A DNA stretch of 64,000 bases, from positions 1,984,001-2,048,000 of the forward strand of contig SDUX01000003.1 in assembly GCA_008729055.1 (NCBI GenBank). The letters run 5' to 3'. A program made the position numbers and the translations under genes. Every line of letters starts with the position of its first letter. Positions within the stretch are counted from its first letter, which is position 1. Below the pieces are notes generated by a model that was not told the origin of the DNA, did not search any database, and saw only the letters and a program-made list of their open reading frames with translations. Shown in pieces: positions 1-64,000 of the stretch. Origin of the DNA: Pyropia haitanensis. Taxonomy: Eukaryota; Rhodophyta; Bangiophyceae; Bangiales; Bangiaceae.

Positions 1-54
1 GCGACCGCGTACGGCGACAGGACGGCAGCCACAAAGCGCGACGACGTCCCGCCG

Positions 55-104
<50 letters not shown>

Positions 105-1978
105 GTCGCCACTGGCAGCCAATGACCGGCGGCGGCGGCCCCAGCCGCGCCGCCGGTGGCGGCCGCCACCGCCGCCACCGCCGCCACCGCTGTCGCCATC
201 GCCACGCCGCCCCACACTGCGGCCCGTGGACGGGGACGAGCCCGTCGACCGCCGCGCCGCCGCGGCGGCGGCCTCCTCCTCAGACGATGGCAACGACGGG
301 GGCCACGCCCACGGTGACGCGCCGACGCCCGTCGGGATAAACCCGTCGTGCCGCCGTCGCTGTCGCTGCTCGTCGGCGGGCGCGCCGGGGGGGTGGGGGG
401 GGGGGACGACTCCCCGGCGGCGCCCAAGCGGAGGGGGGGCGGATGGGCGGTCGCGCCGCCGCGGCCGCTCGTGTGCTCCGCCGCCGTGACAGTGCTGTGC
501 AGCACCGGCAGGTACCCCGCGCCCGTCGCGTGCGCGCCGTCGCCGCCGACACGACCGCCACTGGCACACTCGCCGTCGCTGTCGGGGACACCCACCACCG
601 GCGGGGGCACGGGAATCGCGGCGGCGGCGGCACGGACGCCGCCACCGGCAGAGGCGCCCCTCCCGCCTTCCCCAGATGGGAAAAAGGGAGACGCACCGCT
701 CCCCCCCCCTTCCAGGCCCACCGGCAGGGAGCCACCGCCTCCCCCCCCGCCCCTCGCCAGGTAGTTGCGACCGTCAGTCCCGGCGGGGGGATGCAGCACC
801 AGCACCTCGTCGCCCGCCCCTCCCCCGTCAATCCGCAGCACCTGGCAGGCGCTGCCGGCCGCGGCTGCCGTCGCGGGCTTGGCCAACGGGCCGTCGGGCA
901 CCCCCCCCCCAGCCAGCGGCGGGGTGGCGCCAACCGCCACAGCCGACCCCCCCAACACGCCACCTCCCGGCATCGCACCGGCGGGACCCCCACCCCCCGT
1001 CACGACCGCCTCAAGCGAGCGCGACGCCCCCCCCACCGCCACCTCAGCCGCCACGCGCTGCACCCCCCGCTCGGCGGCGCTGCCGTCGGCACCCTCCCCC
1101 CGCCCTACCCCCCCCCCTCCCCCCCGCGCCGCCGCCACCGCCGCCGCCGCCGCCGCCGTGGCCGCCGCGACCTTGCGCGCCGCCCGCCGCGGCCGCGACG
1201 CGGTCAGCGCGTGGAGGCGGTTGCGGACGGCGAGGACCTGGCTCAGGCCCGCCGCGCTCAGGCCCGACGACGCGAACGAGCCACCGACGCTGCCGCCGCC
1301 ACCGCCGCCCGCCCCGCGCCGCCGCGTAGGCCGCCGCGGCCGCCGGACGCGGCCGCCGCCGCTGCTGCGGCCGCCGCCACCACCGCCGCCACCGCCGGCG
1401 GCACGTCCCCCAGCGCCGCCGCCGTTGCTGCTGCTGCTGCTGCTGTCGCTGTCGCTGTCGCTGTCACCGTGGCGGCCGCTCGCCAGGCGCGACAGCTGGG
1501 CTAGGCCCGACGAGTGGCGGCGGCTCGAGCCGCGGCCGCCGCGGCCGCCCCCCCGGCTGACGCCGCCGCCGCCACGCGCGAGCAGCGCCGGCGAGCTGGC
1601 CATCGAGCCGGGCTGGCCGCGGCGGCCACCCCCCCCACCGCCGCCGCCGCTGCCGCCGCTGCCGCCGCCGCTGCCGCCGCCGCCACTAGCGCCGCCCACC
1701 CGCCGTGGCCGGCCGGCTAGCTGTCCCATGCTGCCCAGGTCAATGATGGCAAACGAGCCGCCCGGCTCGTCCGAGCTCTCCCCCGCCGACCGCTCCCACG
1801 GCGACGCCGCCGCCGCGGCCGACGGCCCCGACGGCCCCGACACGCCCGCCACATCCGCGGCGGCGGCGGCGGCAGCACCGGGCGGCAGAAGCGGCGACGG
1901 CGGCTCCACGTCAACGACGCGCACGATGTGGCGGCGGCGGCCAGACGGCGGCACGCCCCCCCCGCAGCTGTGGCCACC

Positions 1979-2016
<38 letters not shown>

Positions 2017-3178
2017 TACTGCCGGGCGTCGCCGCGCCACGGTGGCGGCCGTCGGCGGCGCCGCCCTGGCCGGTGGGCACCCCCCATCCCCCCCCATCGG
2101 TCGACAGGCCCGCTTCGTCCGACGCGTCCGCGTCCGAGCCCGCGGCGCGCCCGCGCGGGCGGCGCGCCCGCGGCGCCGGCGCGGCGCCGGCAGTCGGCGG
2201 CGGGAGCGGGGAGGGGGAGGGGGAGGGGGAAGGCGAGGGGGCGGGCACCGCCGCCGCCGCGGCGGGGCCCGTCTCCCACGGCGCCCACAGCGGCGGCAAG
2301 CCCCCGTCGCTCGCGTGCTTCACCAACGGCGGCGCGACGCCGCCGGCGGCTACGGCCGCCGCGGCCGCGGCGGTGGCCGCGGTCGCGGCGGTCGCGCGCG
2401 CCTCCGCGTCGGCCACCGCCGCGGCGGCGGTGGCGGCCGCGGCGGCGGCGGCGGCCGACGCGGCCGCCACGCCCCCCTGCGCCCGCTCCGCCGCCACCGC
2501 CGCGGTCGCCGCAGCGGCCGCCGCCGACGCGGACGCCGCGGCGTCGTCGCCCGACCACCCCGCGGTGACCGCGGCAGCGGCGGCAGCGGCGGCGGCAGCA
2601 GCAGCGGCGGCGGCGGCGGCAGCCGCGTCAGCGTCGTCCGCCACGCCCGGCGCGTCCGAGTCGCCCTCGGAGCTGAGCTCCCACGTGGACTGGAGGCCCC
2701 GGCGGAGGCCGAGCCCCCGCGGGCTCAGCGGGTTGGTGGGTAGCGACGCCGCGCGGATGAGCGACGCGGCCGACACGGACGATGCGGGCGAGGCGGGGCC
2801 GCCCGCGGGGGAGTACGCGCCTCCGGCCGCGGCGGCCGCGGCGGCGGCTGCGGAGGGGGGCGCCCTACCGCCCGCCGCGGCCGCCGACATCCCGAGCGGC
2901 GGCGGGCCGCGGGGGAGCGCCAGCCCGGCAGCCGCTGCTGCGGCGGCCGCCGCACCGCCCGCCGCGGCACCGCCCGCCGCGTCGGCGACACCGCCGCCGG
3001 CGCCGTCTGCGTCAGACGGCGGGCCGTCTGGGTAGCCGCGGCGGATGCCACCGAGCGGCACCACGCCCAGGGACGTGAAGGAGAAGCTGCCCCGGCTGGA
3101 GCTGCCCTCCCCCCCGTCCCCCGCCTCCACGTCCGACGCCTTGCCCCACGGCTCGCCATCGTCGCCGTCCGCGCCATT

Positions 3179-3213
<35 letters not shown>

Positions 3214-4636
3214 CGCGGCACGCGAGCGGCCGGTACCCCCCCCCAGACCCCCACCCCCACCGGGCGGCGGTCGCGGCCACAAGACGGGCGCCAAAGTACC
3301 CGACCACCGCCGCCACGTGGACGGCGGCGGCGGCGGCGGCGGCGGCACCCCCCGCGCCGGCACCGGCCGCGCTGGCCGCCGCCGCCGCCGCGGGCAACAC
3401 CACCGCCATGGCCGCGGCGAGCCCCGCCCCCGACGCGGCCGCCGACACCGCGCGCGCCGCGGCGGTGCGGCCGCTGGCGCCCGCGGCCGGCGGCGGCGGC
3501 GGCCGGCCGGCCGGCGCGCACGCCGCCGCGAGCGCCACCACCACCCCCAGCAGGTGCGCGGCGACGAGCGCGGGCGCGCCGACGGCCAGCTTGACGCGCC
3601 GCCCGCACCAGCCATTCGCGGCGACGCAGCCGGGCAGCGCGCCGCGGTCGCGGGCAGAAAAGACGCCGCCTACCGGCAGGGGCGGGGCCACCGCGACCGC
3701 TGCCGCCTGTCGAGCCGCCGTCTGGCGGCGGGGGTGGCGGCGGCGGTGACGCCCCCAGACGTCCCGATGAGGCCGCGGCGGCGGCCGCGACGGCAGCGGC
3801 AGCGCCGGACGCCCAGTGGTTGGCCGACGCGCCCGCCCCACCGGCGCCCACCCCGCGGCGTCGGCCGTGGTAGCGTCGGCGGCGGTGTCGGCGGCGGCGA
3901 CGGCGATGGCGGCGGCAGTGCCGTCGATGTCGCTGTCAGCGTCCGCGTCCGCGTCTGTGTCCGCGCCAGCGTCCGCGTCCGTGCCCGCGTCCGCGTCCGT
4001 GTCGGGGGAGAACTGCCACCACGCGGCGCGGCCGCCGTCAACGGCCGGCCGCATGGCCGGCGCGGCGGCGGCAGCAGCCGCCGCCGCCCAGCCACGCACA
4101 TCGGCGGCGGCCGCCGCCGCCGCCGCCGCCGCGGCCGCGGCACGCGTAGGGTAGGTGCCGCCGATGGGGGCGGCGGTGGGCACGGCGCCACCGTCGGCGG
4201 CCGCCGCGGCCGCCGCCGCGGCCGCCGCACCAACGCGCACCACCGCCGCGGCGGCGGCCGGGGCAGCGGTGGAGGCAGCGGCCGCGGCCGCCGCCGCCAT
4301 CACCACAGCAGAGGTGAGGAGGGGGCACAGCGACCGCCGCCGCCGCCGCTGCCGTCGACATTGGAGAATACGGGAGAGGGCGGGGGAGGGGGGAGGGGAG
4401 GTTGGTCGGAGCAACAATGTCATACCGGCAGCAACGTAGCGGAAGGGAGCGTCCCCGTCCCACCGCCCAGTAGGAAGCGAGGCCCGCGTCATGCGACCAG
4501 ACGGGTGGGCGTCGCCGCCGGCACAACCGCTGCGGCGCGTGGCAGGGGTGCCGCGGTCCGTGCCGTCGCGCCAGCGCCGGCCCGCCGTTGACGCCACCGC
4601 GGTCGCCATCGCCGCTCCTGCCGCGGTCGTTGCCAT
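1..4636 (-). CDS. Hypothetical Ala/Gly-rich membrane protein, 3' end beyond the window
   Basis: One minus-strand frame (triplets such as 3590-3592 and 512-514) has no stop from about 4756 down to base 1, so its stop lies outside the window. The start is uncertain: ATG at 4636 is the first in-frame, with others at 4609, 4492, 4423 and 4300. The product looks like protein rather than chance: acidic Asp/Ala repeats around 4010-3900, a Cys-containing segment followed by a hydrophobic stretch at about 3620-3520 (probable membrane helix), a second hydrophobic stretch at 3330-3270, then long Ser/Asp/Gly-rich tracts. Near 3850-3665 and below 437 another frame reads better, suggesting homopolymer indels or introns. 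The opposite-strand open frame 765-3035 starts with TTG and is Pro/Ala-rich; I treat it as a shadow. No family is recognised. The Cys-then-helix segment faintly recalls the end of a tetraspanin, but this is weak. Confidence 0.5.
51..112. repeat. (CCG)n microsatellite
   Basis: Nearly pure CCG triplets with one or two CCA interruptions. They lie inside the open minus-strand frame, where they would encode poly-Gly. Confidence 0.9.
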
Positions 4637-6609
4637 GGCAGCGGTCACGGCGGCCAAGACGGCGCCCGCCGTCCACGCCACAACGACACCACAACCTGCC
4701 GCCACCCGCAGTGCGGGTGCGGCACAGCGTCGGCCGGCCAGACAGTGACGCGGATTTCACGCAACCAGCGGGGCGTTATACCCCGCCCCCTCCCCACTCA
4801 GCCACCCCCCCATCTCCCCCCCCCCCCCCGCCCCTACCACCCGCTTCAGGCCCCCCGCTTCATCTCACCCGTGCCCTGCCAGCGCCGCCCCCCTCCCCGC
4901 TGCCTCCGACCCCGTCAGTCAGGTACCCCGCCGCCGCCACCGCCGCGGCGCGCCACGCGGCACCTCCTCTACGCGCGCAGCGGGGTTGCCCGCCACGGCC
5001 GGCGTGCCCGCCCCGCCACTGGGGGTGGCGGAAAGGGGCGGGGATCACTGGCGGGCCGTCGTCCGCGCCCCGCCCAACCGCCCCCCCCCCCCCCCCCCCC
5101 CAACCCCCAAAGGCCGCCGGTGCCGGCACGACCACCGCGCGGCGGGGCGGCCAACGTAGGAGCAGTGGCGACCGGGCCAGCCCGACACGTTTTCCCACCC
5201 GCCGCGGCGGCCGACGCGCCCTTGCTTGGCACCCCCGCCGCCGCCGCGGGCCCCACCGCCACTGCCGGGCGGTGGGCGGCGGAACCAAGGCGGGTGGCCG
5301 CCGCCACGCGGCACCGCCCCGTCAACGGCGGCGGCCGCCGCCGCATGAGCAGCCCGCCGTGGGCGCCCTGCACGGCTGGCGCTCGCGGTGGCGCGGGCAG
5401 GAGGGGCTGCCGCCGCCCCCATCGGGCCGCCCGCCGGGCGCCGCCGTGGGCGGCTCCCACCGAGGCCGCTGCAGCGGCGGCACCCGCGGCGGTTGCGCGG
5501 TCGGCACGGGATGGGTGAGGGGGGCAGGCGGGTGACGGGCAGCTACCCCAAACGCAGGCCGCCGCCGCCAGCAAGTGGGGGGGGGGGGGCCACGTCAGCG
5601 CCCACCTGCTTGCGCCGGCGGCGGCGGCGTCGAGGCACGTCGACTTCATGACGGCGACGGCGGCGGGTGCCGCGGGGCGGGAGGGGGAAGGAGGAACCAC
5701 GCAGGCGGTCGGGGTGGGGGGCGGTAGGTGGCAGGAAGGGGGCGGGCGGTGCGAGATTGGGGATGAGGCGGGGGGGGACGGACACAGTGAGGGGGGAAGG
5801 AGACGGGCACGCGTCCACGTGGGCGACCGCGGGGCGGCGGCGGCGGGCCGATCGCCGGGCCCGCCAAAATATTTTGCCGTGGACCACGTTCGACCGCCCC
5901 GACCCTGCACTTGCCTCGGCAGCCGCACGAGGCGGACCAATTCCCAAACCCTGGCGCGCCGCGCCCACGCCACGCCTCATTCCTCTGGGGCACGGGGGGC
6001 GGCGACGAGAACACCAATGGGGGGCTACATGTACGCGAAGCGCCCAAACGCCACCCAATCCGGGACGCAAATAAAAAACGTCGACGCGCGCCGCCGCGTG
6101 GCCGCGGCGGCTCGCGCCGGCCGCCGCGGCGGCGGCTGGCGTGCGATGGCGGCGGCGGCGGCAGCGGCGGCGCGGCGCGCGCGACCGCGGGTGGCGGCGG
6201 CCTGATCCCACAGCCGACGCCGCGGCCGCCGCCGCCGCGCTGTGCCACGACGGTGCGCGCGCCGGGCCCGCCGCCGCCGGCGGGGGGGCCATTTTCCCAT
6301 CCGCCGCGGCCGCTTTCCCCGCCGCCGCCGGGCGCCATTTGGCCGCGCCGCTGCCCGCTCCCGCGCGTGCACCGCGAGCTTGCCGCCCCGCCGCGGCGGC
6401 GTCTCCCGCGCTCCCACCCCACGCGGACCCACCGCGCCCATCAGCCGCGACCAACCCCCCCGCATCCCCCCCCACCTGTTACGGCCATCCCCCCCCCCGC
6501 TACACACGTTGTTCCCCCCCCCCCCCCCACTCCTTCCCCCCCCCTTCACCCCATCCAGCTCCCTCTTTCCTCGTAGCTCGCCCCCGGTGGTGGTCTGGCC
6601 ATCCGCGGC
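4637..6609. other. Intergenic region between two divergent genes, no gene seen
   Basis: This stretch separates the leftward gene from the rightward BASS gene and should hold both promoters. It contains long C runs (about 4820-4830 and 5086-5101), an AT-rich palindrome CAAAATATTTTG near 5868-5879 in otherwise GC-rich DNA, and an A-rich patch GCAAATAAAAAACG near 6067-6080. Open frames here are Arg/Pro/Gly shadows without family resemblance. Confidence 0.5.
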
Positions 6610-7908
6610 ATGGCGCCCACCGTCGCCTATGCGTGGGCGGCGCCCGCATGGCGCGGGGGTGCCGCCACCGCCACCGCCGCCGCCGCCGCCGCCGCGCCGG
6701 CGGTGTGCGCGCCCGCCGCGGCGGCCGCGGCGCGCGCCGGCGCGTCCCCGTGGGCGCGCCCCACCGGCGGCCGCCGCGTCGGCGCTGTCGCTGCCGCCGC
6801 CGCCGCCGCCGCTGCTGTTGGCGCGCGCGGCCGGCGGCCCGCTGCCGCGGCGGCGGCGGCGGCGGCGGTGCCCCGCCGGGCGGCTGTCGTCACCGCGTCG
6901 GCGTCCTCCTCCGAGGCCCCCCGCGTGCCCGAGCCCGCCGCCGTCGGCTCCGTGTTTGTCAGGGCGTCGACGTTTGTCACCAACCTCTTCCCCGTGTGGA
7001 CGGCGGCGTGCGCGCTGCTGGGCCTGGCCAAGCCGTCGGCCTTCCTGTGGCTCACCACCCCCTACTTTACGCTCAGCCTGGGCATGCTCATGCTGTCGAT
7101 GGGCATCACCCTGACGGTGGAGGACTTTCGGCGGGTGCTCGCCCGCTTTGGCGCCGTCATCATTGGCTTCCTCGGCTGCTATGGCCTGATGCCGCTGCTC
7201 GCGCTGGCGCTGGCCAAGGCGTTTAAACTGCCGGTTGACTATATCGCGGGGCTGGTGCTGGTCGGCTCCGTCAATGGCGGCCAGGCGAGCAACCTGTCCA
7301 CGTTTATCGCCAAGGGCGACGTGGCTCTGTCGGTGGTGATGACCACCGCCACCACCCTCGGCGCGATTGTCATGACGCCGCTGCTGTCACAGCTGCTGAT
7401 CGGCGCCGTCGTGCCGGTCGACGCGCTGGGCATCGCGGCGAGCACGATCCAGGTGGTGCTGCTGCCCATCGCGGTGGGCATGGCGCTCAACCGGTACGCC
7501 AACCGGCTGGTCCGGGCGGTGCTGCCCTTCTCCCCCGTTGTCGGCGTCTTTGCCACGTGCCTGCTCGTTGGGTCGTCGGTCGCGCAGTGCGCGGCGCCCA
7601 TCCTCGCCGCCGGCTGGGCGCTGCAGCTGCCTATCATGCTGCTGCACCTTGTGGGGGGGGTGATTGGCTATTACCTCCCCGCCGTCGCGGGGTATGGGGA
7701 GGTGGTGCGGCGGACGACCGCGATTGAGACGGCGATGAAGAGCAGTGCGTTTGGGTTCCTCCTCGCCAGCCTGCACTTTACCAACTTTGCCGCCCGCGTG
7801 CCGTCGGCGGTGAGCGTCGTGTGGATGGCCATCATCGGCAGCACCATGGCGGTGGTGTGGCGGTACATTCCGGTGCCGGAGGAGGCGAACGGGCGGACAA
7901 AGGCGTAG
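6610..7908 (+). CDS. BASS-family (bile acid:sodium symporter-like) transporter, probably plastid
   Basis: 432 residues. The start ATG at 6610 opens a roughly 115-residue Ala/Arg-rich leader typical of an organelle transit peptide. From about residue 115 the sequence is a multi-helix membrane protein with the BASS signature: a long hydrophobic core, the motif VNGGQASNLSTFIAKGDVAL near residue 220, and repeated Gly/Ala-rich helices to the end. The family (SLC10-like; plant BASS proteins) couples sodium to import of organic anions such as pyruvate or other carboxylates into plastids. The substrate cannot be told from sequence alone. The gene is intronless and shows no disruption. The next gene downstream is convergent (DUF2358, minus strand). 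Confidence 0.9.
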   Translation: MAPTVAYAWAAPAWRGGAATATAAAAAAAPAVCAPAAAAAARAGASPWARPTGGRRVGAVAAAAAAAAAVGARGRRPAAAAAAAAAVPRRAAVVTASASSSEAPRVPEPAAVGSVFVRASTFVTNLFPVWTAACALLGLAKPSAFLWLTTPYFTLSLGMLMLSMGITLTVEDFRRVLARFGAVIIGFLGCYGLMPLLALALAKAFKLPVDYIAGLVLVGSVNGGQASNLSTFIAKGDVALSVVMTTATTLGAIVMTPLLSQLLIGAVVPVDALGIAASTIQVVLLPIAVGMALNRYANRLVRAVLPFSPVVGVFATCLLVGSSVAQCAAPILAAGWALQLPIMLLHLVGGVIGYYLPAVAGYGEVVRRTTAIETAMKSSAFGFLLASLHFTNFAARVPSAVSVVWMAIIGSTMAVVWRYIPVPEEANGRTKA

Positions 7909-9183
7909 GGGCGGCGGTGTTCTATCTTGCCTCTCGGGGGGGCGGCGATGGGGGGGTTGGTAGGTGCGCGTCTCCTGATCCGGGCGGTTGGTCTCCCGCC
8001 GGCGTCGGCCGGGGTGTTTCGGTCTCCGGGCGTTTGCGCTGCATGGGCGGGGGACCCGGCCGGGTGCGGGTCAAGAGCCACCCGCCGTGGGCGGCGTTAC
8101 CCCTCTGTTTCCCAAGGGCGTGTGTGTGTGTGTACGTTTGGCGTGACTTGTTTCTTTGCGGGGTATTGTCCCTCTTCCCTCTAGGCTCTTATTGTGTGTT
8201 GTTGTGTGTCTCTTTGTGTCTCGTGGCTGGGCTGTCCATCTGTGCGTTGCTCATTTCCTTCCCCTCTCTGCTTTTGTACACTACACCGCGTCTTTTCCCC
8301 TTTTGGCCGGTGCGTTTTATTGAGTGCGTGGCCGGCGGCGACGGCCGCGCCTGAACCCTTTTTTTCCTGCTGAGGAGCCATGCCCTGGCGGGGTTTGTGC
8401 CGGGCGACTCGCCTGTGCGCCGCCGCCCGTGTGGCGGCCGCCCCTGTGCTGCCTCCTCGCGGAAACGCAACGGTGGCGGTGGTTGGCATGGGCCCCCCCC
8501 CCCCATCCCAGCCGGTCGTTGGGCGCCCGGTCACCAGCACCGCGTCCCTGTCGGAGTTGCCTTGCCGTCCTCCCAAACCCACCGGTCACGACACGCGCGC
8601 CCCCCTGCCCGCCGCGCTGCGCGGTGGGAGGGGTTACCCGGCGCCGCCGGCGACGGTACTCCCCCTCCCCCCTCCGCCACCGCCGCCACCTATGCGGCGG
8701 ACCCCTCCACGGCGGCGGTCCGCCCGCGCTGTTCCCGTCGCCGCACCACCCGCGCCGTTGCCGTCGCCGCGCCCGTGGGAGGAGGAGGGGAAGGAGTGAC
8801 GGGGAGGCAGTGTGTCGGTCGTCTGCTCGCAAACCTTCACCCTGACGAGGGGCAACGACGTAATCTTTGATGCTGCTCGACGCTCGCTCGGGGGTGCCGC
8901 GGCGGCTCTGCGGCGCCCACAAGTGGAGGCGAGCCGTGTGGCGGACGGCCTCGGCGGCGGCGCCCGTTTGTCGACGCCAGCCGCACGCCGCCTCCGCGCG
9001 GCATGGGCGTCGCAGCCCCCCTGGCTGGGCGGGGACGGCGGCAAGGCAGGCGTAAGCGACCGGCGCGTCGCAGCCGAGACGTACCGGCAGACGTACGTAC
9101 AGGAGAATTGTGTGCAAGGCTTTTGCAGCAGCGGTCCTCCCACCCACTCCTCCCCACCCCCCCATTCCCCCACCTGCCCATGC
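7909..9183. other. Intergenic region between convergent genes
   Basis: Shared 3' region of the BASS gene and the minus-strand DUF2358 gene. It contains a T- and GT-rich stretch (8118-8320, including a short GT run) that is much less GC-rich than its surroundings, as expected of 3' UTR/termination sequence. No credible gene is seen. Confidence 0.5.
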
Positions 9184-9827
9184 CTACTTGCCCCACAACG
9201 CCGCCCACACCGCCGCCGGCTCCTCATCCCACTGGCTCTCATGCCGCGTCACGCGGCCGTCCGCACCCAAATGAAAGTAGTCGACGCCGCTGAGCTCCAC
9301 GGCGCGCCCCCCCCCCCAGCGCAGCACCACCCGCGTCACCCACACCGTCCGCAGCAGCGCGGCGGCCACCCGCTCCGCGGCGCGCACCTCAAACGTTGCC
9401 TCCCGCGTCGCGGCCGCCGCGGCCAGCCGCAGCGTGCCGAGCATGCCCCGGTACGCGAGCCGCCCCCGCAGCAGCGTCACGGGGTCATCAAAGACAATGC
9501 CGGGCGCGTAGACGGACCAGTCGAGCGGCCGCGTGTACTGGGCGGGCAGGTCCACGCGGAGGGTGGCGAGCGTGCGGGCGGCGGCGGCGTCGAGGGGCGT
9601 CGCCGCCACGCCGGGGGGGGGGTGTAGGGGGGGGGGAGCGGCGACGGCGACGGCGTCGACGGCGGCCGCGCCGCCGCCACGATCGTGAGGGGGGGAGGGG
9701 GGGGGGGAGGAGGGGGGGGGGGGGGCGCGCCGGCCGCCGACGCGGCCGCCCGTTTGGGGGGGGGGGAGCGCCACGGCCGGCCGAGGGCGACGACCGGCGG
9801 CACAAACGCGGCGACGGGGGAGCCCAT
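9184..9827 (-). CDS. DUF2358 (NTF2-like fold) protein, probably plastid-targeted
   Basis: The C-terminal ~115 residues (about 9560-9184) match DUF2358: a DLPAQYT..LDWSVYAPGIVFDDP stretch, then an RGRLAYRGM helix and beta-strands ending in DYFHLGADGRVTRHE. The family is found in plastids and cyanobacteria-derived lineages; its biochemical role is not established. The best start is the ATG at 9827, which opens a hydrophobic, Arg/Ser-containing leader resembling a transit peptide. It lies in a different frame from the domain. The switch falls in poly-G/poly-C runs at about 9690-9760, so a homopolymer length error (or less likely a small intron) must separate them. The domain frame itself stays open up to 10116. 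The stop is TAG at 9184-9186. Neighbour BASS is convergent. Confidence 0.75.
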
Positions 9828-10329
9828 CGTGGGCGGGCCGTGGCGGGCGCGGCGGCAGCGGCCGCAAGGGGTAGGGGAGCAACGCCACGGACGGTCGGGT
9901 GGGGGGTGGCGGCGCCGCGACGCGGCAACGGGCGCACCCACGCGGGCCGCTTCCCAGGGGACGACACGGCCCGACCCGGCCGGCGACGCGCCACGGCCGC
10001 GCCGTCGACGCGCGATTCCGACGCGCACGTCCCCGACGGGATCTCGTCGCCGCGCCGGCCGGCCGCCCCCCCCGCGCCCGATGGACCCCTCGACGGGGAC
10101 ACACCACCGGCGACACGCAGAAACGACGTGGCGCGGCGGCCGCCGTCGCCCCACCCCGTCGACGGTGTCGTCACGGCGGCGCTCGGCGGCCGGCCGGGCC
10201 GGTGCGGCGGGACGGACGCGGCGGTGGTCCGCTCCGTGCTGGGGCTCCCCGACACGCACGCGGCGTCCGCCGCGCCGCGGCGGGCGGGGCTGCCGCCCCA
10301 CCGCCGCGGCGCACCCGCCGCCACCGACG

Positions 10330-10330
10330 C

Positions 10331-10371
<41 letters not shown>

Positions 10372-10381
10372 CGCCGCCGCC
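10330..10381. repeat. (CGG)n/(CCG)n palindromic microsatellite
   Basis: A run of CGG triplets turns into CCG triplets, so the tract is self-complementary and could fold into a hairpin. Confidence 0.85.
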
Positions 10382-10664
10382 ACGGCCGACCGCGGCGGCA
10401 CGCCCCACACACCTGCCGCCGCCGCCGCGGGCGCCACCCGCGCTGCCGCGGCGGGCATTGTCCCACGGCCGCCGCCACCCAACACGGGGCGCGGCGGCCC
10501 GCCGCCGCCGCCCACCCGCCGCGGCCGCGCCCATCGTGTCGACGGCCGCGGCCGGCCGCGGCGGCCGCGCGGGGCGGCGGACTGGCCGTCGCTCCCCCCC
10601 CCCCCGCCCCCCCCCCGCCGCCGCACGGCGCACCCCGGCTGCCCACCCCACCGACCGTGCCGCT

Positions 10665-10666
<2 letters not shown>

Positions 10667-10704
<38 letters not shown>
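10667..10704. repeat. 38-base poly(T) run
   Basis: Uninterrupted T run in DNA that is otherwise very GC-rich. It would be a poly(A) tail for something on the minus strand, but I found no flanking target duplication or recognisable retrocopy. Confidence 0.9.
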
Positions 10705-10706
<2 letters not shown>

Positions 10707-12820
10707 CCCCCACACGGCGGCGGCGCGCCGCCGCAGCCGTCGCGGCGGCGCCACGCCCGGCGTACGGCCTTCCCCCCCCCCCCCCCCGGCGCGCGCAGCC
10801 GGCCCGACACGCCGCCACGACACCCCCCCCCCCCACACAAAGTACCCGTGCGCAGTCCGTCGTGGCGGGCAACCCCCCCCCCCCCCCCCCCCCCCCCTGT
10901 GTCCGCCCCCCCAAAGCCGAGCGCACCCCTCACGGCCGCAACACCCCGTACAATGGCGGACGGGGCTCCCCGCGACGAGCCGCCCACTCGCCGTCGGCCG
11001 CCGCCGCCACTACCGCTCAGACGGGGTGGCAGCGGCGGGCGGCGGCGTCGCCGCGACGGCCGCGTCGCGGACCGCAGCGCCCCGGGCGGGCGGGCGGCGG
11101 CGGCGGCGGCCGCCGCGGCGGCGGCGGCGGCCGGCCGGCGGCAACCGCCGAGGCACCCGCAGCCGCGGCACCCGCCGCGGCGTTTGCAGCCGCGGCACCG
11201 GCCGCGGCGCCCACCGCGGCGGCACCCGCCACCCCCCCTCCACCCGCGGCACCCCCCGCGCCGCGCCGCCGCCGCCTCCACCCGCCGCCGCGCGCGGTCG
11301 GCGTCGTCTTCTTTGAACGTCGTGCCCCCCCCCCACGGGTCGGCGTCCACGGGGAGGGCGAGCCGCGCCACCGCCGCGGCCGTCGGGTCGTCCGTGCTGT
11401 GCGGGGCGGCGAGCGCCAGGCGCGGGCGACGCGGGCGTTGGCCAACCCGAGTCACCGCTGGTGCTATCGTGCGGTGTGGGTTCCGCTCCCGCTGCCGCTG
11501 CTCGCAGGGGAGGTTGATGGCACCGCGGGCGACGGCAATGAGGGGTACGGGCTGGCGAGACGTGGTCGCGCCGGGCGCGGCGGCCAAACAAGGCGACGGG
11601 ACAGAAATGAAAAGGGGATGGGGGGGTGGGGGGGGAAGCCACACAACGCGCGTCAAAGCCAAAGCTGGCGGGAGGGGGGGGGGGGGGAGAGTGGCGGCGA
11701 CAGAGCGGCGACCTTGGTGAAACACCGCCTGCCCTCTATCGGTTGCCGAGTCGCAGAGAACGGGTAGTGGAAGAGCTCTCTCGAGATGCCCGTAGGTTCC
11801 CTCAAGATGACAAGGAAAACTCCCACCGCGTAGAGTATTGGCTTCGATGGGGTCAAAATATGGCAGCGTCGAAAGTGGGACACTGCTCCGGTGCAACGCG
11901 AAAAACATACCGTGCCCCAATGTTGCAATGTGCAGGCCTGTACCTACGCGCGGGCGGCGCCACGACGGAGCGCGGACTGGACACGACGGTCCGTCCCCGC
12001 GGCTCGCGCCGCCGGTGCGCCCGCCCATAGATCCCACCCGCACGGCCGGCGGCGGGGCCAACAGCCCCCGGGCGGGGGTGGCCCGCGGCCGCGGGCCTCC
12101 CGCTGCGCCACGCGCCTGCGCGGGCACGCGGGGCAGCCCTGTCCGCTCTTCCCCCCGCCGCGCGTCGGCCGGCGTCCGCCGCGGCGTGGCGGTCGACTGC
12201 CGCCGCCCTCGGGTCCGCCCCCACCGGGAGGCGGCACGCGCCACGGCCCGCGGCGGGGGGGGGGGGTGCGTGGGCGCTCGCTGAGCAAAGGCGGCGCCCG
12301 CTGCGGCCGCCGCCGTGACCGCAGGAGCCGCCACCAGGGAGCCGCCGCCGAGCGGGCGCCGCCGTGCGAGCAGCCAGCGTGGCCGCGGGGCGTGGCCGGC
12401 GAGCGCCGCCCACGGGCGGCGCCCGCCAGCGCCGCCGCCGGGGGCGCGGCGGCGTGACAGCGTCTGGGGAGGTGAAGCGTCCGAGGTGAAGCGCAACGGC
12501 CTTTTTTCACCCGGTCGCCTTGGCGACCGTGCGAGCCGCTTTGAAACCGCGCGTTTCCTGGAGAAAACAATGGCACAGAGCGGGAGCAAGGCCGATCCGC
12601 CTGGACGGTGCCGCGGTCGCGAAAGGCCCCCGCTCTGTTCCGCTGCACGCAGACGAGTCTGGCGCGCGTGGCGGTGCGGCCACGCGCTCGTGTCGGGCGG
12701 GCGCCGCTGGTCGGTTACGTGCGGCGGGCGCGCGGGCGGGCGGGAGGCGTTGGCCCATCCACGTGGGGTGGCGACGCCGGCGGCGGGAGGGGGAGAGGAC
12801 GGGGTGTCCTGGGTGGCGGT

Positions 12821-12823
<3 letters not shown>

Positions 12824-12899
<76 letters not shown>

Positions 12900-12920
12900 G
12901 CTGCCGCCGCCGCCGCGGCG
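12824..12920. repeat. (CCG/CTG)n microsatellite
   Basis: CCG triplets with regular CTG interruptions over roughly 95 bases. Confidence 0.85.
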
Positions 12921-14215
12921 CCGCCGCTGCCGCTGCCGCCGCCACGGTGGCGGCCGCTGGCCGCGGGCGACCCTTCACCCACGCTGGGGGGTTGCGGCGG
13001 GGGCGGCGAGACGGGCCGCCCTCGTTGCCTCCGCAAGCGGAGCGGGCGGCGGCGGGCGTGGCGGGGGGGGGGGGGAGGAGGGTGGGGGGGGTCGCCGCCG
13101 GCGGGACGGCCCCCGCGCCCCGCGCTCTGACCCCGCCGCCCCCGCGTGTCGCCGCGCGCGCGCGGGCCGCGGTGACGCGCAACGGCACGCCGGCCAGCCG
13201 GCCGGCCGGAGGCCCCGCGGCGGCTGTGGTGGCCGCCGACGAGCGGAGGCCGCGTCGTCGCGGCCGCGGAAGGCAGGGGAGGGGGGGGGGGCGGCGGGCG
13301 GCCAGCCGGCCAGGCCGAGCGGGCACCCCGCGCGCGCGCGCGCGTGTGTGGGTGTGGCGGTCGGCGGCGAGCGTGCCGCTGCCGTTGGGCGGCGGTTCCC
13401 CCGCCGCGGCGGTGCGTCCGCGGCGGCCGCACGGATGGGTGGCCGTTGACGCGCGCCGCCGCGGCGGCCAGCCGCCGTCCCGCCCCGCCGCATGGCGGCG
13501 GCCGCTGCCACCATCCCGCCGCACTATGGGGGATTTCCGGTGGGGGGGGGAGGCCACCCCCCCTCTGGTGTGCCCCCGTGCGCTCGCGCTGCATCGGCCG
13601 TGCGGCTGGCGCCGTCTGTCTGTCCGTTGGCGGGCGTCTCTTTCTGTTTCCCCCCTCTGTTCCCTACCCCCTCGCCCTCCCCCCCTGGCTGCCATTGGCG
13701 GCCTGCACGGGTGTCGGCTTGGCGACTGGCGACGGCTGGCGAAGGGCGACGACGGCGGCGGGGGGGGGGGGGAAGACGCCCGCCGTTGGGCGGGGGGCGA
13801 CGCGCCGGCCGTACCGTATACCGCCCCACGAGACACGCTGGCTCGCGCGCCATGACGAGGTTGTGGGAGGGGGGGAAGAGAAGACGGGGGGGTGGGGGGG
13901 GGGGGGCGGTCGACGGCGGCCGCTTGAGCCGCGCCCCCCTTCTCTCTGGTCCCAACGGCCAGCCCTGCCACCCCCGCCTGGTCGTGACGGCCGCGGCCGA
14001 CGCGGCAGCGGCACTCGGCTGCCGCAGGTATCGTCGTCGGCGGCAGCGTCACCGTCCTTGTCGGGCGGGGGCGGCGGCGGCGGCGGCGACCGCCGGCCGC
14101 GCGCGCAGCGGCGAGCACCCGCCCTGCCGCCGCCGCCGCGGCGGCGCACCCCACCGGCCGCGGCGCGGGGCGACCGTCGGCCGCCGCCGCTGGGGGTCAC
14201 CCCGCCGCCGGCGGC

Positions 14216-16042
14216 ATGCGCGGCATGCCGCGCAGGCGGCCTCGGCGGCGGCGGCGGCGGTCGACCGCGGCCGCCGCCGCCGCCGCCGCCTGGGCGGTGG
14301 CCTTGGCGGTGGCCGCCGCGGCGGTCACGGCGACAGCGGCCGCTGGCGGCGGCTTGGGCATCCCCACAGACGGTGGGAGCGGCGGCGGCGGCGGTATCGC
14401 CCGCGGCGCGCGCGTCGGCGGCGGTGGTGCGGGCCGCCCCCTCCCCACCTTTGCCGCCACGGCCGCCGCGCTCGCCGCCGCCGCCGTCGCGGCGGCCCCC
14501 CCGGCGGCCCGCGTTTCCCGGCGCGACCGCAACGTCTTTGTCGACGTCACCGCCGCGTCGGGCCTCCCGATGCGGGCGGGCCTAAAGTACGGGGGCCCGC
14601 TGGTGGCGGATCTCAACGACGATGGCGTGTACGACCTGGTGCTGCCGCAGCACAACGAGGAGGTGCCGAGGGTGTGCTATGGCCGGCCGGGCGGCACGTA
14701 CCAGCCGGGCGAGCGGCTCCTCCCCTACGTCGCGGACGTGCACGGCATCGCGGCGGGGGACACCACCCTGGACGGCAAGATGGACCTGCTGGTTACACTC
14801 GGTGGCGCGTTTGGGCGGGAGCCCCAGCCGCCGGTCTTTTACCGACGCACGCGGCGCGCGGCGTACAAAAACTCGACGGCAGTGGCGGGGTTGGACACCC
14901 ACGGCGGGCGCGGCCGGTCGCCCCGGTTTGTGGACCTCGACGGGGACGGGGACCTCGACCTCATCCTGTTCCACTACATCGTCCTCGTCGGGCCGGGGCC
15001 GCGGCAGGTGGTGTATGAAAACGTCGGCGGCGGCGCGTACAAGTACCGGCCCAATACGGGCCTGCAGCACGGGACGGGCGAGCAGCTGCTGCTCACCGAC
15101 ATGGACGGGGACGGCCAGACGGACATCATCTCCTTTCCTTGGTTCCGCATCTACCGGCGGGTGGCCCCGTTCCAGTTTGTGGACGACACGACCTGGCGGC
15201 TGCGGGACCTGCCCGGCCCGGCCGAGCGCCTCTTCCCCACCTTTTGGGTGGCGGAACTCGACTTTGATAATGACGGCCGCTGGGACCTGTACCTGGTGCG
15301 CGGCAGCCAGCCCGACGTGCTCCTCCGCAACGTCGGCGGCCACTACACGGACGTGACCGCCGCGGCGGGGCTGACCGACTGGGCGTCCACGACCGGCGCG
15401 ACGGTCGCGGACTTTGACAATGACGGCTACGAGGACATCCTCGTGTCCCGTACCGCCCGGCGCGCCGGCGGCAAGCGGCCGCCCGACGTGCTCTACTGGA
15501 ACCGCGGCGACGGCACGTTTGAGCGCGTCACGTCGCACGGCGCGTGGCCGCCGTGGTCCGCGGCCACCGCGACGGGCGACGCGGCGCAGGCCTACGACGC
15601 CGACGGCGACGGCCGCGTGGACGTGCTCGTCGGGTACGGGGACCGCGACAACCGGTCGCACGCGGGGCCATGGCGCCTGTACCGCAACACCCTCCCCTGG
15701 TGCGGCGGGTGTGCGACCAAGGGTGGCGGCGGCGACGGCGGCGGCGGCGGCGGCGGCCGCCGCCGTGCGGGCCACTGGCTGTCCGTCCGCGTCCGCCGCA
15801 ACTGGCGCCGCACCGCCACCGCGGCGGGCGCGGTCGTCACCGTGACGGCGGGCGGCGTGACACGGCGGCGGCGGGTGGGCCCGGCGGGCGCGTCCAACCA
15901 CCAGAGCCAGCTGTCGGTGGTGCATTTTGGCCTCGGCGCCGCCGCCGTTGCCGACAGCGTGCGCGTGCGGTGGTCGGACGGGTCCGCGTCGCGGGCGTGG
16001 ACGGGGGTGGCGGCGGGGCAGCTGATTACGATTGGGCGGTGA
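14216..16042 (+). CDS. Secreted FG-GAP/VCBS repeat protein with ASPIC/UnbV C-terminal domain
   Basis: 608 residues. ATG at 14216 starts an Arg-rich n-region followed by a long hydrophobic Ala/Val stretch (residues about 16-46), i.e. a signal peptide or signal anchor. From about residue 115 there are repeated FG-GAP-type blades, each carrying a calcium-binding DxDxDG loop: DLNDDG near 137, DLDGDGDLD near 240, DMDGDG near 295, DFDNDG near 348 and 398, DADGDG near 461. The C-terminus (about 560-605) reads VVHFGLG..VRWSDG, the ASPIC/UnbV signature. This is the architecture of CRTAC1-like extracellular beta-propeller proteins, so a cell-surface or cell-wall calcium-binding role is likely. A clear paralogue lies on the minus strand at 62499-64000. 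A poly-Gly insert separates the propeller from ASPIC. Confidence 0.92.
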   Translation: MRGMPRRRPRRRRRRSTAAAAAAAAWAVALAVAAAAVTATAAAGGGLGIPTDGGSGGGGGIARGARVGGGGAGRPLPTFAATAAALAAAAVAAAPPAARVSRRDRNVFVDVTAASGLPMRAGLKYGGPLVADLNDDGVYDLVLPQHNEEVPRVCYGRPGGTYQPGERLLPYVADVHGIAAGDTTLDGKMDLLVTLGGAFGREPQPPVFYRRTRRAAYKNSTAVAGLDTHGGRGRSPRFVDLDGDGDLDLILFHYIVLVGPGPRQVVYENVGGGAYKYRPNTGLQHGTGEQLLLTDMDGDGQTDIISFPWFRIYRRVAPFQFVDDTTWRLRDLPGPAERLFPTFWVAELDFDNDGRWDLYLVRGSQPDVLLRNVGGHYTDVTAAAGLTDWASTTGATVADFDNDGYEDILVSRTARRAGGKRPPDVLYWNRGDGTFERVTSHGAWPPWSAATATGDAAQAYDADGDGRVDVLVGYGDRDNRSHAGPWRLYRNTLPWCGGCATKGGGGDGGGGGGGRRRAGHWLSVRVRRNWRRTATAAGAVVTVTAGGVTRRRRVGPAGASNHQSQLSVVHFGLGAAAVADSVRVRWSDGSASRAWTGVAAGQLITIGR

Positions 16043-17047
16043 CGCCCGGGGGGGGGCGGGGGCGCGCGGCTTGCACCCTCCGCGGCCTTTCTTTTGGGGG
16101 GGGCGAGGGGAGCAGCGGCAAGACCGAGGCGGCCACGCCACCGCCGCCGGCCGGTCCAGGCATCCATGACGCGCCCCTTTGGGTGGCGGCGGCGGTGGGT
16201 TTCGTGGAATACGTGTTTTTTTTGTGTGAGCGCCTCTGAGGAGGCGGGTGCGTTGCGGGACTGGCGCGTCGTCCTGCGGGCTCCATGTATAAAGTGTTGT
16301 GACTGCGAAGAGGGGCCCTGCTGTTGTCACACGGGGGCGCGCCGCCCGTGGGACGACCGTGGCGTTGCTGCCGTGGATGGGGGCGGCGCCACGGTAGTGG
16401 ACGGTCCGGCGCGTCGCGTCCCGTGACCGGCTGCGTCGGGAGATCGCACCACCCAATAGCGATCGTGGCAAGCGCAGGTACAGGAGGTTGTACAGACAAA
16501 AAGATCACGTTTGGTGGGTGGTGCCGGAAATGGCTCGTGGCGGACCGACGGGGTGTGCGCGTTTCATTGGGCAGCGGAGCTCTTCAGACGGGTTCCTTGT
16601 CCACCCCGCCGCTCGGTACGCGGCATTTTGACCTCACGTGCGCCTACCGCCCGCCACGGGCCCGCCGTGCCGGCCGCACGACGCAGGCCCTCCACGCCGC
16701 CGCCCCGACGGCGCCGTCGCGGGCTGGACGCCCCCGCGGCGACGTCGGTTGCCCTGCGCAGCGCCGCCCCCGCCGCCGCCCCCCCGTCCGCCGGCCAACC
16801 CCACCCCACGCCGCGCGTCTGCTCACGCGCCGTCGCGCTCCCTCACCGCCGCCCATTCCCCACGGTTTGTGGTCGCACCTCTGCTCTCCACCCCCCCCCC
16901 CCCCGCCTTTTTTTTTACTCCCCTCTGTGTCCCTCACTGCCGCCGCCCAACGTTTGTGGGCCCGCCGCGTCCCCCCCCCCGCCCGTCGCTGTCAACGCTG
17001 CCCGCCTGGCGCCCCCCCCCCCCCCCCCGCCCTTCATCGCCACGGCC
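16043..17047. other. Intergenic region, no gene seen
   Basis: 3' region of the FG-GAP gene and 5' region of the PDZ-like gene. It has a TATA-like ATGTATAAAG near 16284-16293 and several C runs near 16890-17030. Open frames here are Pro/Ala shadows. Confidence 0.4.
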
Positions 17048-17903
17048 ATGCCCCCCCCCCCCCCCTCTCCCGGGTGGCGTTTGCCACCGCGGCCCCCGTC
17101 GGCCGCCGCCACCCCCCCCCCCCCTCCCCGCCGTGGCGGCCGCGCCGCCCCCCCCCCCACCGGGCCGCCGCCCCGCCGGCCGGCGGTGGCGGTCGCCCGT
17201 GACCGCGTCGTCAACGACGCCGCCGCCCGCCACGCCCGCGGTAGCGGCGGCGGCGGCTGCCGCGGCCACGACGGCCGGCGGCGGCGGCGGCGTCCCGCCC
17301 GGCGCGGTCGCCGCGGCGGCCGCCGCGGCGGCGGCGGTCTACTCGCCGTTTGTGGCGGGCGGGCGGCTGGTGACGCTGCCGCTGCCCATGGGCCTGGTCT
17401 TTGCCGACGCGGGCTGGGGGGTGGTCACCGTCGAGGCGGTCACGGCCGGCGGGTCGGCGGCCGCCGACGGCGGCGTCGCGGTCGGCGACGTGGTCACCGC
17501 CGTGGCGCTCCCGTACGGGCCGTGCCTCCGCCCACTGCGGCCGGCCGACGAGGGCGGCGACGGCATCAGCGAGGTGGTCGACGCGGTGCGCGGCCGCGTC
17601 GACGGGGTGATGCACCTGGAGGTGGTGGCGTGGCCGGGGGGGGCCGCCGCCGCCGCCGCGGAGCGCGCGTCCGTAACGGCGGGCGCGGAGGAGCGGGGGT
17701 GGGCGGCGATGGCGGCGGTGGTGGACGCGGTCGAGGCGGACGGCTCGTACGAGGCCGCCGCGCCCGACGCGGATGAGGGAGAGGGTGGCGAGGCGGACGC
17801 CGCCGCCGCGGGGGGGTGGGCGGATGGGTGGACGGGCATTGGCGACGGGCGCCCGTGGGACGCGTACGACTCACCAGAAGCGTTTTTTGCCGCAGAGCCG
17901 TGA
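17048..17903 (+). CDS. PDZ-like domain protein, probably organelle-targeted
   Basis: The firm part is 17330-17903. It encodes a PDZ-like fold: a carboxylate-loop-like LPLPMGLVFAD, then GWGVVTVEAVTAGGSAAADGGVAVGDVV, the typical 'xxGGxAxxxGxxxGDxx' PDZ pattern, and a closing strand VMHLEVV. An acidic tail ends in EAFFAAEP. Such single-PDZ proteins are common in algal plastids as scaffold or protease-adaptor factors; the precise role is unknown. The domain frame has no ATG upstream. The nearest plausible start, ATG at 17048 with a transit-peptide-like leader, lies in another frame and is separated from the domain by several poly-C runs (17050-17160), so a homopolymer indel or intron is needed. 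Start and leader are therefore provisional. The neighbour downstream is convergent. Confidence 0.6.
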
Positions 17904-18825
17904 GGAGAGAAGGGAAGGGGGGGGAAGGGGGGGGGCGGGGGGGGCGGGGGGGGGCGCCGGGTGGTGTGGACGGGCGCCTGCGGATGGACGAGCGGGCGAG
18001 GGCGACGCCACGGTGGGCGGTGCCACCACCGTCGGGCGGCGCCTATGCCCGGGCCACTCCCCATGCCACACGGATTCCAACCGCTCGACTAGTGTACGTG
18101 CGCCGTCGGTGGCGGCAGAGGGCACCCGCCGCGACCCGCGGGTCCCCGCGTCCGTGGGTCCGCCGCCCCGACGGCCAGGCGCGGCCGGCCAACGACACAG
18201 ACACAAACGGCCGCAGTGGCAGCGTCCCCCTCACCCCCCCCCCCCCCCCGCCCGCCAGCTGCGTGCAACGCAACACGCGGCACGCCCGCTCCCCCCCTCC
18301 CCCCCCCCCCCCCCACCCGCCCGCTCCAGCCCACCACGCGTGCACACACGCCGCCCGCGGCGGCGCGGTAGTCCCCGGCGTCACCACAATCGGCCCGCAG
18401 TGGGGCGGCTCGCTGTCGTGCACCCACCCCCCCCCGGCCACGACGCGGCGGGGACGAGCGCAGCAGCGCACCAGCCGCCCACACCGCCCGCCTGTGCGCG
18501 GCGCACCGCACGCAGCTATGCATCCCGGCGGGCGCCCAGTGTCGCCGCTACGGCCGCCTAAACGGTGCGCCGCGGCATCTCGTCCTCTGCCCACGCCCCC
18601 CCCCCCCCCCACGCTCCTCTCCCCCCCACACCAGCGCACGACCAAAGCACCCCGCACACGGCCACCCTCTACGCAAAACAAAACACACGCACCTGCACGT
18701 CCATGCCCGGCAGCCGTGCGTCCCCCCTCGGGCCCCCTGCCGCCACCGCACAGAGCACGTCCGTCCCCACCACAATGGAACCCGTCCCACCCCCCCGGCC
18801 TTCCCCCCCCCTGCAGCGCATCAGA
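17904..18825. other. Intergenic region between convergent genes
   Basis: Shared 3' side of the PDZ-like gene and the small minus-strand gene. It is rich in C and G runs and I see no credible gene in it. Confidence 0.4.
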
Positions 18826-19007
18826 TCATCGTCGGCTTGGCCGCGGCGGGCGGCGTGTCGCCGCCGTCGCCAGTGGCGGCTGCCCCCCCCCCCCCTCGGC
18901 GTGGCGCCCCGCCTGCCGCAGCGTCGACCGCACCCACTCCTCCACCACCCGCACCTGCGCGTCTGTACCAGCCGCTGACGGGGGAGGCGGCGGCGTCGGC
19001 GTCGGCG

Positions 19008-19051
<44 letters not shown>

Positions 19052-19249
19052 CGCCCCCACCTCCCCCCCAACGTCGACAAGGACGACGACGGCGGCGGCG
19101 GCGGCGGCACCGCCGCCGCGGCCACTCCCGGCGGCGGCAACGTCACCGCCGCCGCCTCCCCCGTCGGCGGCAGCGCCGCGACAAGCGCGGGCGCGGCGGC
19201 AACGAGGGCGGCCTCGGCCCCCCCCAGGGCGGCGGCCGCCTCCGCGGCG

Positions 19250-19281
<32 letters not shown>

Positions 19282-19497
19282 GTCCGACGCGGTGTAGACC
19301 GCCGCCGCGACGGCGGCGATCGCCCACACGTCCCGTACGTAGGCGAGGCTGAGGAGCCGGCGGAGGCGGAAGCCGGCGGCGGCGGCGGCGGGGGGGGGGG
19401 GGGGGGCGGGTGCCACCCCCCCCGCCGGGGGGGGGGGGGGGGGGGAAGGCCGCTTGGGCGACAGCGTCCGCGCGAGGATGCGCGCGGCGGTGGCCAT
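18826..19497 (-). CDS. Hypothetical small membrane protein with organelle-type leader
   Basis: ATG at 19497 opens a leader MATAARILARTLSPKR, which is Arg-rich, free of acidic residues and typical of a mitochondrial or plastid presequence. A Pro/Ala linker follows, then FRLRRLLSLAYVRDV and a hydrophobic helix WAIAAVAAAVYTA (about residue 65-80), an Ala-rich helix and a Pro tract. The C-terminus includes AQVRVVEEWVRSTLRQ, a plausible amphipathic helix. The end is uncertain: a run of 12-13 C's near 18887-18898 could shift the last residues, and the neighbouring frame ends at about 18829 instead. The family is not recognised. The minus-strand frame stays open far upstream to 22200, but that part is minisatellite translation and is not included. 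Confidence 0.5.
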
Positions 19498-19840
19498 TGG
19501 TGGCGGTGCCGCCGCGCGAGAGGAGCCCCCCCCAAAAAAAAAAAAAAAAAGACAGTTGAGAAAGAGGGGGGGGGGGGGGGGGGGGAGGGCGGGGGCGGTG
19601 TGGGTGAGGGGGGGAGCGGGCGGGGGCGGGGGGAGGGGAGCGGATGGCACGTGCAGGTGGCCAGCTGGGGAGACCCCCCAACGGGGGAGCGCGGTCGACC
19701 GCGGCGCGACGACCGCGGCGGGCGGCTCAGGCAGAGCGGCCGCCGCCCGCCGGCGGCGACGACGCGGGCGTACAGTAGAGTAGGGGTGTTTCTGTGGTGT
19801 CGCGGATTTCCAAGCGGGAGGCCCCGCCGCGTCGTCGCGG
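19498..19840. other. Upstream region of the small minus-strand gene
   Basis: Contains an A run (about 19528-19545) and a G run (about 19567-19584). Probably promoter/5' UTR of the minus-strand gene. No gene seen. Confidence 0.35.
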
Positions 19841-19975
19841 CCGCGGCGCGCCCGGCCGGCGGCTGCCGCGGCGCGCCCGGCCGGCGGCTGCCGCGGCGCG
19901 CCCGCCCGGCGGCTGCCGCGGCGCGCCCGCCCGGCGGCTGCCGCGCCGCGGCTGCCGCGCCGCGGCTGCCGCCGG
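19841..19975. repeat. 25-bp tandem repeat with 13-bp tail repeats
   Basis: A 25-bp unit around GCGGCTGCCGCGGCGCGCCC is repeated about four times with a G/C change in the last bases, then a shortened 13-bp unit (GCGGCTGCCGCGC) is repeated. Confidence 0.85.
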
Positions 19976-20045
19976 GCGAGCCGCTCGGCGGCCGCGGCGG
20001 CGGTGGCGGCGGTGGCAGTGGCGGCCGCGGCGGCGGTGGCGGCGG

Positions 20046-20655
20046 TGGCGGTAGTGGCGGTAGTGGCGGTAGTGGCGGTAGTGGCGGTAGTGGCGGTAGT
20101 GGCGGTAGTGGCGGTAGTGGCGGTAGTGGCGGTAGTGGCGGTAGTGGCGGTAGTGGCGGTAGTGGCGGTAGTGGCGGTAGTGGCGGTAGTGGCGGTAGTG
20201 GCGGTAGTGGCGGTAGTGGCGGTAGTGGCGGTAGTGGCGGTAGTGGCGGTAGTGGCGGTAGTGGCGGTAGTGGCGGTAGTGGCGGTAGTGGCGGTAGTGG
20301 CGGTAGTGGCGGTAGTGGCGGTAGTGGCGGTAGTGGCGGTAGTGGCGGTAGTGGCGGTAGTGGCGGTAGTGGCGGTAGTGGCGGTAGTGGCGGTAGTGGC
20401 GGTAGTGGCGGTAGTGGCGGTAGTGGCGGTAGTGGCGGTAGTGGCGGTAGTGGCGGTAGTGGTGGCAGTGGCGGTAGTGGCGGCAGTGGCGGCAGTGGCG
20501 GTAGTGGCGGTAGTGGCGGTAGTGGCGGTAGTGGCGGTAGTGGCGGTAGTGGCGGTAGTGGCGGTAGTGGCGGTAGTGGCGGTAGTGGCGGTAGTGGCGG
20601 TAGTGGCGGTAGTGGTGGCAGTGGCGGCAGTGGCGGCAGTGGCGGCAGTGGCGGC
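20046..20655. repeat. 9-bp minisatellite (GGCGGTAGT)n
   Basis: About 67 nearly perfect copies of GGCGGTAGT. The first ~46 appear invariant; near 20460-20500 and after 20610 GGCGGCAGT and GGTGGCAGT variants appear. The length being a multiple of three makes all frames open on both strands, which explains the very long spurious open frames across 18.8-22.3 kb. Confidence 0.95.
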
Positions 20656-21189
20656 CGTGACGGCCGTGACGGCCATGACGGCCGTGACGGGCGTGGCGGC
20701 GGCGGCAGCGACGGCGGCGGCGGCGGTGGCACGCGCCCGCGGCGCTGGCGCGTGGGCGGGGAGGTGACCCGCAGCGGTGGCTGGCTTTCCCCCCCGTCCC
20801 CCCGGCCCCTGCCTGTTTTTTTTTTGTTGTTGTGCGTCGCCCCCATGGGGAGGGCGACGCGGAGCGCGGCGCGTCTCGCCGCCCGCCGTGTGCCGCGGCG
20901 TCCCTGGTCGTGCCGCGTGCGCGGGCCGCCGCGGGGGGGGGGGGGGGTGTGCGCGCGGCCGCCGCGCGGCACGGTCGTCGACGCACCCCCCCCCCCCCTC
21001 GCCACCCAACCCCCCCTCCTGCCCCTGCTCTGGTTGTGTTGCCTTTTTTTTGGGGGGGGGCGGGGGGGGGGGGGGTTTTGCCGCCCCGCGCGGGGGAGCG
21101 GCGGCTGGCCCGCCCCGCGCCGCGGGTGCGATCGGCCGCCACGCCCGTGCCGTGGCGGGACGAGTGGCGGGGGCGTGGCGGTTGTGGTG

Positions 21190-21553
21190 GGGCGGCGCCC
21201 CGTGGTGGCGACGGCGGCGGTGGCGGCGGTGGCGGTGGCGACGGCGGTGGCGACGGCGGCGGTGACGGCGGTGGCGGTGATGGCGGCGGCGGCGGCGGTG
21301 GCGGCGGTGGCGGTGATGGCGGCGGTGGCGGTGATGGCGGCGGCGGCGGCGGTGGCGGCCACGGCGGTGATGGCGGCGGTGGCGGCGGTGGCGGCGGTGG
21401 CGGCGGCGGCGGCGGCGGCGGTGGCGGCGGCGGTGGCGGCGGTGACGGCGGTGGCGGCGGCGGCGGCGGCGGCGGTGGCGGCGGCGGTGGCGGCGGTGAC
21501 GGCGGTGGCGGCGGCGGCGGCGGCGGCGGTGGCGGCGGTGGCGGCGGCGCGTG
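21190..21553. repeat. GGC/GGT/GAC triplet-based tandem repeat
   Basis: GGCGGTGGCGGTGAYGGC-type units repeat for about 360 bases, with a duplicated longer block in 21420-21540. Confidence 0.85.
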
Positions 21554-22547
21554 GCCCGCCCGCCAGACGCGGACGACTGACAAGCGTAGGCGGTGGCGCG
21601 GTGGCCAGCCACCCACCCCTGGCGCAGCCGCGCGTCGGCCTGTCGGGGGCTGGCGGGCGGCGGCGCACGACGCCCACCCCACCCGCGGCGTGGCGGCGCC
21701 GGCCGCGCACGCCGCGCGCCGGTGCGCCCGCCGCACGGCAGCGGCGGTGGCCGCGTCGGGGCGGCGGCCGCCCGCCCCCGCCGCGAGTCCGTCGACCGGC
21801 AAGGACGGGCGGTGGCGGCCGTGCCGGGCTGCCCGCCGCCACGCAAGACGGGCAGGGCGTCGTCGTGCCGCGGTTGGCGTCGGTGGCGCCCGTCCCGCTC
21901 TCCCATTATCGCATCCCGCGGACGGCAGTGACGCCCACTGCACGTGGTGCCCGTCCGAGGTGCTGATGGGGTCGGCGGGTGGGGGGATGGTGGGGCGGTG
22001 CCGGTGCTGGTCAGCGTAGAGGCGGTGCTGCTGCCGCCGTTGCTCTGTTTTTTCTGTTGGTTTTTTTTTTTTTTTTTGCGTCGGCGGCGGGCGTGCCCCC
22101 GGCGGGACGCGGCGGGTCGGGCGGCCGTCGGGGTGGGCACGCGGACGGCGACGGTGCGGGGGAACACCCCACCGGTTGCGTGTCCCGCGGTGGGGGCCAC
22201 GCGGTGGTGGGCGCCGCTGGCGTTTGGTGGCGTGGCGCGCCGATGCGAGCCGTCGGCGTCGACGGGGGGGGCACGGGTCGCGGGGGGGGACGACGCGCCG
22301 CGCAGCTGCCGGCGGGTGCCTGCCGTTCTTCACGGGCTGCGTGGACGTGGCCGCGGGGCGGCGGTGGCCCGCCGTCGGGTGGCTCGTGTGCGTTTCCCTG
22401 CTGTTTCCTTTTTCTCACGCTCGCCAGCTGTGGGTCACCGCCCCCGGCGGCGGTGGCGCGTCCGTCGCGGCGCGCGTGCCGCTGGGGTGGCCGCCGCCGC
22501 TGCCGCCCGCGGTGGGGGGCACGCGCGCGGCGGCGGCGGCGGCGAAG

Positions 22548-22604
<57 letters not shown>

Positions 22605-24019
22605 GCGGCGGCAACGGTGGCAGCGACGGTGGCGGCGGCGGGCGGCGGCGACGACGGCGGCGACGGTGCCGGCGGGCGGCGGCAACGGCGGCGGCGACGG
22701 TAGAGGCGGCGGGCGGCGGCGACGGCGGCGGCGACGGTGGCGGCGGGCGGCGGCGGCGGCGGCGGCGGCGGGCGGCGACGACGGCGGCGGCGGCGGGCAG
22801 CGGTGGCACCCGCGGCGGGACGGGGCCGCGGCGAGCGCTACAACGGCGCGCCGTGCGGCGGACGCGAGCCGCGGCCGCCGCGACGGGATAGGGGCGCCGG
22901 CGGAGAGGGTGGGAGCGCCGGCGTCGAGTGGCGGCGCCGCGGCAACGGGCGCGGCGGTGGCAACGGCGCTCGGATCAGGGCTTGGTGCACGGCGCGACGG
23001 CGGGCGCCCGCTGGCCGGGCCGACCGGTCACCTATCGCGGCGATGGCGCTGCGCACGGCCGCCCGCAGCCGCAGGTTGGTGCGTGCGGCCGGCGCGTGGC
23101 CGCCAACTACGTGGCGCGTTGGCGAGGGCGGGCGCTCGCGGTCGGGGCCCTGACAAGGTCTTTGGGCGCGCCGGCAGTACGGACGGGGGCGGTCCTCGCC
23201 CGCCTCCGTCTTTGGAGGGTTGTGCTGGCCAAGCCGCCACCTCTACCGGCCCGGGGGGCTGTGCGCTGGCCACGCCGCCCGGCCGGCGTCGGGCGGCCCC
23301 GCCGCGGCGGCTGCCAGGGGCGTGTGCGCTGGCACCAGCGCCACCGCGTCGGGTGGCGCGCACGCTGGCACCGCTGGGCGCGCCCCCCGCCGACCGCCCA
23401 CCTCCCCCCGTCGCGTGTGGCGGTAGCTCCCCCGCGCGCGCGCTCGTCACCGCCGCCTCTGCCGCTGTGTGCGGGTGTGCCGCCCACGCGGTCGACGGCG
23501 GGCACCAGTCGGGGCGTGGTGGGGCGTCGGCGCCCGACGCGGCGCCTGGCCCAGGCGGCAGCCCCCGCGCTGTTCGCGCACGCGCGTTGCGGCGTCGGCC
23601 GTCTTGCGGTCTCGGGCTGTTTCCTGGCGCGGCCGCGGCCGCGTCGCCCCGACCCCGTGCCGGACGCCGCCGCGCCGCCACGCACGGGGTGGGTGGCGGC
23701 GTCGTCTGGTGGCGGCGTCGTCGGTGGGGCCGGTCGGCTGCCGCGATCTGCCTGGGCAGGCGCCCGGTGCACAACGCGTGTTGCCGCGGTTGGGTCGGCT
23801 GCCGGTGCTCACCATCTCGGTTGTCGGCTCGTGCTGCCCGCCGGCGCATCACACCCCGACTGCGTGTGTGCCGCTGCGCGGTTGGGGGGGGGGGCTGCGC
23901 GTTGTCGGCCGTGCCGCGCCGGCTGCGCAGCCGATTGTGTGGCGGTGTTCCCCGCGCTGCCGCCCTCCCGCTAGTCGATTGGCTCCTTGCGTGCCGCGCG
24001 GTGCGTGCTGGTGGCAATC
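21554..24019. other. GC-rich region upstream of the protease-NB-ARC-TPR gene, no gene seen
   Basis: Contains a 17-base T run near 22061-22077 and a GGC/GAC/GGT repeat block near 22532-22800. Open frames are Arg/Gly/Ala shadows. Base composition changes sharply at about 24,000, where the next gene begins. Confidence 0.4.
22532..22800. repeat. GGC-rich degenerate tandem repeat
   Basis: Blocks of GCGGGCGGCGGCRACGGYGGC recur about every 30-60 bases. Confidence 0.7.
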
Positions 24020-27000
24020 ATGAACTGCGAAGGGGGTGCCAGCAGCGGCCGACCTGACGACCATCACAAGGCATGGATGGCGCGGGTGTTGCAGCGCCAG
24101 CGATCAGTCTGTCGGGTTCTCGTCGGCCGCGCTGGCCGCACCACACAGCCCAAGAAGGGTACGGGATGGGTGGCGCGCAACGATGATGGCATGGCTGCGC
24201 TCGTGACTGCTCGCCACGTTGTCGCCGGCCAACTTCGGGACGGGCATCTGGACGCGGCGGGATCGGCCAACTTCAGTGACGGCCGGACGGTGAACCTCAG
24301 CGGCTCACGGGTGCTGGAGGCGATGGCACCGGGCGTGGTGGGGCACGAGCCTGTGCTGCTGGACGCGGTAGTCGTCCTGTTGGAGCCTGGGCAGCGGTTT
24401 CCCGCTCCGCCCGTTCCGTTCGCGCTGCTGGACGAGGCGGATGGGGAGGTTGAAGGCAGTAACGAGTGCACATTGCTCCATTGTCCAGACGACTTGGCCG
24501 ACACGGTTGTGGTAACACCGTCTGGCAGGCTCACACCCTACTCTGGCGACCAGGCTTACGGGCCTCCTCCGTGGCTGACACACCACACGGCCGTGTCTGC
24601 GTCGGGCTCCTCTGGGGGGATGCTCGTCGACCACCAGTGCCGCGCGTTTGCTGTGCACGTGCACAGGGTGAGGCACGCGGGCGTCAAGGGCGCGGTTCTT
24701 CTCGGCGTGCTGCACGCGGCGTTGGGTCCGTCCCGTTCGCCGTGGACTGGAATTGGCCCCGTGGTGGACGAGGAATGCGTGGTGCAGCTTCCCCTCCGCA
24801 ATCACGCGTTTGTTGGCAGGGTGGTGGCACTATCGGGTCTGACCCAGCTGGTGCAGGAGCGTGGCCAGGCGATGGTCGTTTCCACTGGACTCCCGGGCGT
24901 CGGCAAGTCGTCGCTGGTCTTGGAATGGGCGCACCAACGACGCTCGTCTGGCATGTATGCGGCAGTTTGGTGGATACGCGCTGACGAGCTGTCGAACGCC
25001 TCTGCTGACCTGCTAGAGCTGGGTACCAAGCTGGGGCTGTCTTTGAAAGTCGTCGCCAACCGGCCAGGTGCTGAGCAAGCGCGGTATGTCGTGCTGAAGC
25101 TGCCGTCGCTGATCAAGAGTGGTTTGCTGCTGCTGGTGTTTGACAATGTGCAGGCGTACGATGCTCTGAAGCCGTTAGTCCCTACCGCCTCCCGTTGTCG
25201 CACGGTCTTCACGGCACAAAGCACGGAACACTTTCCTCCCGAATGCGTTATGCCGCTGCTTCCGTTTGACGTGACCGAGTCCCTGCTGCTGGTGCAGCGG
25301 CTTATGAAGCGCTCCCTGGACGAGGACGAGCAGGCCGTAGCCAAAGAGCTATGCTCCGAGGTCGGGCACCTCCCCCTGGCCATTGCACAGTTGGCGTCGC
25401 ACGCGGCCAAAAGTGGGGATGAGCTGGCAGACGTGCTGCGGAGTGTGCGGCGGTTTGCGTCTGAGGCGGGCCCGCTAGTCCGAACGTTTGATGGGTATGC
25501 GCAGCCGCACTCGGTCATTGGGGCGCTGCGGCTTGCGCAAGAGCATCTGGATGAGAACAGTGTGTGGACGCTGCAGCGGCTGGCTCTTTTGGCGCCCGAC
25601 CGGGTGCCGCGCGCATTGCTCGGACTGGGCGTGGACACCTACGCGTTGGGCGAACGGGCCATGGTGTCCACGTCTGAGCGGGGGTTTTTGAGTACCCACC
25701 GGTTGGTATCGATGGTTGCGCGCGACCGCATGAGTCCGGCATGCCGCCAGCGGGCCGCAGAGGCGCTGCTGACCACACTCTGGGAGTACACTTCCGGTTT
25801 CTCTAGGAGTGATCGCAGCAGCTGGGACGTCGTCAAGTCCGTGGCTGCGCATGCGGAGTCGCTGCTGTTTCGCTGGATGCCTGATGCATCATCGGTCAGT
25901 GCGGATGTGGCTACGTCTTGGTGGGCTCTGGTTGGTCGTCTTTACGTCTACACCTCGTTTTGCCAGTACGATGGTCCGGCCGCGTCGCGGTGGGCAGCAT
26001 TGCATGTGAAGGGCACGGCTGAGCTATTTCCGACCGACGCAAAGCACATTCTTGTAGCCGCTCGAGACTTGATTGAAGCGCTTCGGAAGCAGCTGAAGTT
26101 GGACGACGCGAGCATTGTGTACGACACCACGATCAACTCAGTGCTGCACGCAGAAACGCCACTGCTGCAGGAGGACCACGTCGACATTGCAAGGATGCAG
26201 CACGAGATGGCCCAGGTGCTGCAGCAGCAGGGCAAGCTGGGCGAGGCGCTGTCGCTGCTAGAGGTCGTGTTGCGCAAGAAGGTGGCGGCGCTCGGGGACG
26301 ACGACGTCGACATGTCTACGACGCAGTACCAGATGGCGGTGGTGCTGGGGCGGCAGGGCAAGCTGAGCGAGGCGCTGTCGCTGCTGGAGGTCGTGTTGCG
26401 CAAGCAGGTAGCGGCGCTCGGGGACGACCACGTCGACGTGGCGACGACGCAGTACGAGATGGCGGTGGTGCTGCGGCGGCAGGGCAAGCTGAGCGAGGCG
26501 CTGTCGCTGCTGGAGGTCGTGTTGCGCAAGGAGATGGCGGCGCTCGGGGACGACCACGTCGACGTGTCTACGACGCAGCACGAGATGGCGGTGGTGCTGC
26601 AGCGGCAGGGCAAGCTGAGCGAGGCGCTGTCGCTGCTGGAGGTCGTGTTGCGCAAGGAGATGGCGGCGCTCGGGGACGACCACGTCGACGTGGCGACGAC
26701 GCAGCACGAGATGGCGGTGGTGCTGCAGCGGCAGGGCAAGCTGAGCGAGGCGCTGTCGCTGCTGGAGGTCGTGCTGCGCAAGACGGTGGCGGCGCTCGGG
26801 GACGACCACGTCGACGTGGCGAGGACGCAGCACGGGATGGCGGTGGTGCTTCAGCAGCAGGGCAAGCTGGGCGAGGCGCTGTCGCTGCTGGAGGTCGTGT
26901 TGCGCAAGAAGGTGGCGGCGCTCGGGGACGACCACGTCGACGTGGCGAGGACGCAGCACGAGATGGCGGTGGTGCTGCAGCAGCAGGGCAAGCTGAGCGA

Positions 27001-28126
27001 GGCGCTGTCGCTGCTGGAGGTCGTGTTGCGCAAGACGGTGGCGGCGCTCGGGGACGACCACGTCGACGTGTCTACGACGCAGTACGAGATGGCGGTGGTG
27101 CTTCAGCAGCAGGGCAAGCTGGGCGAGGCGCTGTCGCTGCTGGAGGTCGTGTTGCGCAAGAAGGTGGCGGCGCTCGGGGACGACCACGTCGACGTGGCGA
27201 GGACGCAGCACGAGATGGCGTTGGTGCTGCAGCGGCAGGGCAAGCTGAGCGAGGCGCTGTCGCTGCTGGAGGTCGTGTTGCGCAAGAAGGTGGCGGCGCT
27301 CGGGGACAACCACGTCGACGTGTCTACGACGCAGCACGAGATGGCGGTGGTGCTGCAGCGGCAGGGCAAGCTGGGCGAGGCGCTGTCGCTGCTGGAGGTC
27401 GTGCTGCGCAAGACGGTGGCGGCGCTCGGGGACGACCACGTCGACGTGGCGAGGACGCAGCACGGGATGGCGGTGGTGCTTCAGCAGCAGGGCAAGCTGG
27501 GCGAGGCGCTGTCGCTGCTGGAGGTCGTGTTGCGCAAGAAGGTGGCGGCGCTCGGGGACGACCACGTCGACGTGGCGAGGACGCAGCACGAGATGGCGTT
27601 GGTGCTGCAGCGGCAGGGCAAGCTGAGCGAGGCGCTGTCGCTGCTGGAGGTCGTGTTGCGCAAGACGGTGGCGGCGCTCGGGGACGACCACGTCGACGTG
27701 TCTACGACGCAGTACGAGATGGCGGTGGTGCTGCAGCGGCAGGGCAAGCTGGGCGAGGCGCTGTCGCTGCTGGAGGTCGTGCTGCGCAAGACGGTGGCGG
27801 CGCTCGGGGACGACCACGTCGACGTGTCTACGACGCAGTACGTGATGGCGGTGGTGCTTCAGCAGCAGGGCAAGCTGGGCGAGGCGCTGTCGCTGCTGGA
27901 GGTCGTGTTGCGCAAGAAGGTGGCGGCGCTCGGGGACGACCACGTCGACGTGGCGAGGACGCAGCACGAGATGGCGGTGGTGCTGCAGCAGCAGGGCAAG
28001 CTGAGCGAGGCGCTGTCGCTGCTGGAGGTCGTGTTGCGCAAGCAGGTGGCGGCGCTCGGGGACGACCATGTGGACGTGGTGACGACCAAGGATCTGATTA
28101 CCTCATTGCGACGTGATCAGGTATGA
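24020..28126 (+). CDS. Trypsin-like protease / NB-ARC / TPR STAND protein
   Basis: 1368 residues from ATG at 24020 (upstream in-frame codons to 23987 lack an ATG). Residues about 45-235 form a trypsin-like serine protease. His66 lies in TARHVV, Asp115 in LLDAVVVL and Ser198 in GSSGG, so the full triad appears present. An NB-ARC NTPase follows: FVGR near 264, Walker A GLPGVGKSS 290-298, AVWWIRADE near 315, Walker B LLLVFDN near 370-376, GLPL-like GHLPLAI 449-455, and a THRLVSMVAR segment that may serve as the MHD-region equivalent. Residues 730-1359 are 15 near-identical 42-residue TPRs of kinesin-light-chain type. By family knowledge, STAND proteins of this build are sensors: TPRs bind the trigger, NB-ARC oligomerises, the N-terminal effector (here a protease) acts. 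An immune or self-recognition role is inferred. The gene is a single exon of lower GC than its flanks. Confidence 0.9.
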   Translation: MNCEGGASSGRPDDHHKAWMARVLQRQRSVCRVLVGRAGRTTQPKKGTGWVARNDDGMAALVTARHVVAGQLRDGHLDAAGSANFSDGRTVNLSGSRVLEAMAPGVVGHEPVLLDAVVVLLEPGQRFPAPPVPFALLDEADGEVEGSNECTLLHCPDDLADTVVVTPSGRLTPYSGDQAYGPPPWLTHHTAVSASGSSGGMLVDHQCRAFAVHVHRVRHAGVKGAVLLGVLHAALGPSRSPWTGIGPVVDEECVVQLPLRNHAFVGRVVALSGLTQLVQERGQAMVVSTGLPGVGKSSLVLEWAHQRRSSGMYAAVWWIRADELSNASADLLELGTKLGLSLKVVANRPGAEQARYVVLKLPSLIKSGLLLLVFDNVQAYDALKPLVPTASRCRTVFTAQSTEHFPPECVMPLLPFDVTESLLLVQRLMKRSLDEDEQAVAKELCSEVGHLPLAIAQLASHAAKSGDELADVLRSVRRFASEAGPLVRTFDGYAQPHSVIGALRLAQEHLDENSVWTLQRLALLAPDRVPRALLGLGVDTYALGERAMVSTSERGFLSTHRLVSMVARDRMSPACRQRAAEALLTTLWEYTSGFSRSDRSSWDVVKSVAAHAESLLFRWMPDASSVSADVATSWWALVGRLYVYTSFCQYDGPAASRWAALHVKGTAELFPTDAKHILVAARDLIEALRKQLKLDDASIVYDTTINSVLHAETPLLQEDHVDIARMQHEMAQVLQQQGKLGEALSLLEVVLRKKVAALGDDDVDMSTTQYQMAVVLGRQGKLSEALSLLEVVLRKQVAALGDDHVDVATTQYEMAVVLRRQGKLSEALSLLEVVLRKEMAALGDDHVDVSTTQHEMAVVLQRQGKLSEALSLLEVVLRKEMAALGDDHVDVATTQHEMAVVLQRQGKLSEALSLLEVVLRKTVAALGDDHVDVARTQHGMAVVLQQQGKLGEALSLLEVVLRKKVAALGDDHVDVARTQHEMAVVLQQQGKLSEALSLLEVVLRKTVAALGDDHVDVSTTQYEMAVVLQQQGKLGEALSLLEVVLRKKVAALGDDHVDVARTQHEMALVLQRQGKLSEALSLLEVVLRKKVAALGDNHVDVSTTQHEMAVVLQRQGKLGEALSLLEVVLRKTVAALGDDHVDVARTQHGMAVVLQQQGKLGEALSLLEVVLRKKVAALGDDHVDVARTQHEMALVLQRQGKLSEALSLLEVVLRKTVAALGDDHVDVSTTQYEMAVVLQRQGKLGEALSLLEVVLRKTVAALGDDHVDVSTTQYVMAVVLQQQGKLGEALSLLEVVLRKKVAALGDDHVDVARTQHEMAVVLQQQGKLSEALSLLEVVLRKQVAALGDDHVDVVTTKDLITSLRRDQV
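26207..28096 (+). repeat. 15 tandem 126-bp TPR-coding repeats
   Basis: Exactly 15 x 126 bp in frame. Each unit encodes MAVVLQxQGKLxEALSLLEV-type TPR helices plus an AALGDDHVDV linker. Differences between units cluster at a handful of codons (unit positions 3, 6, 7, 12, 25, 26 and 37-42). Units 6, 8, 11 and 14 encode the same protein sequence, and units 8-15 show a three-unit (378-bp) higher-order period. Confidence 0.95.
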
Positions 28127-28436
28127 AGATGGTTGCTCTGTCACGTGCGGAGGTGTCTTCGCGCATCGTTGCGGTGCACGGGGAGGAATATGAGGACGTG
28201 GCAAGGACACCTCATGTGATTGCTGTGTTGATGTGTTAGCGAGGCTGGCCGCGCGAGGTGGTCGCCGGGGGACGGGGCGCCGCTGGGTGCGGGGCGCGTG
28301 GCCGTGTTGCCCGCTGGTGGAGGTACACCCCCATTGCGTGTCCGTTTCTGTCTTCTATTCACGTCGGTGCCCTTTTTCTTTTTTCAACAGCGCACCGATT
28401 GCGTCGGCACCTCATCCGGCTCACGTGGCTCCGCTC
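28127..28436. other. 3' region of the STAND gene
   Basis: Lower-GC sequence with a T/C-rich patch near 28350-28390. No gene seen. The high-GC composition resumes after about 28,450. Confidence 0.4.
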
Positions 28437-29576
28437 TCACGAGCAACTCGTCTGACGACCCGTGCGGCAGGCGGTCCGCTGCCCAGGGGCGGCGGAGGTG
28501 TGTCCCTGCCAGCGGCGGCGGTCACCCCCCCCCTCAAGCAGCGGCGGTCCCCCCCCCCCCGAGCGGCGGTGGTCCCCGCCGCCGCCCCAGCGGTGGTCCG
28601 TCCCACCGAGTGGCGGCGGGCACCGCCGCCGCCCAAGCGGCGCGCCCGCCCCCCCTCCCCCCAGCGTGGCAGCCCCCCGCACATCCCGCCGGCGGTCTCG
28701 TCTGAGCGCCACACCCACGGCGCGGCCGCAGCCCGGCGGAGCAGCTGCACCGCCCGGCCGCATCGCCGCGGCCACGCGCAGCCGCTGCCACGGTCGCCCG
28801 CCCCCTGACCAGGAGTTCATCCCGCCCCCGCCGCCGCCGCCGCCGCACCCGCCACCAGCGCCCAAGGCCCGTTGCTCCGCGACCGCCACCGCCATCGCTG
28901 CTGGCAGCGTCGCGACCGCCGGCCGCGACGTCATGACACGCGCGGCCACGGCTACCGCCCGTCGCCATGGCCCGCGCCGCGGCCGCCACCAATTCAAGCG
29001 CACGCCCAGATGGGGGCGGGGCGATGCGGCGGCCGCTCCCGCCGCCGCTGCAACGGTGGCGCCGCGGCGGCCATCAGCCGCTGGCGGTGCCGAAACTGCC
29101 AGGGGCGCGCAGCCCGCCGTCGCACGTGGTCGCCGCAACGGGACCGCCGCTGCCGCGGCCGCCGCAATCGCCGCCGCCGCAACCGCCGCCGCCGAGGCCG
29201 CCGCCACCGCCACCAGGGGCTCCTTGTCTGCTCCGGCGGGCGAGTCCGCGGGCACGCCAACAGCCGGCGACTGCGCCAACGACCGTGTCGGCGGGTCGCC
29301 GGGTGGGAAAAACTCGCTGCCGCGGTCGACAGTAGTAACGGCCGCAGCGGCGATGGGTGGCGGCCGCGGTGGCGGCGGTGGCGGGGGGCGGTGACGATCC
29401 GCCCGACCCCCCCCCGGGTGCGAACGTACAGCCGTGGCGGCGCCCGCTGCGACGGACCCCCACACCCGGCCGACGCCCGCCCACACAACGCCGCGCGCCG
29501 CAACGCCGTGGCCGCCGCAGCCACCGCCGCGCGGACGGCCGTCGCAGGCCGCGGCGGCTCGTGCCGCGGCCGCCAT
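28437..29576 (-). CDS. Hypothetical Ala/Gly-rich protein, tentative
   Basis: ATG at 29576, stop at 28437, 379 residues. Most of it is low-complexity, but the segment around 29340-29150 reads like a real protein (TTVDRGSEFFPPGDP, then Ser/Ala-rich residues, DKEPLVAV and an Ala-rich helix). The frame continues open without ATG to 30008. No family is recognised, and other frames are open across the same DNA, so this may be a shadow. Treat as a candidate only. Confidence 0.25.
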   Translation of the reverse strand: MAAAARAAAACDGRPRGGGCGGHGVAARGVVWAGVGRVWGSVAAGAATAVRSHPGGGRADRHRPPPPPPPRPPPIAAAAVTTVDRGSEFFPPGDPPTRSLAQSPAVGVPADSPAGADKEPLVAVAAASAAAVAAAAIAAAAAAAVPLRRPRATAGCAPLAVSAPPAADGRRGATVAAAAGAAAASPRPHLGVRLNWWRPRRGPWRRAVAVAARVMTSRPAVATLPAAMAVAVAEQRALGAGGGCGGGGGGGGMNSWSGGGRPWQRLRVAAAMRPGGAAAPPGCGRAVGVALRRDRRRDVRGAATLGGGGAGAPLGRRRCPPPLGGTDHRWGGGGDHRRSGGGGPPLLEGGGDRRRWQGHTSAAPGQRTACRTGRQTSCS

Positions 29577-31838
29577 GACCGCCGCAACGGCGGCGGCACG
29601 CCGCGTCGGCTGCCTGGCCGGCCGGCCGACCGGGCAGCCGACGCTCGCACGCCGCCCCTGCGGCCCGCCGGGGTGCGCCGGTCGCCGACGCCACGCGACG
29701 GCGGCACCCCCTTCTGGTGGTGGCCGCGTGAGCCAACAGGCGACGACGGCGGGAAGCGGGCGTGGAAAGGAAGTGGGGGGGGGGGGGGCGGTTGAACAGA
29801 CCCGACCCAGAGCAAGACCCCGAACACACCTGACCCAAACCTCACGGCAGCGCCCACCCCCACCTCCCCCCCCCCCCGTCAAGCATATAAAAACAGCAAG
29901 CAGTAGGGGTGGCGGTTGGGGGGGAACGAGGGGCAGCGGGAGCTCGCGGCGAGGATGAAAGGCCAGGTGGCGGTGGGGGGAGAGTGCACAGCGATGACCC
30001 ACGGCCAAACCCCGCGGGTGCGCCCTTTCCCCCTCAGCCGCCCCCCTCCCCGCTCAGCAGGCAGCAACGGAAACCACGCGTAGTGGCCGTCGCGGCCGCC
30101 GCATAAGGGACACAGGGGATTGCGACGTGCCGAGTCCTCCCCCCCCCCGCCTCCTTGCGCCGCCCGCCGAGATCGCCCCGCCAGTCCCGACCGCTACCGC
30201 CGCCGTCGCCGCCGCCCCCCGCCGCGGCCGCAGCCGCCAATCCCGCCACCGCCGCCGTGGCCACCGGCGGGTGGCGGCTCAACGCCAAGCACCCCCGACG
30301 ACTCGAATCGCGCCGTGGCCTCGTCCCCGCCCACCAGCGGCCGCGGCGGCGGCGCCCGCAACGACCGCGGTACCCATCCCGCCCGCCCAGCACAGCGCTG
30401 CCCACCCCCTAACCCCACGGCTGGCCGGCCTCCACCACACCAGGCGGCGTGGCTGGCCGGCCACCTCGCCCGCCGCAAACCGTCCACCCACGAACGCGGC
30501 TGCGGCGGCGCCGCTACCACCACCCGCCGTAGACGGGGCGTCGCAATGGCCGGCCCGCCAGCGGGGGAGCCTGGCAGGGGCGCGCCACGCCGCCGTAGCG
30601 GCCGTCGCCGCCGCACTCGTCTCCACCGCCGCAGCCAACCGACCGACCTCCACAGCCGCCGCTGCCACGACGGGGGCCGACGTGGTACCGTCCAGAGTGG
30701 AATGGCAAGAAGAAACACCAAGAGAACGCCCACAGGCGACAACGCCCACAGCGGCCGCGCTGCCGGCCCGGCCTTGAGGTTCGTAGCGATGTCGCCTCCG
30801 CCACCGCCGCCGCCGCTACCACCGCCGTCTGAGAGCGCAGCCAAGTCCGCCTCAGCCGCGCCGCCGAGGCCGGCGCGCCGCCGCCGCCGCCGCTACCGCC
30901 GCCGCCGCCGCCGCCGCCGCCGCGCCGCCACGCAGCAGCAACGGTGGCGCCACACGGCCACGGCTCGGCCGCCGCTCCCCGCGGCGGGGCGTGCCGCCCG
31001 CGGGCGGGCGGGGCGCCGCAGGTGGCGGCCCCGCCGCGGCGGTGGCCGGCCGCGGCGCGACCAACTGCGGCGCCCGCCGCCGCGGCGGTGCCGGTCGCGG
31101 CCGCCGCGCGTGACGCGGCGGTCGAGCACGCCGCGGCGGGGCTGCCGCCGCCGTGGCCGCCGGGCGCCCGGCGCCCGGCGCCGACGCGTGCCGCGCACCC
31201 CCGGTGGCGTCCCCCCGCCGCCACGGCGGGCGACCCGCGACGCGGCGGCCACGCCGCGCGCCACACTGTTCCGTGAGGGCGACGCCCACCGCCGGCATGC
31301 CCGCCTTGAACCGCCACGCCCACCAGGGACGCCGCGACCCGCGCGGGCGACGCGCCCGGCGTCGTCACCCCCCCCCCCCCCGCATCCTCAATTCGTGTCG
31401 CCGCCCCCACCAGCACGCACCAGCCGCCGGCGCACCACTGGCAGCCGCGGCCGCCGCCCGTCACCGACCCGCCTTCGACGCGAACGGCCGCCACCACCGG
31501 CCGCCGCCCAGCGCCCGAGGGGGGAACAGCCCGACCGTCCCCACGCGGCGGCGGGTGCACTTGGCAGAGACATGGTGACGGTGAGGGCGTGCGGAGGGCG
31601 GGAGCGCGGGGGGGAGGAGCGCCCGAGAGCAGCGGCCGCCACCGCCGCGCCCAACACAACGCCCCCCCCCCCCCCCGCCGCTGGCCGTCGGGGCCACCGC
31701 CCACGGCCGGCCGCGACCACGCACAGCCGCGTCGCGACCAGGGCGCGAGCGGCGGGACGGGGCGGCCGGCGGCCGCGTCGTGGGCGCAACCCCCCCCGCC
31801 ACCCCCGCTGGCCGCCGCGTGCAGACGCCCCACCCGTG

Positions 31839-31869
<31 letters not shown>

Positions 31870-32152
31870 GCCGCGCCGCCGCCACCGCCGCCGCCGTCGC
31901 CGCCGCCACCGCCGCGGCCGCCGCCGCCGCCGTCCGCGGCCGCCGCGACGGCGACGGCGCAGGCCGGCGTCGCTCGCGCGCGGGCGACCGGCACGGCGAC
32001 GAGTCTGTTGGCCACGAAAAAAAAACCAAAAAAAGAACGCTGCGCTGCAGAGGAATCCTGTCAGTGACTCACCCGGCTCGTGGCCAATGAACGTGCGCTG
32101 TCACCGAGTTGATTGATTCCACCACTTTGACACACGACTGACACTTGGACTC
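29577..32152. other. GC-rich region, no gene I can support
   Basis: Overlapping shadow frames on both strands. Points of note are a TATA-like CATATAAAAAC near 29883-29893, C runs near 31371 and 31662, and a sharp drop in GC from about 32,000, marking the 5' region of the MIR-domain gene. Minus-strand patches near 31500-31300 look mildly coding but change frame, so no gene is called. Confidence 0.35.
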
Positions 32153-33148
32153 ATGTGCCCGACACTTGGTCTGACCAGTCTTCGCTGCATCGGCGCTATC
32201 CGGATATCGATCCCCGTCGTCTGCTCTGGCGCCTGCTACGCTGAGAGGGCTTGGCATACCTCCGCTTTCCCCTCCTTTTCGTTGCCTTTTTTTTTCTTCA
32301 CCAGCACCCTCTCTCATTCTTTGCCCTCTGTGCCCTCCTTCTCCCCCCCGCTGGCCTGTGTGCCCCCCCGTCATGGCTGCCATGGGTGCTCCCGCGCAGT
32401 CCCCCCCCGGCGGCGACGTGGCACAGCCGCCCACGCCCTCCGCTTAGCGGCTCTGGCGGCGGTCGTTGTCGGTGCGGCGCTGCCGTCCTCCTCCTCTGCC
32501 GCTGCGAACGCGCACGAGGACGAGCCCATCCATACGGTCTCGTACCACTCGGCCATCAAGCTGGCGCACGACCTCACGGGCTTTCGGCTGCACTCGCACG
32601 CGGTCGCGTACGGCTCGGGCTCCCGGCAGCAGTCGGTGACGGGCATGGAGTCGGGGTCGGACGTCAACTCGGTGTGGGTGGTGCGCGCCGCGACCGACGC
32701 GGCGGACCCGGCGGTGGGCACGCCCGTGGCGTGCGGCGCGACCATCCGGCTGATGCACGTCAACACCGCCAAGCACTTGCACACGCACGACCAGCCGGCG
32801 CCAATGGGGCAGGACTGGGAGGTGTCGGCGTTTGCAATGGGCCGCGGCACCGGCGACGGGGACGACGGCCCCAACGGCCGGTGGGCCGACGGCGACCGCG
32901 GCGACGACTGGGTGGTGGTGTGTGAGGGCAAGGCGGGTGAAGACGGCGCGCGGCAGTGGCGGCGGGGGGAGGGCGTGTTTTTGAAGCACGCCGTCAGTGG
33001 GCGGTGGCTGATCACCTCGGCGCGGCACACGTTTGGGGAGCCCGTCTCGGGGCAGCAGATGGTGGCGGCGACCAAGAAGAAGGGGCCCGACGGGCTCTGG
33101 CGGACGGCCGAGGGGGTGTACTTTTCGCCTGCCCACGTGAGCACGTGA
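32153..33148 (+). CDS. SDF2-like MIR-domain protein (secretory pathway)
   Basis: The frame is open from ATG 32153 to the stop at 33146-33148 (331 residues). From about residue 130 it matches the stromal-cell-derived-factor-2 family of three MIR motifs: IKLAHDLTGFRLHSHAVAYG, SGSRQQSVTG, then a second unit with IRLMHVN..LHTH and a third with GVFLKHAVSGRWLI. SDF2 proteins act in the ER lumen with chaperones in protein-folding quality control. A hydrophobic signal-like stretch ALRLAALAAVVVGAAL lies just before the domain. A better start is probably ATG 32373, giving a normal-length leader. It is one base out of frame because of an 8-base C run at 32401-32408, so one C is probably missing from the assembly (or two extra). 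The upstream residues from 32153 look like UTR. The cupin gene downstream is convergent. Confidence 0.88.
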   Translation: MCPTLGLTSLRCIGAIRISIPVVCSGACYAERAWHTSAFPSFSLPFFFFTSTLSHSLPSVPSFSPPLACVPPRHGCHGCSRAVPPRRRRGTAAHALRLAALAAVVVGAALPSSSSAAANAHEDEPIHTVSYHSAIKLAHDLTGFRLHSHAVAYGSGSRQQSVTGMESGSDVNSVWVVRAATDAADPAVGTPVACGATIRLMHVNTAKHLHTHDQPAPMGQDWEVSAFAMGRGTGDGDDGPNGRWADGDRGDDWVVVCEGKAGEDGARQWRRGEGVFLKHAVSGRWLITSARHTFGEPVSGQQMVAATKKKGPDGLWRTAEGVYFSPAHVST

Positions 33149-33625
33149 GGGGCTGCGGTGGTGGCGGCGTGGTGAAGCCCATGAGAGCTGGCAGGTGCGC
33201 CGAGGCCTGAAGGGTCGGTGAGGGTGGTGTAGACTCGGGTGCGGTGAGGGTGGGTGAGGCTGTTACTGGCCCTTGGTTTTGTGCGTGGCAGACGGTCAAT
33301 GGTAATCTGCTCACGAGGTGGCGCACACTGCCAAGACAGCCGCCTGCTCGCACGGCCGACTGGCGCAGGCGTGTAGCTCATGTGTTGGCACTGTGGTTGG
33401 CGAGCACCTCACGCCCACTTGCTCTTGCTTCTCAGTCGTGTAACACCGACAAAGTTGGCTGTTTAGTGGCTTCCTCTCAAAGTGCACCTCCCCCCCCCCG
33501 GGCGCATGCCCTGTCTCGCTCTCCACACGACCGTCCGAGCCATGCCATTCCCTCCTTACCGGTCAGCTCCCCCGTTCCCCACCCCTGCGGGTGAGCCTTG
33601 ACTGGTGGCACGCCCAAGACGGCGC
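33149..33625. other. Intergenic region between convergent genes
   Basis: Shared 3' side of the MIR-domain and cupin genes. Moderate GC. No gene seen. Confidence 0.4.
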
Positions 33626-34255
33626 CTAGTTTCCCATCAGCCGCCCACACATCTGCAGCGCTCGGCGTGGAGGCGCCCCGAGGGCGGCGGCAAGGTCCTC
33701 CGCCGGGGAGTCGCAGAAGCGCGCGCCGACGGTGATCACGCCCGGGTCGGCCGCGCCGAGGACGGCGATGAACTCGCAGCCGCGCCGGCTGACGCACCGC
33801 TGTCCGTGGATGAGGCCTGACGGAAAGACGCCCACCGCCTTTCGGCGGAGGGTATTGGTAATCACCCGCGTCGGCCGGCCGCCGGCCGCGTTTTCCTCGA
33901 CGATGAACACGCGGAGGACGCCGCGGACGAGGTAGAGCGTCTCGGCCGCTCGCGGGTGGATGTGGGGGAGGTTGACGCCGCCGGGGCGCAGCGTCACGCG
34001 CGCAAAGGCGGTGTTCAAGTCGGGCAGGCCCAGCACGGGGTACGTGCTCACCGTGCCGCTGCGGATGGTGCCCGCCGGCTTGTCGGTGCCGCGCATGGCG
34101 CGGGTGTCAATGGCAAAGGCGGCGTCGGGGAAGCGGGAACGCAGAGACTGGGCGGTCGGGATGAGCCCCGCAGGTGGCATGGCGGCGGCACCCGTGGGCA
34201 CCACCACACCGAGGGTAGCGGCGAGGGCTACAATGGCGGCGGTGGCGAAGCCCAT
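33626..34255 (-). CDS. Secreted cupin (germin-like) protein
   Basis: 209 residues from ATG at 34255. Residues 1-25 form a clean signal peptide (hydrophobic, ending in Ala-rich sequence). The cupin fold carries both metal boxes: box 1 LPHIHPRAAE with His98, His100 and Glu105 followed by YLVRG, and box 2 VFPSGLIHGQ with His150. Germin-like cupins are extracellular metal-binding proteins, often manganese, with oxalate-oxidase or superoxide-dismutase activity in plants; the activity here is not known. Length fits the germin family (about 200-220). It is intact and intronless, and convergent with the MIR-domain gene. Its promoter lies in 34256 onward. Confidence 0.92.
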   Translation of the reverse strand: MGFATAAIVALAATLGVVVPTGAAAMPPAGLIPTAQSLRSRFPDAAFAIDTRAMRGTDKPAGTIRSGTVSTYPVLGLPDLNTAFARVTLRPGGVNLPHIHPRAAETLYLVRGVLRVFIVEENAAGGRPTRVITNTLRRKAVGVFPSGLIHGQRCVSRRGCEFIAVLGAADPGVITVGARFCDSPAEDLAAALGAPPRRALQMCGRLMGN

Positions 34256-35616
34256 GATGTCGCAGCTGGGAGAGGGAGGAGGGCGGAGCTCGACTCAGCA
34301 GTGGCAAGGTGAAGGTGTGTGGATGTGTGGGTACGTGGTCGTGTCGTGGGCTGGCTGTCGTGTCAGTCGAGTAGATGCCGCGTTGCGAGGCGGGGGCTTC
34401 TTGCCGTCAAGGCTGCGGTGGTGGATGCTTTATGTAGAGCCCACCGTCGGGATGGTGGTGGCGTATCCCCCCCGACTGTGAGGTACTTGGTCTGACAAAG
34501 GTCGCTCACAGGGGTGCCGCCACTGCACCACTGCAAGGGTGGGCGCGGGGCTCGTCATCCCCCCCCGCGGAGGTGTTCTTTGCGTACTTTCCATCCTGAC
34601 ACGGCGCCATTCGGGTGCACGACAGTAGCCTCGCGGCACCCCCTACGGCGAGCCTCTAGACAGGGGCCGGCGTACAGCACCGGGGTAGCCACCGCCCCCG
34701 ACAGTGAGGCACACACTCTGTAAAGGGTGCTTGCACGGATGGCGCCAGTGCAGCACGATGGAGGCGGGCGCACGAGATGTCATCCCCCCGCTGGACAGCC
34801 CTCGCATGCCCTTCGGGTTGGAATGTACATGCCAGCCTGACACCGCTCCCTTCGCGCGCTTTGTGGGAGCAGGCACCGCCCTCGATGAACACCAGAGCAG
34901 TGCCCAGCGTACATTGCTTGGGGAGCCGACGCGCCCACCCGGGCAGTAGACACTTCTCTGGCCATCAGGTGAGTGTATCCAGCACACCATCAGGGAACCG
35001 AGACACTGTGCGAGTCTGATCCCGTCCTCGAGGCGAGGCGGGCGTGTGCTCGACCGCCTGCCCGGGTCTTTGCCCCCTGCTGTACAGACCGACCGTTGGG
35101 GAGATCACGCGGTACGTATGTACAGTATACTCGCGGTTCCAAGGATGCCAAAAAGCACGCCGAAACGGGCGCCGTCAGTGCGCTGGGTAGCTAGAGCGTT
35201 CACCCTGAGCGGATCGGCTTGTCCGTCTCTTGACAGCGCCCCATTGGTCTCCCGTCTCAGTTGACACCAGGACCTACTGCGCCTCTGCAGGAGCCACAAA
35301 CTGTAGACGCTGTCAACCCTGTAGTGTTCGCCGTGATTTATCTCTCTATTCTTTGTGAATACACCTGTAGTTTGTCACACCACTTGCCTCGAGTCCCTCT
35401 TGTCCAGCCGCACTGTTCGGCTTAAGAGCGGAGGCAACGGTATTACTGCGGTGAGACCGGAGAGCACTGGGTTGGAGCAGTGCATTAGAAAGGCAAGAAA
35501 AGTCCTGCATCTTCACAAGTCCTGATCGTGACAACACCCCGGAACGTTGTCGGACGTGGGCCAATCAGATGGCGGCGGTGGGGGTTTCCCCGCTGTCGGC
35601 ACCTGACTTTTGGGCG
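34256..35616. other. Upstream region of the cupin gene, no gene seen
   Basis: Moderate-GC DNA with the decayed duplication listed separately. Short open frames are not convincing. It ends at the target duplication of the transposon array. Confidence 0.45.
34440..34960. repeat. Decayed ~226-bp tandem duplication
   Basis: GACTGTGAGG at 34474 and GACAGTGAGG at 34700 start two diverged copies. Both contain a CAGTGCAGCAC-like block, a CATCCCCCC block and CCTGACACxGC. A third remnant may follow 34940. Confidence 0.6.
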
Positions 35617-35624
35617 GTTGTGCG
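35617..35624. repeat. Left 8-bp target-site duplication of the transposon array
   Basis: GTTGTGCG, identical to 42799-42806 on the far side of the array. Confidence 0.9.
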
Positions 35625-35647
35625 GGCTCCCGTCCCATGCACACACG
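35625..35647. repeat. Left terminal inverted repeat of copy 1 (23 bp)
   Basis: Exact reverse complement of the last 23 bases of the same copy (37032-37054). The same pair recurs in all five copies. Confidence 0.95.
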
Positions 35648-35751
35648 CGTTCTGAGTTTTGAATAGGACCCTTTAGCTGAAATTTGATTAGCCCTGGACG
35701 AGCTCCCACATTTTCGATACATTTTCAAGTGTTTAGAACACTAGTCAGTAA

Positions 35752-36092
35752 TTTATATAAATACATAAGTTTGCTGTTGTGCTGGGCTTATCAGGCTTTC
35801 TCTTCTATTGATTCCTCTATGCTTGCAGCTGCCGCCCCTTCCGCGTCTGACTGGAGAGGCAGCCTCCGCGCGAGCAGCCGCCGACTGAACCCTTCGGCCG
35901 GTGGTGATGCGGAACGCCGCATTCCAACCCAGCGGTCGCTGATGCGGCCGGCGGGCGACGGCCCCTCCCGCCCCGACCGCGGGTCGCACCTTCCGCCGCC
36001 AGGTACCTCCCACCCGGCACCCAGCGCCACCCGCTCGCAGCCCCCGCCGCCCTCTCCCAGCTCGCAACCCCGCCACCAGTCCATTTAATAAA
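35752..36092 (+). promoter_or_regulatory. TATA-like box and poly(A) signal inside each element copy (copy 1 shown)
   Basis: A palindromic TTTATATAAA at 35752-35761 is followed about 330 bp later by AATAAA at 36087-36092. This could frame a short transcript. A 90-codon frame from ATG 35819 lies between them but resembles nothing known. The layout repeats every 1436 bp in the array. Confidence 0.35.
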
Positions 36093-39000
36093 CACCAGTC
36101 TCCGGGATGGTCTGAGGTCACCACTCCCCAGCTAGCGCACACTCCCTCATTTGCCGCCGTTGGCTCCCGCCGTTAGCCCCTCCCCGCGCCTGCAGCTGCC
36201 GCCGACGCAGGCGGACGCTCTCCGCGGGCTCAGATCTCTCCCCCCACCCGCATACACTTCCTCCCGACGCTATCCCCCAATCCCTCTGTTAGTGGCCGCC
36301 GACCACCACCAGCCGCCAGCGCGACGGGCGCACACCCTCCACCGGCCGGCAACCGCTGCCGCGCCTGCGGCCACTGGCGACCACCCTTACTACTTTCTAT
36401 CCCCGCTGCGAGCTTTGGCAGCGGCATTCAGTCGCCCCGATCCGGCCGGCGCCGACCTTTCCGACAGTGGAGGCCGCGGCCCGCCACCAACAACAACCCC
36501 CGCCGGCAGCTGCTGCCCCCGGCCGCCAACCGCGAGCGCTACCGACACCCAATTTTTCCATTGGCCGGCGGCCGCCTGCCAGCCTGTGGGCGCTGCTAGC
36601 CGTCACCAGACTTTTTCCCTTTGGCAGACTGCCGTCGCAGCCGGCGGACGCCCCCAACCGGCGAGTGTCCTCACCGCATCATCTACACCACAACCAGTAT
36701 TTATATCCATGACAAATTGAAAGCCCAGAAGTGGAACATCTGCAGTCCCCTCGCGTTCCAAAGTACGTCCGTCCAACAGCTAACACTGCAAAAGGTCTCC
36801 GCCTATCTCAGTTTTGAAGTGATCTTTCACAAAGCTTGACAGTCATCGAAAACAGCTGTAAGTTGTGTATCCCAGATGTTCTACTGGCTGATGCTGTTTC
36901 AAGCCCGAGCGCTGTGCGCCGCTACATACAGGCTGCGGCAGAGAGCGGTCGACAGCTTGCGCCCCCATCCATCAGTTACACCACGCATCGTCCCCTCCTT
37001 GACTTCTATTGGTGGGGTGAAACCGGGCCCTCGTGTGTGCATGGGACGGGAGCCGTTGTGGGCTCCCGTCCCATGCACACACGCGTTCTGAGTTTTGAAT
37101 AGGACCCTTTAGCTGAAATTTGATTAGCCCTGGACGAGCTCCCACATTTTCGATACATTTTCAAGTGTTTAGAACACTAGTCAGTAATTTATATAAATAC
37201 ATAAGTTTGCTGTTGTGCTGGGCTTATCAGGCTTTCTCTTCTATTGATTCCTCTATGCTTGCAGCTGCCGCCCCTTCCGCGTCTGACTGGAGAGGCAGCC
37301 TCCGCGCGAGCAGCCGCCGACTGAACCCTTCGGCCGGTGGTGATGCGGAACGCCGCATTCCAACCCAGCGGTCGCTGATGCGGCCGGCGGGCGACGGCCC
37401 CTCCCGCCCCGACCGCGGGTCGCACCTTCCGCCGCCAGGTACCTCCCACCCGGCACCCAGCGCCACCCGCTCGCAGCCCCCGCCGCCCTCTCCCAGCTCG
37501 CAACCCCGCCACCAGTCCATTTAATAAACACCAGTCTCCGGGATGGTCTGAGGTCACCACTCCCCAGCTAGCGCACACTCCCTCATTTGCCGCCGTTGGC
37601 TCCCGCCGTTAGCCCCTCCCCGCGCCTGCAGCTGCCGCCGACGCAGGCGGACGCTCTCCGCGGGCTCAGATCTCTCCCCCCACCCGCATACACTTCCTCC
37701 CGACGCTATCCCCCAATCCCTCTGTTAGTGGCCGCCGACCACCACCAGCCGCCAGCGCGACGGGCGCACACCCTCCACCGGCCGGCAACCGCTGCCGCGC
37801 CTGCGGCCACTGGCGACCACCCTTACTACTTTCTATCCCCGCTGCGAGCTTTGGCAGCGGCATTCAGTCGCCCCGATCCGGCCGGCGCCGACCTTTCCGA
37901 CAGTGGAGGCCGCGGCCCGCCACCAACAACAACCCCCGCCGGCAGCTGCTGCCCCCGGCCGCCAACCGCGAGCGCTACCGACACCCAATTTTTCCATTGG
38001 CCGGCGGCCGCCTGCCAGCCTGTGGGCGCTGCTAGCCGTCACCAGACTTTTTCCCTTTGGCAGACTGCCGTCGCAGCCGGCGGACGCCCCCAACCGGCGA
38101 GTGTCCTCACCGCATCATCTACACCACAACCAGTATTTATATCCATGACAAATTGAAAGCCCAGAAGTGGAACATCTGCAGTCCCCTCGCGTTCCAAAGT
38201 ACGTCCGTCCAACAGCTAACACTGCAAAAGGTCTCCGCCTATCTCAGTTTTGAAGTGATCTTTCACAAAGCTTGACAGTCATCGAAAACAGCTGTAAGTT
38301 GTGTATCCCAGATGTTCTACTGGCTGATGCTGTTTCAAGCCCGAGCGCTGTGCGCCGCTACATACAGGCTGCGGCAGAGAGCGGTCGACAGCTTGCGCCC
38401 CCATCCATCAGTTACACCACGCATCGTCCCCTCCTTGACTTCTATTGGTGGGGTGAAACCGGGCCCTCGTGTGTGCATGGGACGGGAGCCGTTGTGGGCT
38501 CCCGTCCCATGCACACACGCGTTCTGAGTTTTGAATAGGACCCTTTAGCTGAAATTTGATTAGCCCTGGACGAGCTCCCACATTTTCGATACATTTTCAA
38601 GTGTTTAGAACACTAGTCAGTAATTTATATAAATACATAAGTTTGCTGTTGTGCTGGGCTTATCAGGCTTTCTCTTCTATTGATTCCTCTATGCTTGCAG
38701 CTGCCGCCCCTTCCGCGTCTGACTGGAGAGGCAGCCTCCGCGCGAGCAGCCGCCGACTGAACCCTTCGGCCGGTGGTGATGCGGAACGCCGCATTCCAAC
38801 CCAGCGGTCGCTGATGCGGCCGGCGGGCGACGGCCCCTCCCGCCCCGACCGCGGGTCGCACCTTCCGCCGCCAGGTACCTCCCACCCGGCACCCAGCGCC
38901 ACCCGCTCGCAGCCCCCGCCGCCCTCTCCCAGCTCGCAACCCCGCCACCAGTCCATTTAATAAACACCAGTCTCCGGGATGGTCTGAGGTCACCACTCCC

Positions 39001-42000
39001 CAGCTAGCGCACACTCCCTCATTTGCCGCCGTTGGCTCCCGCCGTTAGCCCCTCCCCGCGCCTGCAGCTGCCGCCGACGCAGGCGGACGCTCTCCGCGGG
39101 CTCAGATCTCTCCCCCCACCCGCATACACTTCCTCCCGACGCTATCCCCCAATCCCTCTGTTAGTGGCCGCCGACCACCACCAGCCGCCAGCGCGACGGG
39201 CGCACACCCTCCACCGGCCGGCAACCGCTGCCGCGCCTGCGGCCACTGGCGACCACCCTTACTACTTTCTATCCCCGCTGCGAGCTTTGGCAGCGGCATT
39301 CAGTCGCCCCGATCCGGCCGGCGCCGACCTTTCCGACAGTGGAGGCCGCGGCCCGCCACCAACAACAACCCCCGCCGGCAGCTGCTGCCCCCGGCCGCCA
39401 ACCGCGAGCGCTACCGACACCCAATTTTTCCATTGGCCGGCGGCCGCCTGCCAGCCTGTGGGCGCTGCTAGCCGTCACCAGACTTTTTCCCTTTGGCAGA
39501 CTGCCGTCGCAGCCGGCGGACGCCCCCAACCGGCGAGTGTCCTCACCGCATCATCTACACCACAACCAGTATTTATATCCATGACAAATTGAAAGCCCAG
39601 AAGTGGAACATCTGCAGTCCCCTCGCGTTCCAAAGTACGTCCGTCCAACAGCTAACACTGCAAAAGGTCTCCGCCTATCTCAGTTTTGAAGTGATCTTTC
39701 ACAAAGCTTGACAGTCATCGAAAACAGCTGTAAGTTGTGTATCCCAGATGTTCTACTGGCTGATGCTGTTTCAAGCCCGAGCGCTGTGCGCCGCTACATA
39801 CAGGCTGCGGCAGAGAGCGGTCGACAGCTTGCGCCCCCATCCATCAGTTACACCACGCATCGTCCCCTCCTTGACTTCTATTGGTGGGGTGAAACCGGGC
39901 CCTCGTGTGTGCATGGGACGGGAGCCGTTGTGGGCTCCCGTCCCATGCACACACGCGTTCTGAGTTTTGAATAGGACCCTTTAGCTGAAATTTGATTAGC
40001 CCTGGACGAGCTCCCACATTTTCGATACATTTTCAAGTGTTTAGAACACTAGTCAGTAATTTATATAAATACATAAGTTTGCTGTTGTGCTGGGCTTATC
40101 AGGCTTTCTCTTCTATTGATTCCTCTATGCTTGCAGCTGCCGCCCCTTCCGCGTCTGACTGGAGAGGCAGCCTCCGCGCGAGCAGCCGCCGACTGAACCC
40201 TTCGGCCGGTGGTGATGCGGAACGCCGCATTCCAACCCAGCGGTCGCTGATGCGGCCGGCGGGCGACGGCCCCTCCCGCCCCGACCGCGGGTCGCACCTT
40301 CCGCCGCCAGGTACCTCCCACCCGGCACCCAGCGCCACCCGCTCGCAGCCCCCGCCGCCCTCTCCCAGCTCGCAACCCCGCCACCAGTCCATTTAATAAA
40401 CACCAGTCTCCGGGATGGTCTGAGGTCACCACTCCCCAGCTAGCGCACACTCCCTCATTTGCCGCCGTTGGCTCCCGCCGTTAGCCCCTCCCCGCGCCTG
40501 CAGCTGCCGCCGACGCAGGCGGACGCTCTCCGCGGGCTCAGATCTCTCCCCCCACCCGCATACACTTCCTCCCGACGCTATCCCCCAATCCCTCTGTTAG
40601 TGGCCGCCGACCACCACCAGCCGCCAGCGCGACGGGCGCACACCCTCCACCGGCCGGCAACCGCTGCCGCGCCTGCGGCCACTGGCGACCACCCTTACTA
40701 CTTTCTATCCCCGCTGCGAGCTTTGGCAGCGGCATTCAGTCGCCCCGATCCGGCCGGCGCCGACCTTTCCGACAGTGGAGGCCGCGGCCCGCCACCAACA
40801 ACAACCCCCGCCGGCAGCTGCTGCCCCCGGCCGCCAACCGCGAGCGCTACCGACACCCAATTTTTCCATTGGCCGGCGGCCGCCTGCCAGCCTGTGGGCG
40901 CTGCTAGCCGTCACCAGACTTTTTCCCTTTGGCAGACTGCCGTCGCAGCCGGCGGACGCCCCCAACCGGCGAGTGTCCTCACCGCATCATCTACACCACA
41001 ACCAGTATTTATATCCATGACAAATTGAAAGCCCAGAAGTGGAACATCTGCAGTCCCCTCGCGTTCCAAAGTACGTCCGTCCAACAGCTAACACTGCAAA
41101 AGGTCTCCGCCTATCTCAGTTTTGAAGTGATCTTTCACAAAGCTTGACAGTCATCGAAAACAGCTGTAAGTTGTGTATCCCAGATGTTCTACTGGCTGAT
41201 GCTGTTTCAAGCCCGAGCGCTGTGCGCCGCTACATACAGGCTGCGGCAGAGAGCGGTCGACAGCTTGCGCCCCCATCCATCAGTTACACCACGCATCGTC
41301 CCCTCCTTGACTTCTATTGGTGGGGTGAAACCGGGCCCTCGTGTGTGCATGGGACGGGAGCCGTTGTGGGCTCCCGTCCCATGCACACACGCGTTCTGAG
41401 TTTTGAATAGGACCCTTTAGCTGAAATTTGATTAGCCCTGGACGAGCTCCCACATTTTCGATACATTTTCAAGTGTTTAGAACACTAGTCAGTAATTTAT
41501 ATAAATACATAAGTTTGCTGTTGTGCTGGGCTTATCAGGCTTTCTCTTCTATTGATTCCTCTATGCTTGCAGCTGCCGCCCCTTCCGCGTCTGACTGGAG
41601 AGGCAGCCTCCGCGCGAGCAGCCGCCGACTGAACCCTTCGGCCGGTGGTGATGCGGAACGCCGCATTCCAACCCAGCGGTCGCTGATGCGGCCGGCGGGC
41701 GACGGCCCCTCCCGCCCCGACCGCGGGTCGCACCTTCCGCCGCCAGGTACCTCCCACCCGGCACCCAGCGCCACCCGCTCGCAGCCCCCGCCGCCCTCTC
41801 CCAGCTCGCAACCCCGCCACCAGTCCATTTAATAAACACCAGTCTCCGGGATGGTCTGAGGTCACCACTCCCCAGCTAGCGCACACTCCCTCATTTGCCG
41901 CCGTTGGCTCCCGCCGTTAGCCCCTCCCCGCGCCTGCAGCTGCCGCCGACGCAGGCGGACGCTCTCCGCGGGCTCAGATCTCTCCCCCCACCCGCATACA

Positions 42001-42798
42001 CTTCCTCCCGACGCTATCCCCCAATCCCTCTGTTAGTGGCCGCCGACCACCACCAGCCGCCAGCGCGACGGGCGCACACCCTCCACCGGCCGGCAACCGC
42101 TGCCGCGCCTGCGGCCACTGGCGACCACCCTTACTACTTTCTATCCCCGCTGCGAGCTTTGGCAGCGGCATTCAGTCGCCCCGATCCGGCCGGCGCCGAC
42201 CTTTCCGACAGTGGAGGCCGCGGCCCGCCACCAACAACAACCCCCGCCGGCAGCTGCTGCCCCCGGCCGCCAACCGCGAGCGCTACCGACACCCAATTTT
42301 TCCATTGGCCGGCGGCCGCCTGCCAGCCTGTGGGCGCTGCTAGCCGTCACCAGACTTTTTCCCTTTGGCAGACTGCCGTCGCAGCCGGCGGACGCCCCCA
42401 ACCGGCGAGTGTCCTCACCGCATCATCTACACCACAACCAGTATTTATATCCATGACAAATTGAAAGCCCAGAAGTGGAACATCTGCAGTCCCCTCGCGT
42501 TCCAAAGTACGTCCGTCCAACAGCTAACACTGCAAAAGGTCTCCGCCTATCTCAGTTTTGAAGTGATCTTTCACAAAGCTTGACAGTCATCGAAAACAGC
42601 TGTAAGTTGTGTATCCCAGATGTTCTACTGGCTGATGCTGTTTCAAGCCCGAGCGCTGTGCGCCGCTACATACAGGCTGCGGCAGAGAGCGGTCGACAGC
42701 TTGCGCCCCCATCCATCAGTTACACCACGCATCGTCCCCTCCTTGACTTCTATTGGTGGGGTGAAACCGGGCCCTCGTGTGTGCATGGGACGGGAGCC

Positions 42799-42806
42799 GT
42801 TGTGCG
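42799..42806. repeat. Right 8-bp target-site duplication of the transposon array
   Basis: GTTGTGCG, matching 35617-35624. Confidence 0.9.
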
Positions 42807-42825
42807 CGCTGCTGCGCGGTTTTCC

Positions 42826-42953
42826 GGTGACGACGCTTCCTCCCGCGCGGGAGGGGGCGGCTACGACTTGGGCGGCCCCCTGGGGGCGCCCAGGGGGAGC
42901 TGAGCCGCAGCTGGCGGCGGGGCTGGCTTCGTGGTGACGGCGCTTCCTCCCGC
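42826..42953. repeat. Short imperfect direct duplication next to the array
   Basis: GGTGACGACGCTTCCTCCCG (42826-42845) recurs at 42933-42952 with one change (A to G). Confidence 0.7.
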
Positions 42954-45145
42954 ACCGGCCGCCCCCGACGCACCGGTACCGCCCGCCGCCGACGGCGGGG
43001 TGCCACCACCCGCCGACGCCACTGCTGACGCGGCGGCGGCGCCGGCACTGGCGGGCGGGGACGCGGTGGCGGTGAAGGCGGCCGCGGCCGTGGCGGCGGC
43101 GGCCACCCCCGTGGTGGCTGCTGCCGGTGGGGGTGGGGAGGCGGTGGGGGCGGCCGCCTCCGGCGCCGACAGCCTGGTGCCTGCCGCCGTCGCGGCCGTC
43201 CCCGCTGCCGCTGCCCCCGCCGTGGGCGCCCCCGCGGAGGCCACTGGAGATACGGCGGGGGCGGCGGGGTCGGCGGCGGGGGCGCTTCTGGCGGCGGCAG
43301 CCTCCACCCCGCCCGTGCCCGTCGGCCTGCCGCTACCGGCGGTGGGCGGGGCGCCCGCCGACGGCGGTGGGGCGGACCGGGCAGGTGGGGTGCCGGGGGG
43401 GGTGGGGGGTGGGGGGCGGGGGCTGCCCGTGCTGCTGCCGCCCGCGCCCGCGACGGCGGCTGCGCCGGCAGTGACGGCGGCGGCAGTCCCCACCGTGGCC
43501 GCCGTTCCGGCGGTGGCGGCCCCTATGGCGGCCGCCCCCGCCGTGGCAGACCCGGCGGCGGCCGCGCCCGTCGCGGCGGACCCCGCAGCAGCCGTGCCCG
43601 CGGCGGCAGACCCCACGGCGACCGTTGCGCCCGCGACGGCAGACCGTCTGGGGGCCGTCGCGCCCGCGGTGGCAGACCCCACGGCCGCCGCCTCTGTGGC
43701 GGCAGACCCCTTGGCCGCCGCTCCCGTGGCGGCAGACCCCCTGGCGGCGGCCGTTGCGCAGGCGGTGGCAGACCCCCTGACGGCGGCCGCTCCTCTCCTC
43801 CTCCCATATGGCACGACGGCCGGGGCGGTGGCGGCGGCGGGCGGGGCAGTGCCACCCCCGCCGGCGGGCCTGCTGTCGTCAGTGGACGCTGCCGCGGCGG
43901 CGGGGACCACAGGGGGGGCGGCGCTGCCGCCGGGCGTGCCGCTGCCGCCGCCGCCGCCGATGGGCCTGCCGCCACCAACGGCGGGCGGCCCCACCGGGTT
44001 GGGGGGCGGGGGCGGCGCCGGGCCGCCGCCGCCGCTGGCGGAGGTGGTGGCGGGCGCAGCGGCACCCGCCGCGGGCTTGCCGCCAGCGCCCGTGCTCGCC
44101 GCCGCCGCCGTCCCGGGCGTGCGCGAGCCGGTGGTGGCGGTGGCGGGCTCGCCGTCGGAGGGCGTCGGGCAGGTGGCGCACCTGGCGGGGCTGGGCGAGC
44201 CACTTCCGCTGGTGGCCTGCCCGTCGGGCCGCCCCCGCCCACCGCCGCGCCGCCGCTGGTGGGAGCACCCGGGGAGGGAGCGCCCTCCCCGCCCCCCCTG
44301 GCCGGCACCACGCCTGCCTGTCCGCCCCCGCCCGCACTCCCGCCCCCGCCCCCGCTCCCGCCCCCGCCCGTGTGGCTCCCCACCCTCGCGGGGGACCCGT
44401 CCGGGCGGGGGCCCCTCGGCCTGGGAGGGGGGCCCCTCCCCCCCGCGCCCGTCCCTGCCTGGGCGGGGGATGCGGCGACGGGGGGGGGGGGCGGTGCCCC
44501 GCCGCCCACGGCGTTGGCCATCCCCCCGCCGCCCCCCCCCGCCGGCGCCTGACGGCGGCACCGTCTTTGCCGCCCCGCCTCGCTCGCGTGGCCCGCGCGG
44601 TGCGGGGCGGTGCCGCCCCGCCGTCACCGTCGGCGCCATTGGTATGGGCGACCCCCTCCCCGGCGGGGCTGCCGCCCACCCCCCCCTCCCCTCCCCCCCC
44701 GCCGCCCGCGCCCTGCCTCTCCAACGCCACCCACTGTGCGTGCGCGTCGTCGCAGCGCCCGCGGGACGGCTGCATGGTCCCCGTTGGGGAGGTGGGCCCC
44801 CCCCGCGCCGACGACGCGGATGATGGCGGCGGCGGCGGTGGCGGCGGCGGCGGCGGCGGCGAGGCGGCGCTCGTCGCGTGCGTCCGCTCCCGCTGTGAGC
44901 CCCGCTACTGGTGCTCGTGTGGGGGAGCGGGGCTGTGTGTGCGCGGCACGGTGCGGTCGGTGCTGGTAGCGGTAGGGGGGGGAGGAGGGGGGGGGGTCCC
45001 GGGGGCGGGAAGGGGGTGGTGGGGGTGGGGGGCGCGCCGCCGCGTGTACGCGCGTGCGGCTGCCCGGGGGGGGGCTGCCGCAGCTGACGTTGGTGGGGCC
45101 CCTCGCTGGAGGGGAAGGGGGGAGGGGCGGGGGGCGGGTGGATGA
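42904..45145 (+). CDS. Hypothetical Ala/Pro-rich, Cys-containing protein, frame-broken
   Basis: The plus strand is open from 42904 (after a TGA at 42901) and carries a degenerate repeat of about 11 residues, xVADPxAAAPVAADP, in 43530-43790. Near 44230 the protein-like frame shifts by one, reading Pro/Gly-rich sequence to about 44550. It shifts again to a Cys-rich segment near 44720-44960 (LSNATHCACASSQRPRDGC, then CVRSRCEPRYWCSCGGAGLC). All three joins fall in C or G runs, so assembly indels are likely, though introns are possible. There is no ATG at the 5' end (first start-like codon is GTG at 42931), so the beginning may have been separated by the neighbouring transposon array. The overall build suggests a secreted wall or matrix protein. 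The minus strand is also open across much of it. Confidence 0.35.
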
Positions 45146-45986
45146 TGCCGGAATGTAGTGGGGGCGGGGGTGGGGGGGTGGCTTGGGTGCCCGCGGCGAG
45201 CCCACAGGAGGGCGGGAGACGGCGGTGGGGGGGGGTGGAGGTGGGCGGACGGCAACTGTAAAAGTGAATCTGCGTCTACGGGCTGGAACAGGGGCGTTTT
45301 GGGGCCACTTGGGGGAGTTTCGGGACACCCCTCGTCGGCCCCTCCGCCACAACCGTTCTGCGACCGCGGCATTCTATCAATTAGGACTGCCCGTTGTATG
45401 AACACTATAATGGCCATGCAGGCGGCGAACAAAGAAAGTTCTCTCTACTGCGCAGGCGCGGCGGCCACGTGCGCGTGTGGTGGAGGCGCGGCACGAGGCG
45501 GCCGCCGGGAGAGCACTGAGCCCGCGACGGGGCAGCCGCCGCTGTCGCCACAGGCTCCCTCCCGCCTCCCCCGCCAACTGCATGGCCCCCCAGCTGACGT
45601 CAACTCTGTGGCGGCCACGCGCGTGGTGGCGGCAGTGGCGTTGACGGCAGCCGCGTACGGGGCAGCGCATTGCACTCGTCCCCCCCCCCCCCCCTGCTGG
45701 TGGCGACGTCCTGCACGGCCCGTACCCGCCCCCGTCGGCCTCTTCTCATTCTTCTGTGCTTCGCGTGTGCGTTTCTGCGTGGTGCTGTACGTTCTCTTCT
45801 TCTTCTTTCTGCCATTCAATCCGTGGTGTGGTGGTCTTCCCCTGTTGCTGGTGCCGTAACGCCTTGTAGCTTGCCAGCGCCAGCTGAGGTCAACTGACAT
45901 CCTTGCGTCCTATCCTTTGACTTTCCCCCGTTGGACTGACAGAATTGTGCGCCTGCTCCTCTTCTCTCGTCTTGCACCGCCCACAG
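45146..45986. other. Region upstream of the Crinkler-like gene
   Basis: GC falls gradually. T/C-rich patches at 45750-45835 and 45950-45985 look like UTR or intron sequence. A good 3' splice-site match (pyrimidine tract then CCCACAG) ends at 45986. No gene is called. Confidence 0.4.
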
Positions 45987-46173
45987 GATCAGTGGGCTGA
46001 CCCCAGCGACATCCTCTGTTGCCAAGATCTTGCCCAGCATGCCCCTCGTCCTAGGGTTTGTGGGTGCTTCGACTGGGTGGGGCCTTGTTGGAAGACGCGT
46101 GTACCACGCGCGCGTCATGCGCACCGGGCGGCCCTCCAGGCTGTTCCCTCCAGAGGCAGTCGCACGGCGGGTG
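45987..46173 (+). pseudogene. Displaced 5' segment of the Crinkler-like gene
   Basis: From 45987, just after a splice-acceptor-like CCCACAG, an open frame contains ATG at 46039. It runs 45 codons exactly to the end of the target duplication GGGTG at 46173. On the far side of the retrotransposon the same frame continues at 54887 for 21 codons and enters the ATG at 54950 in phase, without a stop. So before insertion the coding sequence probably started upstream of the present ATG. This is inferred from frame continuity only. Confidence 0.55.
46169..46173. repeat. 5' target-site duplication of the gypsy element
   Basis: GGGTG, repeated at 54882-54886. Confidence 0.9.
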
Positions 46174-46694
46174 TGTGACAAACCCCGAATCTGGGTTTGA
46201 ATATTCGGAGCAAGTGGCTCAGAATTGAGATTGGATTTCACCCGACCGATGAGTGAAATATTCCGATTTCAGCTCGAAATTCCGACTGGGACTTTCGGCA
46301 CCCCATTTGCAGAGTATTGCAGTGGTTCGTATCTTGGGGATTTTTGCGCGGGAGCCAGACGGATTTCTACGCTTGCTTGCTTTGATTGTGGAGCCTTTTT
46401 ATTGGGTGGTCTGAGTGTTCATTTTTTGCGTGTTTTGCGAGGGGTGTGCGCGCGCATGCGTGCACACGAGGGGTTATATGCGCGGGACAGCAAGGCGGGG
46501 AGGGCCCCCCTTGGCTGCCAAGTAAACTCCGTCTGGCTCCGACACATCTTGTTCGTGCCTTGGCGAGTCGGCCACTCGTCACACGCAAGTCGCGTGTTGG
46601 TGTTGCACGGGTTGCTTCCGGTGTTCCAAGTTGGGACCCGAGCGTGCGTGTTCCGCCCCCACAAGTTGTGGGTCGGCGTAGCCGTACTGCTACA
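46174..46694 (+). repeat. 5' LTR (521 bp)
   Basis: Starts TGTGACAAAC, ends GCTACA. Matches 54361-54881 throughout by eye. Confidence 0.95.
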
Positions 46695-46696
46695 GT

Positions 46697-46714
46697 TGGT
46701 GGATCAGCGGGGGA
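46697..46714 (+). other. Candidate primer-binding site
   Basis: TGGTGGATCAGCGGGGGA begins two bases after the LTR. It would pair with a tRNA ending in ...CCGCTGATCCACCA. It does not match the usual initiator-Met site (TGGTATCAGAGC). The tRNA identity cannot be named from the sequence alone. Confidence 0.55.
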
Positions 46715-47001
46715 GAGGACATCGACTCGGAGTCCCCTCCTTTGGTGAGGAAACTGAGTTGGTTTCTCTCCCCCTTCGGCACCGTGACTTCGGGCCGTCT
46801 CATCGACTCCCCCTCGTACTCCGAGGTTCGCGGGGCGACAAGGTGAGCGTCCGGAGTTCGGACGGGGACACGGAGTAACGACCCCTCACCGCTTTCGTCG
46901 CGTAAGCGGAGGGGTGGTTGTGTTCCGTGCTCCCACGCCGACGATCCCCGACTCTGGGCACCGTAACGTCATTTTGGTGACTCAACTCGAGTCCCGGAGT
47001 G

Positions 47002-48762
47002 ATGGCGGGCGCGGAAGACTCTCCCGCCGCGCCGTTTGTACCTGGGGAGGGGGAGCGGACGCGTCCCCCTTTGGGCGGAGTACCCCCCAGGACGGGCAGC
47101 GTGGATGAGTCGGGTCGCCAGGGGCGACCCCCTCGGCGTTCGGCCAGGTTCCGACCTACGCCATCCTCCGTCGACTCGAGCGGAGGTCGCCCTCCTCCGG
47201 CGGGTGTGCCGAGCCAGACTCCGGCTCAGGTGCCCCTACCGGAGGACGATGACACTCTCTTCGGCACGGGACTGCCGGCCTTGGGTGCTGGGGGCAGAGG
47301 CTCCGTACCCCGGGACGGCGAGTCCGCGCCCCCTTTGGTTCCGAAAGGACCGGGCGGTAGCTCAAGTCGAGCTCCGCCGGGGTCCACCGGGAGCCTGGAT
47401 GCCAGTGTGGTGACAGCCATCGCACAAGTTGTGCGTGAGGAGGTGGGGCGGGCGCTACAGGAAAAGTCTCCTGCGCCTGGGCAGGCCTCCCGGCATGAGC
47501 GGCGTGGGGAGCAAGTTGCTCCCCGCCGAGAGTACCGTTCTCGTTCGCCTGCCCACTCGGGCGAGGCGTCGAGTGGGGAGGAGGCCGTCCGACATGGACG
47601 GCAGGAGCCACGGGATCGTCCCAAAGTCCGGGAGATTCCCAAAAAGATCGTGGTTAACAATCCTCTATACGCGGACGTCTTCGACTGTGAGACGTACGCG
47701 TTGGTCAACAAGTCGGTGACCTACACGAACCGCCAGGCCCATACTCTGGGCCGGCGCAAGAAGGACGTGGCTCAGTCCTTTGGGGTCCGGTCTGAGTGGG
47801 ACGGGACCCCGCCACTGAAGGTCTTCCAGTTTTTGCGTAAGTTCGCAAAAGCCTGTGATGACAATGATGTCTCTGAAGCAGAGGCGTTCTTCATGCTTCA
47901 GGACTTCACCAAGGAGCCACTCCGCTCCGAGGTGATGAGCGTCATGCCAAGTCGGCATGGCGGCAACCCCGGTGAGGTCTCCTCCTACTTGGAGTTGATC
48001 AACTGGGTGTTGCGCTACCACGCGGACGAGGCGTCTCTCGCCGCGCAGGTAGAGGAGTTTAATCGTGCCACCCAGAGTGAGGGTGAGGACGAGCGGACGT
48101 TCGCTGAGAGACTCCGTCAGCTAAACGTCCTATGTGGATTTATTCATCCACAAGGCGTCATCAAAGGGCGTTTTGTGGAGGGTGTCCACCGTTCCGCTCG
48201 CGCGACTGTGCGCGAGCGCAACACGCCTGGCATGACGCTGGCCGAGTTGGCCCGCGTCGCCCAAACCAAGGGTGAAGAGTACCGTTGGATCGTGTCTGAC
48301 CAACGGAAGGAGAGAGAGAAGGAGACTAAGAGCGCGGAGGCGACTCGCCTTCGTCGCGCGGCCAGGGCGGCCCAGTACCCTCGGGTACGCCCGGCTGTGG
48401 CAGCTACCTCAACTCAAGAGGAAGCTGCTGTCGTGGCGGCCATCCCGGAAACTCCCCAGGGAAAGGCGACGCCACCGACATCAAAGAGCGACCGGCCGTG
48501 TTGGCAGTGCTCGAAGACGGGTCACTGGGCGTCTCAGTGCCCCGCCTTGGACTCGCGTCTGCGAGCCATCTTGGCTCGCAGCATGAGTCTTGGAACCCGG
48601 GGAACTCCCCCGAGTTCCCGCTCCAACCCAACTCGGGTTGGTGCCATCACCCAACAGGGGCCGGAGGGGACTGACAAGAGTCTTGAGGAGGGGGAGGCAC
48701 CCACCTCAAGCTCGAGTGAGAGTACCCCGTCCTCATCCGACTCGGGTGAGGGAAACGCCTAG
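47002..48762 (+). CDS. gag: Gag polyprotein of the gypsy element
   Basis: 586 residues from ATG 47002 (a GTG directly before it is not needed). The N-terminal third is Pro/Ser/Arg-rich. Residues about 270-440 form a retrotransposon gag domain, with a helical FQFLRKFAKACDDNDVSEAE stretch and an EDERTFAERLRQLN segment. A single CCHC zinc knuckle CWQCSKTGHWASQC lies near residue 500, for RNA binding and packaging. The stop TAG at 48760-48762 follows directly after a frameshift heptamer. Gag forms the virus-like particle in which reverse transcription occurs. Confidence 0.93.
   Translation: MAGAEDSPAAPFVPGEGERTRPPLGGVPPRTGSVDESGRQGRPPRRSARFRPTPSSVDSSGGRPPPAGVPSQTPAQVPLPEDDDTLFGTGLPALGAGGRGSVPRDGESAPPLVPKGPGGSSSRAPPGSTGSLDASVVTAIAQVVREEVGRALQEKSPAPGQASRHERRGEQVAPRREYRSRSPAHSGEASSGEEAVRHGRQEPRDRPKVREIPKKIVVNNPLYADVFDCETYALVNKSVTYTNRQAHTLGRRKKDVAQSFGVRSEWDGTPPLKVFQFLRKFAKACDDNDVSEAEAFFMLQDFTKEPLRSEVMSVMPSRHGGNPGEVSSYLELINWVLRYHADEASLAAQVEEFNRATQSEGEDERTFAERLRQLNVLCGFIHPQGVIKGRFVEGVHRSARATVRERNTPGMTLAELARVAQTKGEEYRWIVSDQRKEREKETKSAEATRLRRAARAAQYPRVRPAVAATSTQEEAAVVAAIPETPQGKATPPTSKSDRPCWQCSKTGHWASQCPALDSRLRAILARSMSLGTRGTPPSSRSNPTRVGAITQQGPEGTDKSLEEGEAPTSSSSESTPSSSDSGEGNA
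48750..48756 (+). promoter_or_regulatory. -1 programmed ribosomal frameshift slippery site
   Basis: G GGA AAC in the gag frame (codons GGA 48751-48753 and AAC 48754-48756) fits X XXY YYZ exactly. The pol frame is closed by TGA at 48747-48749 just upstream and opens only at this heptamer. Two codons later gag stops. A stem GCCGCTGG (48762-48769) with TCGGCGGC (48792-48799, two G-U pairs) begins 5 nt downstream. Loop bases TTGACC (48777-48782) can pair with GGTCAA (48801-48806), a possible pseudoknot. Confidence 0.8.
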
Positions 48763-51700
48763 CCGCTGGAGTCGAGTTGACCCCACAGACCTCGGCGGCA
48801 GGTCAAGGGGAACTTCACCCGACACCAACTCATGGGCGGGTGAAGCTCTTACAACGCCCTCGAGGGGTGAGACCTCAAGGCAAGGCCCCCTCGCAGCGAT
48901 ACGACCCAAGTCGGATCGTATCTGTCTTGGTAGGGAGTAACTACCAAGTCGCAGCCAGACTTTGGCTGTACGATGGGTACGAGTTCGCTTCCCGTGTCAT
49001 AGTCGACACGGGTTCGCCGGTATCCCTCATCAGGCAAGAGTTGTTGCCTGAGGGAGTCGAGGTGAGTCAAGTTGACCGCTCGACATGGCGTATGTTTGAT
49101 GTCAATGGGGGACTCCTCCCCATTGTGGGTTCAATCGCATTGAGTGTATGCATTGGGTCATACCAGACTGAGGTGACCTTTGGGGTTGTACCACGCATGT
49201 CGGTCCCAGTACTCCTGGGTACCGACTACGTGGACACGCACGTACCCGAAGTCCGGGGACCCGAAGGGTTTATTCGTATGCTCAATGGGGAAACTGTCCC
49301 CATCTTGCGTAAAGGGGCCACTGTCTCCCCGAAGACTCCCAAGGCACGGGAGAGTCCTCGTAAGACAGATGGCAACACTGAGTCGGTGCATGTGCTCAAG
49401 GGAGTGTGCATTCCTCCCCGGTCGAGGACGTATGTACGAGTTCGTACATCGTTTAAGGGAAATGGGTTTGTATTCCCCCTCGACAAGACGTATGAGAAGC
49501 ACCAGGTGCAAGTTGCACCTGGACCCATGACTTGTGGGACTGACCAGACCTGGGTCGTCGAGGTCCTCAACGTGTCGAAGACTTCTCGACGCATCCCCCG
49601 TGGGATGAAGATTGCGAGCATCTCCACCCACGAGGGGAATGTCACCGCTGTGACTCAACAGCAGTGGAAGGCGATGGAGGAGAAGACTCCCTTTCCTCCG
49701 GACCCAAAGCCGTCGGCAGACTCGCCGACGGTGCATCGGGAAAATGTCCCGAAGTGCCTGCATGATCGCTTGGATAAACTCATCCAACAGCACCACAAGT
49801 TGTGGAATGGTGACCTTGGACTCATCAAGGCCACTGAACACAGAATCGTGTTGAAGCCTGGGGTCAAGCCAGTCCGCTTGAACCCCTACCGTATGGGCCC
49901 TGCCTCTCGGGAACTTACCCGGAAGCAGGTCCAACGGATGAAGGACCTTGGGGTCATTGAGCCAAGCTCAGGCGAGTGGGCCAGCCCCATAGTCCTGGTG
50001 CCCAAACCCGACGGCACCATGCGGTTTTGCATTGACTACCGCAAGTTAAACGAACGGACGGTAAAGGACAGATACCCTTTACCCCGTATGGACGATTGCC
50101 TCGACTCACTTGGTGAGGCAAAGTTCTTCTCCACGTTGGACTGCAACGCGGGGTACTGGCAGATCCCCATACGTAAGGAGGATCGGCCACGCACGGCCTT
50201 CACGTGTCACTGTGGAGTTTATCAGTGCGTGAGGTTGCCGTTTGGGCTATGCAATGCACCTGCGACTTTCCAGCGTGCTATTGACATGATACTTGCCGGA
50301 GTCAAATGGCAGTATGCCCTCGTCTATCTCGACGACATTATTGTGTTCTCCGGAACTGCCGAAGAACACTTGTCCCACTTGGACAATGTGTTCACCCTGC
50401 TGAGTAGGGCAGGAGTGACACTGAAGCCAGCCAAGTGCCACCTCTTCAGTAACGAGGTGGCCTACCTAGGTCATGTGGTTCGACCAGGTAGCATCAGTGT
50501 CAACGAGAAAAACCTCGTGGCACTGCGTCGGGCAAGTTACCCCTTGACGCAGACACAGCTCAGGAGTTTTCTGGGCATGTGCAATGTGTACAGACGCTTC
50601 ACGGCAAACTTTGCCAAAGTGTCTGCACCCTTGAACCGCTTGGTAAGTCCCAAGCGGCCCAAGCGCCTCGACCCTCCGACCCAAGAGGAGCGAGAAGCGT
50701 TTGAGAGGTTGAAAGAACTTCTTTGCAACCCGCCGGTGTTGGCCATACCCAGACTCGGGGGCCACTACATCATAGATGTGGACGCGAGTTACGACCAACT
50801 TGGTTGTTGCTTGCTCCAGCAACAGACCACGGGCGAGTACCTGCCCGTGGGCTACTACAGTAAGGGCCTGTCCCCGGCACAGAAGAACTACACTGTGACG
50901 GAGCTGGAAGGCCTGGGCGTAGTATGGGCAGTCACCATGCTACGACCCTACATCGAAGGAGGGAGGTTCCTCGTTCGATGTGATCACCGAGCCCTGAAGT
51001 GGATACTTACCACTACAGCGTGCTCGAATAATCGACTCAATCGATGGCGACTTCGCCTCGCTGAGTTTGACTTCGACGTTGAGTATAGGTCGGGTCAAAA
51101 GCACGCGGTTGCGGACGCGATGTCTCGCATACCGACGGATGGGTACGACTCAGTACCCATCCCAGAGGAAATCCCTCATGTGGGAGTCACAACACGGTCA
51201 GGGTCAGTACTCGACCCGAGGCGGCCGGAGATGGCCCGCCTCCTACCCCTGCCTAAGGACAAACTCGTCCAGGCACAAGAGTCTGACAAACTCTGTCAGC
51301 AACTCAAGAAGGAGTTGGACAGTCCCGAACCAACTCGGTTTTTCTTGAGTGAAGACGGCATTTTATGCCGGCGGGGACATACCCAAGGAGAACAACAAGT
51401 TGTTGTTCCCGAGAGTCTGAGGAAGGACATCCTCCAACGGGAACACTCTTCACCGTTGGGTGCCCACCCAGGGTCGACCAAGTTGTATCAGACCCTGAGA
51501 AAAAAATATTATTGGCCATCACTTGTGGCTGATGTGTATGGGCATGTGGCCTCGTGCGCGACTTGCGCACAGAACCGACTCATGGAGGCCAGAGAGACGT
51601 CCACTATGCGCCTCTTCCCTGCGACGGAGCCGTTCGCAGCGATTGCTGTGGACCTACTTGGTCCACTGCCTCGGACACCAGAAGGGTATGAGTACCTTCT

Positions 51701-52742
51701 GGTGATGTGTGATCGCTTTACTAAGCTCACACGGGTGGCCCCACTCAAGGACACCACTGCCTTGGACGTCTTAAGCGAGTTGCTCGACGTCTGGATAGCC
51801 AGTTATGGTATCCCGGACTCTGTCCTTTCGGACAACGGACCGCAGTTCGCGTCCGTCCTATACCAGGGAGTCCTGAAGATGCTAGGGGTGGAAACAAACT
51901 ACGCCACCCCTTACCACCCCCAGACTAATGGGCAGGTGGAGCGCTTCAATAAGACATTAGTGCGCCAGTTGCGTCACTATGTGCACGACCATGTAGTCAC
52001 ATGGGCGCGCTACGCGTCACTACTCGTGACAGCGTACAACTCCCAAGTGCACAGTAGCACGGGAGAGGCACCGTTTGCCTTTGTATGTCCACGGCGACTC
52101 AAGCCAGTGGCCATTGAACGCCTCACCCAGACTGAGGGTGACACGTCGACCCAAACTCCGGGTCAAGCTAAGGCCGCCCTCCTCCATAAGTTGGAAGAGA
52201 TGATGCCCCTTGTCCAGAAGACCATGGACAAGGCGCAGGCGAGGTACAAAAAGAATTTCGACATCCGAGTTCGGAGTCGACGCAACCCCCTCCGAGTTGG
52301 AGAATGGGTGTACGTGAATGCCCATGACAAACCGGGCGGGAAATTGGTCTTCAAGACTCTGGGACCATATCAAATATTGAAGACGGATGGGCGTCGGTTG
52401 ACCATCGAGAGTGACGATGGCATCCGTACTATCAATGGGAATCACGCAACTCGCGCTCCCGAACCACCCGAGGGAGACCCAGCTTGGGCTCGGGCACTCA
52501 AGGCATGGCAAGTCCCAGCCTTGCCGTCAACTTCCAATAAGCCAATGGAAGCCGTGTTCGATAAATTCGTCGGACACGGGTACGATGAATCGGGGCGACT
52601 CATGCTCCGTGTCAGATGGTTTGGGTATGGGTCGGACTCCGACACATGGGAATATGTGGAGGACCTTCCAACTGAGAAGGTCCGTCGGTATTGCCACGTG
52701 GCAATAATACCTATGAGGCGTCGCCCAACTCAGGCGACGTAG
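48756..52742 (+). CDS. pol: Pol polyprotein: protease, RT, RNase H, integrase, chromodomain
   Basis: Read after a -1 shift at 48756; there is no ATG at the start of the frame. In order: aspartic protease with VIVDTGSPVSLI (about 49000); reverse transcriptase with FCIDYRKLN (about 50020) and the catalytic YLDDIIVFS (about 50322); RNase H with IIDVDASYDQLGCCL (about 50770); integrase with an HHCC zinc domain (51440-51575) and DDE residues in AVDLLGPL (about 51645), LSDNGPQF (about 51825) and NGQVERFNKTL (about 51925); chromodomain with VFDKFVG..LMLRVRWFGYGSD..TWEYVEDLP (52550-52680). About 1330 residues, typical of chromoviruses. All key catalytic residues are present. The chromodomain suggests targeting to particular chromatin. 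Confidence 0.95.
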   Translation, partial: RLAAGVELTPQTSAAGQGELHPTPTHGRVKLLQRPRGVRPQGKAPSQRYDPSRIVSVLVGSNYQVAARLWLYDGYEFASRVIVDTGSPVSLIRQELLPEGVEVSQVDRSTWRMFDVNGGLLPIVGSIALSVCIGSYQTEVTFGVVPRMSVPVLLGTDYVDTHVPEVRGPEGFIRMLNGETVPILRKGATVSPKTPKARESPRKTDGNTESVHVLKGVCIPPRSRTYVRVRTSFKGNGFVFPLDKTYEKHQVQVAPGPMTCGTDQTWVVEVLNVSKTSRRIPRGMKIASISTHEGNVTAVTQQQWKAMEEKTPFPPDPKPSADSPTVHRENVPKCLHDRLDKLIQQHHKLWNGDLGLIKATEHRIVLKPGVKPVRLNPYRMGPASRELTRKQVQRMKDLGVIEPSSGEWASPIVLVPKPDGTMRFCIDYRKLNERTVKDRYPLPRMDDCLDSLGEAKFFSTLDCNAGYWQIPIRKEDRPRTAFTCHCGVYQCVRLPFGLCNAPATFQRAIDMILAGVKWQYALVYLDDIIVFSGTAEEHLSHLDNVFTLLSRAGVTLKPAKCHLFSNEVAYLGHVVRPGSISVNEKNLVALRRASYPLTQTQLRSFLGMCNVYRRFTANFAKVSAPLNRLVSPKRPKRLDPPTQEEREAFERLKELLCNPPVLAIPRLGGHYIIDVDASYDQLGCCLLQQQTTGEYLPVGYYSKGLSPAQKNYTVTELEGLGVVWAVTMLRPYIEGGRFLVRCDHRALKWILTTTACSNNRLNRWRLRLAEFDFDVEYRSGQKHAVADAMSRIPTDGYDSVPIPEEIPHVGVTTRSGSVLDPRRPEMARLLPLPKDKLVQAQESDKLCQQLKKELDSPEPTRFFLSEDGILCRRGHTQGEQQVVVPESLRKDILQREHSSPLGAHPGSTKLYQTLRKKYYWPSLVADVYGHVASCATCAQNRLMEARETSTMRLFPATEPFAAIAVDLLGPLPRTPEGYEYLLVMCDRFTKLTRVAPLKDTTALDVLSELLDVWIASYGIPDSVLSDNGPQFASVLYQGVLKMLGVETNYATPYHPQTNGQVERFNKTLVRQLRHYVHDHVVTWARYASLLVTAYNSQVHSSTGEAPFAFVCPRRLKPVAIERLTQTEGDTSTQTPGQAKAALLHKLEEMMPLVQKTMDKAQARYKKNFDIRVRSRRNPLRVGEWVYVNAHDKPGGKLVFKTLGPYQILKTDGRRLTIESDDGIRTINGNHATRAPEPPEGDPAWARALKAWQVPALPSTSNKPMEAVFDKFVGHGYDESGRLMLRVRWFGYGSDSDTWEYVEDLPTEKVRRYCHVAIIPMRRRPTQAT

Positions 52743-53124
52743 CCAGTGGTACGTCACCCCCACCCCAAAGTCGGGGAGGGGGATGACTCCCCCCACTGAG
52801 TCAAGTAGGGGGGAGGTGTCACAGTCGATACCAACAAAACAAAATTCTTCTTGATCATTAAGGGGGGGGACACGACCCACGCCCCCGCCGACATCTTGAC
52901 CAACTTGGTGATGTAGAGCTCTGGAGGGGGGACACGACCCACGCCCCCCGTCACCACCCCTTGACCGACTTGGCGAGGGCGAGCTCCGCGGGAAGTGGGA
53001 CGACTCCACCCACGACCCGCAACACCTCCCCCGACTCAAGCACAAAAAAAAAAAAAGACGAAAGAAAAAAAAAAAAAAAAAAAAAATAAATAATAAATGG
53101 GGGGGGGGGGAACCGACTCAAGTC

Positions 53125-53500
53125 ACCCCCGCCGACAGCCGCCCGACCCAGGGGCGGAAGAGAAAGCACCACCCCGACCGCCGGCCGCCCGACACAGAGG
53201 CGGACAGGGACGACACACGCCCCACCGACGAGCGCCCGACCCAGAGGAAGGGGAGGGAGACACACGCCGACCGCCGGCCGCTCGACCCAAAGGCGGAGGA
53301 GGAGGACAACACCACCCCCCCACCAAGAACGGACGAGACACCACCCCGACCGCCGGCCGCCCGACACAGCGGCGCAGGAAGAGGGAGACAACACCCCGAC
53401 CGCCGGCCACCCGACCCACGGGAAGAAGAGAAAGCACCACCCGCCGACGGCCGCACGACGCCGCAGGAGGAAGGGAAGACCCACACCCGACCGAGGAGGG
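53125..53500. repeat. Degenerate tandem repeat in the gypsy 3' region
   Basis: A core CCGACCGCCGGCCGCCCGAC recurs at irregular spacing of about 50-65 bp, followed each time by purine-rich sequence. Confidence 0.7.
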
Positions 53501-53837
53501 AGAGGAGCGCGCGCCCGACACAGGGGCCGGGAAGGGCGGAGCAGCGCCCCGACCGCCACCCCGCACCCCAGACACCAAGGGGGAAAAGGGGAAAGAAAAG
53601 GGGAGAAGCGCCCCGACCGGACGGCCCCGGGGGAAAACTCTCGCCCCGGGGGAAGCGTCACCCCGACCTGGGGTGACGCGACGGATATGGGGGCGGAGTG
53701 GCAACTTACCCCCCGCCCCCCCCCGGCACCTGAGGAGCCCGAGCCCAGTTGGCTCGGTGCCCCCCTGGAGATACTCCTCCTGCGTGTCCCTGGACACTCC
53801 CAGGAACAGCAACAGGAGGAGGTGCCCGTTATGTGCG

Positions 53838-53962
53838 AGGTGTGCCGAGTGGGCACACCCCGCACCCTGCACGAGGTGTGCCGAGTGAGCACACCCCGCG
53901 CCCCGCGTGGGGCGTGCCCAGACGGCACGCCACGCCCCGCACCCGGCGTGCCAAGGCGGCAC
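53838..53962. repeat. Four tandem hairpin-forming repeats
   Basis: Four successive units of about 30-37 bp, each containing an inverted repeat such as GTGTGCC-GAGT-GGCACAC or GCGTGCC-AAGGC-GGCACGC. The bases of paired arms co-vary between units. Confidence 0.75.
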
Positions 53963-54347
53963 GCCAGGCCCTCGGAGGGAGGGGGGTGATGAGTCACCAC
54001 GCCCCACCCCTCGCGGGAGGTTATGTGGAAGGGGGGGGATGCGGGCGGCTACTGCACTAGCCCCCCCCCTGACACGGCCCACGCGACCCGGGCCACGAGA
54101 TGTGCTCGACCGCCCCGGGCGCGGGCGGGCCCGCGCGACACGCGTGTGTGGGCGTGGCGCCCCCGGCCCCTACGTGTCCCTCACGACACTGGGCCAGATC
54201 TTTCCGTCCACCCAATGAGGTGCGAGCTTCACGAGTTGTGATTCTCGTATCCTTAGCCCCCCTACCTGGGGAGATGCAATCTCGCCACCCCCAGGGAGAT
54301 CTGCAAGTGGCAGATGATTGGATGTCCGCCGGGACGGCTGGACTGTT

Positions 54348-54360
54348 GAGGAGGGGGAAA
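54348..54360 (+). other. Polypurine tract of the gypsy element
   Basis: GAGGAGGGGGAAA directly before the 3' LTR; expected primer for plus-strand DNA synthesis. Confidence 0.9.
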
Positions 54361-54881
54361 TGTGACAAACCCCGAATCTGGGTTTGAATATTCGGAGCAA
54401 GTGGCTCAGAATTGAGATTGGATTTCACCCGACCGATGAGTGAAATATTCCGATTTCAGCTCGAAATTCCGACTGGGACTTTCGGCACCCCATTTGCAGA
54501 GTATTGCAGTGGTTCGTATCTTGGGGATTTTTGCGCGGGAGCCAGACGGATTTCTACGCTTGCTTGCTTTGATTGTGGAGCCTTTTTATTGGGTGGTCTG
54601 AGTGTTCATTTTTTGCGTGTTTTGCGAGGGGTGTGCGCGCGCATGCGTGCACACGAGGGGTTATATGCGCGGGACAGCAAGGCGGGGAGGGCCCCCCTTG
54701 GCTGCCAAGTAAACTCCGTCTGGCTCCGACACATCTTGTTCGTGCCTTGGCGAGTCGGCCACTCGTCACACGCAAGTCGCGTGTTGGTGTTGCACGGGTT
54801 GCTTCCGGTGTTCCAAGTTGGGACCCGAGCGTGCGTGTTCCGCCCCCACAAGTTGTGGGTCGGCGTAGCCGTACTGCTACA
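54361..54881 (+). repeat. 3' LTR (521 bp)
   Basis: Matches the 5' LTR (offset 8187 bp). Confidence 0.95.
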
Positions 54882-54886
54882 GGGTG
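54882..54886. repeat. 3' target-site duplication of the gypsy element
   Basis: GGGTG, as at 46169-46173. Confidence 0.9.
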
Positions 54887-54949
54887 CGGCTCTCGACGGC
54901 GTCGCTCTACCAGAGCTCCACGCCTCTCCCGTGTCGGCCAGCGACGGTG

Positions 54950-57865
54950 ATGTCTGGCTCTGCGGGTGTGTCCGGCGACAACCCCAAGGCGCCCAAGGAC
55001 CCCTCGGAAGGGCTGAAGGAGCTTTACATCACTGCCGCGCGTTATCGGCAGGAGAGCCAGCAGGCTACAACAGAAGCCGAGCGCAAGGAGCTGCTGACGC
55101 TGCACCGTGAAGGGATGGCGCTGTATCGCTCCGAGAAGGCGTCCATCGAGCGGGCCGAGGCGGCGGCCGCAGCCTTAGACCAGCTTGACACAGAGATCGC
55201 CAAGCTCACCCACAAGCGCTCCTCGGTGGCGCAGTGGCTTCGCGTGAAGGGCGTCTTCCAGGTGCGAGCTGGTGACCCGTCTGCTGGTCGCGGAAAGAAC
55301 TACCGCAAGAACCGCCGTCGAGCGGTGCGCAAGCGCATCGCGGAGCTGCGCCAGCTCACCGCGTCGCTGACGGACTTGCGCATCAAGCGGTTGAGGCTAC
55401 TGGGTTACAAGCAGGTGTCAGCCGGCGACATCCTTAAGCGCTTGGAGCTGACGCGCCAGTCGCAGGACGACCGATACCGCGAGCCCCCGATGTGGGGGAA
55501 GGTGTTTCACCCGCTGCCGGCGTGGGACGCGGGGATCGAAGATGGTCAACGGACGGCGGTCCGGATATGGAGCACGATGCTGTCGCACAGTGCTCTGGCA
55601 CCACCTGTGGTGGCCTCTACCGACCATCCCGTTGACGACTCCTCCGCACCGGAGGACCGTCCCCGCGCCAAGCTTGCGGCTGTGGTCGCTACACCGGGGC
55701 TGGGCAAGACGCTCGCGCTGCAGCAGTTTTGCCGACTACACATGCGGCTGGCCAGGGAGGCTGAGGACCTGCATTGCTCGTGGGTGGCCGCGGCCGCGCT
55801 GGACGAGGAGCTGGCCAACGAGGGGCAAACGCTGGCGCAGGTGGCCGACTTTGCTGCGTCGTGTGTCGTCTTTGGTGTCAACTTCAACGACAACTACGCC
55901 ATCCAACCAGAAGAGTACCATCTGGTCAATGCGGACGACGCCTACGTGGAAGTGCCTCTGTACCTGCGGTTCCTTTTCGTCGAGCTGGCCGAGCTGAGGC
56001 CCGGAAAGGTGGCTGAGGACTTCAAGATGTTTGTGGGACAGGCCTGTGCCGCCATCAAGGCCGGCATTCTTCCCAGTGATGCTCTCGAAAAGGAAGTCAA
56101 CGAGGTGCTGAGTACCCAGGGATCGCGAGGTGGCGCAGCTAGCCGGATCATCCTGGCCGTGGACGAGCTGGGCAAGGCGCGCAACCTTCTACCGCCACAG
56201 CCGTACCAGCGCCGCTACCCCGATGCGGCAGCCAAAGTGCTCAACTACGACGCTGCTGACGGGCTGCGATCTGCTTGTGCCCGGCTGACGGACACGTTTG
56301 GCGGCCTGACGGTCTGCACATCTATCACCAGTTCTCTGGTGGAGCGCGAGCTCCAGACGCCCTTGCAGCGGTCGCTGACATACGTCGAGCTGGAGGGCCC
56401 CGTCGATGTTCGGCCACTTCTGCGGCGTGCACTGGAGCAATTGGGTGCGAGGGGGCTCCATCTTGGCTGCTTTGGTTGGCGGTACTCGTGGAAGGTAAAG
56501 AGGAAGGCGTCACGCGAGGGCCGCGACGTGTCCAACCCTACTCGTTTGATGGACGCTCTGTGCGCCCTCACGGGTGGTCATCCACGGTTTGCTGCCTGGG
56601 CGGCCGTACTGCTGTCCAGAGCGGGGCCTGGTGCCAGCGTGTGGGACATCCTCTCGCAAGCAGCGCGCGACGCCTCTATCGCGCTTGTGCCCAGCTTGGA
56701 CGTCATCTCAGGGACGTACACTGGTACGGACGAGTTCTTCACCAAGATCTTTCGAGGTGAGCAGGTCCGCTACCATGACAACGCCCTGTCGATCCAGACC
56801 AAGGACGGCATCACCCAGTACTCGTGGGACGAGCTGCGCAGAGACTCTATCGTGATTGCGTCCGGCGGCAGTGTCTTCAATCCGCTGGTGGTGCCAATGC
56901 AGCTGTTTGACGTCATGGCGGGCACCAGGACAACCACCTGTGACGTGCTGAAGCCGTTGTCCTACTTTGCGCCTTCCTCGACGTCGCACTCGAAAACCTG
57001 GGAGTGGATGGCGGCGGCGATGGAGGTGGTGCGCTCCGTGCTGCGATCGCGCAGGCCTGCCGAGTACCGAGCCACAACTCTCCGGGGCATGTATGCCACT
57101 GCTGTCGACGGGAAAGCCCTCCCTGTCACCCACGTTGGCGATAGCCGCTTGGTGAAGGACGTGCAGCTGTGTGCTCATCTGCCCTTCAAGGGCGTCCGCA
57201 ACGACAAGTCCTTTGAGGAGCTGCTGAAGATGGCTTCGGACTCTGACCACAAGGAGGAGCTGCAGCAGTGCGTGTGGCTGATGCCCGGCAACGAGGCGGG
57301 TATTGATGCCGTCATCTTCTTTAAGTGTGCGTCAGATGGTGCGGGCGTCAAGCAAGGGGACTTCATTGCGGTGGGATTGCAGTTCAAGAGCTCCAACCTG
57401 CTGCAAGGCAACAAGACGGTCCGGCAACTCAACGGCCAGATGGTGCAGGACATGTGGGACAAGCTGTGCCCAGTCCTGGGCGGAAGCTGGGAGCATTGGC
57501 AGAACCGCTTTGCGCTTGTCGTTGTCTGCCGTCTAACAAAGGCGAACACCTTCGACGCATCCAAGGCGACGCCCATCAAGCCGCTCAAGGAGGAGGCTGA
57601 TGAGCGTGACGTGGAGCGGTACAGTGCTGCAATCACCAACCGGCAATTTGCGCAGCAGTCGCGGGTGGGCCAGACGGTGGTTCTCACCTTTGACGACCTC
57701 AAGGACTTCTATGGACCTGTCCTCTTCCCTGTGGTGGAGGCTGGGGATCTACTCATGTCCGAGGCCTTCGTGGGATCTACGATGCCATCCGACAACGACG
57801 GTAGCAGCGACGGTGGCGGCGGCGCTGGTGCGGGTGTTGGCGGTAGGCGACACAATGTCGACTAG
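54950..57865 (+). CDS. Crinkler/RHS-type P-loop NTPase with nuclease-like C-terminus
   Basis: 971 residues from ATG 54950 (earlier in-frame codons reach back to the target duplication). Residues about 20-150 are charged helices, probably coiled coil, plus a basic patch GKNYRKNRRRAVRKR. The P-loop NTPase follows: Walker A VVATPGLGKT near 246 and Walker B RIILAVDELGKA near 398. Near 783-812 GNEAGIDAVIFF and FIAVGLQFKSSN resemble the D...(E/Q)xK core of PD-(D/E)xK restriction-like nucleases. This NTPase-nuclease order is that of Crinkler-RHS (CR) proteins, known as secreted effectors in oomycetes and fungi and as retrotransposon hot-spot proteins in trypanosomes. Related genes occur widely in free-living algae and protists, where a role in conflict or genome defence is inferred. 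No ubiquitin-like header is seen; the original N-terminus was probably cut off by the gypsy insertion. GC is lower than in the flanks. Confidence 0.75.
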   Translation: MSGSAGVSGDNPKAPKDPSEGLKELYITAARYRQESQQATTEAERKELLTLHREGMALYRSEKASIERAEAAAAALDQLDTEIAKLTHKRSSVAQWLRVKGVFQVRAGDPSAGRGKNYRKNRRRAVRKRIAELRQLTASLTDLRIKRLRLLGYKQVSAGDILKRLELTRQSQDDRYREPPMWGKVFHPLPAWDAGIEDGQRTAVRIWSTMLSHSALAPPVVASTDHPVDDSSAPEDRPRAKLAAVVATPGLGKTLALQQFCRLHMRLAREAEDLHCSWVAAAALDEELANEGQTLAQVADFAASCVVFGVNFNDNYAIQPEEYHLVNADDAYVEVPLYLRFLFVELAELRPGKVAEDFKMFVGQACAAIKAGILPSDALEKEVNEVLSTQGSRGGAASRIILAVDELGKARNLLPPQPYQRRYPDAAAKVLNYDAADGLRSACARLTDTFGGLTVCTSITSSLVERELQTPLQRSLTYVELEGPVDVRPLLRRALEQLGARGLHLGCFGWRYSWKVKRKASREGRDVSNPTRLMDALCALTGGHPRFAAWAAVLLSRAGPGASVWDILSQAARDASIALVPSLDVISGTYTGTDEFFTKIFRGEQVRYHDNALSIQTKDGITQYSWDELRRDSIVIASGGSVFNPLVVPMQLFDVMAGTRTTTCDVLKPLSYFAPSSTSHSKTWEWMAAAMEVVRSVLRSRRPAEYRATTLRGMYATAVDGKALPVTHVGDSRLVKDVQLCAHLPFKGVRNDKSFEELLKMASDSDHKEELQQCVWLMPGNEAGIDAVIFFKCASDGAGVKQGDFIAVGLQFKSSNLLQGNKTVRQLNGQMVQDMWDKLCPVLGGSWEHWQNRFALVVVCRLTKANTFDASKATPIKPLKEEADERDVERYSAAITNRQFAQQSRVGQTVVLTFDDLKDFYGPVLFPVVEAGDLLMSEAFVGSTMPSDNDGSSDGGGGAGAGVGGRRHNVD

Positions 57866-58838
57866 TCGCCGGCTACCGCGGCTTGGGAGTCCGCGGCGGC
57901 GGTGTTTGATCCCCGCCGCCACAGCGGGCACCTCGCGGACGCCGCCCGCTCCCTCGTCGCCGCGGTGGAGGTGGATGCGCTGGCGCTCCGCCGCCGCGCC
58001 GCCGCCGCCGCCGCGGTCCTCTCCGACGCCGACGCGCGGGGGGCGGCGGCGGGCCGTGCGGCGGCGGCGGCGGCGGCGGCGGCGCTCGACGCGGCAGTCG
58101 GCGAGTTGGTCGTCCCGCACCCGCCAGCGACCGTGGTGGCGGGCCTGCCCGCCGCGCGGCCGGAGGCGGAGGCGGCGTGGATGGCCACCGTGCGAGCGGC
58201 GCTGCAGTGGCGGCAGCGAGGGCGTGTCAGGTCTGCTCTCTGCCGGGCGGTGTCGGCCGCGTCGGCGGCGCTCGTCGGCGACGCGCCCGGATGGGACGCG
58301 GACGCCGCGGGGGGGGAGGGAGGCGGCGTGTGCGCGACGCTGGTGGTGGTGCGGGCGCGGGGAGTTGCCGCCAATGCCGTCCGCGGCCGCCCCTGAGGGC
58401 GCCGACGTGGGCGCTTTGGTAGTGGTGTGGTCGTAGGTGACTGGCGACGATGCCGGCGACCTGTTCCCCGTCTGCGCGACCGGCGGTACGTCTGCCGGCG
58501 GGCGGCCGTGACGGTCCAGTGGGGGTTTTGGGGGGACGGCTGCTGATCACGCCGCCCCCTACACCCCGGACTACAAGGCCAGCGCGGCCGCCGCCAGCGG
58601 CCGCGCTGAGACGGCAAGGACGGCGGCGGCGGCGGCGGCGACAGTGCTACCAATGCCGCCTGCCGCCGCCGTCGCTACCGACGACGAGGGCGTGCTCGTG
58701 GTGGAGGAGGCGCGGGCGACTGGCGGCCACGCTGCGACCCCTGCCCCCGCTCGCGCAACCGGCGAGACGGCCACCGGCAAGCGGCCGCGGCGGCAAGGTG
58801 GGAATGCCCCCCCACCGCCCCAAAGTACCGGGTGGTAA
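57866..58838 (+). other. Coding-like GC-rich sequence after the Crinkler-like gene
   Basis: After TAG at 57863-57865 the same frame stays open to 58396 with protein-like Ala-rich sequence (VFDPRRHSGHLADAARSLV, WMATVRAALQWRQRG). A second coding-like patch in another frame runs about 58512-58838 (PYTPDYKAS, ATDDEGVLVVEEARATGG) and ends in TGA/TAA-type stops. Neither has an ATG at its start or a known domain. They could be exons of a separate gene or a readthrough tail. Confidence 0.35.
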
Positions 58839-59359
58839 ACCAACCCAGCATTTCTATTTTGATACCTTTCATCTTTCGACATGGACGGACAGCACCGCAT
58901 ACGACACGGACCCGAATTGATGGTCCAATCCGGTGCTCGAAGAGGGAGGCTGCGTCTTGCCCCCGCTCGCGTGCACCTCGCTATGCTGCTCCATGCCCCG
59001 CCGCGAGAGAGCGAGAGAGCCGGGTTGCCCTTGGCGAGGTGGGCTCCCGGCATGCCAGCGCCGGGCGTCTGCGGCCAGTGCCTGTCGTGGCGCAGCCACC
59101 GCGCCTACTTGGCCGTGCTCGGCGCGTCCCCGCGCCGAGCAGGCGACGCGCCCCCCCCCCCACCCCCCCCCGTGGTTCGTACCTGTTTCCCTGCGGCTGC
59201 CCACCGCCCGGCGTTTGGCCAGTCCGTCGTCCCCCCCCCCCTGCATCCCCAGGTCTGACACCCGCTCGCCTTGTGCCTTTGGGTACCCTGGGACGGCCTG
59301 CCGCACGGTCGGCGGCCGGTCAGGGAAGCTCCTCGCTGGCCATCCCCGCGCTGGTTGCC
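58839..59359. other. Upstream region of the MDR oxidoreductase gene
   Basis: Falls in GC near 58850-58920 then rises. C runs lie near 59150-59170 and 59231-59240. Promoter/5' UTR is expected here; no gene seen. Confidence 0.4.
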
Positions 59360-60571
59360 ATGGCCGCCCCCCCGCAGGCAAAGGCGATGGGTCCCCCCCC
59401 TGAGCTGGCGGCCGCGGCTGCTGGGACAGCCCCGGCGGGGGATGCGGCGCCCGCGCTGCCCGCCACCATGGCCCGCGTCGACGCGGCTGCCTACGGGCCG
59501 CCCGCCAAGGTGCTGTCCGTGGCGACCGGGGCGCCGCTCCCCCCACCCCCCCCCGCCGGAAAGCTGCTCGTCGCCGTCGACGCGGTGTCGCTGTCCCCGT
59601 CCGACTACCGGATGCTGTCGGGGGACACGGCGTGGGCCAAGCGCCTCCCCGGCGGCGCCTTCCCCTACACCCCCGGCGGCGACGTGGCCGGCACCGTCGT
59701 CGGCGTCCACCCCGCCGACGCAGCCCGCTGGGCGGTGGGCACCCCGGTTGTGGCGACGTGGGACTTGGCCGGCACCGGCGGCCTCGCCGCGTACGCGCTC
59801 GTCGACGCGCGCCGGTCCGCCGTGCGACCGCCCCGCGTGGACGCGCTGACGGGCGCGGCGGTGGCCAACAGTGCCGGCCACGCGCTGCTGGCGGTGCGTG
59901 CGGCTGGGCCGCTGGCGGCCAAGCGGGTGCTGGTGCTGGGCGGCGCGGGCGGCGTCGGCTCGGCGGTCGTGCAGCTGGCGCGTGCGGCGGGCGCGGGCCA
60001 CGTGGCCGCCACCGCGTCGACGGCGGCGCGGCTCGACGGCCTCGGCGTGGACGATGCGATTGCCTACCCCGAGCGGGACTGGACGGCGTTGCCGTCAGGC
60101 ACGCCCCCTTACGACGTCATCTTTGACTGCGCGGTCGGCGACGCCGCGTGGGCGGCCGTCACGTCCATCCCGGGCCTGCTCACGCCGGGCCGGTCGGGCG
60201 GCCGCTTCATGGCCATCCATCACGACTGGCGCATCGTGGCGCGCGGCGTGGGGGACGTGGTCCGCTTCTTGGCGCCGCTGGCGGCGCGGGCGGTCAGCTC
60301 CCGCCTCCGCCCGTGGGGTCCCCGGTTTGTCATGTACCTCGGCTCCATCAGCGCCGCGACGCTGGGGGAGGTGCTCGCGCTCGTCGACCCCGAGCGTGAC
60401 GGCGGCGCGTCGCTGCGGGCGGTGGTGGACCCGGCGGGGCCGTTTCCGTTTACGACCGACGGCGTGCGCGCCGCCTTTGAGCTGCACGCGAGCCACCACG
60501 CGCGAGGCAAGGTAGTGATTGACGTCGCAGGGGCTGCGGCCGCGGACGAGGAGGCAGAGCGAGGGAGCTGA
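59360..60571 (+). CDS. Quinone-oxidoreductase-like MDR family protein
   Basis: 403 residues from ATG 59360 (GCCATGG context). The frame is open upstream but without a better ATG; a second candidate is at 59468. It is a zinc-independent medium-chain dehydrogenase/reductase: N-terminal catalytic domain with AVSLSPSDYRMLSG near residue 75 and GGDVAGTVVGV near 105, then a Rossmann NAD(P)H fold with VLVLGGAGGVGSAVVQLARA near 190-210 and a C-terminal tail GKVVIDV. The build resembles zeta-crystallin, RTN4IP1 and plastid quinone oxidoreductase homologues, which reduce quinones or reactive carbonyls with NADPH. The Ala/Pro-rich first ~35 residues may be a short targeting leader. Intact and intronless. 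Confidence 0.9.
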   Translation: MAAPPQAKAMGPPPELAAAAAGTAPAGDAAPALPATMARVDAAAYGPPAKVLSVATGAPLPPPPPAGKLLVAVDAVSLSPSDYRMLSGDTAWAKRLPGGAFPYTPGGDVAGTVVGVHPADAARWAVGTPVVATWDLAGTGGLAAYALVDARRSAVRPPRVDALTGAAVANSAGHALLAVRAAGPLAAKRVLVLGGAGGVGSAVVQLARAAGAGHVAATASTAARLDGLGVDDAIAYPERDWTALPSGTPPYDVIFDCAVGDAAWAAVTSIPGLLTPGRSGGRFMAIHHDWRIVARGVGDVVRFLAPLAARAVSSRLRPWGPRFVMYLGSISAATLGEVLALVDPERDGGASLRAVVDPAGPFPFTTDGVRAAFELHASHHARGKVVIDVAGAAAADEEAERGS

Positions 60572-60903
60572 TCTTCTGGGAACGCGAGCGCGCTGTGGGG
60601 GGGGGGGATGTCTGGGGGTTGGGCCGCTCGCGAAAATGCTCTAGCCTTGGAGATTTCAGTGAAGCCTGAGCTGCTTGGGTGTCTTTGGTAGTTGGGTAGA
60701 GTTTTTATCCTGTTGGTATTCTAGAGGCTGCTGATCTGTCGTGGTAATTTACTTGGAAAATGTGAGTGCGAGGCAACTGCGAAGGAAACTTACTTGGCCT
60801 TCGTGCACGCCGTTACCTTCCTGTTCGCCTGCCGCCGCGACGACGCGACACTGCCGTCACGACATCGCCGGTTAGCTCCCACCCGTACTCCGCGTGCGAC
60901 GCG
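60572..60903. other. Intergenic region
   Basis: Short, lower-GC, T-rich region (60640-60770) between two co-directional genes. Probably terminator of the MDR gene and promoter of the bS18 gene. Confidence 0.4.
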
Positions 60904-62232
60904 ATGCATCGCCTCTGCCTTATTGCCCGTCCTTCTGTTACAACGCCCGCAAGGCTGCTTCTTCCTTCTCCCTTCTGTTTCGCCCACGCCCATCTCTCTA
61001 CCTCGCCGTTTGCGGCCAAGCCTGTCGAGGCCGGCGACGATTCGCCCGGCCGAAGTGGCAGCGGCAACGACGATGGAAGCCGCGGCGGCGACGGGGTGAC
61101 GCCTGCACCCTCTCCCACCTCGTCGCCACCTCCTCCGCCGGCCGCCTCCTCTCCTCTGGACGACCCGCTGGCCTTCCTCGACGACCTCGGCATTGGCGGC
61201 CCGGGCGGCGGCGACGGCGCTGGCGGGTCGCGCACGCGCCCGCCGCCGCCGCCACCAGGCGCTCCGTCGGTGGGGGCGTCCACATTTGCGGCAGATTCGT
61301 GGCCTGCCGTCGGCGGAAGCTCCCACCGGCGGTGGGACAGCCCCGGCGACGGCGGCGTCGGCGGCGGCGGCTATGGCCGCGGCGGCGACGCGGAGCTGCC
61401 CGACGACCCCATGTTTTCCCAGTCCGCCACGGCCGGCATTCTCGACGGAGAGGTCCGCCGCATGGCCGCCGTCTACCGGCTGGTCAAGGAGCACGCGGCG
61501 GCCGCGTCGGGGACGGGCCCGCCCGTGAACACCGAAACCAACACCCTCCTTGACCCACGGCTGTCGCCCATCCGGTCCCTCCCACGGGTGGCGCCGGCGG
61601 TGCTCGCCGAGCTCCGCCATCAGCTCCCCGCCGAGGACGCGGCGGCGGTGCACGTCTCGTCGAGCGCTCCGTCGACGCCCGCGGCGGGCACGGGGGCGAC
61701 GGCAGCCCCGCACGACGGCCGCGCTGCTGCCGAGGCCGCCCTGTGGCGACGCGTCGACGCGTCGACGATGGACCCCAACTCGTTTGCGCGGCTGGTGCGC
61801 GCGTCGGCGCTTGCGCCGGGCGCGGCCGCCGCCGGCAGAGACGTGGGGGGGGCGGCGGGCGCGGCGGGTGCGCCTGGCACGGCGGCGGGTGCGCCTGGCG
61901 GCATGGGCGGCGCCGGCATGCCGGGCTACCGTGGCGGCGGCGGGCGGTCCAAAGCGGCGTCCAAGGCCGCCGCCCGGGTAGCGTGTCCCCTCTCAGACGC
62001 CCGTGGGCGGGTGGAGGTGGACTACCGACAGGTGGAGCTGCTGCGCGGGTTTGTCAACTCGAGTGGCCGGATCCTCAGCCGCCGCGTCGTTGGGACGACG
62101 GCCAAGGCACAGCGGCGGGTGTCGCGGGCGATCAAGACGGCACGCCAGATGGCGCTGCTGAACCCGACTGCCCAAGTGCCCATTGAGTATTCAGAAGACA
62201 GGGGGGGGGCGGGTGGGTATACTGGGTTGTGA
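60904..62232 (+). CDS. Mitochondrial small-subunit ribosomal protein bS18 with long N-terminal extension
   Basis: 442 residues from ATG 60904 (the in-frame GTG at 60766 is less likely). The last ~85 residues are bS18: [40 protein letters not shown] and [20 protein letters not shown]. bS18 binds 16S-type rRNA next to bS6 in the small subunit. The start [20 protein letters not shown] is a typical mitochondrial presequence. Red algal plastids normally encode their own rps18, so the mitochondrion is the likely home. Between leader and domain lie about 310 residues of Pro/Gly/Ala-rich sequence that canonical bS18 (about 75 residues) lacks. It includes one better-ordered segment near 61430-61620 ([20 protein letters not shown]). 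The gene downstream is convergent. Confidence 0.9.
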
Positions 62233-62498
62233 GGCGGTTGCGTGTCGTGTGTGAGTTGTGTAGGGGGAGCTGGGGCGCTGCTGGTGCGGACAGGGTGGGA
62301 TGTCCTATGATCGCCTCTTGATTTACTGCTTGCTATACACGCGGCCATGCCAGCCGTGGCCCACCCGCCCGAGTCACACAGGTACGTACCCTGCTGTCCA
62401 CGGCCAAGCCAATGTGCCGCGGCTGGCCGGTGGTCCCCACCCGACTAAGTTATTCCCCTACCCTTCTTGTTCCGCTGCACCCCTCACTCCCCGCCCTC
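62233..62498. other. Intergenic region between convergent genes
   Basis: Shared 3' side of the bS18 gene and the minus-strand FG-GAP gene. No gene seen. Confidence 0.5.
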
Positions 62499-64000
62499 TC
62501 AAACCGCCGTCACGGTGTACACCGTGTCCATTGGCAGGTCGGTTCGCTCCACAAGCGTCCCGTCGCTCCACTCGACGGTTAGCCGTGTCGCCCGGTTGAG
62601 GCGGCCAAGGCCAAAGTGCACGACCCGCAGGTCGTCGTTGGTGCTGCTGCCGCCCGCCCCCCCCACACGACGCATAAACGTGCGCTCCCCCTTGCCGTCG
62701 GCGTCGGTAGCGGTCAGGTACAGGAGGGCGTTCGTTGGCGCCGCCCGCCGGTTAGGGCTGCGGCCCACCGAGACGAGCAGCCAGTGGGCACCGCCGGCCC
62801 ACGCGGGGCGGATGGTGTTGGAAAAGAGGGCCCACTTGCCCACCGGCCCGCGGCTAGCGACCTCGTCGCCCGCGCCAATGAGCAGGTCCAGTCGCCCGTC
62901 CCGGTTGTAGTCAAATGCCTGCACCGAGTCACCCGCCGCGTTGGACACCTGGTTGGCCCCGTGGGCGACGGTAAGCGTGAATTTCGTGTCGGGCCCGTTG
63001 GTCAGCAGCACATCCTCCCGCGCCACGGCGGTATCATTGGCGGGGGCAAGCGCATATGACAGAAACACATCGACGGCGCCGTCGTTGTTGAAGTCGCCCA
63101 CCGTCACATCGGCATGGTGGCGCCTCGTGCCGGTAGGCCCGGCATCGGCATCGGAAAGCTTAAAGTACTTGTTGTCGACGTTGAGCAGCAGTACATCCGC
63201 GCCCTGGTTCTTAGCCAGGTAGAGGTCCCAGCGGCCGTCGCCGTTGGCGTCCAGCTCCGCCGCCGACCAGACACTGTTGCCGATGCGCGCTCGGTTGGGC
63301 AGCCGCCACATCCACGTGTCGGTCACGTCTGCAAACTTGAAGTCATCCGTTGCTTCGAAGATGCGGAAGAAGGGGAAGGCAATCACGTCCATCCGGCCGT
63401 CGCCATTGAGGTCCGACAGGATGGCGCGCTCAACGTTGGCGTTCTCCAGGCCCGTATTGTTCCGTCGCACGTACCGCCCGCCCACGTTCTCATACACCTT
63501 TTGGCGGGGTCCCGGCGCGCCTGCCGGCACCACAAAGTTGAGCAGGATGAGGTCGAGGTCCCCGTCTCCGTCCAGGTCCACCAGTAGCGGCGTGCGGCCG
63601 CGGCCGCCCGTGTCCGCCTCGAGACCCGTTGCCCGCTGCGCCTGCTCCAACCGCCGGCTGGCACCCGACGAGCGCAGCAGCCGCGGCGTGGCGGGCGCGT
63701 CCCCGTTGGCGCCCCCCTGCATCACGACAAAGTCTGACGAGCCAGTCAGGAAGATATCCCCCGCCGTCATCCCGTGCGCGTCAATGAGGAAGTTGAGCGG
63801 GTCGGGGGCGCGGGAAAACGCTCGCACCGACCTGAGCGCGCGACTGGACGCTGCCGCCGCGTCGGGCGAGGGGGTAGCCGACAGCGACGGGATGGACCCG
63901 CGGGTAAACGGCGGTAGCAGGTCGGAGCCGCGCACAAATCCGCCGCGGCGGTTGTTCCAGTAGAGTTTCAGGTGAGTCTGGTCGTGGTTGTTGAGCACCA
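62499..64000 (-). CDS. FG-GAP/VCBS repeat protein with ASPIC/UnbV domain, 5' end beyond the window
   Basis: The frame is open from the right edge to the stop at 62499, about 500 residues. No ATG begins it (first start-like codon GTG at 63998), and the paralogue shows that the signal peptide and first blade are missing, so it is cut by the window edge. It keeps calcium-loop motifs DLDGDGDLD (residue 141 of the visible part), DLNGDGRMD, DANGDGRWD, DFNNDGAVD and DYNRDGRLD, and ends in the ASPIC pattern VVHFGLG..LTVEWSDG. Protein order and many identities match the plus-strand gene at 14216, e.g. GPRQxVYENVGG and FPxFRI. Codon composition is less extreme than in that paralogue. Likely an extracellular beta-propeller protein. 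Confidence 0.92.
   Translation of the reverse strand, partial: VLNNHDQTHLKLYWNNRRGGFVRGSDLLPPFTRGSIPSLSATPSPDAAAASSRALRSVRAFSRAPDPLNFLIDAHGMTAGDIFLTGSSDFVVMQGGANGDAPATPRLLRSSGASRRLEQAQRATGLEADTGGRGRTPLLVDLDGDGDLDLILLNFVVPAGAPGPRQKVYENVGGRYVRRNNTGLENANVERAILSDLNGDGRMDVIAFPFFRIFEATDDFKFADVTDTWMWRLPNRARIGNSVWSAAELDANGDGRWDLYLAKNQGADVLLLNVDNKYFKLSDADAGPTGTRRHHADVTVGDFNNDGAVDVFLSYALAPANDTAVAREDVLLTNGPDTKFTLTVAHGANQVSNAAGDSVQAFDYNRDGRLDLLIGAGDEVASRGPVGKWALFSNTIRPAWAGGAHWLLVSVGRSPNRRAAPTNALLYLTATDADGKGERTFMRRVGGAGGSSTNDDLRVVHFGLGRLNRATRLTVEWSDGTLVERTDLPMDTVYTVTAV

Follow-up and report, generated by a model that had tools for sequence, protein, structure and literature searches.

Tandem arrays of a MITE-like transposon in Pyropia haitanensis, joined by six of the eight bases of their own target duplication

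The five-copy array

The window analysed here, a stretch of 64,000 nucleotides of Pyropia haitanensis DNA with a G+C content of 71% (C2:1984001-2048000), contains at positions 35617-42806 five units of 1430 bp arranged head to tail inside one 8-bp target duplication (Table 1). All five copies carry perfect 23-bp terminal inverted repeats (TIRs) of sequence GGCTCCCGTCCCATGCACACACG, and the terminal sequence of the family at the element ends is GGCTCCCGTCCC. An earlier note on this DNA had given the coordinates, the unit length, the TIRs and the copy number correctly to the base, and the outer duplication that it reported, GTTGTGCG, is indeed present on both edges of the array. It had also described the copies as joined head to tail and the duplication as confined to the outer edges; the copies do not abut directly, and the second statement does not hold. 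Each of the four joints holds the six bases GTTGTG, which are bases 1-6 of the eight-base duplication, and the repeat period of the array is 1436 bp (the 1430-bp unit plus the 6-bp joint). Units 2-5 show 0 differences from unit 1 in all four comparisons, in agreement with the very recent origin that had been proposed for the array.

The three open reading frames (ORFs) of the 1430-bp unit (129-189 aa) gave no Pfam match at E<=1, which bears out the view of the earlier note that no transposase is encoded by the unit. An Rfam scan of window positions 33000-45000 returned no match. The window also encodes a quinone-reductase-like protein sharing 83% identity with a protein of Pyropia vietnamensis, its nearest named relative in that search, which places the host among the Bangiales red algae.

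Table 1. Organization of the transposon array, in window positions
Feature	Positions	Strand	Remarks
Left 8-bp target-site duplication GTTGTGCG	35617..35624	.	
Transposon copy 1, L to R, 1430 bp	35625..37054	+	L TIR 35625-35647, R TIR 37032-37054
Joint 1, GTTGTG	37055..37060	.	Duplication bases 1-6
Transposon copy 2	37061..38490	+	Identical to copy 1
Joint 2, GTTGTG	38491..38496	.	
Transposon copy 3	38497..39926	+	Identical to copy 1
Joint 3, GTTGTG	39927..39932	.	
Transposon copy 4	39933..41362	+	Identical to copy 1
Joint 4, GTTGTG	41363..41368	.	
Transposon copy 5	41369..42798	+	Identical to copy 1; R TIR 42776-42798
Right 8-bp target-site duplication GTTGTGCG	42799..42806	.	

Genome-wide survey

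The genome surveyed comprises 52.9 Mb in 136 contigs. The exact TIR occurs in it 126 times (61 + 65), against 0 + 0 for a reversed control pattern; a tolerant search gave 155 matches, and TIRs with two mismatches were taken from 100 of these 155, among the matches listed. Joints were sought with two patterns. The first, an R-end TIR followed by 0-30 bases and an L-end TIR, returned 26 joints, and the second, tolerant at two TIR positions, returned 28; both controls gave 0. Since the spacer in the second search was allowed to range from 0 to 25 bp, the length of 6 bp was not imposed by the pattern. In the array on contig C4, two additional joints were recognized in which the adjacent TIR carries an indel. 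Because the reversed and control patterns gave 0, chance can be excluded as the origin of the TIRs and of the joints.

In total, the survey amounts to 30 joints in ten arrays holding 40 copies, with 2-12 copies per array; the whole analysis was made from assembled sequence, and the copy numbers of the arrays may be wrong. The arrays are found on contigs C2 (5 copies, the array of the window), C3 (3 copies), C4 (12 copies), C8 (2 copies of a 5.1-kb relative), C9 (two arrays, of 3 and 2 copies), C10 (two arrays, of 2 and 4 copies) and C11 (two arrays, of 2 and 5 copies). The nine arrays outside the window are tandem relatives of the kind for which the earlier note had proposed to search the genome, together with single copies flanked by 8-bp duplications and an autonomous partner with a transposase. 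The comparisons below cover all ten arrays, flanks included, and 28 single copies in which both termini could be recognised; the one-ended loci L047, L049, L051, L053 and L055 stand outside these 28.

Single copies and longer members

A perfect 8-bp duplication flanks 25 of the 28 single copies (24/27, plus an 11.7-kb element on contig C1), the three others being L054, L062 and L069, and single copies of the expected form are thus present. This frequency establishes that the integration stagger is eight; the spacing of six is something different and belongs to the places where one end has been joined to another. On account of its TIRs, its fixed 8-bp duplication at independent sites and the lack of a transposase match, the element is a non-autonomous TIR DNA transposon of MITE-like type and of ordinary appearance.

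Longer members of the family were also encountered. The 5.1-kb member L038 has 17 listed ORFs of 150 aa or longer, and the 9 of them that were scanned gave no Pfam match; its sequence matches the other 5.1-kb copies (L039, L040 and the pair on C8) along their whole length. On these grounds, the 5.1-kb members were not retained as the autonomous partner. The 11.7-kb member (C1:751087) carries a reverse-transcriptase ORF (RVT_2), apparently belonging to a nested copia-type retrotransposon.

The six-of-eight joint

The ends were told apart by a simple rule: in the short units, L is the TIR followed by CGTT and R is the TIR preceded by CCCT, while the 5.1-kb members were oriented by their R-end 233 bp, which are 87% like those of the unit. 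Read in this orientation, all ten arrays have the common form TSD(1-8)-L==R-TSD(1-6)-L==R-...-TSD(1-8). The outer 8-bp duplications are perfect in all ten and differ from locus to locus: GTTGTGCG (C2), TACTCGAA, GCTCGGTA, CTTGGAAT, TTCGTGGG, CCGAGGGA, GTGGGCGC, CTTCCGCC, GCGGCGGC and GCCCGTTG. In every array (10/10), the joint consists of bases 1-6 of the duplication of its own locus, and the two absent bases are always those adjoining the L end, including in the 5.1-kb relative. The joint is exactly 6 bp long in 28 of 30 cases; the two joints of 7 bp both lie in the C4 array, amid homopolymer indels.

Five of the arrays lie on the + strand and five on the - strand, and the polarity of the joint is therefore a property of the element. 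Joints inside one array are not independent, so that the evidence has the weight of ten events rather than thirty; under a coin toss, the one-sidedness observed in 10/10 arrays has a probability of 0.002. Five arrays show no microhomology at all at the breakpoint; in the other five it amounts to 1-3 bases, summed over both sides, and the breakpoint can be slid by as many bases; none of the arrays contradicts the reading of six bases.

Identity of the copies and age of the arrays

Copies are identical within the array in all eight short-unit arrays other than that of C4, and the nearest copy elsewhere, defined by the fewest substitutions, differs from them by 1-23. This within-array comparison covers the short-unit arrays except for one of the 12 C4 copies, which is split over two pieces; the C8 pair of 5.1 kb was compared separately and shows 0 mismatches and 3 gap bases. 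For the C4 array the count of substitutions reached 14, and true divergence was considered as their source and rejected: they are confined to 2 of the 11 copies and lie beside indels. The remaining variable columns of this array are gaps, mostly of single bases in homopolymers, and two copies have a shifted alignment. Such scattered gaps look like uncorrected long-read noise, and since the copies differ in their homopolymer indels they were apparently read separately, which suggests that the C4 copies were sequenced as distinct units.

The formation of the arrays is recent. They were built where they stand, by the joining of copies at fixed positions and without consistent microhomology, because every joint consists of bases of the duplication at its own locus and an imported multimer would have brought those of its donor. 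The earlier note had left two origins side by side. Amplification in place agrees with joints drawn from the local duplication in 10/10 arrays; insertion of a multimer, for which donor-derived joints are expected, does not. The observation itself was confirmed, and the interpretation attached to it is partly supported, being half right.

Search for a transposase

No clear autonomous partner with a transposase was found in the genome. Searches of the whole genome for MULE by its domain PF10551 and for the Merlin domain DDE_Tnp_IS1595 (PF12762) gave 0 matches each. Three other types are represented: KDZ (10 genome matches, the nearest 40 kb away among the TIRs listed), hAT (12 matches, the nearest 104 kb away among the TIRs listed) and Tnp2 (16 matches). 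Examples of the KDZ and hAT elements are situated around C6:2485808, C10:3693601, C11:7215812, C2:2066787 and C9:415728. Of these 38 matches, a single one, a Tnp2 piece at C6:3249922, lies within 39 kb of a TIR among those listed. The piece is decayed and carries stops. It is situated 2.4 kb to the inside of a perfectly matching L end (C6:3247551), the first 244 bp of which share 86% similarity with the unit. The search for an R end beside it found none, and it is therefore only a lead. When the 233 bp of the R end served as query in a DNA search, C6 was absent among the 40 scored of 90 candidates, and a protein search with the Tnp2 piece returned two short unnamed relatives. A peptide can be read at the R end of the element; a Pfam scan of it at E<=10 gave nothing, and it was not regarded as coding sequence, many of its residues differing, by eye, between sub-families.

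The length of the target duplication offers another guide. Zisupton/KDZ and hAT elements are given 8-bp duplications and Tnp2 relatives 2-5 bp (PMC12730594). By this measure KDZ (Zisupton) and hAT both fit the element, and CACTA/Plavaka (Tnp2) does not, 2-5 bp being expected against the 8 bp found here.

Origin of the arrays

We consider it probable that each array arose from a single insertion followed by multiplication in place, through a transposase that joins the element ends asymmetrically in a copy-out-like manner. In the first step of bacterial copy-out/paste-in transposition, a freed 3' end attacks the flank of the other terminus and leaves a short bridge. By this scheme, one insertion of the element would make the 8-bp duplication, after which cleavage precisely at the border of the element would free the 3' end at L for transfer to the flank 6 nt outside the R terminus of a sister copy. 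Joining of sister copies just after replication would yield a dimer R-(bases 1-6)-L inside the original duplication. Joining within one copy would instead lead, by way of a figure-eight, to a circle bridged by 6 bp, and such a circle could alternatively recombine with the donor to produce the same head-to-tail dimer. More rounds, or unequal exchange, might then bring an array to 3-12 copies. A transposase is to be expected here, rather than slippage or end-joining, because the breakpoints at the L edge and at six bases beyond R are constant across independent events; by analogy with bacterial elements, we infer that it would form the joint through a strand transfer of the copy-out type, L acting as donor and R as recipient. 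Several points run counter to this explanation: the genome gave no match to an IS256-like (MULE, PF10551) transposase, two joints measure 7 bp and the breakpoint can be slid in five arrays. Moreover, in ISCth4/IS256 either end serves as donor and spacers vary, in contrast to the single end and single length that predominate here. A broader proposition is that the element belongs to a replicative copy-out/paste-in family of eukaryotic TIR transposons, in which circles with a 6-bp bridge would be pasted as single copies and the arrays would be the fossil record of the process. We advance it tentatively and regard it, on balance, as slightly doubtful.

Among the other explanations, the one that survives best relies on cut-and-paste transposition, with sister repair of the excision gap slipping between the duplications, or on replication slippage at hairpin-forming TIRs. 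Both gap repair and template switching occur frequently, would require no new transposase chemistry, would also draw on the local duplication and would leave the copies of an array identical, as observed. Joints of 8 bp or of variable length are predicted by such routes, however, against the 6 bp found in 28/30 joints with the same side missing in 10/10 arrays, and half of the arrays show no breakpoint microhomology at all; we judge this origin unlikely. Repeated local re-insertion of excised copies, at or beside the duplication of a resident copy, has precedents in that some transposons are generally known to jump over short distances and to insert in their own termini. IR-targeting by IS30 is a further one (PMC9333248). 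Insertion in the duplication would leave an 8-bp joint, and at a target displaced by two bases it would either add bases at the termini or alter the outer duplication; the perfect outer duplications and intact ends of all ten arrays make this course of events very unlikely.

A ready-made multimer inserted at each site, such as a rolling-circle product or a circular multimer, would account for a single outer duplication enclosing several identical copies and is scarcely credible in view of joints that match the local duplication in 10/10 arrays and differ between arrays, where a donor-derived joint is expected. Equally hard to believe is an assembly artefact multiplying one real copy per site: identical tandem copies are error-prone in assemblies and copy numbers may suffer from it, but an assembler has no reason to create the same six-of-eight joint at ten loci, and the C4 copies carry different homopolymer indels, as if read separately.

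Comparison with known systems

Eukaryotic TIR transposons are generally assumed to move by cut and paste, with the timing of replication or the repair of gaps as their only means of gaining copies. Neither of these routes predicts that ten loci should share a fixed, one-sided joint of six of eight bases. Such a joint is a fingerprint of mechanism, and it agrees with the asymmetric strand transfer known from copy-out elements of bacteria. To our knowledge, a comparable fixed asymmetric signature is known only in bacterial insertion sequences; a literature search, with most subscription papers beyond its reach, found no report of such a joint for a eukaryotic TIR transposon. Direct copy-out by a eukaryotic DNA transposon thereby becomes directly testable and, if the copy-out reading is true, the pathway of many bacterial insertion sequences would also work in a nucleus. 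By this route whole transposons would become arrays resembling satellites, and the joint, as a record of their origin, can be searched for in other genomes.

Prudhomme reportedly described circles and tandem dimers of IS256 in 2002. The IS256-family element ISCth4 produced 8-bp duplications in 5/5 integration events; its recovered junction spacers measure 6-8 bp, a 6-bp junction integrates best and either end can be the donor (PMC7780238). The element described here resembles ISCth4/IS256 in its 8-bp duplication, its flank-derived bridge of about 6 bp and its asymmetric joining, and differs from these bacterial elements, which have their own transposase, in being nuclear, non-autonomous and of one polarity. 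Membership of the IS256/Mutator family is not supported, because no such transposase was found (PF10551, 0 genome matches); by analogy, the element would nonetheless work like a copy-out element.

IS30 forms tandem dimers when an end of one copy is joined to an end of another, and according to its authors this can probably happen on partially replicated DNA as well (PMC9333248). Head-to-tail copies produced by the joining of the ends of two copies are the feature that the present arrays would share with (IS30)2, whose spacing is 2 bp and whose dimers are described as unstable on high-copy plasmids, whereas here the spacing is 6 bp and up to 12 copies persist. In IS2, of the IS3 family, one end is the exclusive recipient in the first step (PMC3299598). 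This fixed polarity is found in our element too, unlike the 1-bp junction spacer and the different transposase family of IS2. Merlin elements have termini GG..CC and 8-9-bp duplications (PMC8101967), and the element observed here resembles them in its GG termini and its 8-bp duplication; the genome, however, gave no DDE_Tnp_IS1595 match, and arrays of this kind go unmentioned for Merlin in the accessible part of that paper. Zisupton/KDZ and hAT elements share the 8-bp duplication, and both transposase types are present in the genome, but none of their matches falls within 39 kb among the TIRs listed.

Tandem Helitrons also form arrays, and Helitrons have neither TIRs nor target duplications. 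Together with Tetris, they resemble the present family as mobile elements that yield tandem arrays. In Tetris satellites, the accessible text describes arrays that repeat an internal 220-bp piece of the element (PMC4079207), whereas in the arrays reported here whole elements are repeated, linked by a joint derived from the target duplication.

Long family members and transposase genes

The 11.7-kb member on C1 is an element of the 5.1-kb type within which an RVT_2 retrotransposon, apparently copia-type, is nested, and the 8-bp duplication ACCCGCAC is unbroken at its outer edges. Internal repeats are abundant in the long, non-autonomous (5.1-kb) members; many overlapping self-like matches are found inside the one-end locus L051 and likewise between the two tandem copies on C8.

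On C6, an exact L end of the family is followed inward by a decayed Tnp2-like gene. Relatives of the N-terminus of this gene lie at the start of three longer reading frames, C8:3218010, C7:3528001 and C126:71663, which are open for 972-1141 aa. Three of the KDZ transposase matches have equal scores and open frames of equal length (1315 aa), and so probably represent a KDZ family that was recently active.

Other features of the window

The Gypsy-type element, which has RT, RNase H and integrase domains and two identical LTRs of 522 bp (46174-46695 and 54361-54882), with GGTG at either flank, is a further very recent insertion. The minisatellite comprises about 71 repeats with 97% matches. In the 1379-aa open frame, a trypsin-like domain is accompanied by a long TPR array coded by about 15 tandem copies of a 126-bp repeat that are 93% alike.

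Coordinates of the features, in the window or in the contig or fetched locus named
Feature	Location	Strand	Details
Gypsy-type LTR retrotransposon	window 46174-54882		two LTRs, GGTG flanks, coding domains
Minisatellite	window 20017-20654		unit AGTGGCGGT
ORF, 1379 aa	window 23987-28126	+	trypsin-like domain, TPR array
5.1-kb member	L038 540-5682		non-autonomous
11.7-kb member of TIR transposon family	C1:751087-762785		L036/L037
Decayed Tnp2-like gene	L053 2200-2571; L070 (C6:3249199-3250500)		
KDZ transposase matches	C6:2485808, C10:3693601, C11:7215812		n = 3
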